DNA of 64,000 bases from Nemopilema nomurai (taxonomy: Eukaryota > Cnidaria > Scyphozoa > Rhizostomeae > Rhizostomatidae), in NCBI GenBank assembly GCA_003864495.1, contig ML133426.1, forward strand, positions 1,302,001 to 1,366,000, in the 5' to 3' direction. The notes beneath the pieces were generated by a model. That model did not search any database. It was not told where the DNA came from and worked only from the letters and a program-made list of their open reading frames with translations. The position numbers and the translations under genes were made by a program. The first letter of the stretch is position 1. Every line of letters starts with the position of its first letter. Positions 1 through 64,000 of this stretch are shown here, piece by piece.

Positions 1-1643
1 TTCCTGCTGTCATCGACATTTTTTTAATATTAACTACCCTCTGTTGGCCACGCTATATATTAAGCCACGCCAACGATCCGTCTAATTCATCATGAGTAGG
101 CTTTCTGGAAGTAGGGTTTCAAAATTTCCGGCTTGTCATGTAAAATTTGCATCCCAATATTTAGAAATGTCTACCTCCTGTAAATGCACAATTTTTTGGA
201 ATAACACTGCGGAACTATTTTCAGTTTGGCCTTATCCACTGCAGGTTTTCTATAAGTTACACAGTTGGCTTTGTGAACTAGATGTTAGTGTGTAAGATTC
301 CAGGGGCGTGTCGAATTAGGGGGTGTGTAGGGGGCTTTTCTAGAAGCCGTCGGTAATTTTTTGCCTGTCGGTAAAAGTTTAAACAACTATAACAGCGTGT
401 CGGTATTTCGGGGAAGAACTAGATTCACACTTGATTTGTTGTATCCAGCTTAGACATAAATGAACCAATACGGCACTAGAGTGTAAAATTTGTGCGCTAT
501 GATTAACTATCTTTAATCAGCCCTGTCGGTAAATTCATCATGTTATATTTCCATTAGCACCAACGGCTCACGGTGTTTCTAATTCGAAAATGCCAATTTA
601 CATGCTTCAGTTTCACAAGGCTGGAAACGAATTCTACCTCATAACGGCTTACATTATTTTGAATCGGGCCGAATACAAAAGTAACACGTTCGTGCTGGTT
701 TCACCCAAACGAAAATTTGCGGTTTGAACTTCTGAAAGAAAAAAACACCACAGTTTGTATTGATTGTCCTACCTTGATTCGGTTTCTGGAAAACGAAAAG
801 TTGTTATCTCCCTTTTAAGAGGGTGGCACATTTCAAAGTGCTTCGATTCTTAATAAAAAGGGAAAAGTCTTATTCGAAAGTTACCGCAGACACTTACGGC
901 AAAGAGTAGTGTTGCGAAACAAGAGAATACCTGACGCAATCCGTTTCTCCCCACGCACATCTTCGTACACCTATAAGATGATTGTGGGACAATTAATTGA
1001 AATGTTTGATTGCTTGTTTGTTTAAAAGCTCTTAATCGGTAAGTTACAAGCAACTCAACAGCTCTTTAGACGTTTGATCATGCAGGGTACTAGTCAGATA
1101 GTTTGAATTCTTCAGACGCACCCGGTGGCGAACAAACACCTGCAACTTTGCCTTCGATGTCTGAAGCGAGGGCTTCGATAACTTCTAATAAAGGGAGGTA
1201 ATTGGATGCTAAATGGAGCAAAGAGTTTCGTTTAATGATGATGGTTAAGGAGTTAAGTCGAGGATAACTGTATTTGATATCTGAGGTAATGCTAGACATC
1301 TTATCTAGATCTCGAAAATTCCTTTTTTTATAAATCATAAGGCAGAGGTAAAAGAAAGTTGAATTCAGCTAGTTTCATAAACTCTGTTATTTCCTTCTTT
1401 CAATTATGTACAATGATCAATCTCTGTCGCGTTTATTAAAGGTTCGTGCTTATTAAGAGGACGTTTAATTGATCGATACCGTGAGATTATAAAAAGTGTT
1501 AGCAAGGTTTCTATATCAAGCACTGAACAATTTTGCCAACGCAGAGAGAACCAACTAGAGGGTAAAGATTCGTAAACCCCGCGTTTTGCTAGCATCTAGC
1601 TGGTTCTAGCCTGTTCCTGATGAGCCACTAATTACATAAACAG
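1..1643. other. Non-coding, no gene recognised
   Basis: AT-rich sequence with only short scattered open frames that look random in composition. Around 304-540 there are several copies of a GTCGGTAA-like word next to a G-rich start, a pattern seen again near 24.1 kb (separate entry). Nothing else is supportable here. Confidence 0.6.
304..410 (+). repeat. GTCGGTAA-type repeat, second copy
   Basis: CAGGGGCGTGTCGAATTAGG followed by a G-rich stretch and then GTCGGTAATT, GTCGGTAAAA and GTCGGTATTT. It parallels the block near 24.1 kb in order of motifs. No coding content. Confidence 0.35.
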
Positions 1644-2048
1644 TCGCATCGTTTGTATAATGACACATTGCGGCTCCATTTATCAGAAGAAGAAGCCCAG
1701 AGAAGGAGCCTCGCGGGACTCCTGTCGAAAGACTTTCCACGTGTCGAAGAACCAATTGACAATTACTCGCCTCCCTCGCGACAAATGGCTGCAAATCAGA
1801 CGAACAACAACAGAAACCAATACGACGTAGAGCTATCAACGGCTTGCGGTTACGGCAATCAGTTGGCTTTGAAAGAGTCAATTACAGAAGGGCCCACAGA
1901 TATATTTTCCGAGGCCAATTTTATGGTTTTCACATATGTTACCAAGCATGTGCGTGTTGAGGTTTTCACAATTAGATCCTATAAACAGTACTACATCTTT
2001 GTTATAGAGCTCCTCGTTCAGAAATTTCACTGTAGACCCTTCAAATGA
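1644..2048 (+). CDS. Possible isolated exon, unknown protein
   Basis: An open frame follows a plausible splice acceptor (cag at 1641-1643) in phase 0 and runs to a stop at 2046-2048. The first 80 or so residues have a coding-like mix of charged and polar residues (SEEEAQRRSLAGLLSKDFPR, later an Asn-rich stretch NQTNNNRNQ), and the local base composition is richer in G+C than its surroundings. The last third looks non-coding, so the true exon would end earlier, near 1900-1930, at an unidentified donor. No ATG opens the frame, no partner exon was found, and the opposite strand is also open over part of it. No domain is recognised. It could be a degraded exon or chance. Confidence 0.25.
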   Translation, partial: SHRLYNDTLRLHLSEEEAQRRSLAGLLSKDFPRVEEPIDNYSPPSRQMAANQTNNNRNQYDVELSTACGYGNQLALKESITEGPTDIFSEANFMVFTYVTKHVRVEVFTIRSYKQYYIFVIELLVQKFHCRPFK

Positions 2049-2112
2049 AAAAACACATCTACCTTTTATCTTGCGCTAAAAGTCTAGCCAGGGGGATGAT
2101 CATATATACTTA

Positions 2113-2518
2113 AGATGGGGGTGCCCAGGTTATTTTTGGGTCTAAAATTTAAGAGAGAGATGTTATTTTTAGGTCATCAAACTATACAATTACATTTTGG
2201 GTGTATAAAATGCCAAACTATTTTCCTTTTGGGTCTTGAGTTTTAAAAAAACTATACATTTGAAGAAACTTGAAAGTTTTAAACCAAAATGAAAAAGTTA
2301 AACGTAAAAATGATGTAAATCGTGTATCTTTGTAAAACGTAATATATTTGTATCTGTGCTGTACATATGATCTCAATAGTTAGTTATTTTGTTATGAAAC
2401 AGAGTTTCTTTTTTTTCTGGGTGTGCAGGACAAGAAAAATTATTTTTTGGGTCAATTTTTAAAGTAAAACTTATTTTTTGTGGGCTGATGGCTCGTACCC
2501 TAGCCCAAGCACCCCTAT
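2113..2518. repeat. Candidate MITE-like element
   Basis: A roughly 400-bp AT-rich block is bounded by imperfect inverted ends (GGGGGTGCCCAGG on the left; the right end read in reverse is AGGGGTGCTTGGG). Internally it repeats a T-rich word of the type TTATTTTTGGGTC several times. No target-site duplication is visible, so this is only a possible non-autonomous DNA transposon. Confidence 0.3.
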
Positions 2519-3619
2519 CATTAATATATATAGGTACCCCTCCGGGAGAGTGTTACTTTAAAAATATTCACATCTTGGAGACATCTGTCAAAGAAAGCAT
2601 AAGGACATTGTGGTAATATCTAATGGAGACGGTTTCCAAGGACAGGCTCCACAGTTCAAAGTGTTTATATCTAGGTTAGTAAAGCATAATTAGGATCAAG
2701 TAAGAAACGAAACAAAAAGGAAAAGAAGAGAACCTCTTTCAATCGCACTTACTGGCCTAGATAAGAATTCTCGATTGAACCTTCTCTGGCTTTGAGTGGA
2801 CAATTGGTTTCGTTTTGATACAACACGACTAGCAGTTTTAATAGAAAAGGCCAAGAACTGCAAATGAGGACACGGCGGATCCGTAGTTGAGGAAACACGT
2901 CTCCAATTTTCGCCATAAACTGACAAGATGTAGAATTTAGTTGTTGACATAACTGCAACGGACTTGGCTTGTGCTCTAGGAATGCTTAGGCCATTCTAGT
3001 GCCTTGTTATAAATTTTCTGAGGAATCATACGTTGAACAAAGAGTGTACGTTGGTATGAATTGCAATATAACATTTTGAAGACATTCACTATCTGTTATG
3101 ACTTTAACTTTACTTTTCAATGCATTCACTATTTATTATGACTTCTTATAGCAGACAATGTTAGCAACGTTTAGCCAAAAGTGCTTCAAAATAACCTTTA
3201 GCTGCACGGAAAGCATAGAAGCGCAAAACAAAGAGTCCATCACCACCATTGATAAAAAGGAAGCTGCTGCCATCTGAATCTGCCTTTGTCCTTGAGAATA
3301 CCAAAATGCCCTGCTAGAGGAATTATTTTAGCAATGCTTTGCACAAAATATCAGTCCATACAATGAAATTAAAAAAGGCTGCACTGCATTATAGAAAGAA
3401 AGGAAGTGTCTAAGCTGTTGCATTGAAATTAATCCAAAATAATGCCACAATGCAAAAAGTATTTCAAATATGGCTTAAAATTTAATACAGGGCAAAGCCT
3501 ACTGATCCTTTATAAATCACCTTTCAACGTGATTCCTTTGATAAGTGCAAAGCTGCAGTCATGAGAATAAGTAATGTATCTTCAACCGTAGTCCTGTATA
3601 TATAATCAAGCTTTGTACC

Positions 3620-3735
3620 CTATGTCATCACTGGCTTGGTTTGGATCAGCAACTGGCTATTTTCTGTCATCTTTTGGCAAATTTTCGACGTTTCCGACCA
3701 TGGCGAAAATGAGCTTTAATATTTTGACGTTTTGT
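3620..3735 (+). repeat. Interspersed repeat family 1, partial copy
   Basis: Contains GATCAGCAACTGGCTATTT followed by a TCTGTCA...TTTTGG block, which aligns with the reverse complement of 4560-4745 over about 60 bp at roughly three-quarters identity by eye. It is the most diverged of three local copies. Identity of the family is unknown. Confidence 0.45.
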
Positions 3736-4559
3736 AGTACGAAACATAAATCCAATAAAAATATACATTTTTACCATGAAAAAAATTCTCATGCCACTAC
3801 CAATAACTTATCAAGTTGGCGGTAAAATACGAGGTAGCATCAGATGGAGGCAGGGCTTGTTGCTGAAAAGGCTAGTTCTTAGTATACGTATCCAAATGAA
3901 AAGAAAAAGTCTCCATTCCTTTCGTATGTAGCAAGCAGGGAAGGTGGCTAGAGGGTAATTATCTTTTTGGCTGAGAAATATTTCTCGAATTCGATGCAAA
4001 AACAGTAAAGAAAAACAAACTGATTGAATCAGGCCAATGGACGGCTGCAAAGAGGCTTGATGAGCACTTCTGACAAAAATCATAATTGATGAGCACATAG
4101 GAAACGTTTGGATGTTGATAAAAAGAGAATGAGCAATGACTGTATGGCGGTCAACCAACAGCAAGAACTTAGCTTGTTGCCTGATTATTCAAGGATAGGC
4201 TACACTTCTTTTTACAGTTTCATCAACAAAATTTACGACTGAATTGAAACCTGCAACTAAAACTTTTTTTAGTGTATTGTGTCTGAAATGATCAAATGGA
4301 TTTTAAAAATGTAGAGAAATTTAAAAGGTGTAATTTTAGCTCATTCATTCTTCACACTTGCATCTATTGGAAACGTTATGTTAAGCCATTGAAACGTATA
4401 TATACATCCATATCTTTCTAATAGCTACAAGTTCATTAGTTTATTCTATCAGCCAATTATTCAGAAAACAACAGTTTTGCCTAGGGTGTCCCGTACCTTG
4501 GCTCAAAAGGTTCGCCACAAAAATGACAAACATTTCATCTGGTCTCGTTTTTACAAAAT

Positions 4560-4745
4560 TTTCGATATGGCACAGAGGAACGGAGCCAAAATTTTCGCAT
4601 AATTAAAATACTTTTTCATCCGACATTCATGCAAATGTTGGAAAATGACCAAAAACTGACAGAATAAATAGCCAGTTGCGGATCGAAAGACACTAGAGGG
4701 GCACATGATTGGCTGTCTACTGACCAATTAGCATCCACTTCACAC
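4560..4745 (-). repeat. Interspersed repeat family 1, inverted copy
   Basis: Read on the minus strand it contains an ATTGGTCA ... ACAGCCAATCAT block and then a GGCTATTTATTCTGTCAG block, both matched in the same order by 6117-6260 on the plus strand. The opposite orientation of the copies argues for dispersed mobile-element copies and against tandem duplication. Confidence 0.5.
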
Positions 4746-6116
4746 CTTCTGAGACCAAGTAAGAAGATAAAATGTTTCTGTCTTTCTGTATGCATACTCT
4801 AATTCATCTAGATGAAAACACGGCCTAGTTTGTCCATTAATACACAAAATTGACGTCAGTAGATATTTAAGCACAATCTGGATTCTCCAAATTATGTCGA
4901 TCTATAGCTGAATCACCTGTGCCTTACGTCTTAAGTAAATTTTAGGTGGTTGTTCTCTTTCTGCTAAGGATTTGTTTCTTGTGTTCGTGGAAATTGCTGC
5001 TTCATTCGTTTTGAGATCTGAGCACTGCGTTCACATACCTAACCTCACCTCAGCAAATGTCCAGTTCAACTTCTTGTTAGGGCTAATTCTTTGTGAATGG
5101 AAAGAAATACGACCTAAGGGTTGTACACCTTAAGTGGATTCGCAGTTAAAATGCAAAACTTTATGGTTTTCTTTATTTGGCTTTATATCTTCAAAGGAAA
5201 CACCACAAATTAGAGGCAATTGCAAGTTGGCACGGCACTTTCAGGTCCAAATGGCCTAACAGATATAAAGTTGACAATATTTCCTTTGCGAATATCGATA
5301 AATGGAGGTGGAAATAATCCGGTCATTGGGATAGCAATTTCAACGAAAATACATTTAATTGTGTCGATCTCAGAAGTTTTAAAAGAGATCATAAGCATCC
5401 ATTATATTCCTTCTTTTCTGAAATACATATTCTTTTTGGCTAAGAGTTCTAGTGAATACATTGACCAGTAAATGTTGGCTTCCTATAAACACTGGTGAGA
5501 GAAACATAACCATCTATTTGAACCAAAACATCCAGGAAATTCGAAGAGGTGTTTTGCTTCTTCTCTGTTGTTAATTCTAAGGCTGGAAGTAACGAGTTGA
5601 GTTCTTTTGGAAATTTTAATACTCAAGCTCTGAATCGAAAATGACATATGTATTTCATGACAACGGACAATGATGTGCCGGTTCCAATTGCTACTCCATC
5701 AATCTGTCTATACACGAAGTTGCCACGTGTGGCGATTTGCATGAGCTCTTAAAGTCGTCCTCTGGAAACGGTGGGCAATCAAGATCGCCACGATACAAAG
5801 CATCAGTACAGATCCCTTCGGTTTCATCTAGGGGAACGTTGGTAAACTGCCAAGGTCAAAGGAGTACAATAATGTTTTGGCAGGCTCAAGTTTTACGGTT
5901 TTGATAAACTGGCAAACGTAATAAAGTCTTTCGAAATTAGAAAAAACATGCAATGACCAATGTGGCTATAGGACAATTTCTTATAGAGAATCCAGATAGC
6001 ATTAAACATATGCAGGCGATGATTTTCTTAATTTTGGGGCAGCAAGGTCATCTTTCCATCTAGGAATCAAAGGGTCTGCAAATCCTATTATTTGCAGACA
6101 GAAAGAGTTGACGCTG

Positions 6117-6260
6117 TGAGTGGACGCTGATTGGTCAAAACACAGCCAATCATACGCTGCTTCTGACAACGCGTGGTTTTTGATTCGTAAATGGCCTATT
6201 AATTTTGTCAGCTTTGGATCATTTCAAATACTTTGTGGCGTGTCGGGCTTAAAGTTTTAT
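6117..6260 (+). repeat. Interspersed repeat family 1, direct copy
   Basis: Shares with the reverse complement of 4560-4745 the ordered words GTGGA(C/T)GCT(A/G)ATTGGTCA, ACAGCCAATCAT and TGGCCTATTAATTTTGTCAG. It ends before the unrelated 450-bp duplication that begins at 6433. No protein is encoded. Confidence 0.5.
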
Positions 6261-6432
6261 AAAAATGCTGGTCAGCTTTCCTTGCTGTTATGCAGTTCAG
6301 TTCCACGAAATATTTTTTACCAAAGATAGCAGGATTTTCATGAAATTTAACTGGGCTAAAGTTTAGCGCCATTAACAAAGATATGGCAAAGATAAAACTG
6401 ATGGAGAATCAAGCAATATACGAATCTTAGGA

Positions 6433-6881
6433 AACTGGCACCGGGTTGCCACAGCAAATATCGTTAAAAGAATTGTTTAATTGAATTTACCTGTCTGGCG
6501 ATGGTACCATTTGCTGCAAAGAATAAATGCACACCACAGCAATCAAGTACACTTCTAAACATTTTTTCTTTCCATTCTGAGGCCCTCCTGTAACTTGTTA
6601 CCGGATCTGATTGGCACTTATTAAGCGCGGCAATGCCATGCTTCTTGCGATAACATCACCAAGAGATTACCTGGTCTGTGCGACTATTGACTCGACTCCA
6701 GACGCGACTGATTCGGCTGCACGCGATGCAGTTTCACTTCCCTGGACTGAAAAAGGCAGTGTCAATGACTAGGGAATTGCTCAGCAAACATTCGTCATTG
6801 ATTTCGTCAAAGTCCTTTATAATGATAGTATATCTCCTAAAAAGTGGCAATCATGTACGAGTTTCATGGCCCTTGGCCAAA
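6433..6881 (+). repeat. 450-bp direct repeat, copy 1
   Basis: Begins at AACTGGCACCGGGTTGCC and ends at GGCCCTTGGCCAAA. A nearly identical copy lies about 1.78 kb downstream (8211-8661), with only scattered differences and a small divergent stretch near 6807-6818. Both copies carry the same short open frame, which has no recognisable domain and is best seen as part of the repeat. The high identity means either a recent local duplication or two insertions of a young repeat. Confidence 0.8.
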
Positions 6882-8210
6882 TGTATGGCCATAAGGAATC
6901 TGACGAATTTTCTCAGAGAGAATCAAATCGGAAAAGCAGCCTTGCTAGGGCCAACAACAACGTAATCTCCTTAAGCAGCAGAGAAGACTGTTTTGCTCCT
7001 GCTCTGCAAAATTTATGTTGCTCGGAAGGGACTATATCTTTCGCAAAGAACAGAACTTGAAATGAAACAAATACTTCGTTTTGTGTAGATATTAATATAA
7101 AGTACAGAAAGCACGAGCACTGCTTACAAAAGGATGCCAATCAAGTAAAATACTAAAACAGATTAGAGAACTTTAACAAACCACCAGATTTATGTCCTAA
7201 CCGAAGAAAGTTTTCCGAGAGTCTGACTAAATAGCCATGTTCATTCCATATTTAAGGTACAGCTCTTCTACGTGAAGTTGCAGCTCTGAAAGATATGATC
7301 CAGGATTTAAATCTTACATGCTTATAGTTTTATAGGATTTGCCATGCACTTAGAATGAAATATTAACTGCTTTTAGAATCACAGTAAACAAAAACTGTGA
7401 TATTTGTCTGTTGATTCAAAGTTGATGCATCCGCGATTGACGTCATCATATATGTTGCCAACAGCCCAGATTCTATGCACGTGTTCAAAGAACACATTAA
7501 AAACGGTACCAAAACAACACAGAAAGGGGCATTTCAATGCATTCGCGTGCATAAGTCATTTGAGTTATGACGTAAAGGGTCTAATGTCGACCGCTGCGGC
7601 AAGATGCAAACAGCTAGCGAAAACAAAGTTTTTTAAGGCTGACTAGACCACTAAGGCCAATGGCAGGCGTTCACTGCATTTTCACGTCATTTTGAAGTTC
7701 CGCCCAAGTTTACCTTGTTCTTTTGGGAATTACGGTCTAAGTCTACACGTTATAGGCTTTCTCTTAAGCCTCTCAGTGTCCTAAAGCTACTTTCGGAAGC
7801 TAGGAAAAAACAAATACAAAAACTCTGACCTACAACCTCTGATCATATCAAATAAATCTACGCTTTGGATGCATGATCAACTTGCGTTTTTCTTCTAGCC
7901 TTCGTCTAAACAGGCAAAATAAACTTGCAGATGCATGGTTTAGAAACATCAATTCAATCACTGCGCATGATCAATGCTATGCTATTTCTAGATGATTTCT
8001 TGGAGTTCTAAGACACAGAAGCGATGCAGTTGCCACATGCTTCGAGCAGCGATTTGGACGGCTATAATTTCACCTGGTTACCATATAATCTCGCTTTATG
8101 CTGGCTATTTGGGCACATTTAACATTTAGGACCTGAAAGGGTTCACCGTAGAAGAGATTTTCTAAAGAGTTGGAAACTAAGAGGAAAACGAGGTATCAAG
8201 AAGTTCGTAA

Positions 8211-8661
8211 AACTGGCACCGCGTTGCCACAGCAAATATCGTTAAAAGAATTGTTTAATTGAATTTACCTGTCTGGCGATGGTACCATTTGCTGCAAAGA
8301 ATAAATGCACACCACAGCAATCAAGTACACTGCTAAACATGTTTTCTTTCCATTCTGAGGCCCTCCTGTAACTTGTTACCGGGAATCTGTTCGGCACTTA
8401 TTAAGCGCGGCAATGCCATGCTTCTTGCGATAACATCATCAAGAGATTACCTGGTCTGTGCGACTATTGACTCGACTCCAGACGCGACTGATTCGGCTGC
8501 ACGCGATGCAATTTCACTTCCCTGGACTGAAAAAGGCAGTGTCAATGACTAGGGAATTGCTCAGCAAACATTCGTCATTGATTTCTTTATTATACTTTAT
8601 AATGATAGTATATCTCCTAAAAAGTGGCAATCATGAGTGAGTGTCATGGCCCTTGGCCAAA
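8211..8661 (+). repeat. 450-bp direct repeat, copy 2
   Basis: Second copy of the sequence at 6433-6881, in the same orientation. The sequence between the copies (6882-8210) is not itself duplicated. Confidence 0.8.
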
Positions 8662-9800
8662 GGTTGTGAATACGAGAAGCATTTGAGGCGTAATCTGGCA
8701 ACGGGTCTCTGACGTAACCATTGCTGTTTTTCTTGTTTTGGGTGTTCAACTACGGCGGCCTATTGCCTGTTCTTCTCTCTTACCCAGCCCTAGTCAGCAG
8801 TACGAAATACTTCGCGCGAAAAACAGTCACTGTTAGAGGTGGAACAGCGCCGAGTCATCTAGTAAATGAAGAGCGAAGTAATAACAGGGAATTGGTTTCA
8901 GCATATAAGGAAGTCGAGAAAAAGCGTATGAAATCCTACTTCGAATAAAATCATGAAGAATGCTATACTATTTATTATATAGAACATGAAAGGAAGGATA
9001 ATATAGCCATGGGACAATAGTAAAGAAAGTAGCCAAAAGTTTGGAAATGCATTTTACATGGTTACGTGGGAAAGAGCTACTTATATATAAAATATAGCGA
9101 GGATAGTTTAAGATAGTTAAAAAAGAAAGCGAGATATAGAAGTCAAAGAAAGAATTCAATGATGCAGGGTTCAAGCGACGAAATGATAACTGCTAACAAA
9201 GATAGTTCCTGAAAAAACTAAAGTACCACAAGTTAGGGATTGTCCATTCCCACGTAAAAGTGAACACCACAAAGGAGAGGAATTGTTAATACAAATTGAG
9301 ATTTTTGCGGAAAAAGCGACACAGCAGATTATGCGCTTTGTTCGTTTGTGAGAAGTTCAATTTACAACTTAAAATCATTAGCGGAAATGCAAAACTTTTT
9401 AAATCGAAACATGGGCTCGTCATTATCAGCTTAACATCAGGAATTCTTAAACGCGCGTAAAAACCTACCACTATTGCAGCTTAGCGCAATCAACCAGTTT
9501 CGCTGACGTCTTTCAACTCAATGGCATTCACTGTGCTTTCAAACGAATTCCAATAAGGCATCAGTTGTGAAGTAGTTCGGCATAAACACCAGCACACATG
9601 CTTCGAATAAGGAACAGTTGGTAAATGAAAGATTTCTATACAAACAACCTTCTTCGTCTATATGTCTTGTTCGTATATATTTTCAACCGTCAGGCCCTAC
9701 CACTGACCAAAAGACAGCTCGTTTCTACACGAGCAATAGGCCTCTAGGCGAGCCAGCAAAGAGAATGGCTTTTGTGGCTGAGATCTGATTGGCAATTTCT

Positions 9801-10660
9801 GGTCAAAACATGAAACTGGCACACGTGCAGTATTCTGTACCGACAACAAAGGACAGACAAATTTGGAAAATCTAGGGAAAAGTTTGGCAATCTATTGTCA
9901 AGCAGAATCCATTGCTCTTTCTCAACGTTTAACTCAACTTCCTGAATCAAGATGAGAACATAACAAAGTATGTGGTCAAAACATGAAACTGGCACACGTG
10001 CAGTATTTTGTCCCGACAACAAAGGACAGACAAATTTGGAAAATCCAGGGAAAGGTTTGGCAATCTATTGTCAAGCAGAATCCATTGCTCTTTCTCCACG
10101 TTTAACTCAACTTCCTGAATCAAGAAGAGAACATAACAAAGTATGTGGTCAAAACATGAAACTGGCACACGTGCAGTATTTTGTACCGACAACAAAGGAC
10201 AGACAAATTTGGAAAATCCAGGAAAAGGTTTGGCAATCTATTGTCAAGCAGAATCCATTGCTCTTTCTCCACGTTTAACTCAACTTCTGAATCAAGAAGA
10301 GAACATAACAAAGTATGTGGTCAAAACATGAAACTGGCACACGTGCAGGTATTTTGTACCGACACAAAGGACAGACAAATTCGGAAAATCCAGGAAAAGT
10401 TTGGCAATCTATTGTCAAGCAGAATCCAATGCTCTTTCTCCACGTTTAACTCAACTTCCTGAATTAAGAAGAGAACATAACAAAGTATGTGGTCAAAACA
10501 TGAAACTGGCACACGTGCAGTATTTTGTACCGACAACAAAGGACAGACAAATTTGGAAAATCCAGGAAAAAGTTTGGCAATCTATTGTCAAGCAGAATCC
10601 AATGCTCTTTCTCCACGTTTAACTCAACTTCCTGAATCAAGATGAGAACATAACAAAGTA
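9801..10660 (+). repeat. Tandem array, five units of 172-173 bp
   Basis: Five head-to-tail units start at 9801, 9974, 10147, 10319 and 10491, each beginning GGTCAAAACATGAAACTGGC and ending ...ACATAACAAAGTA. Units differ by a few substitutions and 1-bp indels, as expected of a minisatellite/satellite-like array. Every unit contains the palindromic hexamer CACGTG within CACACGTGCAG. Overlapping open frames on both strands are by-products of the repetition. Confidence 0.95.
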
Positions 10661-12401
10661 GCATGGCATAAGAACCTGTTCCGAAAAGGACATCATCCTA
10701 CCATGTCACTTAGTTCCAGGACACATTCTCTGCATAGAGCCTAAACAAACAAGAATTTAAGATTAAGGTAATGCTTTTGAGGCTTGATCTAAACGTCTGT
10801 TATAGCTGACATTATCAAATTTAATATTGACAAACGATACTTTGTGGCATAAACTCCAGTCGGTGAATAGCTTTTAGGATATACCTTGTTAAACTTGCAA
10901 AAAAAATGTTTGCTTTAGGAATTTGGTAGAACTTAATTGCTATTACCTGCTTAAGCAACAGGAACAAAGCCAGGAAAATTGTGGGTGCTTCGCTGCTGGA
11001 TCAACAACAAAGTTAAACCTTAATCTTTAAACACAGTGCGTGATTCCTCGCACGATAGTGAAGTGTTGCGCAATGGATCACTACAGACTGATGGTTGTGT
11101 GAAACTGCCCCTTTTCATTCGTACGTCCATAAATTGTGCTCGAAAATTGTAGTCGTATGATGGCTAATGTATTGATTCTATACACGTCATCGTTCTTATT
11201 AAAACAAACTAAATTTGAAGAATGCTTGTTGAGTGAGTTATGTAGCTTTTGAAAACATGCTTGTAAAAAAAATCATGAAGATAATAATAATTGAATGCAT
11301 CTTACCGGTAAAAAAATTCAGTGGCGCTAAATACAAACTTTGAAGAGAGAAAGAGACGAAATCTGAAATTTTGTTCTGCACGAGAGATCACCGACAGATA
11401 CACATCAGCCTGTATGATAAACAGCCTTCAAACCCAGTGACTGGAGATCGCATGCGACTCCGAATATGCAGTCATGGTAAAACGGTCTAGTCCAAATTGA
11501 CACGGTCATGTCACTTGCAATGTCTGCGTTAACCGTGACGAGGTACACTTTAACTCGGCTTTTTGTCACCATCGTCTGCATTAATCGTGAACTTGCGTTT
11601 GCTTGTCAGACAATCTCGTCTGTGCTATCGCACTTCATAACAACACCAACTTTGGTACTCAAAAGCGCGAACCTTCTTGTGCTAATTGCCGTGTTCAGAA
11701 GTTTCTTGAAACCAAAAACTTTGAAACTATTGAAATCGCTGTGATTTAGTAACAAATGTTGATTATTGCGATGCCTATAAGACAAATATTTGCAACTTCA
11801 TTTTGGCTGTACTGTGAGGAACGTTCGTGTTTTAACGTCGAACGGGGCATTATAATGCAAAAATTTTCATTTCATGACATGGTGAAAAGATTAAGAAACA
11901 TAGACAACATTTGAGTTGTTGGACCTTTTGGTTTCTTCTCCACCCCAAATTCGATACCTCCTTTCTGTTATTCTTGTTGAGTAGCTTTTTTCAACATTCA
12001 ATAGAGACTGTCTTACACATTCATCAAGGCGATGTCGAAATATCTAGCCTTACAACAAGGACCACACATCTAATAGCAATCTTATGACAAAACCATAAAA
12101 TAAGAATCAGTCTTGAAATAAAGAGACATATTTTTAATAGAGAAAATCTTTCATTAAAATTCATTATCTAACTGACACAACACCGCTCAGGTAGACATAT
12201 CGAATGGAAGGGAGGAGGCCAATCATGTCATGAACTCATTGGTCACCTCTTTCGTTCCCTGGTCTAAGCTTTAAAGGCCACTGTTGAGTATTACGAACTT
12301 CCCTTGGTACCCCTTAATACAATGAGATTTTAAAGTTGCCTTCGCAAGTTTTCTGTACTTCGAAAAAATTAATATAAAAACCAATAAGAGATTTGATATA
12401 T
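10661..12401. other. Intergenic, 3' flank of AEP transaminase A
   Basis: No coding signal recognised. On the minus strand the last part (below 12402) must hold the 3' untranslated region of transaminase A. Several AT-rich words could serve for polyadenylation, but no single site can be chosen by eye. Confidence 0.5.
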
Positions 12402-15400
12402 TTATGAACTAATAGGCAACTTGACTTTCATTTCCGCACAAACATCTTTAATACATGTCAATAAATATTCCATATCTGATGGAAACAAATGACCAATGTT
12501 ACCGATTCGGAAACAGTCTGCCTCTGTTACTTTTCCAGGGTAAATTACTTGTCCTCTGTCACTTAGCTTCTGGTAGAATTGCTTGAAATCGAAGTTTTCA
12601 TCTTGTGGGAAAAAGTATGAGGTTATTATGTACCCTGTATGGCTATCATCCAGAAACTCTTTGAAGCCCATATCCTTCATACCTCTACGAAGCACTTCGC
12701 GATTTTCCTGGTACCTAAAAGACAAAATGCCACATGCCAAAGTATCTCTTGGTGTACGAAAACTCGACAAACATTGGTATACATTTCCTACAACTATACT
12801 AAACAAAAAGGTCAGTTTTTGATTCATTCAGTAATTATAGTGCATTTTGTTGCGATTAACAAGGTTTAATACTCCATTCCACGATGTCCTAACTCTCTAC
12901 CCCACTCTTTCGTGACAAGAACACAAGAAACCTTTTGGACACTGAAAAACTAAAACTATCCATGTCGAAGCCAATTCATTAGTGTATTATTTGCATACAG
13001 CAACATACCCAGAATATTATAAACATTCAATTTATAAAAGCGAAGTGACTTCATGCTTCTAAAAATGCGAAATACTGAACGAACAGAAGATGTCACGAAG
13101 TTACAAAATTCACATCTTGCCTACCTTGCTGAGCGGCCAGCAACTTGGCCTTCTTTCTCCAGCTCTTCAAGGGCCTTCTTGAACGCAAGAATTACATGAG
13201 TCGGTGGTGTGAATCGAAACTGCGAAGACGCCTCCAAGCCAACATGCTGCTCATAAAGATCCAAGCTAAGGCTTCTTGCATTCCCCTTACAGTCCATAAG
13301 TTGCTCAATATTACCAATGGCATATGCAAAACCAGGTACGCCTTCGATACATTTATTTGCAGAGCTAACCATGAAGTCGATCTTGGCTTTGTTGAGATCA
13401 AGAGGGATACCACCAAAACTACTCATGGCATCGACGAAAAAAGTGGCATTGGGATTTATTTCATCAATAGCCTGGCCCACTTCTTCAACCGGGTGGATTA
13501 CACCGGAACTCGTCTCACAGTGCACCATGCTCACAGTCGTTATGTCTGGGTTTTCCTGGAGAATTTTACGAACTGCATCAACATCTGCCTTTTTATTCTC
13601 TGGCCCTTCCAATACGATCTGGATTCAAAGGGAATTAGCAAAACATTAGGTACTGCAGTCTGTGCTGCAAAGATATGGCTGGAAGAAAAACCTTCCAACA
13701 TTTTACACGGCAAATAGGAAACAACTGTGTCTTTCTTTTCACGGTGTTGAGCATGAAACCTTGCAACATAGGTTTTTGTCACAGTGATCAAATACAGCCT
13801 CTAGACACCAATCATCACAGATCAAATACAAATTAGATCAACTAGTCCTCCTTGCTAAGCTACTCGTTTCACCAAATCTAAGCCTTCTTTATAGCACAAG
13901 AATTCTCATCATAATAAAATCAAAAATTGTAAAAAAATTTCTAAAGTTAATAAAATCAACACAAACCTTGTCACATTCGAAATAATCGAGAATCTTAACC
14001 ATTCTTTTGCCATAAGCTCCATTTGCCAGAATTAGCACCTTGCCATTTTGTCTTGGAACAATTGTGCCAAATACAGCTTCAACAGCATATGTTCCACTCC
14101 CCTGAACTGGGATGGTAGTAAATTTATCAGGACTAACGCATGCCAGCTTTAGAAGTTGTCTTCTAATAAATTTGATTGTTTCCATGAACTCAACATCTCT
14201 TGACCCAAGGTCCCTGAGCATAGCCTTCTTGGTTTCATAGCTTACACCAAGTGGTCCAGGTGTAAACAATTTCTTTCCTGAAGCTGAAAAAGGCAATGTG
14301 ATTAAGTAATTTACATGTGGTGTGAGAAATCACTTATTTCATAAAGGAACCATACAAACAATTCCCTTTAAATCTAACTTCGCACAAACAGCTATTGAGT
14401 GTGGATTACGTAAATAAAATTATACACATTTCTAGATGTTAATAGATTTGGAAAGTTAATGCATATCAGAAGTCCAATTATAAGCCTTGGGGAAAGAAAC
14501 ACGGAATGAGACAGATGAAAAGAAAACATAAATATGATGGAAACACCTTTTAACAAAGGCAAGAAGGAAGGCTATCACATGTCCCTTCCTTCTCCTTTTG
14601 CAAATGTGTAATTGATTTGACAAACATAACCCTAGTTGCTAAGATTGAATGTAAGCCACAGGAAGCATCACCTTGCACTCAATTGCAGCTTTTTCAATAA
14701 GTCAAGTCAATTCACTCCCCAGGCCATCTAAGCACTGGTTAATTCATAATGCTGCAGATATTTTTCCGAAGCAATTTCGCAAATGAGATGAATTAAATAA
14801 AATGGTTGCATGAATCTTATTTCTGAATACTGAAATGGAAGCATTATTATCTAAAACTTTACTTTAGTCAACAGTAGAAAACATAATCTGACATTTTGTA
14901 AAGTATAGCAAAACCAACATATTTTATGGATATAATAACACCATACTAGGCAAATAAATGCTATTTCCATTTCAAAATATGTAAGTGAGAAAGGCAGATG
15001 TTTCAAGTTATCATGTAGCTTAAAGCAGGTATAAGTTTTAATGATAAATTTTCATTACTGATTTGCATAACAGCTAAAAAATAATTTCTCATCAAACAAA
15101 TATAAATTGAAGAAAGAGAAGCTCCTTTCAACATAACATATCACAACATTATCAACATTGAATCTTGCTCCAATGAGAATAATAGAATAATAGAAAATCC
15201 CATAAAGCCTGTAGCTGTTTCAAGACAACAAATACAAAATATGTAGTGCCATTTTCTAAAAGGGTGGTTCCGACATCTTTGGTTTGATTGAGCTTGAGGT
15301 TATGAGCTTCTGAGCCTGATTTTTAAAGATCTCTACACCCATTTTTTGTAAAAATAATAAGGTGCATTTATTCTTAACTTTATATTTGGAGACCTTACAT

Positions 15401-18400
15401 CCCACATTTTCATCACAATTCAATACTTATCTTTTAGAAAGGCTTGCAAAACTGACCAACCTTACCCTGCATCATGATAAGCTAACTGGTGGAGGTGAAC
15501 AGTGGCGGCCTGGCATTTTTCGTCTGGGGAGGCCAGCAGCAAAATGGCGCCCCCTTATAACACACAAAGTTGTCCCACTTTTGAAGAGATTGGCAGCTTG
15601 GCAATTTTCTTACGGCTTTTAAATTCAACAGTATTGAGGGAAGAAAAACTGAAGCCCAAGTGAGCGCATTTGCAATGTTTTTAACAAGAATAAAGAAAAA
15701 AAGGAAGACAAGAAAAAATTGACAGACAATTTCTGGCTATGTACGTTCATGATAAGAGAGTGGAATTTTATATAAACCTGAAGGCCGAACCTGTGTAACA
15801 AGCCATTGAAAACATCACTGTACATTTTTCTTCAAAACAGAACTAAATTATATATACAGGAAAAAGTAAAATTGAAAAGATTGGGCCTTTGGTATATCCA
15901 TGTATTATCCAGATTGTCCTTTAAACTGTGTACAGATACGAAATCTATGGAAAGTGGCAGATTTTAGTAAAAATGTTATAAAAGAGCCTTTGAAAGCTCA
16001 TTGGAAGTTTTAGAGAAAAAGTCAATAATATGATCCACATTAAGGGAAAGCATAATTTCCTTTTCCGTCATTGCAAGCAGAGATTCTAATCCTTCTTGGA
16101 TCATGCTTGATCGTATCCGTGTTTTGATCAACTTTAATGCTGAAAATGACCTCTGCGGTAGTGGAGCTAACAGGGAGGAAGCGGCTTTTCCATTGGCATC
16201 ATCATCATCATCACTACTGACACGCATCACATGCATTATGCGGTCATAACGCTGGAGAAATGCCTTCAAACTGAACTCCCGGGAACTTCATCTCGCAGTT
16301 TGACACTTTTGAATGAAATTACATTCAACTTCTTCTCTTTTTGAATAGATTCGAAAAGGTTGTGGATCTACTGTGACTTTTGGAAGAGATTATACCGCCT
16401 TGAGGTTATCAAACAATTTGATAACTTGGATAGATGCACCTGCTGAATCTATTATATACAACATACACCTAGTAAATAGTATACACCCAGTGAATCACAC
16501 AATGGATGAATAAATGGAAAAGGAAAACAACAGTGGAATCGCTACAAATGTCATAAGGATTTTTGCGCCCCTCCTAAACTTCGGGGCCCCTTCAAAAAAC
16601 TCTGCTGGGGAGCCCTGGCCCCCCCTGCCAGGCCGCCACTGGAGGTCAACGAAGGTTATACATGATTAAAAGCCTCAAAATAATTGCTTATCCATGCTTT
16701 AATTCCACCTGGTAGCAAACAGAACTGGGATAGTGTTCTTGCTAATTTGGGGGTACCACCCTAAATCTAGCTGAAGCAAACAATTTTGGAAATCAAAAAG
16801 CTATGAAATGTGAGCAGGGGCAACTCTTAGGGCAACTTTAACTTTTGTTTTAATCAAATAAATGAAAAGCCTGAAAAAGGGAGGAAAAAATTTGTCTAAT
16901 ATCACTGACAATGGCTTTAAGGAGCAGTTCAAATCTATGCTTAAAGTGAATCATTGTGTCAAATATTTTGATACTAGACAAAGTTGTAGATTGAATGGCC
17001 TGAACTATCTACAAGAGCTGGAGCTGGCTGAAGCAGGTGATCATAGAAATCTTGATTGATGCTGACCCACTTGGGGCAAATCGGTGGATCAAATAAAACT
17101 GCCAGTTACATGGTCCCAAATACAGCTTTTCAATGTGACGAGTGAAGAAAAGTTTCTTCCAAGATCTGACTTTGAAACAAGGGCTTAAAGCACATATTGA
17201 TGACATATGAGAGTATTTATTGAATAAACTGCCAAGTGCAATGGTGACTTACTGAGTGATAAGATTCTCCCAGGTCTAGACTTGACAGATAGCCTGATTA
17301 GTGTATCATTCAAATGCATTATTCAAAATTTGCTGTTGTGTCCAAAGGATATTTCATTAGATAAACTTGTGTACAGTTACCATAGGGATTTTTTATTCAA
17401 GGTGATTGTAAGCTAAGCTAATATCAGATGATGGTTAATTTGCCTGGAAGTCTTTGGCTACCTTGCTATGAAATTTTGTCTTAAACAGGGCAGCACTGGA
17501 GAACCAAGACAGCTGACAAGTTTCTACTTTAGGGGCAAAAACTTTCGCTGGCAGAAAGTTTTCGCGTTTTTTGACATTTTTCGTGAAAGTTTCTGCCAAT
17601 GTTTTAGTATTCTGGTGTCATTCTGAATTACCGATAAAAAGCAAAACAATCATACAATTTCATAAAATCATACAGTTTCATACGATCAACAAATGGTATT
17701 TACCCTTGCCCCTTTGCTCTCTGTATAACTTTCTAGCCAAACTCCTCTTCTTTTCTTTCTGTTCACGTCTTCGTCTTTGCCGTCTTCTCAACAGTAGCAA
17801 AATCAAAATTTTTCTTGTCAGCCCCATTTCGAATAATAATATCTATTAGCCTAATGTTTTGATAGGCCTTCCATGAAAGCGGAAATTGCGAGCACATGCG
17901 CACCACTTTTGACATTTCATAATGGCAGCACCACTGCAAGCGTGCGCTGGTGCAAGAAGAATATTAGCTTTGCGAAAGCTGCTTGTGAAATTCTTCTATC
18001 AAACTTTAATAACAGTGATCAGTTTGAAAGTATCTTAAAGGATTTTCAACGAAAATTCAAACTGAGAATAATTTAAATAGTTGCGAAATTTCTAAAAGCT
18101 TCAGTGTTGTCAGCCCTTCATCATCATCGAAATCAGTTAGACTTTGATCGCCTCCCAGATGAAGATCATCTTTATTAAAAAGATGACCGCTTGTCAAATT
18201 GCGTAAAGTGTTGATATCTTTAAAAAACAGTAAAAAGTAGACATCTTTCAAATACTTTTTTGCTACCAAAACGTGATATTCGACTTTTCATTTTCCCGCG
18301 CTTTTTAAGTTGCGTAGGTAAATGGTAAACAGAAGAAGACACGATAATGGCTGTTTGATTGATCTCTCTGGAACTCAAAGGTGAAGGAAAGATGATGGAA

Positions 18401-21400
18401 TCAAAGAAATGAAAAATGGATTATGCTAAACTTTAACGTGCTTTTGGGGGTTTCTGAAAACTAAGTCATAGACGAAAAAAGATAAAAAACATTATATGCC
18501 GAACTCGTAAAGTCAACGCTGCCTATATCGTTAACTAAAAAGATGTTTTTATGAGATAGCATATTCACTCCATGAGCAGCAACTTGTGAAGACTTTGTGG
18601 TATATTTAAATCTGAACAAGGTTTGTTTTTTAACCGTTTGAAACTTATTTTTGCAGCCTATTTTAGTTTCTTTCTGCATCTTCAAACTGTACTTAATTGA
18701 ACTTGCTGTTATTTCTAACAACAGATCAGGAAATAAGACAACTGGTATAACTTAATGCTGATCTCAAAAAAACTTATCTTCGAAAATACATCCGTATATT
18801 TTCATGTTGATTACAGCTAGTCAACATTTTTAGCACTTGTTTTATCTGGCCTTCCTTTCAAAAAATGGACCATAAAATGAGGACTAGAAAAATTGTTTCC
18901 TATCTTTATATGGGTATTTGCTCAATGAAAGTTTTTTCTTTCAAAATCTCAAGATTCGGTGCAGAATCACAGCAGTAAAGTATACATCATAGAGCGCAAG
19001 CGCTCGCAATTTCCACTATGCCCTTTCGATGACAGGGCAGTATTTAATGAATGATTCGACCGCCATCGGTTTACATCGGTCAAAAGGGAGTCTTTGTGAA
19101 ATGTCAGCTAGAACATTAGGCCGAAATATACTTATGGGTTTGACAAAAAGAAAAATTTCAATTCTGCTATTGTTAGAAGATTGCAAAGACGACGACGTGA
19201 AAAGAAGGAAAATAAGATGATCTGAATTAGAAAGTCGTGCACAAAGCGAAAAGGGAGGGATTTAAATTCGTTTGTTGATAAGAGAAAGGTTCCCAGGGTG
19301 ATTTGAAATTAGAGTCACTTGAAACAAGATGAACATAAGTGATTTCACACTTTACTAGGTTTGAAACAATTCATGATATATCCAAACATCTAAAGAGGAT
19401 GAACTCTCTGCACTTAAGAGCCTGAACTATCTCTGCTCTAACGCAGTGGACAAATTAACTGAACTTTTCACTGAACAGATGTTGGGCAGCATATACATTG
19501 TTCAGTGGTAAGTGGCCAAACTAACTGAAGAATCCACTGAAGATTTTTCTGAACATTTTCATGAGAGGCTAAAACTGCCCCAATTTCATTATTGTATCTT
19601 GGCGTGAAAATTGTAACACTGATAAGAGCTTCAAAATGGAAGTGTTGAAGAAAGGAAAAGTGATGACAGTCTGCTCAGACAGTCTAGCAGCTTTTGCATA
19701 GTTGCTAGAAATAGAGAAGAATTAGGGACAAGAGGAAAAACAAGGTAGTAGATAAGGAGAAGAGATGAGAAGGGGTTCTATAGCAGCACCAGAGCATAGT
19801 TATGCATGAAAGGATATAAAGAAATGCTCAGAATGCCTCATTAATATTTTTCAGATGCCATTTTAAATATTACATACAGAAAATGTGCCCATTCTTTATT
19901 GTGCACATGCGCTAAATTTGGATATGTTTTTTGTTTATTAAGTCAAATGACCAAATGAAGAGGACATGCCATTGAACACATTTTATTCACAGAATAATTT
20001 CTTATTTGGATGAAGCATTCACTGAAAAATGGTCAGTGACTGAACAAGGTGGCATAAAGAACTGAAATCGTAAACTGAACTTGCTTTTCAGTGAAATTTT
20101 CAGTTCATTAGGCCAGGGCCTAAGACTGATGGTGACATGCTGCTAATCTCTCAATGTACTTAATGACCATAAAGTCCTGTTTTGTGTTTGGCCAGTCCAT
20201 ATGTACCACTTGTAAGTAAAGGAATAGCATACACACCTCCTGAAAGGTGTACCCTTCGTATTTTGGTTCTGATTTTAAAGTGGAGATTCTGGTTTTGATA
20301 CCATCATGTCGATTGTTCTGCTTATGTTTTAAGCTGCTGAAATTAAATGCATTTCTCTGCTCTTTAGTGTAGAATCGTTGCATTTGGTTGATCTTGCTAA
20401 ATTAGAATTTCAGAATAGATGCTGACTTGGGATATCAAAACTGCCAAACAGTAAAACATTTTAGAGTTAATGGATTCGTTTTTTTGTTCATTAGCTAATT
20501 ATGTTTGATAGTGTTTGGGCATTAACTCTGATGGGCATCTCCTCCTATCTCCTTAAGCAAGACACCAACATCAAAACATTGTCCAATCTTCTCATTTTAT
20601 GCAGTTTAGGTTTATCAAAAGTTGTTTTGCTAATATCATATAAACAAGATATGCTCAAAGGTTATCACAGTCTATTTCTTGTTATCACCTTGTGCATCTC
20701 ACTAACAGGAAATTCTTTACACCACTACCTGTTACAACACTCATACCATATCACTGTGTCAAAAATACCTTGCTTTCCCACTTTCTATTCAAAATATTTC
20801 AGAATTCAAATCACACAAAATTAATATCATTTCAGTTAGAAATATTATAATATTTCAATATATAAAGCTAGTTAGTTTTTAATTCTGCTTAAATTAAAGA
20901 AGCATGAAAATAGAGTGGAGAATAATTTTTTTTGTTTTGTAAGGCACAGAAAACTCTAAAATCACAACAAAGATGTATTAAGCCCAAGCTCCAGTGAGAA
21001 AAATCCGCAAAATGCAAAAAGTTTGTACAGAAAGTGTCCAAGCATATACAGTGAGCCTTGACTCAGATTTCTCATGAAAACATTTTCTCTGAAAAAAGTC
21101 AATATCTTTTAACTTTTTTCTGCTTTTTGCTTGCCAAATCTTCCGCAGCCAATCATGATCAATATTGATTTGTCAAGCCTCTTTACTTTACATTCATATG
21201 TAACAAGATCAACAACACCTAGAAAGTGATATTGTTTGCACGGAATATTTCTGAGCCAAATTGGAATTTTTCTCACAGTAGACTGAGCTCTAGATTGTTC
21301 ACATAGCAACCATTGGATTAAAGGTTTTATCTCATATTCAGCTACAACAAGAGCTAATGAGTCAGAAACAAAAAGAAAAACATCATTCTATCTCATCCTC

Positions 21401-22586
21401 TATATATCTCTCTATATATCTCAATTAGCTTTGCTACTGAGAAAGTTCCTCCTTAAGAATTCTCCCTTATACATGCTATTTGATTCTATTTTGTACTGTC
21501 TTTTGAATTTAATATAATTGTTAAATATAGTTAAATATTAGAGTATCTTTATGTAGAGAAAATTAAGATAAATGATTAAATCAAACTAAACTGAACAATC
21601 AGGAAAAGGCATGCATTGTTCTTTTTGCTCTGAGTGTCTTTACTCTAAGAGAAACACCTTCACATTTAATGCTGTTTAGATGGTAACACCCACATTATAT
21701 TTTTAAGAATATAAATTAATCATATCAAATCCTGACCTTGTCAGGTAAATCTCTGTGATTTGACCTAAGTTTGGTCCAGGGCAGACAAATCACCTTTGAA
21801 TAAGCAATATTACTTACTTTAAAACCATTATCTTCAATTTAATACCATTTATGAAATATGGCCAATCCAAAGCTGTAACCAACTTGACACTTTTCAAACC
21901 AGATTCATTAAATGAGATTAGAGAACACTTGAAGTCAAATCTTAGTATGCAACAAGATCATGAAAATGGGGATTTTTGTGTTCTGTACTCCATGCCAGTG
22001 TAGGTGCAACTTGGATTATACAATTCGTTTGAAAGGCATAGTTTGCCACTCCATTAGATCTTTCTCAGCAAAGTCCAGTTCAGGAAAATCCTTTCTCGAA
22101 TGTTTTCCTTGATTTTTTTAGATTAATTGACTTGTTTATTTGATTTCTATTTCCTCAATTTTTATCAATTTTGCTGTTCAGTTGTTACTATTGTTGTCAT
22201 CATTTTCGACCAGGCCCAATTTTCCCTACAATTTCGGTTTTATGATATACCCATATCTGTACCTCTCCACATTCATGTGAATTAGGACTATAAGCTGTCG
22301 AATCACCCTATTTTCGTTTTTACTAATGTACTAACCAACGTGTGCGTAATGCCAAGTAATGTTATCAGTACGATATTGTTTAGATAGATGGATTTTTTAT
22401 GAAAATACGAAATGGAAGAACCTTGATCACAGTCACGTGTTTTTGTTATGATGAAAAAGACAAGAACTTACACTCAGCATGGCTTTGATGCATTGCAGCT
22501 GACAACGATACGGGTCGAAAGTTATTCAGCAACTTGGTAACACATCGACCAGGTACCACCAGCCGCTGGACAACCCTTTGCAGCAT
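12402..22586 (-). CDS. phnW: 2-aminoethylphosphonate--pyruvate transaminase, paralog A (4 exons)
   Basis: PLP enzyme that transfers the amino group of 2-aminoethylphosphonate to pyruvate, giving phosphonoacetaldehyde and alanine. Coding exons on the minus strand are 22586-22472, 14283-13967, 13618-13125 and 12714-12402; lengths 115, 317, 494 and 313 nt give 412 residues. Intron phases are 1, 0 and 2. Family signatures in order: KKLFTPGPLG near residue 42, PVQGSGTYAVEAV (substrate/PLP loop), MVHCETSSGV, FVDAMSSFGG with the PLP-nitrogen Asp at 207, SSANKCIEGVPGF with the Schiff-base Lys at 233, FTPPTH, and CFRIGNIG with Arg 378, matching the phosphonate-binding Arg of bacterial PhnW. Alanine-glyoxylate transaminases are related, but the ANKCIEGVPGFAY and DCFRIGNIG blocks are PhnW-type. 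Introns exclude bacterial contamination. Exon 1 supplies a basic presequence (separate entry). Divergently paired with paralog B. Confidence 0.93.
15500..16641 (-). mobile_element. hAT-superfamily DNA transposon, internally deleted
   Basis: The element is 1,142 bp long and lies in intron 1 of AEP transaminase A. It starts CAGTGGCGGCCTGGCA and its other end is the exact reverse complement of those 16 bases. Flanking 8-bp duplications are GAGGTGAA (15492-15499) and GAGGTCAA (16642-16649), one mismatch. CAGTGGCGG ends and 8-bp duplications are hallmarks of hAT elements. Only the C-terminal dimerisation part of the transposase remains (separate entry), so the copy is non-autonomous. Confidence 0.9.
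15976..16269 (-). pseudogene. hAT transposase fragment, C-terminal dimerisation domain
   Basis: About 97 codons are open on the minus strand. The stretch RSFSALKLIKTRIRSSMIQE followed by GLESLLAMTEKEIM resembles the hAT C-terminal dimerisation domain of ZMYM1/TTF-type transposase relatives, where the usual form is ERSFS.LK.IKT.LRS.M...RL..L. The BED/TTF zinc finger and DDE catalytic core expected upstream are absent, because the element ends at 16641. An acidic run (DDDDD) precedes the domain. It cannot catalyse transposition. Confidence 0.8.
16650..22471. other. Remainder of intron 1 of AEP transaminase A
   Basis: AT-rich, with no recognised gene. Words such as CACTGAAC and CAGTGAA recur at 19440-19560 and 20020-20110, suggesting an old diverged repeat. 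Open frames at 20120-20383 (minus) and 20501-20824 (plus) have no recognisable domain and are treated as chance. Confidence 0.5.
22472..22586 (-). CDS. phnW: Exon 1 of AEP transaminase A: mitochondrial-type presequence
   Basis: Short first exon found by phase matching. The ATG (22586-22584) has A at -3 and an in-frame TAA nine bases upstream, fixing the start. It encodes 38 residues plus one base, beginning MLQRVVQRLVVPGRCVTKLL. There are five basic residues (Arg 4, 8, 14, 24; Lys 18) and no acidic residue until Glu 38, with an amphipathic pattern typical of matrix-targeting presequences. It ends in phase 1 at a strong donor (GTAAGT). Joining to the acceptor at 14283 completes a Ser codon and continues SSGKKLFTPGP, matching paralog B exactly in position. 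The 8.2-kb intron makes this link an inference. Confidence 0.75.
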
Positions 22587-25500
22587 CGTTCTTTACGAGC
22601 TTTACGCTGCAGTGATGCCACGAGTTCAGTCCGTCTACGGTCCGTCCCCTCAAGATTACACCATGGAGTAGAGACCTGCCCCTGCGAAAGAGGCTCTTCT
22701 AAAGGAAGCAATCATCTGTGAACTTCGAAGACTGTTTGAAAATCCATGTTTGAACAATTTCAATTTAAATGTGTTAACTCACGAAATATTAAGCTACAAT
22801 AATATGAATTTATTGTCACGGCATGATTGTTGATGTTAAAAGTGTTTTAAAACGAAAGTTCTGCTAAAGAGGCCTGGGATCTTGCTTGGATATTGAAAAT
22901 TGCAATTTTTATTGCTATTTAGGTTGCCCGATTGTGTAGTAAATAGAGAACATAGCTTCTAATAAAATATTCAATCGCAGATAAAAAAACTACAAATTGG
23001 TCATTTCCGATAGAAAACAGCAAAATGTGAAGCAATTAGGTAAGGCTATGACGTCACCGTTGTATGATTTCTGTTATTTGAGCTTATAAGCTACAGACTT
23101 TAAGTAAACGTTGCATACTCTTTATATGAGAAAATCCTTGAAAGGATCGCATATTTCCACAGATTTGTGTCCAAAGAAGATGAGGTCAAATCTGGGAAAT
23201 CCACTTTCATGTCAAATGTTTTTAAAGAGTTAAATCAAAACAATGACTCTGTTTTATACATTGCATGCTGGGGATATAAAGTCGCAAACGCGGCAGCTCA
23301 TTTATGTTGTGATCTGTGATTAGAGCGCGTTTAGTAAACTGCAATAACACAGTGCAATAACTGGAGACTATGCCGCCATTACCACACATTTCCCATTCTT
23401 GGATGTGGGCCTAACTTTTGCTGTGAAATTTGACGAAAAAACTTATCCTTGTTCTTACATCCCACCTTCGTAGCTTCAAGAATAATGAAGCGTAATTCGT
23501 GCTCTGGTTTGATTCCTGTCATAATCATAATCATGATCATGTCATAATATCATTTGATCGATGCCAATTGCAACACGAGATGTAGTGAGACAATTGATTG
23601 TTGAACAGAAGAATGAAGCATTCGTAGGCATCATAATCTGAGTTGAATCGGGGTGAAGGTCAAGGATTTTACTAGGCAGCATTGAGGAAATATTTGTGAC
23701 AAATAAGCAGCAACAAATATGATTCTTGAAGATAAAATAACAATGTCGTGAGTGATAATCCTGTTAGGGGTTATATGTAAAGCAACTGACATTTTCAGAG
23801 AGAGCAGTGACTGAAACAATTTAACTTTTATTTATGTATATTTAGCTTTTATTCAAATTTAACAAAGTCTTGCTATTGGTAGTAATATCTTCATGTCCAA
23901 TGCCATTGGAACGAAACTCATATTTGGGATGGGGTGGGGTGGGGGTCGCTGCCCATTGCATTTCTTCTCATTCAGTACACCGGTGTAAAGGAAACATTCT
24001 GCAAATTAGCAGTTTGATTGCACTCAGGGGAAACATTCATGCTTATTCTTAATAGTAAATTCGACGCATACTGAAAAGGGAAACGCCTTAAAAGTGCGGC
24101 ATACAGAGCAGGGGTGTAAGGGGGGCTATACCCCCCCCCCCCACTTTCGGAAAATTGTTCGGTAAATTTCATGGATAGTCGGTAAATATTTTGGATCGTC
24201 GGTAGATGCGTATCTTGACTCCATATAGTATACATAATATTATATTTTAAGAACAGTTTGTGGTAGGAAAACTTTAGGGATAGTTCACGTGGAAAGATCT
24301 CACCTGCTCGTAATTGACAAGATCATATTGATAAAACAATTTGCCAATTCACAATTTGTTACTGTTCAATAAGTTATACACTGACTAGCAAGAGTTGAAA
24401 TTTGGTCGGTACGTTTGCCCGTTTATATAGCATAGCTTCCAAAGTTAATTGTAAGATTTCGTGATAATTTGCCTTAATACTTCCTTTTTCTTGCTTCTCA
24501 CCTTTCCTTGAAGTGACGCTTGCAAATGGCGTGCGCTTGCGACAAAAGGCTTGACCCTCAATAAGCCTAGATTATCTCTTCCCCTCTCTACTTTTGTTGG
24601 CCTACCGTTAGGCAGGACCGATCATGCAACGACCTTTTTGCATAATCCAGCATATGAAATGGTATTTATTCTGTACAGTATTGCATTGTAGCAGCATGGT
24701 CTAAACAGGGCTCCGTTACACTTCAGTTCACTAGAAGGCTATGGCAAAACACTGTTTATAACGAAGGACATCGAGACCTCTTTTGTCTCCCCTAGCCCTG
24801 GCTAGGCATGATAATGCAGATCATGAACTAAATGCACCCTGTAACTTATTACTACTCTAAACATTCGAACGTCGATATCGAGCTCCATCTTGATGAACTT
24901 CAGTCGTACGCCTTGGAAAAGAATTAACAATGTGTCTTTGTTTGCGTTAGTTATATTAGGCCTAGAATTCATAATAATCAAAGAAGTAGGTTATTAGCTA
25001 AGGCAGGTGAACCGAGGTCAATGTTTTACATCAGATGAGTTAATTGCAGGCTCAGGCTGCGCAGGTGATCTTGAGTACCTCCCGGTCAAGACATGTAGCA
25101 CCCCCCCCCCCCTCCCCAAGAGCTCTTTCATAAAGCTAGTTTGGACTTTTCCTGGACCGTGAAAACTTGAATCGGCAAATTTTATAGTGTGATTTAGTGA
25201 ATGAAAAATCGCTCGTGAAAGTGGATACTCACTTTTTGTGCATGGGAATTCATCAGTCGATAATTTCTGCGCCGGTATTCGCGAGGGGAGGACACTTGTA
25301 CAAATTTTGATAGGAATGCTCGTGTTACTTTTTGGATTTGAAATTTATGAAAATGTCATTTCTTTGGTTTCTCTAAATTCGCATCAACTTCACTAATCAC
25401 TAGACGTCCAGAAAGGAAACCTGCCCACATTTCCATCGAGTTTTAAATTCCGAAGACAAATCAGGTTAATGTTAACGTTATTACCGAAAAGACCTTGCGT

Positions 25501-25915
25501 GCAACCGTGAATTTCAAAAATTTGGGCCGTGAATTCAAGATTCATTGGCGGCCACTAGTCAGTTCATTTCAGCGACCAACCATTTCTGCAACGCACAAAA
25601 AAGCGAAGTGCATATTGACCTGCGTGTTGGTATTCTTTTTTCATTTCTACTCGTTTCTGCATCCCCTACCCTTTTCCAATTTCTCCTACCAATCCATACC
25701 GAAGATATGGTAAGCAAGCATGCTTTGCGAGTGAAGGGCAGGTCCAGCGACGTGTGGGGGGAAGACCCTATGCTCTCCTCAAAAGACTTTGTCGCTTAGT
25801 CTGCGCCTTTCCGTGCGTTCGTCCATCCAGTAAAGGCAAAGCAGCAAGCAAGTGGTGGCGCCCTGGTCGTTCAACAGTTTGCAGCAAGGACTAGTGGAAA
25901 GACTCCACTTCGAGA
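22587..25915. promoter_or_regulatory. Head-to-head intergenic region of the two AEP transaminases
   Basis: The 3.3 kb between the two ATG codons must contain the 5' ends and promoters of both paralogs. Both ends are more G+C-rich than the middle (about 22550-22700 and 25680-25915), consistent with proximal promoter or 5' UTR sequence. No TATA box can be assigned with confidence. A poly-C run lies near 25099-25112 and a repeat near 24.1 kb (separate entry). Confidence 0.45.
24109..24215 (+). repeat. GTCGGTAAAT-type repeat with G/C-rich end
   Basis: Starts GCAGGGGTGTAAGGGGGG, runs through a poly-C stretch, and then carries TCGGTAAAT, GTCGGTAAAT and GTCGGTAGAT in succession. A similar arrangement (CAGGGGCGTG..., then GTCGGTAA words) is at 304-410 and a lone word at 528-537. 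Probably ends of a dispersed element; class unknown. Confidence 0.4.
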
Positions 25916-26039
25916 ATGTTTAGAAGTCCCTCTCACATTTTCCCGAGATTGCAGAGGTTGATAACGATATATAGGCCGCCGTTTCACCGATACCTATCTG
26001 AGTCCGTTTATATCAAGCCGAGCACTGCAACAGAAACAG
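25916..26039 (+). CDS. phnW: Exon 1 of AEP transaminase B: mitochondrial-type presequence
   Basis: The ATG has A at -3 and an in-frame TAG 24 bases upstream. The exon encodes 41 residues plus one base, beginning MFRSPSHIFPRLQRLITIYR. Five Arg residues (3, 11, 14, 20, 25) precede the first acidic residue at 29, as in matrix-targeting presequences; the stretch HRYLSES could hold the processing site. It ends ACAG with donor GTAAAG in phase 1. Splicing to 29150 completes a Gly codon and continues GIPKKLFTPGP, at the same place as in paralog A. Confidence 0.8.
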
Positions 26040-29000
26040 GTAAAGTTTCCCATTTCATGTCGCCGCTTAACAAAGTATTGCTAGCACGTGGAAACGATTG
26101 ATGGCAGCCATATTGTTTTAAATTGCCTTGGCGCTTATTGCGCGCACTCCAACTAAAGGTTCAAATCAAATCAACCCTTCAAAAGTAATTCGCCAGCTTT
26201 CAGTTGTGGAAGCAAGCGTGTTTGATGTGTTTAAAGCTTTCCACGTGGTTAAACACCATAAATGAAGCTATGAGTGCTTAAACAGTATTCTTCTAAGCGG
26301 TATGATTGTCGGTATATATATGACTGCCGGTTTTTGTCGAAATTGAAAGATTGTTCTATTTTCAAGCAAGACCGCACATCTCGTGCTCCCCGGGAAAGCC
26401 CCAACAAATGTGATCACTTTTCGTGAAATTGCGTGTTGCATTTGAGTAAACATTTTGAGAACGGCATTGTTATCCCTTGAGTTAAAGAAATTGAAGCAAC
26501 ATCCTAATTTTGCAAAGAAGAAAGTGTAACAAAGTGTTTAGCAGAGCGTAGTTAATATGATTTGCAATTAAATTCGCTTATTTAATACAGGACGGAACAG
26601 GCAATACTGAATTTAAAATCAACCCCTTAAGTGTCTACTTCTGTACTATAAAGGCCAGCAGGGGGCGACGACACTAGCGAAATTGCTCCAAGTTACATTT
26701 CTCGCCAGCTGCGTTGTGAAAATCAAGCCAAAGAGTGTTTATGGAAACATATGGCCATTGGGCGTTTCGACTTTCAGCCGAGATTAGAAATTGCTCTATT
26801 GCTTACCATTTTCTATAAGCAATAGGTAACTCCCAACATGCAAAACCGCTAGTCAAAAAGGCGAGCTGTGTAGAAAGACTTTAGGCTTGTGTCGTGTTAG
26901 AAAATTACAAGTTAGTGTTGTTTATCTGACGGTGGAAGCCACATCTTATTCATTTGATATGCTTTTGAAAAATTGAATTAAGTGACCTGCTTTGAATTTA
27001 ATAATTCACCTACAAAATCGAAGTTCCCTTATTTAGTATCCAATGATAACAGTGGCCGTTAACAATGTTATCACTATGCCTAAGTTCATTATTCAACTTT
27101 CAGCCCTCATGCTTTATCACGAAAACCTTTGTGAGTGACTCTATGGAAGGAAGCTCTCACGAACAGTGCTTCGCTGTCGTCTTAAAATATTTTATTTCTT
27201 GTAAGCCTGAGCTCTCTTTACCGCAAAAAGACGCGTGCCCCCCCTGCCCAAGAATCCTATTATACACCACAAATGTGTGTCAAATGATTGGTGTGTTTCA
27301 AAAATCCTGTAGAACCTGTCAAGCTGCTAGGCCTAATCGTTTGAGGTAACATTTAATGCGGTTTTGATTTGAGCCTAATAGACTGCTCCGGCCAAAGTCA
27401 AAATGCTGCTTACTTTCTTGGGACTCTGTTACTTTTTAAAAGTGAATACGAATGGCACTTCCACCAGAACTTGTGCCAAGGCAGTTGAAACACCTCTAGA
27501 TGGTTTCATTTTTATGATATTGACTCATTCCGGTTAGTTGTCAAAAATTACTTTGCCCAAGGCTAGGAACGATGATAACGAAAATTTGAATAATTGTATT
27601 GCCAATGGCTTCACTTAGCAGAGCAATTTAATAAATATAAAAATACAATGGAGGGAATAGTTGTGGCATCTCGTGAGAGGGATTCCCCTTTTTCGTGGTT
27701 ATTCACTTCCAATTCAACTGTTCAAGTCGCCGCACACGGAGCAAAATGTTTTCAGGCACCTTGCGAACAATGCTTCGTTGCGCTGCGCAGATATCCCATA
27801 ATGCATGTCGAGGCAGTCTAAAAACCAAGTTTTCTCATCATAAACATTGTCGTTGGGTTGAGGCCTAACTATGGAGTCGGAAACTGCAGGAAGAAAAGGG
27901 CGTTTTCATCGTACAGAATAGCGTAAAGTGGCCTGCTTTGGCGAAACAACACTTACGATTTGGAATGCAAGGGAAAGAGCTATCTAGTTGCATCAATTAT
28001 AATTGTCCCGAACTGGCATCCGAAAAAATTCATGGCCATTTTTGGTTGCTCGCTTGGACGATTTACGGCGCGCAAAGGATCATTGTTAACAATGGTCTTA
28101 AAGCAAAGTGCCACGGATGTCACCAGAGAACTACTTTTCGAATACTTTTCTGAGCACACACTGCTACTTGAACTCTGGATGCCCTAATACCTTGGCATCC
28201 TCCTTTCTTGATCAGAAAGCGATAAGTATAGGAATTTAGCGGCTCTGTCTACCATTGTGATACCGCATTAATGGACAGCGAAACCTTATTTAGAAGCTCA
28301 ACATCATCTGATACGTCACCTAAGTGCCTTAAAATCTCTGAAAATCTTGGCCTGGTAAACTAAGATGAAGAATTAACCAAAGAAAAGCCAACTGTTATCA
28401 AGGCCTTGAGCCTTCAGCTCAACAATTATCTGAGTTTCGTCCAGAGATTTTATGCCCTCAGTGGCGGTGCTAGAAGTTTCCTTGTGGGGTAATGTGCAAA
28501 ATTGCAAATTAAGGCCCTAGTTTGTAGTTCGATACAAAATCAGTAGATAAGTCAATTGAAATCAAAGTTAAATTTGAGTTACGAGGTTGAGGTGCGAATA
28601 CCGAGAAGATGGTGATGTGTTGGCTGTAACAAGGTTTTCGTCCGCAAGGGAAGGCCCACTCTTATCACATGTGATATTCGATTGCTTTGTTCGGCGTATC
28701 CAATCAGCGCAGGCTCAAAGCCACGTGATCATCTATTAACCTGATGCAGACAGTTCGTGCTTTTTTCGTCCATTCTTATTTAGCAGGATGAAACGAAAAG
28801 CATTTAGCTCTTTAAATTCTATGTGCCGCCATTCTTTGGGTGAGGCATAGAGATTTGCAGCGGGGAGGTTACAGGGGTTAGTAGTCTCCACTTTGAAGCG
28901 CAGAATTTGACAGCGTTCTAGAGGTACATATACCAAACGGGCATCCTTTATAAAATGACGATTGACTCTCTTTTGAGAAATTATTCCAAGATTCATAGAC

Positions 29001-32000
29001 GAAAAAGTTTGTAAGGCGTGTCTTGGCAGATATGTTCTATCTGTACACGTATACAGATAGAGACAATAGGCTGAAGTTTCAGGCTTGTAATCGATATATT
29101 GTGCCAGTCTCTTAGGTCGCCTTGTAGTGAGTTCGCGTCTTCCTTGCAGGAATCCCCAAAAAGCTTTTTACGCCTGGGCCGCTGGAGGTCAGCTATGAAA
29201 CCAAATATGCTATGCTTAAGGACCTTGGGCATCGGGACCCCGAGTTTGGCAATGCGGTGAAGTACATTAGGGAGAAGCTGCTTGAGATTGCCTATGTATC
29301 GCAAGAAGACTACACGGCAGTGCCCTTGCAAGGCAGTGGGACCTATGCTGTGGAGGCTGTCATTGGGACGACGGTGCCCAGGGAAAGAGGCAAAGTCTTT
29401 GTCATTACCAATGGCGCATACGGCAAAAGAATCGTGAGAATGCTCGACATGATGGGCATTGACAAGGTAAGGCCATTTTGGAGTTCACAGTTTCTGTTTA
29501 CTTCCACTTTCTTAGTTCCTCGCCCATCGATGTGTGCCGAATCAATTTGATACCTAGTAGCGTATTCTGGAACAGAACGGAACTAAATCGATTCAACCGG
29601 AAGTCGCTTGATGATTAAACATTATGAATTTGATATCACATTTTCATATCACATTGCCATATCACATTGCCATGTCAGATTGACAGGAAAGTTGTCTGGT
29701 ATTGAATAACATTGAATAACAGCGTACTTTCATCAGTTCCAATAAGGCAACTACTACTTAGACAAGCACATAGGCAGAAGTCAGATTATCATTGATAAGG
29801 CTATACTGTCCTTTTTCATCTACTGAAACGATTTTGGTAAAAATATCTCTTCTGGAGCTTTATCTTCGACAAGATGTCTGTGACTGTGAAAACAAGATTG
29901 TCTGTGACTGTGAAAACAAGACAGACTTCTTGATGATTAAACTGTTCAGTGAAGTGACGATTCGTTTAAACGAAACTTTCTTCCAAGTGTCTCTTGTTTT
30001 AGCAATTCTTGCTTGAAAAGGGGGATGTGCATAACACTAGAAGCTTTGATATATCCAAGCCACTGGCAGCCACAAAATAGCTACTTCGTCACTTCCTTTA
30101 TTGGAGAACCAATAGCAACAGGCCTGCGAACGCCCAGGTCACGTCAGCGTAGCCTGCTCCGTTTGAACGTAATCTGCATATTTCTCTGATTAGGCCCTTG
30201 CTTAGCTTCATTTTCGTTTTGTAAAATGGCGTTTGGCAACGGGCAAGATGTAAGGTTAGGACCGTAAAGCATTGCTTTTGTTATTCAAGTCCCTCAGAAT
30301 TCGTGACAAAAATAAGTGAGTGGTCACAATGCCGAGTTTCATACGCACGACATTGACTCTGTAGGCCAGTCGCTCAATATTGTTTTTGTAATTGATTCAA
30401 GAAGGCGTCTTATTTTACTTGTGCAGTTTTGCACGACAGACCATAGGTTTGTGAAACTGCTGCACCTCTTTTGTTTCATTGTTATTTGTGGCTTGTTAGT
30501 GTGGCAGGTTCAGCGCCATATAGCAACCCAGCTCAAGAACAATAAGCGAGGCTTTCCTTTCTGAATTACACGACTTGTAAGTCCATGATAATCCCAGGAT
30601 CAGCAAAGTATACCAAAGAAAGTTTTGCCTCGCTGTGTCCGAGAAAAAGAAGAGATTTTGTCGTGAACAATTGAATTTCATTCAGTTCGTTATCTAAAAA
30701 CATCGCACGACTTACAAGTCATTAATAATTTAAGAGATGTTATGGTTTAATTTAACACAAGCTCACGAGGCAAAAGAATATATATTGTCTCCTGTCCACG
30801 TTATCTGCTTAGCATAGTCTCAGAGCTTGTGATCATGGAAAAGTATTAAAGAATAATTGTCACCCGCAAATGGACGTTCTTGTTTAGACTGGTCTTCGTT
30901 ATTTCGATTCATTGAATTTCTTCAATTCTGCCGACAATGTAGGGTTTGGGTTTTATAGCAAAGGTAATAATGGGAGTGCACCATGTTTACGGAACTATGG
31001 TTGGTCCTGAATCGACAACTCTTGCATTTGAAGGGGAATCACCCCTAGCCTCAATCTTACCTGCAATTCGATGGCTGGCGGGAAGAAATCTTTCACTTTG
31101 CCCAGCTAAAAATAAACTCAAGTAGTTATGATATATATGTTTGCTGATAATCACTTATGTATATAAAAGGATCTCTGATCATATATAATTGAATATATGA
31201 GTCAAAAATTGCCCACACTTCTGCCCCTTTGCAATGTGTGGCTAATTCTAGCTCGGCCTAGCTTTTAACAGAGTCTGTTTGGGGCTGTCTACGATTATAA
31301 AGACCCAGTACCGTTTAAAACCAGCAATTTGGTTGTCTGTTTAGTCCCTGAATACAGAGCAGGATATCAACCATGTTTTATTGTCAGGGCATGGCGTTAA
31401 ACCAGATAGCTGCTACTGCATCAGACATTTGCACAAAGGAGGAAATCCGATTTACTTTCAAGTCCAATTTTACTTTTTTTGAAGATGGGCAAGGATACTT
31501 GAAGATAGGTAATGGGAACGTCTTTTAAAGTTACCTAACTGCTTCACCATTTGATTGGATTCTTATTTCCAGATCGTCCTAGAAGGGCCAGAGAACGCGA
31601 TTGCAGAGGTGCAGGCGGTGCGACATGTGCTGTCGGAAATCAAGGATATCACTGCCGTGTGCATGGTGCATTGCGAGACGAGCACGGGAGTGGTCCACCC
31701 TGTAGAGGCCGTGGGACAAGCAATCAAAGAATTGCAACCAAAGGCCAACTTCATCGTGGATGCCATGAGCAGTTTTGGCGCCATCCCTCTCGATGTCATG
31801 GAAGCCAACATAGACTTCATGATCAGTTCGGCAAACAAATGCATCGAAGGAGTACCAGGCTTTGCTTACGTCATTGCGCAAAAGGAAAAGTTGCTTCAGT
31901 ACGCAGGGTGCTCGCGAAGCCTGAGCTTCGATCTGGTTGACCAGTACTTGACGCTAGAGAAAACAGGGCTGTTCAGGTTTACTGCGCCAACGCATACGAT

Positions 32001-34283
32001 ACTTGCCTTTAGAAAGGCACTGGAAGAGTTTGAAGAGGAAGGAGGCATCCTAGGTCGGGCTGCAAGGTAACGATTTTTTTATCATTCCCTTGCACTTTTG
32101 AATCCTATAATTGCAATTATTTTCAAGGAATTTCGCTTGCAAACCTTCAGTCACAGTAAAGTTTAGTCCAACTGGCAGTTTGGTCACTAGTGGCTTAAGC
32201 AAATGATTCATTGCCTTAGAATAGTGAATAGGTTTCATGCTGACAAAATGGGTGTAGCGTGTCCCACTAGATCTCAAGTGATTGTCCCTTTGTATTTAAA
32301 GTTATCGTCCCTTGTATTTTCAAATTTCTGCAATGTCTGATAAGCTTATCTTGTTCTACATTAGTTGGTTACATAACAAACGATACAAATATACGTGTAA
32401 CTATAGTGGCAGCTTTAGGCCCTGTAAAAGAACCCGTTTCAAGTGGAAAAAGCAAGATTAGAACACTGCATGTCTTGCTGCAGGCTCTCTTGCCCCAGAT
32501 GAAGCTCCCCTATAGACAATAGTTGAATGCGTTTTAGTTGGATAAATTTTTAACGGGGCCCCTGCTTCCAGGTATGAGCTAACTTATTAAGAGTTAAAGC
32601 TGGTTAGGACAAAGTTAGGAAATTTCAAGCCACTGCTCAGATGCATGAAAGATCTAGAATAGCCCTTTAGACGCATTCAGACGTTTTCGAACGCAGTTTT
32701 TGTGCCTAGATTGTAAAGTGTGTGATATGCAGCAATATGGAATAGAATGGAATTTTAGAAAGCATCGTAGTGCACTATCACAGTGGAATCTCTGAATCGT
32801 TTTTGTACTTGCAGCCAGTGTTTTTGCAAGCTTTTTTATTTGTATTCCACTGTTCATACACTCCAGACTGCTGCCAACCTAGGGCCATCGAGGCGACCAA
32901 CTCTTCTCGATGCTTCTTTCTGAGGATATTTTTATAACGGATAAGGTGCCAATCGAAACCCACTCTTGTTTAACGTTCAGCATTCGGCGTGCCAAGAGAC
33001 TCCCAACTCAGCCCACCTGGGAATCGAATGACGCCCTGGCGCTGCCGTCAATGTAGTTTTCATCCGCCTCCCATTTTGCAAACAAGCACGGACGAGATGC
33101 GTTTTCAGTTTTCGAGTTGAGGCAACGTAGCGTGCGAAGATATTTCACGAGCGCTTTAAACTGGACAAGTCTTACACTACGACACGACTTCCTAGTAGCT
33201 ATCGAAGGTTTCAAGTCCTGGTGTCAGGCCCAACTCGTTAGCAAATGAAATTTGGCTTGTAGTGAAAGATTGCATACTATCAGAGATGCAAAGGCCAGTA
33301 TTCGTTGATAGTGGGAAATGGCGCCAGCAAGTCGCGGAAACCCCTCGCATTGCAGAGCGTGGTTGCCCGGACAAGAGCGCCGCTTGGAAAGGAATACCCG
33401 CCTAAAACACGGAATGCCATCCTGAAGTATGCTATTACAACAACCCTGGAAACATATTCAGTACTCATATTGCTTTCATTTTCCATAATTTATGGTTATA
33501 TCATTTATTTGATTACATATGACTTGATTTACAGATTATTTCCACTCATCAGCAATCTATCAATTGCTCCACATATTTGGATGCTTGCACATACGTTTGT
33601 CTTGTTATTGTATTTTTTGAGGAGCAGAGCTCTTCCTAGAAGGCCCACTACAGCTTTCACCCTTTTAACTGGTACATTTACCCTTAAAGCTCTCTCAGAT
33701 CTATCTAACGCTCTGATTGAAGATGAGTAAATTCCACTTCTTGTCAGCTTTGCTTTCACCTATCATACTGAGTGCCCCGGAGGATTGGTTTTTGCACGAG
33801 GTCTCTTCACAATGTATACATACCTTTTATTTCCATAATGGTTAAAAATTTCTCAGATTCATTAGCCACCTTTCTCTGCGAAGTTCCGTTTTTGTGATTG
33901 ATATTATGCTCTATTAGTACACATGAAACAATATTTTTATTTGTAAACTGATACATCATTTTGCGTACTTTAGGTACAAAAGAAACAGATCCATTCTCCG
34001 GGCGGGCATGAAGGAGATGGGTTTCAAAGAGTTCCTCGACAGCACCCACGATGGGTACATAATTACGTCATACTATTACCCAGAAGACCCCAACTTCTGC
34101 TTTGAGGAGTTTGATGTCAGGCTTGGACGGAAAGGCCAGGGGATATATCCCGGCCAGTTGACAGAGGCACGGTGCTTTCGGCTGGGGAACATCGGCCAGC
34201 TGTACCCAAGTGACATGAAATGTCTCTTGAAGTGCATCAGAGAAGTGCTCCTGGACATGGATGTGAAGCTCCCTCTTGATTGA
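25916..34283 (+). CDS. phnW: 2-aminoethylphosphonate--pyruvate transaminase, paralog B (4 exons)
   Basis: Same PLP-dependent reaction as paralog A. Coding exons are 25916-26039, 29150-29466, 31573-32066 and 33974-34283 (124, 317, 494, 310 nt), giving 414 residues and a TGA stop. Intron phases are again 1, 0 and 2, and exons 2 and 3 have exactly the lengths of those in paralog A. Signatures: KKLFTPGPLEV, PLQGSGTYAVEAV, MVHCETSTGV, IVDAMSSFGA with Asp 210, SSANKCIEGVPGF with the Schiff-base Lys 236, FTAPTH, CFRLGNIG with Arg 381. By eye exon 2 is about 63% identical to paralog A, so the duplication is old. Coding exons are markedly more G+C-rich than those of A. The first exon encodes a probable mitochondrial presequence. 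Confidence 0.95.
29875..29922 (+). repeat. 24-bp tandem duplication
   Basis: Two adjacent copies of TGTCTGTGACTGTGAAAACA plus AGA(T/C) in intron 2 of AEP transaminase B. Probably a replication-slippage duplication without function. Confidence 0.85.
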
Positions 34284-34560
34284 AGCACGCGGACTCATTT
34301 CCACCGCCTCTGTTTACATTCTGTAAGCAGCATCAACTATAATGCTAGAAAATGTAGCACAGCAATATGCAAAGACGATATAACCAACTCGTTCAATAAC
34401 AGTTGAAAAACCCACACTATTATAAACAAGTTGCATAGCAATTAAAACCTAGCATTCTATCCTTGCATCGATCTCTAGTTAAAACCGTTTTGTCAGTAAT
34501 ATTTGCAATAAGCTGACTTTAATGTTTATGCGTTTTTAGGAGGTGATAGTCTCAGGTCCT

Positions 34561-34690
34561 CATTCTCTGATCCTTCTCTGATCCTTGTCTGATCATTCTC
34601 TGATCATTCTCTGATTATTCTCTGCTCATTCTCTGATCATTCTCTGACCATTCTTTGATTATTCTCTGATCTTTCTCTGATCTTTCTCTG
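34561..34690 (+). repeat. Short tandem repeat, unit TTCTCTGATCA-like
   Basis: About twelve imperfect copies of an 11-bp unit (CATTCTCTGAT with variation) run about 130 bp, starting some 280 bp after the stop of AEP transaminase B, possibly within its 3' UTR. Confidence 0.9.
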
Positions 34691-35040
34691 TTCCACAGTT
34701 TTCCTTCTTTTACATAGACGAAATTTTATTTCCGTTTGTGACGCTCCTCCCTCCCCCGTTGCCAATCACCAACATATTTCAAGGAAGCCCAACGTAAAGA
34801 TTGCAAAGCTTAAAGCGCGTTACGGCTATTCGAAATGCAATAGTTTTTTGTTTTTATATCTTTTAGATCGTGTATTCATTCTCATTGTGATAAATGAAGT
34901 AAATATATTTCAATGAGCATTTTAGAATGTCGCAAACATTGTTCTTTATGTTCTCTGCCACCTAGTACTCTGCAATTTAGTGAATGACTTTCCTATCAGA
35001 GTCTGTCAACTTTTCATTTTGTAAGCTTCTGCAGAAGAAA

Positions 35041-35115
35041 ATCTATTTTTATTATTTATTTATTTTTATTATTTATTTTTATTATTATTTTTATTATTTA
35101 TTTTTACTTATTACT
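35041..35115 (+). repeat. AT-rich low-complexity tract (TTTATTA)n
   Basis: Irregular run of TTTATT and ATTTTTATT words; simple sequence without other signal. Confidence 0.85.
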
Positions 35116-36236
35116 TTACACATTTCTGGGGTATGTAGATAGCCCGTGCTTTAAACTGCGATGTTTTACACCAGTTTCTCTAATTGCTTGTCAAAAATAC
35201 ACAATTTTTAAAGAATAGGTTACCTACCGTAGACATTGAGAATTCTTCAATCCTAATTTTGCCTTTTTTGGCGTAACCTTTAGAAACATTTTGATCTCTC
35301 GGAAATTATCGAAAAGTTTCAGTGCTGTTCTATCATGAAACTAATGTTATGCCTTTAAGTTAGGTAAGCATTCTTAAACGACCAAGTCTGGTGAACACTC
35401 TTGTGTTTTGCTTACACTTGGTCGGTTCAATTTTTCCCTCTGTTTCCTGATTCACATGACATCTCAGTATACTAGGCCAAAGAACAAACTCAAAGGAGTG
35501 CAAGTTTTGCAAGAGTAAATAAAACCAATTTCTTTATGAGCCATGAAACTGAATCGAAGCATTGTTTTCGAAACTGTCACCTGCTCGCTCTGCTTTTCAA
35601 CTCCAAAAGGAATGAAAAATTAATGATTTGCTTTACTCAGAAAGTTTATACAATAGATCAGCGCTGGTTTTTTCTTCAAAGCTGGACAAAGGAGAGCATT
35701 AGATTAGGCGACTGTATTGTTTAACCAGCCTTAAATCGAGTATGGTCTTGTAAGCAGTCGATTGAAACTTTAATACACTGGTTTTCTTTGGGAATGATCC
35801 GCTGGCTAAGGATAACAAGGCTTTGCATGAAAAGAGAAATTAAAGTGATAGCCGGTCTCGCTAAACAACAAAGCAACTCTTTTTGCAAAGAAACAGTCTT
35901 TCAGGAACATCCCTTGCCAGAAGTGATATTCATTTTCAAATAAAGAAAGGATACTGTGGAAGTTTGAAAAGTAATTTAATGATGTGAATGGAATGATTCT
36001 GAATGAGATTGATGATATCAGTGAAATTATTCTTTGAAACGGAACGTTATTATTTTGGGTATTAAGAAATTGATTTAAATAGTCCTCAAATACGTTGATA
36101 GACAAGAAAACTCGGCTAAGGGGCCAGTTTTCCAATAATGCAGTTGCTGCAAGTATATTCGAGAGCATCTACGCCATTTAGCCAGAGTGTGAATCCTTGC
36201 ACGAACTACTCTCAAGTTGATTACAAAAAATTTCCT

Positions 36237-36425
36237 TATGATTACGTTTATGCCATGCTTGTGATTAGGAAGGATTCCCCTGTGATTACGTTTATGTCAT
36301 GCTTGTGATTAGGAAGGATTCTCCTGTGATTACGTTTATGCCATGCTTGTGATTAGGAAGGATTCCCTTGTGATTACGTTTGTCATGCTTGTGATTAGGA
36401 AGGATTCCCTTGTGATCCCTTGTGA
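36237..36425 (+). repeat. Tandem repeat, four units of 44 bp
   Basis: Units built on GTGATTACGTTTATGCCATG then CTTGTGATTAGGAAGGATTC start at 44-bp intervals (ATTACG at 36241, 36285, 36329, 36373). The last unit is shortened. Confidence 0.92.
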
Positions 36426-38973
36426 GTGCTTGGTTCTACCAAACTAAGGATGCTTTTATCAGTCAAGAAATTTCGATTTCATTTAAACATCACTATACTT
36501 TAATTTTTTTCAATTTTTTGGCATGAAAACTTGCATTTCTCTTTAATTTTTATTTTTCATAAGAATTTCCGGGAATTTTATGTTAGTTTTCTTACAACAT
36601 TTTTTTCTACGTTTGTTTGTTTGTTAAGACGATGAGAAAGGGTAGAATAAGATAAAGACGGTCATAAACTGAATAATTTCAAACTGTATGTCTGTCAGCA
36701 AACTTAAATGAAAGCTCTTTTGTGTCAACGACAAGGAAATGTTTGTATGTTGACATTAAATAGATTCTCATACTTTTTATTTCATTTCTATGTGTCGATT
36801 TTGGCGCTTATTAAATGAAATTGTGAAGAGAGGCATATGTGTATTCAACTTTAGAGTTGAATTCAGGTCTACATTTAAACCTAATTTTACGCTAACTTCG
36901 CTTCCAGATCACGTTACTTGTCCATTGAGCTGTCTTGTCAATGCAGCACTTAACTTTTGATCTCTCTACTTCTAACCTTCTAGATTTTTTAGGCTTAATT
37001 GAGGCTCTTTATTAGTATTTTCCATTTGAAGTTTGACACTTGATGCAAAAGTTAAACAATGATGCATAAAGCTTAAGATGATTTCTATGTATTTGTCGCA
37101 TCAAATATTCTAAAGACAGGTTTAAACTTAAGACTACTTTGTCGTTTTGAAGATACCACATTCGATCGAAAAGTTAGTGTGCGATTTCAAGAAAAGCATT
37201 CATGCATTGAAATGAATCAGGATCATCTAATAATTTGATTTTACACAGAAGATATTAACAGGCTGTAGGATTTCGAGGCAAGAATACATTGAGATAATAT
37301 AAAGTACATTTTGATAGCCGGTAGTCTTACGTTTAATATAAATCTAATGTGTTTGCTTACATTCAAAGATAATTCACGTCCAAGCTCAGTTGTTGGCGAT
37401 ATTTGCTTAAAAAAATACGTGTATTGCAGTGGGTGTGGCCCCAACTGCATGCTGATGGTATTAATTGAAGTTGAGAAACTGTCCATTAACCAGTTAATGA
37501 AAGGGTCATAGATTCCTGAAGAATTCCCTGCATGTAATGCTCAAACGGACAGGCAAAATTAACAGTTTTAAAGTCTTCTGAACAAATCCTGAATTAAAAG
37601 ACCTAGTTTAAACATAAACAAAATTAATGACTTCGTTCGTGCCTAGATTATTGGAAGGTGTTACTGCGGAGGCTCTAAAGCGCCATTGACAAAGAGCGTC
37701 AGAGGCGAAGGAGGAATAAGGGGATTTCATAAGCCCAAATGAAACGAGGACTGTTAGGACCTGTATGGACTAGGGGCATGAAGCAATTCTCTTCATAGCA
37801 TACCCTCAGTTAATTGCGGCAAACTTGTGAAAATAGTTGATTCTAAATAGTTGAAAGTCATCTGGTAAAGTGCGACTTTCATAGTTTGCTTTCAGTATCT
37901 ATTTAATGTGCTTCCTATCAGTTAACCGTGAGATGGTTCTCCTCTTCCAAAATTCTAAATTGTGCTTAGGCCTCATATTTATAATAGTGCATGTTACATT
38001 GTATGTCGTTTCACTAGTGTGAGGCGGTATTAACTTAAGCTAACGCCATTTAGCAACACAGAGGATCCGGTTTCGTTTGCATCAGGAACTGTTTATAGAA
38101 ATGAAAGGAGTTTACATGGGATTTTACGTTGCCAATTCAAGACATTGCAATTTTCACGGAGGGACAGGCCTTGAGATATTTATTGAAAATTTTTGTTTGC
38201 ACTAATTGTACTGACCATCAACATAAACAATTTATCAAATTGAAGAAACAACTTATCAATTTGTGCAAATAAATACTAAGGCTAGTTCCTCGTGCTAATG
38301 AAAGAGTGCTCATTCAGCTATGTATAATTAAGCTTTCCTTCTCAAAACGCTGTTTTAACCCTTATGTTTGTCTGCTTTTTTGCAGTCTGAGAGGAAATCT
38401 TTAAGTAGACATCCATCCAACACTTGCCTTATCGGTGCCAATGTACCTGAACTATTCTGTGTTTCAAAGAACCTTTCTCGAATAGAATTGACTTTAAAAA
38501 AATTTTAAATTGAAGATTAAAAAATTAACTGCTACAAAATATACCTTGTTATATATTTATATATCTCTGAAATCTCAATTTGCATTTCGGTGAGATTGAA
38601 AAGAAATTAACATTTCAGTCTAAGTTTTCAATGGATTCATTTCACCTCCACTCACCTCTTTCTTTCCTTCAGCAATTTTCTGTTTCAATACAAATACTGT
38701 TTCAATCCATTTAATGATTTTGTTTTCAATATCTTTAACGCTCCAACATTACACTGAGGTTTCTTTGCTTCTTTATTTGCGACAAATACTGGAAATTTGC
38801 ACATTGGTGAAACAAAATGTTTTTAGATACGTAAGGAGTTCTATTGGCCACCTATAGGTTTCTAATTCCACTTCTGCGACAAACCAAAACGACAGTGACC
38901 AATAAATAACGAGCTTTACTCTAACTTCAGGGATGGACAATGATCCATGGCTCGCCAGTTCTTGAATGTCTCA

Positions 38974-39029
38974 GATTGATGATTCAAGATTGATGATTCG
39001 AGATTGATGATTCAAGATTGATGATTCTA
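38974..39029 (+). repeat. Tandem repeat, four units of 14 bp
   Basis: Four copies of GATTGATGATTC(A/G/T)A, about 150 bp beyond the stop codon of the sodium channel on its 3' side, so probably transcribed in its 3' UTR. Confidence 0.92.
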
Positions 39030-39177
39030 TATCACGTAGAGAAATGTTTGTACACGATTGTGCCGATCAGTGCCATGGGGTCCTAACAACAACAACAACT
39101 CTCTATTCGGGAACATTGCAATAGAGCTAGGTAGCGCACTTGTATACAGTTTGCTTCGAGCAATAATTAGACAAAAA

Positions 39178-40921
39178 TTACTGTTTCCGTGGCGATTCTT
39201 CCGCGTCGCTCTCGTCTGATTCATTTTCGTTTGCGCTATCCTTACCGGCTTGGTTCTTCCATAATATGGTTATAAGGTGTTCCACCTGTTCCTGGTTGCG
39301 TTCACGTGCCCGCAAGGTCATGTTCTTGCTGCTGCTCATTTGCTTTATTTGTGTTATTAGCATGTGCCTCCGGAACACTTTCTGTATTCGTCGAGCTGCA
39401 GCGTTTTCAATTTTCAGTCTTTCTGCTGTTGTTATTTTTGTTGCCTCTTTATTTCGAGTTGGGAAAGAGGCGTGAAACCTTTCCTCGACTTTTGTCATCA
39501 CGGACAAGAAGTCCTGCGATTCGCCCCCCTCTACCTCTCCAATGGCCCGCTTGATCAAACTGGCCATAATGTCAAGGCAGTGGACTTTATGTTTGTCTTT
39601 CACTGGAATCTCATTTTCTTCGAGAAACCAATAATTAGGCTTTGGCACTCGCAACGGACCGTCAAGGGCATCGAGAAAGTCTGGAAGCTGGTAATATTTG
39701 ATGAACTGCGTCGCCTTTTCGTCGAATTGTTCCCAAATTGAATAGAAGGCCTCGAGATCATCTTCGGTGATGCCCGCCTCGTCTTGAGACTGTGCCTGGT
39801 TGAAATTCTCAAGAATAACCGCGATGTACATGTTGATCATGATTAATACAATCGCAGTTATGTATGACACAAAGAAAAATATTGCAAGAGGGATTGACCC
39901 ACAATCGTTGCTGTTATTATATTCCTTCCTGGGCCTTTCATCGCACAGGGGTGGTTTCACCATGGTGGCCTCCAAGACACCATTCCAGCCCGCTGCGGTG
40001 GCAATACGGAAGAGCAGACACATACTGCTGCCAAAGGTTTTAAAGTTGACGACTTGGTTGAAGGAGCCGGTTTCTTTCACGTACATGAAGAAGTTCATGC
40101 CCATAATTGCGTAAATAAACATGACGAGGAACAGCAACGTGCCAATATTGAGCAAGGCAGGAGCCGACTTGACGATGGTGAAGAGCAGCTGGCGTATCCC
40201 TTTGGCACTGTCAAAAAACCTGAGCAAGCGGCCTAAGCGAAATACGCGAATTACACGCAGGAGACCGGGCGAGAAATAGAGCTCCGCATCACCTGTTTTT
40301 AACTTTTCCCATAATATCACTGAAATGGAAGAGTTAATTGAACGTTACTGTCGTAATCATCAATGTTATTGCTACAATGATTTATTTTACTTTTTCATTC
40401 TAATTGTTTACAGTTGGTATAACTTCTAGCTATGCATAATTTACTCAAAAATGAATGTTGTGATTTGAAGGTAAATAATATTGACATCATCGTCATCATA
40501 GCCACACCATCACCCTCCTTGTTGATATTATCAACGCCATAATTTGCACTCATATCGTTTGCAGGGTGCTGCTACCTATTGGTTTAAAATGTCGTTTCTT
40601 ATTTGATGATCATCACATCCCAATGGAATAATTGGAGTGAATTCACTTACCTCCAACAGAAAAGACAACGACGATAAAGTCGAAGACGTTCATAAATGAT
40701 TTGAAGTACTCGAGCCTCATTGCCACCAGTCGAATGATAGCCTCGATTGTGAATATTCCGGTGAACAGGTAGTTGAGGTAGTCGAGGGCGATCGTGACCT
40801 CTTCTGGCTGTCCGTGGTGCTGAATCATCATTGTCACCATGTTGGCGATAATGACCGACATTATGAACAGCTCAAACTGTTTCGTCGTCGTGAAATCGAA
40901 CAGCGTTCCGCGCCATTTCGA
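39178..40921 (-). other. Sodium channel domain IV and C-terminus (exons 21-22)
   Basis: Exon 21 encodes S1-S3 ([20 protein letters not shown] through [14 protein letters not shown]). Exon 22 encodes S4 ([20 protein letters not shown], five Arg), S5, the pore [14 protein letters not shown] with Ala 1462, S6 ([20 protein letters not shown]), the EF-hand-like region beginning [17 protein letters not shown], the IQ motif and an acidic end ([14 protein letters not shown]). Asp is replaced by Asn in the GWDG motif just after the filter. Confidence 0.96.
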
Positions 40922-43900
40922 CTGTAAACAAGGTAATGTCACAGTGAATGTCTAGTTTTGTAACTGGCGTAACAACGGGCATTGGAAACTAATCTACTTA
41001 ATCTAGATCCTGGCTACTGTAAGCTCGATCTAGATTTTAAAGAATCTGAAAGATTGATTACAGCTGTTAAGAATATGGAAACACTTTTCCAGCTATTGAA
41101 TTTTTTCTCCAAAAAAAGATTAAGATATTTATCGTGAATTAAATGATTAACCGATTCCATTTGAATGTCTTGTTCTCTGTAGCTATTCTTCTCTCGTCTT
41201 GCATTGCTTTTTGCAAGGGAAAATTTAAAAGCTTCATGCTTTGTTTTCAAAGTAAAGATCTCCCAATTAATTGAATTTTTACAGCCCATTACAAACGCAA
41301 CAATACACGTGACACTGAATGCAACGTGATCACGTGATTACCTTCGGCCTCGTTAGCCTTCTGGTTGGCTTCTTGTCCGCTGCAGACTTCAAGGTGTTGA
41401 TCCAGTTTCGCTGCCCCGCAGTCAACAGGATTCCAATGCCATCTTCGTATTGCTGTTTCAGCCGGTTGAAGTTGTCAATGATGACTCCGATGAATAAATT
41501 GAGGATGAAGAATGCTCCAAGAATTATGAAGACGACAAAGTACAATTGCGTGTAGAAGTTGTTCATTGGCTTTGGTTGCTTATTTTGCTGAAAATTGTAA
41601 ATTGTAACATTAATTTCGTATGGTTAAAATGGCTTATTCATGGTAGCATGGATTTACCACGTGACATATGATTGCTGAATAGGCAAACGTGGGTCGAAGC
41701 ATGAACGCTGTGCGTCGCTATAAAATCTTAAAATCGGCCTAACGTACCTCCGTACTGTCGTATGCATCTTGCATCACCTCGAACCATCCCTCCAGCGTTG
41801 CCTAGATAAACCAAAAGCAAATAAAACTCGATTAATGGCTGCTTTGTTGCGTATTACCATGCAGTATCTTCTATTCACCTGACTTTTATGAAATGCGCCA
41901 AATAAGCCAACTTACCAACACCGTCAATGAACGAAAAGCAAACCAAGTCCAATAGACTTTCATTTCAAACCGAAACACTCTTGGCATTAATTAAAATGTC
42001 CATCAAATGGCATAATCTATTGCGTGCTCCAGAATTTTGAGCCCTTCCAACTGTCTTATTCTTTTACCTTAACTGTCACTGTTCATCATCCTTCATGGAT
42101 TTAGAAAGTCACTTACCGTTTGGAAGAGCGCCAGGAACCCAATTGCAGCATTATCGAAATTTATATTCTTGTTCACCCATCTATATCCCGTTGCGTTGGC
42201 ATTTATGCAGGCATTCCTATCACTGATTATGGTTTCACTTAGAATGTTTTGATCCTGGTCGACGCATCGAAAGAATTTCCCGCCAAACAACGTAAACCCC
42301 ATGACACTGAAGATGAGCCAAAAGACACCGCACACCAGCAACACATTAGCTATTGATGGAATCGAATGGACCAGCGAGTTGACGACGATCTAGAGCAGCA
42401 ACAAGAATTGCATTATTGACTTCCACAAGTAAGTGTTTAACTGCACTAGTGGAGTAATTCCGTCCAATTCTATCCAATACTAGTGAAAAGCATAATGTCA
42501 AATATGAAATTTTTTCGCCATAATAGACGGAATGGCCTTCTTTGCTGGAAAGATATTGCAATGTTCTGAGGGGAAGAGGCAAAGTTTCTTATCATCTGAT
42601 CAAGCGAGCCAAAATCGACGAAACTCTGGGATGGCACCATTTTGAAGCGTATGACAAACACGTGTGAGCAATCACAACATACCTTCATTCCTTCGAATCT
42701 TGAGATGGCTCTTAAGGGGCGGAGGGCACGCAGCGATCTCAATGCGTTCAGATTAGGATTGCCAAACAAGGATGCCAGTGAAATCTATCGAAGAGAGGAA
42801 TCTACTATCAGACCGGATTAATCTGGATTAACTTTATGCAGGCTGGATTAATCAGCCTATGATTGCTGATCGGGAGAGATTGCTGGCAGAGAGCAGGACA
42901 GAAACAAACTTAAACAGCTGTTAGCTACTTTTGATCCCAATGATAGGTTTCAATTGTTGTTAAAACATCTTAACAAAACTGTTTATTACCGATATTTGCA
43001 AAGCAGTTATTTGCAGCAGCTCGAATTCATTTGATTAGATGCTTTAAACTGGATTACGAGCTATGAAATCTTAAATTCAGTGATTATCAAGCAGAACAGC
43101 AAACAACAAAGAACTTACCGCGACGATGAAGAAATCCAGCAGATTCCAGAGATTTGAGAAGTACTTTATGAAGCCGAATCCAATTATTTTGATGAGAAAC
43201 TCAAGAGTAAAGATGACGGCAAAGAAGTAGTTGCAATACTCCAGAAAAGCATTGAGAGTTTTCCTTTTGGGCAAGTTTATGTCTTCAAAGACCTTAATGA
43301 AAATTGACGATGATTTTATTAGTCATTTGGGCAATAATGCAAATTTGGTCTCAGATTGGTCATTTTGACTTAAAATTTAGAGAGGAATATTTACGTTTAA
43401 TCATAGGACCCTTGCAGAATTATCAAGTAAATCAAGTGCAATTTGGCAATCAAATGCAAATCAAATGCAATTAAATGCAATGCAATTACATTGATGTATC
43501 AATCAAAGCAATAAATTGGAGCAAGCTTTTGAGAAGGGCACAGTTTATAGTGTGGGGAATCCTTTAAATACTCACCAGTGTGAGGCTGCTGAAGGCGATC
43601 AAAAAGAGGATGAGAAACTCGAAGTACTTGTTCTCGACAATGAACTTGCAGTAATATCTGATATTGTGCCAAAGGCGGCGAGGAGGCGAGTCCAGGTAGC
43701 TTGTATAGCAACAGTTGCAGGCATAGCAACAGAGGCAGAAGCAGTCGTCAATGTAGGTTCGTTCCCGGTGAATTTCGATCTTGACTGACGAAGAGGAGTG
43801 GCCCCTTGGCTGCTCTTTTCCCACCTTCTCGCTGGCACTGTCGTCCAGCTTGCCTTGAATGGCAAGTTCTGTCACACCTGATCCAGAGAACCTTTGATCG

Positions 43901-46900
43901 GTCATCCCCTGGAGATTCCCGTTGCGGGTGTGGACCAGGGAGTTATCACTGTCATGGCTGACAAGTGGGACTGGTTTCAGGTCATTTCCGTTCCCAAGCT
44001 TACCATTTGCTGAAACACAAAAGCTTGGTGAATAATTGATGGCAGATTTTACAAAGCGGTCAAATGCGTTGCTGTGACCATAGTTTGCACTGTGACACAA
44101 ACACGAAGCCATTCAATGTTCATAGCTACTACGTATCCATAAGAAGAAGTCATTACGCTCAAGTCATGTAAAGCTCAAAATTGGTTGTAGGCATAATGTA
44201 TGTTGAAGTGGATTAGTTTATGGTTTTCAAGGCAGCCTTTTAGGCCAGCAAACAAGCCCAAACTTAATATGCAGACCAGTCATTATTTACCTGGAATCAC
44301 ATTTCCGTTGGAATGCCCATTGATTTGGTTCCTTTGATTCATTTCAATAAAAAGCCCATTCTTCGGATTCGTTTTCCCATTTACTCCATTAAAGTCGCCC
44401 GCCATTAGGGCTTCTGCAGTTTGATGGTCACCGTTCTAAAAATTAAGACCGACACCGTGTTTTATTCCATATGAACGGACAAGATCACTCAGCTTGTAAT
44501 CAAAGCTTCAAATAGTATACATTTCAATAAACTAACTAGCAACAAAATTGGGACCGAGGAGCGATGTTTTATTTGTGAGGGCAAAAATCAACAAAATTCA
44601 TTTTCCTTTTTTCTAAACATTTTCGATATGCACATGAGCATCTAGTTCTGCATTTCTAACGTGCAAATATTTTAAAAATTCGTGAATCCTAATTTCCTTA
44701 ACTTAATTCCAAAATCATTGCTATGATGCGAATGCCAACAAAAGTGACATAAACCTTTTTGCAGAATGACCTGTGCAAGATGGACCAAGTTCTACTAACT
44801 ACATCCTTCTCTTTAGTTACTGTCCGATCTGTGATATGTCGTCGACATTTCCTGAACAATGAGTAAGATAGTTAGAAATATGACGAGGAAGTCTAAGGAA
44901 ACACAAACCATGTTTGCATCAGCTTTATTCTGCATTTCGTCGTTTGACTTCTTTTTCCTTCTGCTTTTTGTCCATTCAATCAACCTCTGCAGTCTTGTCT
45001 TCTTTTTCTCCTTCCCACTTTCCTCGTCTTCATTTCCCTTCAACGCGTCGCCTCCAAACGAACTCAGCAGCAAGGCAAGGAATAAATTCAGGACCTATGA
45101 TTGTATAATTGTTTCCCATTTTAAGATGGTCAATTTAGTCCATAGTATTATATAATGACGTATTGTTCTTTGTACCTTGTACTTCTAGTTGCTAATTATT
45201 GATAAAAATTTAGTGAACAAGTTTCAGATCCGTAAAAAACAACACCTTGGTAATGGATTCAGAAAAATCCTGAATTCTGAAGTAATAGCAAAGCAGTTTA
45301 GAAGAAGAACGAAGCAAATGAAATGTGGTTTGAGAGAGAAATTATGAGGCAGAAAGTAATTGACAATGTATTTGTATTAACAATGGTGCTGGTCAAAAGA
45401 AAGCAAGGCATACAGAGGACCAGAATTCTTGGCGAAGCGAAGGAAGATTTTGGTAGGAGAGAAGAGGAACTTGCTAATATCGAGAAAAATTTTGACTGCA
45501 AAGGGCTCATGTATAAGAAGAAGATTGAGAATGAGGAGAAAAACAAGATAAAGAATGATATGATTAAAAGAAACAAGCGTAAGAAGATGAGAGGAAGAAG
45601 AGTGAGAGGAAGAATAATGAAAGGAAGAAGAGAGGGAGAAGAATGAGAGGAAGAAGAGAGGGAGAAGAATGAAAAGAAGAATATTGAAAGGAATAAGAGG
45701 GGAAGAATAATGAAAGGGAGAAGAGAGGGAGAAGTATGAGAGGAAGAAGAGAGGGAGAAGAATGAGAAGAAGAATATTGAAAGAAAGAAGAATGAGAGGA
45801 GGTTTTCTTAATTCATGTTGCCAAATTACAAATGTATTGCTTCATATGCCTTTCACATTATCATGTGCCTCTTATTTTTCATTTGGGATCATCTATGAGC
45901 TATAACCATAACATTCCTTCCCCCCCTTTTGTATCTAAATTTGATGGAAAATCAAATTGCGCTCTTACCACCCAGCGACCGATGACGAAGACGATGAAGA
46001 TGAAAATGAACGACGCTGGGCTTGTTGCTCTCAATAAATCCCACTGCGGCTCAATCCACTTGCCGCAAAGAATCCTGAAAATCATCATAAAAGAGTTGCC
46101 AAAGTTCTTGAAATTGTATCTCGGTATATTTTCACCAAAGGCTTCCTTGGTGTATTTGCTGCCAAAGAGCTGCATTCCGACAACCGCAAATATGTAGATG
46201 ATGATGCAAAGAATGACTGTTATATTCCCAAGGGCTCCAATGCTGTTTCCTATTGTGCTTAGAAGCTGCCCCATCGTCTTCCATGATTGAGCTAACTTTA
46301 ACACACGGAGCTGCAAGACAAGAAGATAAATGACGTCATCATCTTAGTAGCGTTAAGGATGGTCAAAGCCTAAATGATTGGTAAATAGAACATTACACAT
46401 TGTGCAAGTGTAGTTAAGCTTCATCATTTTATTGAATTTAACAGCCAAAAAACCAGATGTTATGCTGCTAATTTTTTAAAAAGTAGATAGTCAAATTAAC
46501 ATTGTAGGAGTCTTAATGAATCTTAGATGGTGAACAGAGGGGTAATGTACCTAGATGCAAAATAGAAAATTTTGATACTGACTCAACCTTTCAGTATAGT
46601 AGTGACGTAGAGACATACCAATCGAAACACCCTCATGACACTGAGACTGCTGCCTCCTATTGATGTGGATTCGGAGAGAATCAGGTCCAGCAAACTGGCA
46701 AAGACGAGAAATCCATCGAACAGATTCCAGTTGTTTCTTGCGTAGCCCTTGGGCGTCAGGGCTATAAGCTTGCATATCATTTCGAGTATGAAGATCGTGG
46801 TGAATATCTGAGGGAAGAACATGTAATCTAGTAAAAGCTCTAGTTGATGATTTCCTAGAGACCAGCCATCCCAATTTTTATTATGTATTTTCCTTATATT

Positions 46901-49900
46901 TTTATTTGTGGTACAAGGAAATCTGCTTTTCCTTCAGTCGTTCACTATTACCAATCTTGGACTCTTCAAAATGCATCTGACTCTCCATTTCTTGAACAAA
47001 CGTTTCGTACTAAAAATCTTTGAAATAACGCTGCACAACGAAATGATTCGTCTGACAGTCCTCAGAGTATGCAAACGTCGGAAGATTGTCAAAGGTAATG
47101 AAATTTTTAGCCAGTTGTCGGTCGAAAAAAACTAGATGGTTTTACGAAGAGCACATGATTTTCTCTCTAATACCTATGCATGTCATTGCCTTGTATCGTA
47201 TTTGGAAAAGCAATAACATGTTACGTGCTGCACTCTGGTGAGCTGCCCAGATCGCTAACATAACTGCACTTGCATAGCAGATGCCCATTTCACGAATAAA
47301 CGAAGACGGAGAAGAACTTACATAGTTGAGTATATTGGAGATGACGTCCATAATGCGAGGCTGATCAAAGTGCTCACATGCCATGGCTACTGTGTTCAGC
47401 ATGATGCAAGCAGTGATAAACCCTTCAAATATCGTACTGCCCACGAAGATGTACATTCTCACACGAAATCTGCGAAACCAAGAAGGATTCTCGCCAAGTT
47501 CTGGTGGGCCTGTCTCCGCTTCCATGAACTCCTCCTGGTTCTTCCTCAGACTCTTGGGAAGATTGTCGACCGTGTACTGTTTCTCTCCGTCAATCTCAAC
47601 AACGGGTGAGGTTCCGTGCAGCAACTCAGCCACATTCCGACCATCGAATGAATACGTCGACGCACTCCTACGCATGTCCTCAAGTCGTTCATTTTCACGT
47701 TCCTTGAGATTAGGCCAGAGGTTGGTTATTACTTGGGAGCCATCTACTCACCGGGTGTTGATACCGAAAAGCTTATGCTCATAGGGTGTTGATTCTTGTC
47801 AAGAAACTACGCCTAACTGGACACATGTGACGATGCTTGAAATACAGGAGATTTTCAAATAGGGGAAATGAGAGTTAAACGCAGATGGAATGATTTTCAA
47901 AACATCAATACGAAGAAGACGAGCTTCCTGGATTTGATTAACTGAAAATGACATTCTATGATGCTTTGCTAAGTATCGCAAATTGAAGTTGTGTTTGTAT
48001 GTGTCTAATATACTGAATACTTAATGCGCAAAGTATTTGCTGATCAAATGTTTTGCACAGGCAAAGGACTTACCAAGTCTGGATCTCCGTTGACTTCTTG
48101 CTCGTACGAAGCACTGACGACAGCAAGAACTAAATTAAGTAGGTAGAAAGGGCCTAAGAAAACAGCTAGTAAGAAATAGATCATGTAGGGTTCGCCCATC
48201 GCAGCAATTACCTGCAAAGATAGAAAAAAACTAAATTTACAAACAGATAATCACAAAAGTACACAATATGGTTGTATGCCATAGGGAAGAGGACACTTGG
48301 AAATACACATGGAAAACAGCAGATGATGCGAAACAGTAGATATGAAAATAAACACGTAGATGCAATCGAAAACAGTAAGAATATGAGATTCAGCATAAAA
48401 AGTCGATGATTTAGAAGTGATTAGGAAGACTTAAACAGCTAAACTTAAGCATTAACAAGAAGGCATCAGTAAGTAAGCACCTAAGTGTGGGCAAAAAGGT
48501 AAGATCTAGAAATGACAATAAACAAGTTAGCAGATTCACTGACGACTTTTGCTCTCAAACGAACGTAAAGTGGAATAGCAACTTTGCAATACATACACTG
48601 TCATAAACACTTTCCCAGTAATCCAGGGTGCACACTTGCAAAGATGTCAGCATAGCAAGGATGAAATTGTCGTAGCCTATGAAGCCATGTTTCGGGTTTG
48701 GCCCAGCTTCAGGCACACAAATGTAGTCCTGCGGGCATGTCCTGGAACGAAGCATTGTTTGCAGAATAAAGCATCAGTTATTGTTTCAAAGACAAAAGTA
48801 GACTGGCAGATGATTTCAAATGCTAATTGTGGGCATTGGTGATCTCCAGCTATTTTGATATTTGGATCTGTTAGTAGACACATGCTATACACACATAATC
48901 TTTAACATGGGACAGTTTATATCTATGAGCTGGCAATCTAGGAGTAAAAGTGTGTGACTCGTAAATATTGCACTTCATGACTGGTGAACTATGTAGATAA
49001 CCCTACGCTTTTTATATTATCCCGTTATTCTAGAATCAGAGAATCCTAAGTTGGTCGTAAAGTAGGCCCTAAACTGAGAGATTTTAAAGGCTTTTGGATT
49101 TAGCGATGAACGTTTTACATACCATGCTGTAGATGCATTTCCACAAATAACGCCTTCACCCTGATGCATATACCAGTTACCTTGAAGAAATGTAGACACA
49201 ATTGATAAATGTATGAACAAGGCAATCCCCTTATAACTAGTGATGTTCTATGCTTCAATTCTCAAAATATGTTGTCTACACTCTCAGCTTCTTAAGTGCT
49301 GTATTATTATGTATTACATTAATTGTGTGAGACTTTTGGCTTTCTTAGTTTCTTTCAGAGTGTCCTAGGTTTTACAATTTTCATTGCATTTTCATTTATA
49401 AGAAAAAAACTTAGCAGGATATCCATGTCTTACTTGTATTTTTGTAGAACTCTTTGCTGAATGTTGGTATTCCTTTTCCATATCGTACACATCTTGCCTG
49501 TAATTTGCCAGTAAACAATTGAAGTCCGATTAGCGCAAAGATGGCGATGAAAAACAAAGTCAGTATTAGCACATCTGTCATCATCCGCATTGACTTCAAC
49601 AGCGTATTCACCATTGCTTTTAACCCTGGTTGATAGAAAATATTGGACAAATTAAATCATAACTTAGAAAAAACAACCTGAGTACTTCTAGTCTAAGCCA
49701 AGATTCAAATTAAAAAACTTAAAGAGCTAAGTTTAAAGTTTATTTTCAAGCTCGCCTGCATAATAAATTGTGATGCTTAAATTGATTAAAAAAACGTTAA
49801 GGTAGGGCCAAAGAGTGTCAAATTCACAGCTTGGATGAGGTAGTCCTTAAAAATAGCCACAACACTTTCTGAGCAATTCTTACCCTCAAAATAATAGCAT

Positions 49901-52900
49901 ATTTTTTAACTAAGTTCTAGCAAGTAGCCACAACAAGCGTGGATATAAATTGCAGGTTCGAAATGCATAAAGTTTTGCCAAATATCTTGAAGTATCCGTT
50001 TAAACATCAAATATGCTCTGACGTTGATATGTTTTTCATTTAGCATTAGCAATTGTTAGTTACATGAAAAATTGATAGCAGTCAATACCCTTCACTGTTG
50101 ATATAGTCTTTAACGCTCTCAGAACTCGAAATGTCTTTACACCACTGTAGTCCTCCATTTCTGGTATCATTGTTACATATCTGGATGGATATAAAGAGCA
50201 ATGTTCTCAGTAAGAACAACATAAAAATTAAGTCATCATAAGTTGAAAAATACAATGATGTAGTCATTATCGGCCAATGCAATGACCAGTTGCCAGACGT
50301 CTTCTCTGTAAGCCCTTTACATTAAGGTAGAAATTTGTCAGTTGCAATGCACAGAAAACTGGCGTACCACAAATGTTTAGATGAGCTTAGACATTAAAAA
50401 CCAGCTATGGAGGTGTTAAGTGCGCCATCTTTTCATCTGCTGTTTGCTAAATCTATCTAATAAAGAGGCTTAAACTGTTTAGCAAAAGGAAAATATAAGA
50501 CATGCATCATGCTCATATATTGTTTATTATATCGTTTGGAAAGACACTGCAGCAAATATCAAATATAATGTAATTAAATAGACATTTACCCTACAATAAC
50601 GACAAAGAAGTCGAGCCAATTCCATGAATTCCGTAAATAAGAATATTTGTGAAGTATAAATCCTTTTGCCAAAACTTTAACCGTCACTTCGAAGGTGTAA
50701 ATTACAGCAAAAACATACCTAAAAGATTGAGAGAACATTTCATAAAATTATTAAAGTGCTCCTCCTTGCACTTTTAATATAATTCTGCATCTTAATCTGC
50801 ATCTTTCATGTCTTTTTATCATTATGCATTAAAGATGAATTTTTGGCTTGGTGAAAGCAAGGCTTGCAGCCTTGCAATCTTTATAGCTCAACAGATTTGG
50901 ATGACCTTGCTGTTTTCCAATTCGTCAGTCTTTTCTTTCCTGTCAAGTAGCATTGACTATCGGGCCACTTTAACATTCTCTATTTTGTTTAATATATTTT
51001 TTCTTTTCATACTGTTGATAGCAATTGTCAAGTAGTCTCTTACAAAAAACTAGAAGCTTTATTCAGTTATTCTGGAAGAACCACAAACATCAAATTATGG
51101 TTTTGCTTTGCTAGACTAAAGAGTAATACTAATACATTTGTTTGTATGAAGTTTGTTTGAATGATTTTATTGACAATATAAACTAAGAGCTTCTGTCTCA
51201 AAAGAAAATACATAAAATAGACTGGCCTTAGCGAAAGACATCCCTTTCTTCTAATATAACCTAAGCTTTTAATGAAGTTTGCTTACTTTTACAAAAACCC
51301 AGACAAACCAACCATTGAAAAATTTGTAAAAGCGTGTTCTTTGACACCCGAGCTTAACAAGAGCCCTCGCTTTCCGATTTATGAAAAAAGTTAAAGTTCT
51401 TTTCGTTGCTTAATGTGTTGAGAAAATTAAAGTCTTAATCTTGTTTTTCGTTGATCTTACAGCTTGTTCTGTATCTTCTAATCGTGTTAGCATACCTCAT
51501 GCTATTTTGATTTCTTGACTAAGTTCTTTATTAGATATATGAGAAAAAGCTTCTTTTTGATAATCTTGGTGAAAATTTTTCAAGATTTTTCACAGGATGC
51601 CTTCAAGTAGTAATTCATTACAAATCAATAAATTTGACAATATCAATAAAATTATACTTACTCAGCCTCCTTTGGTGGATCTGACAATGCCATAAAGACA
51701 CAATTCGTTATTATGGTTAGTAAAATAAATATTTCAAAAAGTCTGAAATAGGTTAAGGAGCATCAACAGAGGTATTTTGTACTAATTTCAAATTTTGCAA
51801 AGAGATTGTAAAACATTTCGGTATACTTCTTGAATTTTGAAGAGAATTACCTTTGTGCTAAAGCGAAAAACATGCTATTCTTGTCATTCTACCCTCCCCC
51901 CCCCCCCCTACTTTCTCACATCCTCAGCAAACCCCTTTTATGCCTATTACCCAAATAGGGATCATTAAAGTATAAATAACAGTATAAAAACATTTCTATT
52001 TCATGACAAGAACATTATATTTCACGAATATATCAATTTACGCTGTTGAATGGTTATCATTTGATGAAGATTCTCTTATTTCTCTTAATTAGGTGCCTCT
52101 TATATCAAGGTCCCTTTTATATAGCATCGATTATGATGGCAAGACCTATGTTAAATTCAAAGGGGAGCTGGTAGTTTGAAGACTCGATTGTTTGTGCATG
52201 AAAAAGATACTGATGGGTGACGATGTATACAGTAACTTTTCGCACTGAGCTGTCAGTGCCAAAGCAGAAAAGTGACTTGTCTTTTGAAAATCTGTAGACA
52301 GTCTGCTTTCCAAGTTTGTTATTCACCGCCACAAACGTCTACAAGAAAAGGATATAACATTTAATTAAAATATCAAAATCATTTAATAAGTATCAGAGCG
52401 GAAATTAAACTTTTTGCTGGTACTTCTAAAGTTTTATGACAATCACAGCAAAATTATTTAAGCTTTTTACTCTTTACAGCTGACTGGGAATTGATGTCAG
52501 CTGAATTTTCAACACCAAAGAAGTGCGGAGAAGTGAGATACGAAATCAGTAGATAGCGAGCTGTGTTTTTAGAACAGATGAATTGCCTCGATCAAAGAAG
52601 CTTACAAATTTCTATGACGTCAGCTAGCAATGACTCATGCAGCATTGAACTACCCGTTTAGGACATTATTTTGCAAACAGTACTGCGTGCATGGTATTTC
52701 TTTGCACCCGCATCTGCCGCTTCGCAATATCTGCATCATTAATCTCAGCATCACAAATTATAATTTCTACACCAGTACCCAACTGGCATCACTCACTAGG
52801 TTATGTTTTCAATATGCTAATTTCAAGGACACCTTATTCGTTCTATCAAAACTTAAGTGTTAGCTTGGGGACCGTTTGAATTCAATCAGAGTACAAATTT

Positions 52901-55900
52901 TTCGAATAGCTTTTGTTACAAAAATGGGAGTTATAAAAACAGCAACTTTTGTGGCCCTAGCTGGTTGCTGTAGCTAAAGATAAAATTAAAAATTTTGTGA
53001 TGAATCGTAGATATACTATATAACTTTAGCACTACCTAGATTTCTATGAATCAGATCAACATTGGAATTAAGTTTCACAAAAAAGCGCAGCACTATTGGA
53101 AAACTGTCAATAATCACTTTATCTATTACCAAGAAATCTCAAGAGTCTCTGTGGATTTTTTTGCATGTTCTTGCAAATTTGCCTTGAATCGCCATTAGAA
53201 AAGCTTGCCAATCACTCCAGTTCTGGGCAGCAAAATGTGCTTTATTTTTAACTTTAAAGCTATTTAATAATTTGTTCAACTAAAATGCTTAAAAATTTAA
53301 TTACTTTAATGCATCTTTGAGCCACTCCAATAATCACTTTGCGAGATTATGCCGATGAGGCTGTTGAAATTAACACTTCTGTGATAAGAAAAGCCCATTA
53401 AATTGCACCACCCTTCATTGTAGCCAGGGTATTAATTTCCGATCGATCAAGGCAAAATGCTCAGTCACACCATAGTAACTTTGCTCACACGTACCTCGAT
53501 GCACAGAATGCGGGGCTATTTGAGATTTACTCTTTATGTGAAGGCAAGAAAGCGAAACGACCATTTGAGATCAGCTATGAAATCAGCTGACGAAGCGCTA
53601 TTGTGCATTCAATCGAGTTTTTTAGGGCATTTTAAAAGGCCGCGAATCGTCGATTGAATTCATGGCTTTGTTAATAATTAATGATTCACTGATGGTATTT
53701 TTCAGGCTGAAAATTATCATAATATGAATAATTAACGATGCTATAGAGTTGAATGAAATAACTCTAACGTCAGTTGGAAGTGCAGTTTAATCAACAGTAT
53801 GAATACTCTGTTGAAAGACCAACCGTGGAGATAGCAGTTATACCCCATCGGTCGCTTTTATAAATCTACAGTTTTCGATTATGTTTGCTCCATATGTAAT
53901 TCATATCCACCGAATACCGTTTTGTCAGTTTCTAATTAGCCCGGTGAACAGGCGATCATATTTGACAATTGAGTAAATAATGCGTATGCAGATATCTCGG
54001 AATAAGAAGCTATGTTGGTCTACAGGCAAAAGTTGACTGCTACGGATCGACAACCAAGGCTGGATGTTCTCTGCTTTCCCAAGAGTATTTCCTCTCAAAG
54101 CCATTGGCAAACCCAAGTCCGGACTTTAAACTAGGAATGAATTGCTTAAAGCATTTCTGCAGTGCGTGATACTGTTTCCCTTCCGTGCCAAGGAGGATAT
54201 TCTTAGTTTAAGTTGCTCCAAAGTTCTGACAGATTGACATCCCCACTACACTTTGTTAGTCCACTTCCCAGCATTTTTGTCTTTATTGGTATTTTACTAT
54301 TGAGATTGGCGTGCCAAGTATCAAATTTCCTCTAATATCGAATTCTTTAAGAGGACAATTGTTTTCATTTTTTTCCTCACAGACTTTTAAAGGAATGGGA
54401 TACATGTTATAAATTTCATTTTAGACAGGTAGAAAACCACAGTCTGGAAGAATTTCGGAGGCCCCTACTGAGGGTGGAATGCCTATGGTCATACAATCAC
54501 ATTGTAATTTGCTGGATACAAATGACGATGTCATCTAAAATTTTAGAAAAGAAAAATTGAAGGCAGGAATCTGGAACCGCACTATAGATGCTAGAACCAC
54601 TGACATTTTAAAATCAAGAATCAAAATGCAGAATTTCACGTGAGAATTAAATGTTTTGAACAGCTTGATACTAAGCCGTAGGGTTTATGTCTGCAATTTA
54701 GGCCCACTGTGATGAGACACATTTCTTCATTGTCGACTAGGGATTTTTGATACGACATCAAAAATCTACAATCAGACAATGAAAAAGCCTCAGTCATATA
54801 TGCTCTTCGAATCTAAAAACCTAGAATTATTGTGGTTTTAAAATGAGGAAAGTAAAACCAGAAGTTCTATTGCATATTGCACTGAGGTAATCCAGGATTT
54901 GGCGGTATAATGTCGTTTATCATATAAGCCTGAAAAAGATGACTTGGAATTGCCTTTTGATATTGCTAACAGACGGGACTTGAGGCGCATTAGCCAAAAC
55001 CACTGCACGACTTTCTTCATGTCATGCAAATTTAATATAACTTATGCATGCAAATTTTCTCCATTAGAAAGTTTAAAGTTCTAGAATGTAGCCTAGCTAA
55101 ATTTTGATCATAACTGCCAACCATCTTTTAGAGAACCTTACTTTTAGAAGTATATAACAAACACGCATGAAGATTACGCCTATCATCTGCAGCAGAAATT
55201 TTCTTTTGAATAATTTCATCGAAAGTTTGCCACCAAACACCCCTGCTATCTTTCGTATAATATTTGATGAAGAAATATTGAAAGAATCGTCCATCATGAT
55301 ATTGTATCTGGTAGACCTGTCCTATATTAAACTGACAAAAACAATTGCTTTGAGAAGTCAAAATAATATCATGCATTGAAATATCATCTAATCCTGATAC
55401 TCTAATCAATTTGATCTTTGTTTGTATAATACGAACATATTGGTAGTCGACTTAAGATATTCATGACCAGCTGCTACGAACTTTCGCATGGGTTCATTCT
55501 GCTATGGTCAGTTTTTGGCAGATATGAAAGAAAGAGTGTTATTTGCATCTTAGCACGTCAGCTTGTTAACAAAGCCCGTTGTTGCGACATAAATGACTGA
55601 ACACGTGCTCTTTCGCCAATTAAGGTGATGATTCATGCAACGAAATAAGTGAAATTAGTTTCTACTTTAAGTTGGCCTATCTATTAATCATTTTACCGTG
55701 TTGCAATTATTATCATCCTTTTTAAAATCAGCAGTTTCAAGATAGCTGCAACGAAATTCTTTAGTTTGAAGTAATAGTCTCTGTGTTTCTGAGCTCAGCT
55801 TTGATTAGACTGAGTCTCTTGCAGTTGCAGGGGGTTGCCATACCTTTGGAACCCGCATTTGCAGGGGGTCGAATTCTGCACAGCCAGTCTTAATGGACTT

Positions 55901-58900
55901 CCAATGCCGGCAAACTTTTTGTGAAGTGGTGGCACTAAACAATGTCATAGAAAGCCCTCTATCAAATTATTTTATTTTTTTCAACCTACTTTGAAAAATT
56001 GTTTTAAAATATATGAATCACCAGAGGGCATCATTAGAATCAGCTAATCATTGGAATGGGCACGTGGATTAACCATATAAGCATGAAATTTATGTTCGCT
56101 TAAAACTTCTCCGTATGACATTAGACTTCTAGCATTGAAAGCCAACTTAGTAATATCGTAGTGGCCATATGCGCAAAGCATATGAGTACGCCTTCAGTTA
56201 ACCTATGATTCTGGAGGTGCGTACTTTCTTCAATTACCGTACCTACATTAGCTCTCTCTGCACAGTACATGTCTTGAATTGATAGAAATGAAATGTCCAA
56301 CTTTCAACTAATTCAGATGACCGACTTTGCATTAATTACCTCCACTTTGCCTTTGTCTTTATGATTTCTTTAAACTATTCTTCAAAGTAGACATTATATT
56401 TGTCTTCTTTACCATAAAAAGTACTAAAAACAAGATCCTTCAGAAAAGTTTTTGCTTCCAGCTAACCAGTAAATTAAGCCAAACTCTTCAAACAGTTGGG
56501 CAGCTTCAGAATATTTTGGATATTGAAATCTTCGTTTTTAAAATTTCAAATCAGATAATTCATGAAAATGTTCATCATAAGAAGTCATTATAAAGCGTGA
56601 AGGCAGGTGGCTTCTTTAAACGGCGAAATAGCTTCTACTAATCAGAAGAATAATAGACAGCGTACATCTTCATGCTGCATACCATTTTATGAATAGACTG
56701 CATTATTGTAGCTATTCCAACTCTCCGTACTTTTATTAAAGCAAGGATAACTGATGTTTAAAGCTAGTCTAAAGAGATATCGCAAACTTTCAGCAAAATT
56801 GAAAGGCAGTATTTGAATGGACAGCCAAAACTTAATGGAAGTAGCACCTGCATTACTGCGAAATAGAAAAATAATCTTTCAAGAGCTCAGGAGCATGATG
56901 ATGTGTTTACAAAACTTCGTCGATAGGTAATGGCCAATGCATAAAGGAATCTAATTCAACAGTCCTAAGGTGTGACGTAACATAATAAGAGGTCTCTTGA
57001 TTAACGAACTTTTGGTGAAGACATATTGATTATGAATGATTTAAGAGTTGTTAACCTTTTGCGATGATTTAAACGTTTTCAATGCAATGCTAGCTGATTG
57101 TGACTAGATGACAATAGTCATGCGGCTGATTTCACTGCTGGTTGGAATCTCGTGTCACGAAGAAATCTGTTGCTAAAAGTGCAAGCCTAGATCATCAGAC
57201 GAAAGCAAGGCCAAGTACCTAGTTAGGCCTAAATATTTGGCACCTTTTGATATCTCAGCAGTGTTTGTAGTGAAATAAAAGAAACCTTGTCAACAATTCC
57301 TTTTGAGTTCCACTAGACAAGCCAAAATGCTTGCTGAAAGTGGTGCAGTAAATTCCTCTATGTCCCTCGGATCTCGATCCATGCCTATAATCCATCTATA
57401 TGCGCTTGCTACAGACTTTATTCCTTTTCATATTGCTTTTTTCATGCCAAGTCAACGTTATAGACAGCATTTTCGACATTTTTGTTTTAATTGATGCTGC
57501 TGGGCTGCCACAATTCTCTGAACTTCACCTGTAAATTCTTTTATCCTGTATGAAACTATTTTTATACTAAAAAAGTTGAAAATAGTTTCCTCGCTATTTC
57601 CAAAGGAAGGCCGCATCCCTGAATCAGCAACTAAAGCATCATCACTAGAGGAATTCTACATTTAACTTCACTACGAAGCTCTCTTCCTCAAAATTTCCTT
57701 CATCCCAATTATCTCTTTTCGCTGCTTCATTTCAGTTTACGCGGTCGTCCAGGCCACGGATCGCTCTTTTTCTAGGTTTTACCACACTGACAACCTCATT
57801 GTCAACTTGTGTTTATTTTTTGGCAGCCTTTCAGAATCAAACTTTCAATGCAACAATTATTTTGTTGGTTTTACATTTCTTCCCGTCTAAAGTTCAACTT
57901 ATTGTTTGCGCAACTTTTGATAAAAGCTCCAACTCTTTCAGCCCTCCAAGCCTTGAGATTGGTGATTTAATTTTCTTTGAATTCTGCACAGCCTGGTCCA
58001 TCATTCTCGCTCTTTCATTCTTCAACACAACAATTCAATTCATCCACTATGTTTTCACGCCTAGAACAGTCGGTCGCCATAATTTTGCCTACAAACTATA
58101 CGCATGGATTTAGTTGACTTTCTACTTGATGTTGGTAATGTTTTTAACAATTCTCTGTGGCTGTTGGCATAACAGAGCCTGTGAGGTATCTTGACAGTGG
58201 CTTCATTGCCAATGGTAACGCCTATTAAATAACAAGCAACTGAAGCCAACTTGAGTTTACAAGCCAGCATATTGGTTTTCTATCAATCAAGAGCCCCTTT
58301 GATGAAGCAGAGAAAAGCACAAGACTAAGGCCTAAGCGCAAAGAACTCAGCGAATCTTTTTGCATAGACACATGAGCATTAAAAAGGTTGTGGAAGGCAG
58401 CTCCAGACATCTGCCTGTTAAATAGGTGTATTCAGACTGGAGAATTAAAACCCAAGGCAATCATTCAGACAATAGGCTGCGGTAAAGTACCTGTTTTCTC
58501 AATACAGGACTATCATCTGAAGCATATTTTTGAAGCGTGTAGAAACAGCATTGTCATATAATTGGGTTATTGCCATGACAATAGAATACTTGTTGGTGAT
58601 TGCGAAATATTGTAGATTCTGATACTTAAAAAATTTTCTAAAGAACTAACAAGAATTTTCCTTCTTGGTAAAGGGGAACGTTATTAGGGGCTCCTTTTAT
58701 GCCTTAACCAGCCTTAGAACTCACCGTTTTGATAAAAGCACGTGCCTTTTTTAAGTCATCATTATAATTGTCAACTCAATTGAATGTGTAATTTGTTCTT
58801 TTAGCTAGTTTTTGATCTAGGTGTTGCAAGTTCCCTAATGCAGGTCTTGTACACAAACATTTAAAATGCAATTTGCAGCCAAGAGTCTTGGTTCATGAAG

Positions 58901-60245
58901 ACAGCCTTCTACATTGATGATATCATCCTGAGAATCCCCAGTTCTACAGCAGCCCCTAGCAATGCGATGTATACAGTGACGTAACTTAGAGACATGTGAT
59001 AAGGAGCCCGTTCGCACAACGGCCAAGCTGTGTGAAAATGTTATTCTTTCTCAAGCAGGTTGCGCTTAAGATTCAACGGCACTCGTTTTCAATCAATGAT
59101 TGCATTATTGAACAACTAGAACCTGCCTTTGTTGTTTTTGAAAAAAACACTTGCTTCAAATCTCATCTGGATATTTGTTTTACTGCAGTGTTGTTACTTC
59201 TACATTTTTGACTGAAGTTTCAGTAGCAGCTCTGAAACTTATTCAACGGGATAATGCAATGCTATTCTTTCAGCGCCTGTTGGATGCGACCTTATGTCAG
59301 CTGACTTTTGGCTCGTCCATCTATGCTCTCTTTGTTTAAGTACTTCCCAAAGTTTAGCTGCTTCACTCTGCTTGACTTTTTGCAGTCTTGCCTTAACAGA
59401 TTACAGAACTAGCTACGGTGGACGCCCGTGGATAATCAAATAGAGAGAACACAGGCGCCAAGGATTTGCTTTGAATTGCCTCCGCCGCTGGGTTTTTGAC
59501 TGCGACCCGTTTGAGGCTCTAACATGAATAAATGGCGCATAATTTATTCGCAGCACTTGTTATGTTGGAATGCATGACTACGTATGGGTTACTGTGGAAC
59601 AACCCTGCGCATTGCGGAGTGGTGCCCCTGTTGGTGTTTGTAGTGCAGAGCTGCCAATAGCAATCTTCGAAGCTGAAGGCTTTCGCTATATTTGCTTCAT
59701 TATAGACATTGAAGGCGTTGAAAATGCCGTTGCCACCCTTTTGGGCCTTTTACCAACCTACGAAAACTGGCCGATCAATATAAAAGGATTAAAACACATA
59801 TCCTTGACTTCGGTTGCACTCCTGTTTGTTATTCCCACTTAAACTTTCCACAGAAGCCGCAGGCTGACTGTTTTTCGTAACAGTAACACAAAACTGATCG
59901 CTAAATCTATTTACGCACACGTCAAAACACGTCGTAAGTTATACTTACGTTCTCCTGCCCACTATCGAAATCCTTTAATGGTTTTCCAAGCATACATTGT
60001 GGTACATAAATAAACTCATCCAATTCTTCTTCTTCCAACGCCTCCTCAAACGGTATCCCCTCTTCAATCTCCCCATCTTCGGGGTACCCAGCTCGCAGGG
60101 TGCTTGGGGTTCTACTACGTCGGCTGCCTGCATAACGGCCGTCATCGGATTCCAGTCGACTCCCCCTCCCATCCGACCGACTAATTCTACTTTCACGGCC
60201 CTCGTCGGTTCCCGAGTGCCTTCCCTTTGCCACATGGTAGAACAT
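39178..60245 (-). CDS. Nav2: Voltage-gated sodium channel alpha subunit, cnidarian DKEA type (22 coding exons)
   Basis: Plasma-membrane channel of excitable cells with four repeats of six segments. Minus-strand coding exons: 60245-59949, 52338-52211, 51742-51662, 50718-50590, 50180-50089, 49625-49434, 49180-49123, 48741-48597, 48211-48074, 47702-47322, 46807-46619, 46310-45969, 45094-44909, 44435-44291, 44009-43576, 43292-43119, 42784-42683, 42389-42117, 41801-41748, 41587-41342, 40921-40651, 40319-39178. Lengths sum to 5,199 nt (1,732 residues plus TAA), all junctions are GT-AG and all phases agree. Filter residues are Asp 366, Lys 694, Glu 1166 and Ala 1462. The start ATG has A at -3 and an in-frame TAG just upstream. 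The first 99 residues are highly charged. The C-terminus has an EF-hand-like region and an IQ motif ([14 protein letters not shown], about 1660-1673), the usual calmodulin site. Calcium channels are excluded because they carry acidic filter residues in all four repeats. Expression of the gene is not shown by the sequence. Confidence 0.96.
41342..44435 (-). other. Sodium channel domain III coding segment and III-IV linker (exons 14-20)
   Basis: Exons 14-15 encode an Asn/Gly-rich II-III linker, then a Cys-rich stretch ([12 protein letters not shown]) just before S1 ([16 protein letters not shown]). Exon 16 holds S2-S3; exon 17 holds S4 ([20 protein letters not shown]), five Arg. Exon 18 holds S5 and the turret. 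The 54-nt exon 19 carries the pore, [10 protein letters not shown], with Glu 1166 where bilaterian channels have Lys. Exon 20 holds S6 ([20 protein letters not shown]) and the III-IV linker, in which ILL (1233-1235) replaces the IFM inactivation particle. Confidence 0.95.
44909..47702 (-). other. Sodium channel domain II coding segment (exons 10-13)
   Basis: Encodes residues about 421-786. Exon 10 holds a short I-II linker and S1 ([20 protein letters not shown]). Exon 11 holds S2-S3 and the first half of S4. Exon 12 completes S4 ([15 protein letters not shown] across the junction) and encodes S5 and the pore, [15 protein letters not shown]. Here Lys 694 occupies the site that is Glu in bilaterian channels. 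Exon 13 supplies the end of S6 ([13 protein letters not shown]) and a Lys/Arg-rich start of the II-III linker. Confidence 0.95.
45560..45810 (+). repeat. Purine-rich tract (GAGGAAGAAGA)n
   Basis: Imperfect repeats of GAGAGGAAGAAGAGAGGGAG and related words in the channel intron between coding exons 12 and 13. One strand is almost pure purine. The open frame running through it (Lys/Arg/Glu only) is an artefact. Confidence 0.9.
48074..52338 (-). other. Sodium channel domain I coding segment (exons 2-9)
   Basis: Encodes residues about 100-420. Exon 2 ends at the start of S1 ([14 protein letters not shown]). Exon 3 holds S1 ([18 protein letters not shown]). Exon 4 holds S2-S3 ([20 protein letters not shown] ... 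[10 protein letters not shown]). Exon 5 carries S4, [17 protein letters not shown], four to five basic charges. Exon 6 holds S5 ([19 protein letters not shown]). Exons 7-8 hold the extracellular turret and pore helix, ending [15 protein letters not shown], where the Asp is the filter residue, preceding an aromatic Tyr. Exon 9 holds S6 ([20 protein letters not shown]). Confidence 0.95.
52339..59948. other. First intron of the sodium channel (7.6 kb)
   Basis: Separates the N-terminal cytoplasmic exon from the rest. No complete nested gene is visible. On the minus strand, degenerate coding-like patches occur near 53900-55410 and 57250-57900 (the latter listed separately), probably remains of old mobile elements. 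Confidence 0.55.
57250..57900 (-). pseudogene. Degenerate coding-like relic, unknown family
   Basis: Read on the minus strand, several short coding-like patches occur in different frames, broken by stops: near 57800-57740 a basic stretch [15 protein letters not shown], then [11 protein letters not shown], and near 57415-57300 a stretch [20 protein letters not shown] followed by [15 protein letters not shown]. The order and coding-like composition suggest a mutated gene or transposon open frame. No family can be named. Confidence 0.3.
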
Positions 60246-62340
60246 TTTCTACTCCAGACTCGAGCGAGTCCAAGCTTGTAACGTCAAGCAGATCCGTCTG
60301 TTGGCGTCTTATATGTGATCAGAAGCCATCCTCTTAACTGCTTATTGCTGGCGCTTACAGGCGCTGCCTCCCTTTTGCCAAGATCCTTGAGTCGGAATTT
60401 CACCGTGCGACAATTGAACTTTCTGGCCAATCTAGGTAGCCACCTATGCTTGAGCGAAGCAGCTAGCTAAACTACTTGTGTTGGCTAAGCAATTTTATTC
60501 GTAAAAGACATCTGTGTTTAGTAATGGTCTGTAGAGAAACAATCCCGATGCGGATTATATCCTGCGTTTAAAGGAACTCGTTCTGGACGCGACGTTTGCC
60601 ATTTCGTTGCTACTGCTGTTTCACCGTTATTCACTTATGCTGCTTGACAATTTTAAGAAGCGTTTGTCATGGCGATTCACCAAGCAAACAAGAGGCAATT
60701 AACCCAGGGCAGCAGGTGACTTGAATTCGCTTTATCACTTCAAAGACGACCAGAATACAGATGGAATCCCATACAGAGTTGAGGTTTCTAAGCGAGCAAT
60801 TTGATTGGTCCTCCGCCAGTTTATGTATACTGGTTGGTACTGAATAAGAATTCACAAGACAGCCCCATACACAAATGCCCCAGTCTTCTACGCGTTCACT
60901 CTCTTCTGCGCCGTCGAGAGAAGAAAATCTTCGGTGCACACTTTGATGGAATGCCAAGTCAGATGAACTGCCTGCTGTAAATGCTTGAAAACACTTCATT
61001 CAATGCAGCTTGATGCAGCATTCCGAAATAATTCTACCGTTGGTCATGATAAATTTATGAAACACCTGCCGTTACCATGCCAACATCGGCATATCTCTCG
61101 ACATTCACAATGAAATTTCGTGACATAAGAGCTGCTATTCCTTCGAATCGTCCCAGCCCATCCCCTGAGAATTTAAAGCTGGGTTAGCTCACGACTTTGT
61201 ATTGCTAGGATGATTCCTTGGAAGGAGCTCATACGAGGCTTTAATTTCAAGGCTCCAAGAAGTTTTCATCTTATATTGGGAATGGTCTATCGTATTTTAG
61301 TCGCCAAAAGTCAGTGCTTAATCCCAAGAGGGTGCTGGCTCTGCCGAGGGTGCTGGCTCTGCCGAAGCATACATGTCAAGTCACCTCCAAAGAGGAGAAA
61401 TTTATGAGGCCAGCAAGACTAATGGAGACGAAGGATTATAGTTATCCCAGGAGCGCTGTGCATTATGAAGAGGTCAAAGTATAATTGTCATCTAAAATAA
61501 ATCAAGAGTCAAGCAGGGATGGTAACTCTGTACATCCTTTGGGTAATGTCAAGGGTGTCACCAAATAGCTATCTCTAACAAGGGTTGATAACACCTGACA
61601 CACCCATGCTCTGACAACAATCGCCCTAGGTTTTCAAATAGCTTCAGCTGTCTAAGAAATGCCGGACACTTCTTGTTACCCACAACCCACTATGACCCTC
61701 TCTTCAACACCCACGTCTCTGCAGTACCAAGAGCTTTTCCAGGGCTTCTAAAAAACTTTCAGCTGTCATAAAAAGCGTCTTTCACATTTTCACTTTGCAT
61801 GCCTTGCAAAGGATCTCAGTGGGTCCTCAGGTTGCTCGGAGAGAACACAGATTCTGTTTTGCTATCTAGCATACACTTGAGACAGCACAACCAAAATTCA
61901 AGATAACCACATTATTTCGGCAATCAATAGAAGCGCAGAAATTAATTCCTTGACGATACACACAATTTTCTTTAAGAGGCCATATTTTGTTTACTTTTAA
62001 TACGAGTGATTTATTGATGTAACAGTACATGCATAGCAAATAGTTGGTTTTTTTCATTGACTTTTTATTTTCCACGAGGGAAAGAGATAACATACATTAC
62101 CAATGCTTAATAGACTAGAATGTATGCTGAGCTTCAACATGAGGTCGAAATCAAAAGTAGCGAGGCTTTTGTCAAAGCGCTCCTAGTATGCTCTCTAATA
62201 CTTTCAACATTTGGGACACTAGGTTGGGGCTCATTTCAAATAAGGGAAAACTCAAAGTAGGCACTTATCAGATCTTCTTTTTAGGGTAGGAGATTTTTTG
62301 TTTCCTACTATTTTTCGTAGCAATCCTTCATTTACGATTT
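60246..62340. other. 5' flank of the sodium channel gene
   Basis: Must contain the 5' UTR and promoter of the channel. A 110-codon ATG-started frame on the minus strand at 60667-60999 has no recognisable domain and could be untranslated leader. Further up, sequence is AT-rich with no coding signal. Confidence 0.45.
61328..61363 (+). repeat. 18-bp tandem duplication
   Basis: Two perfect adjacent copies of GAGGGTGCTGGCTCTGCC. Minor slippage duplication. Confidence 0.9.
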
Positions 62341-62730
62341 GCTGTGATATGTTATATACTATGCTTTATGCGATGTTACGAATTATGTTACGTTTTTTGT
62401 TGCGTATTATGTTACGTGTTACGTGATATGTGATATGTGATATGTTACGTGATGTTTATGTTATGTTATGTTATGTTATGTTATGTTATGTTATGTTATG
62501 TTATGTTATGTTATGTTATGTTATGTTATGTTATGTTATGTTATGTTATGTTATGTTATGTTATGTTATGTTATGTTATGTTATGTTATGTTATGTTATG
62601 TTATTCTGTGTGTTAAGTTAGATAGTCTGCAACGTGCTACGTGTTATGTGGCGTACTATGTTATGTGTTGTGCTGTGCTGCATTATTCTGTGTCGCTGTA
62701 TATTATATGCTGTGTCATGATATGGTGTGT
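62340..62730 (+). repeat. (TTATG)n microsatellite with degenerate flanks
   Basis: A perfect TTATG run spans 62456-62603, about 29.6 copies. On both sides lie mutated versions (GTTACGTGTTACGTGATATG; GTTATGTGTTGTGCTGTGC), showing that the array was once longer. Open frames reading Met-Leu-Cys-Tyr-Val repeats are artefacts of the 5-bp period. Confidence 0.97.
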
Positions 62731-64000
62731 TATGCTATACCCAGTCGTGTCATTCTGCCTGTTGCATTTGATGAATGTTGATTGATAAACTTGGTAGATA
62801 GCTCCTTCTACCTGCCTCACGTTAGCACCGTCCTGGAGACGGCGAAACTGCTTAAGCAAACAAGTCATGTTCAATACATTCTGTGGCCGTTATTTTGTGG
62901 TCACCCGCAATCCAAAATGATGCATATTCAAGTTTTAGAAACATGGCTCATTCATGCAAAAATAACAGTCACAATCCTCTAACAGGTTGCAAAATAAATT
63001 GAATGAGTTTGTAAAACCGGTGCAACATCATAACATATACTTCAAGGTCTCTTAGATCTTTCTCTAACTGGTAAATAGTATCTGAAAACATCAAATTATT
63101 TGAATTATGTTATAAAACAAATCTATTTGTGGCAGCCAAAAATATATCGATAAATGAAACCAATATGCTAGATGTTATAAGATGCATTTGTGGTGGATTG
63201 GGTGAATTATGTGGTAAAAATTGGACATGACAGTTTGCAGAAGCCTATAGTTTCTTGCTTCGAAATGAAGGTCTTGCTCAAGAACAATAGGCAGGCCACA
63301 ACCAACCCATCATTTCAGAATCAGATAACTTTATTGTGTTTTGTAAGACAAACTTTGTTTGAGTTCTCTGTTGGAAAAACGACAAATTTCCCGTAACATT
63401 GGAAAAATTTCAATCAATTTTGAAGCACATAGAGCAGTCTGATTAATTTATTAAATATAGCATAATGAATGACACTTTTTGCTGCAAAGACAAAACACAG
63501 TGACGGGCTTTGTTCAAAGCAGCTAAGTGCATGTGGGCTCTAATTGAAAATGAGAGAGAGGTTTAATACTTTTTGGTAATAGCACGGTGAGAGCTTTATT
63601 GTTATCTAGCAAAATCCAGAAAGAAGCAAGCGTGTAACACCCACTCAAACAGTGAAGACGTTTGGAAGATATCAGACTTATGTTAGCATGAAAGGGGTTT
63701 AAAAACATAATTCAAAAGAAATTTTCACTCATCCTTAGCTCCTGTAAGTTTATAATTAAACTTGCAATATCAGCTTCTTTATTGTTGGGGTTTAAATTTT
63801 AATGAACGTCTTGTGTGTCGTTAAATTCAAAGAATGGGAAATGACATGAAATGATTTCATGCCCAGATAATGGATATTGACCTTGCTTGGACTAAAAGAA
63901 TTAAGAATTCTTGGACTAAAAGCTTGCCACTGAAAAATGTTGTGCTTAAGCTGCTAGCTAGTCCACGCGGCCCCCAAGGGCAGCGCATCGGAAAGCGCTG
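62731..64000. other. Non-coding, no gene recognised
   Basis: AT-rich with short random open frames. The last 50 bases are unusually G+C-rich (GTCCACGCGGCCCCCAAGGG...), and could be the start of something that lies outside the window. Confidence 0.5.

Follow-up and report, generated by a model that had tools for sequence, protein, structure and literature searches.

A complete gene for a four-domain voltage-gated sodium channel is located on the minus strand of the window (the whole 64,000-nucleotide stretch of Nemopilema nomurai DNA analysed here), between an ATG at 60245 and a stop codon ending at 39178. Its selectivity filter reads Asp, Lys, Glu and Ala (DKEA) in domains I to IV (DI to DIV), and with a probability of about 0.93 the channel is a jellyfish representative of Nav2.5, the cnidarian family of DKEA sodium channels.

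Gene model and exon structure

The exon model built from the sequence (39178..60245) consists of 22 exons encoding 1732 amino acids. The 21 introns are GT-AG throughout and compatible in phase, and the single open frame has one stop. The protein has four repeats, each with S1 to S6 and an arginine-bearing S4, as in four-domain voltage-gated cation channels. An Ion_trans match above the cut-off was obtained for both pieces tested (exons 12 and 22), and the last exon matched Nav1.7 (sodium channel type 9) with an E-value of 4e-97. A search of approximately 5.8 billion proteins returned 7279 matches, of which the best 120 were used. The gene is not a chance reading: besides the Nav1.7 match, the closest of these 120 (P0001) is 91.5% identical over 1575 amino acids and has the same four filter residues. 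The 21 GT-AG introns and the open frame rule out a chance or pseudogene reading.

The pore motifs CTLDYWE (48612-48632), LCGKWIE (46050-46070), ATLEGWF (41781-41801) and TAAGWNG (39979-39999) each occur once on the minus strand. In the joined model, the filter residues are D366 (codon 48623-48621), K694 (AAG, 46061-46059), E1166 (41792-41790) and A1462 (39993-39991). Thus, the four residues and the Lys 694 numbering given in the preliminary description were recovered after splicing, as were both end coordinates of the gene.

All exons lie on the minus strand and were assigned from the model, with additional evidence from the pore motifs (exons 8, 12, 19 and 22) or the alignment (exon 20). Exon 1 (59949..60245) encodes the N-terminus from the ATG and starts with MFYHVAK, resembling MFYNVAK of P0003 and P0005, and exon 2 (52211..52338) runs from the cytoplasmic N-terminus to the start of DI-S1. 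The rest of domain I is encoded by exons 3 (S1; 51662..51742), 4 (S2 to S3; 50590..50718), 5 (S4; 50089..50180), 6 (S5; 49434..49625), 7 (extracellular turret; 49123..49180), 8 (pore loop with Asp366; 48597..48741) and 9 (S6; 48074..48211). Exon 10 (47322..47702) covers the I-II linker and DII-S1 and includes a 19-residue stretch also present in P0001. It is followed by exons 11 (DII-S2 to S4; 46619..46807) and 12 (DII-S4 to S6 with the pore loop and Lys694; 45969..46310). The end of DII-S6 and the II-III linker are encoded by exon 13 (44909..45094), exon 14 (linker, matching P0001; 44291..44435) and exon 15 (linker and DIII-S1; 43576..44009). Domain III continues in exons 16 (S1 to S3; 43119..43292), 17 (S4; 42683..42784), 18 (S5 and the start of the pore loop; 42117..42389), 19 (filter, with L1165, Glu1166 and F1169; 41748..41801) and 20 (S6 and the III-IV linker with the latch; 41342..41587). 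Finally, exon 21 (40651..40921) encodes DIV-S1 to S3, and exon 22 (39178..40319) extends from DIV-S4 to the stop, including A1461, Ala1462, an EF-hand-like region and an IQ motif at residue 1664. The model is weakest at two splice sites, the exon 13 donor (GTTTGT) and the exon 10 acceptor; at either join the encoded protein is in agreement with P0001, for example, ADANM|NGDHQ at the exon 13 junction, corresponding to ADANMNGEHQ.

Intron 2 (51743..52210, minus strand), located in DI-S1, is of the U12 type, with the donor GTATCTTTT and the branch site TCCTTAAC near the acceptor. It has one mismatch to the donor consensus, which was scored with R at the first base so that GT was allowed, and fits the branch-site core TCCTTRAC without a mismatch; the remaining 20 introns all have at least three donor and at least two branch-site mismatches. 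A conserved minor-spliceosome (U12) intron at DI-S1 of Nav and Cav genes is described in the accessible part of PMC6259924, and this family trait is present here in intron 2 only among the 21 introns. Its position provides a check on the gene model that is independent of the pore.

Relatives, pore residues and gating

Among the best 120 of 7279 matches, P0002 (80%) and P0007 (78%) were the next closest to the window protein after P0001, and identities were 63% for Hydractinia, 61% for Clytia, 53 to 57% for Hydra and 49% for Actinia, Acropora and Montipora. In an alignment of the window protein with 197 fetched proteins, the DII filter residue was lysine in 15 of the 197 and glutamate in all 182 others, counts that apply to the best matches of longer lists rather than to a census and do not prove the absence of the lysine elsewhere. 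The 15 lysine-bearing proteins comprise 13 with the full DKEA filter, one without DI and one without DIV. Eight of them are named by organism, in every case a cnidarian (Hydractinia, Clytia, three from Hydra, Actinia, Acropora and Montipora).

Two variants were observed within this group. The DI filter region of P0009, a Hydra vulgaris DKEA paralogue, is strongly changed (FSLDNLDI versus CTLDYWES). In addition, P0010 to P0014 and P0024, which are anthozoans or group with them, read ATLEGVFE in DIII, with Val replacing the near-universal Trp after the filter Gly, unlike the window channel (ATLEGWFE) and the other medusozoan-type DKEA rows, which keep the Trp.

A DKEA filter in cnidarians is reported in PMC4436565 and PMC6259924, and Nav2.5 is described as a Na+-selective cnidarian DKEA channel in PMC5095125 (all three as far as their accessible text goes). 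From its DKEA ring and its family, the window channel is predicted to be Na+-selective. K694 probably lies in the filter's narrow ring, where it would disfavour tight Ca2+ binding, and Na+ would then carry fast action potentials in nerve nets. Neighbouring P-loop changes may help the lysine in this role.

Residues within 20 positions of the filter were compared between 16 DKEA rows and 16 presumed cnidarian DEEx rows (11 named and 5 unnamed). K694, L1165 and F1169 were found in 16 of 16 DKEA rows; the DEEx rows have F or Y at the position of L1165 and M or I at that of F1169. A1461 was found in 14 of 15 DKEA rows, whereas 15 of the 16 DEEx rows have S or G there. Two farther positions in DI, Y349 and S374, also track the DKEA rows. 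Under a strict rule (one residue in all DKEA rows, another in at least 90% of the others), 3 of 19 signature positions fell within 10 residues of the filter, compared with 84 of 1335 eligible positions (p 0.11); under a looser rule, the count was 4 of 13 (p 0.007). Both rules were set after the motifs were known and the rows are related, so these p-values are rough. Given this modest enrichment, the three P-loop changes accompanying the lysine (L1165, F1169 and A1461) may serve as a lead for mutagenesis. At these three positions, F, M and S occur in a hagfish DEKA channel. Because this DEKA pore does without the three changes, DKEA and DEKA pores might attain Na+ selectivity by different means, a tentative and rather doubtful proposal.

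The III-IV linker of the window channel is short, and its latch is ILL at the place of the IFM of Nav1. Within the clade, the latch is also ILL in P0001 and reads IFL, VLL, FFL, IYL, VFL, MFL or FLL in other members. This variation leaves room for a channel that lacks fast inactivation owing to its latch. Similarly, the rest of the pore could make a DKEA channel less than strongly Na+-selective, considering that P-loop regions besides the filter contribute to selectivity (PMC5095125, in the portion available). We regard either outcome as unlikely: in most members of the DKEA clade the four pore motifs resemble one another, P0009 differing in DI, and native cnidarian Na+ currents are said in the accessible text of PMC6259924 to resemble mammalian Nav1 currents. 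The same text classes cnidarian DKEA channels as Nav1 and states that they give no expressible currents. Na+ selectivity of the window channel stays a prediction. Fast inactivation with the ILL latch is plausible and cannot be assumed, because the latch differs from IFM. The S4 segments of all four domains look intact.

Low tetrodotoxin sensitivity may also be expected, judging from the lysine that replaces glutamate in the DII filter and from F1169 and N1465 of an outer ring with the sequence E-E-F-N. According to the part of PMC4436565 at hand, loss of outer-ring charges is linked to tetrodotoxin resistance.

Origin of the domain II lysine

A tree of 42 rows was built, chosen from 316 proteins, the window channel and two channels of the same genome. 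Besides the window channel, the rows comprised 12 of the 15 lysine-bearing proteins (P0008, P0013 and P0024 were omitted as near-duplicates or incomplete), 12 DEEA, DEET or DEES channels taken as cnidarian (9 named and 3 unnamed), 9 named bilaterian DEEA channels, 6 vertebrate channels, all DEKA, and, as outgroup, the two other channels of this genome. Of the 119 vertebrate rows added to the protein set, 117 were DEKA and one had a gap; the hagfish query was also DEKA. The remaining vertebrate row reads DEQA instead.

In this tree, which came from a quick search with Nav1 drawn from vertebrates only (6 rows) and has a very long outgroup branch, the 13 lysine-bearing rows formed one clade (SH-aLRT 100) with an anthozoan branch and a medusozoan branch. 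Every named member of this clade is a cnidarian, which bears out the cnidarian affinity claimed in the preliminary description. The lysine clade sits inside the cnidarian-type DEEA channels, although the support of the nesting branches (89 to 92) is below 95. After exclusion of the four columns of the filter and of the more distant outgroup, the support remained 100 for the clade and was 88 to 92 for the nesting. The lysine is common to the named anthozoans, the named hydrozoans and this jellyfish and therefore predates their split. The earlier claim that the filter dates the lineage holds in this relative sense; it yields no absolute date.

Reviews differ on the naming of the cnidarian DKEA channels, which are Nav1 in PMC6259924 and Nav2.5 in PMC5095125 (both by their accessible parts). 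The former also describes filters swapped between domains, which would fit a true Nav1 orthologue whose lysine moved from DIII to DII as a mirror swap, DKEA and DEKA having one origin. We consider this highly improbable. When the 13 DKEA and 6 DEKA rows were constrained to one clade, with the filter columns removed, the lnL was 136 lower (p-AU 1.2e-67), and Nav1 orthology of the window channel was thus rejected by the tree test. Moreover, vertebrate Nav1 groups with the bilaterian DEEA channels (support 95, or 92 without the filter columns). The window channel has Glu1166, not Lys, as its DIII filter residue, and it shares no common clade with the vertebrate DEKA rows. Since a single DKEA and DEKA clade is rejected, the lysine arose twice, and the lysine states on the tree need two changes; the convergent origin proposed earlier is therefore upheld. 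For the window channel, the tree favours the Nav2 reading over Nav1.

Other channels of the genome and comparison with known systems

One further alternative, that the DKEA pore belongs to one splice form while alternative pore exons give a Ca2+-type filter, draws on the filter switching by exon choice seen in other four-domain channels (NALCN; PMC4436565, partial text) and is scarcely credible here: a comparison of the model exons with the exon-masked window, a search restricted to the window and weak for short diverged exons, found no duplicate pore exon, the best listed match (E 0.13; exon 18, turret part) carrying no filter motif.

Elsewhere in the window, two pieces of aminotransferase class-V genes (Aminotran_5, Pfam) lie on opposite strands, at 13121-13624 (minus) and 31555-32070 (plus). 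Four frames without a Pfam match (12402-12827, 13889-14329, 29131-29550 and 33927-34283) look like further aminotransferase exons by eye. A short tandem repeat at 62427-62785 (plus) gives repeated YVMLC in its open frames.

The same genome, assembled into 226 contigs (212.9 Mb), was searched exon by exon with DII-region queries, and at least two Nav genes were found, the window DKEA gene and a DEEA gene at C88. The pore motifs of the latter are TMDFWEN, CGEWIEP, ATFEGWM and STSAGWN, those of DIII and DIV being read from single exons. The part before its 13th exon was compared with Rhopilema esculentum P0019 and is 95.9% identical over 712 amino acids.

Weaker DII-region matches were a Cav2-like channel at C62 and a NALCN-like channel at C44, both EEEE, as well as sequences at C61, C70 and C130. 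The C62 channel (677501-683500, minus) is a four-domain channel in one uninterrupted frame of 1524 residues, and of the solved structures, Cav2 (N-type) comes closest to its DI piece. To our knowledge, an intronless gene of the Cav2-like type is unusual, and this one could be a retrocopy. The NALCN-type channel at C44 (1427501-1433500, plus) likewise has one uninterrupted frame, of 1686 residues. At C130 there is a pore exon of the Cav type (ITLEGWT); the summed score was highest with the Cav query in both stretches compared, although in one of the two the DEEA query gave a slightly better single match. The family search also yielded C169, which holds TGDNWSG, which we take to be a motif of Cav3 domain IV.

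The DKEA channel type is already known from cnidarians (PMC5095125, PMC4436565 and PMC6259924, each by its accessible part), and this gene is a further member. The term "sodium channel" has 0 occurrences in the main text of the Nemopilema genome paper (PMC6441219), and a partial literature search revealed no account of this particular gene. The additions to the known picture are the U12-type intron in DI-S1, the ILL latch and the three P-loop changes. The gene provides a complete and intact jellyfish representative of a channel type showing that the filter lysine evolved twice in animals. Additionally, the DKEA gene and its DEEA sister in one animal form a natural pair for testing what besides the lysine gives Na+ selectivity.

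Nemopilema is a rhizostome, as is Rhopilema. The cnidarian DEEA Nav2 channels (Rhopilema P0019 and the C88 paralogue) have the same architecture as the window channel, and seven DI exons of the window gene and the paralogue are identical in length (81, 129, 92, 192, 58, 145 and 138). They differ in having glutamate for lysine in DII and an IFL latch, with 46 to 50% identity over two long aligned pieces. Bilaterian Nav1 (DEKA) resembles the window channel in having a lysine in the ring, with Na+ selectivity expected, whereas its lysine is in DIII, not DII, and of separate origin. Among scyphozoans, Cyanea capillata has a sodium channel, presumably the one named CyNav1. This channel (Anderson et al. 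1993) is cited for the cnidarian DKEA filter in the available part of PMC4436565 and is likened here by description. So is PpSCN1, a medusozoan channel of Polyorchis penicillatus that PMC6259924 cites from Spafford et al. (1998) and that is DKEA according to PMC4436565 (accessible parts of both); it is hydrozoan, and the hydrozoan relatives listed above share 53 to 63% identity with the window protein. Nematostella Nav2.5, compared by description since no fetched row bears that name, is like the window channel a cnidarian channel with a DKEA ring within Nav2 (PMC5095125, in its accessible portion).
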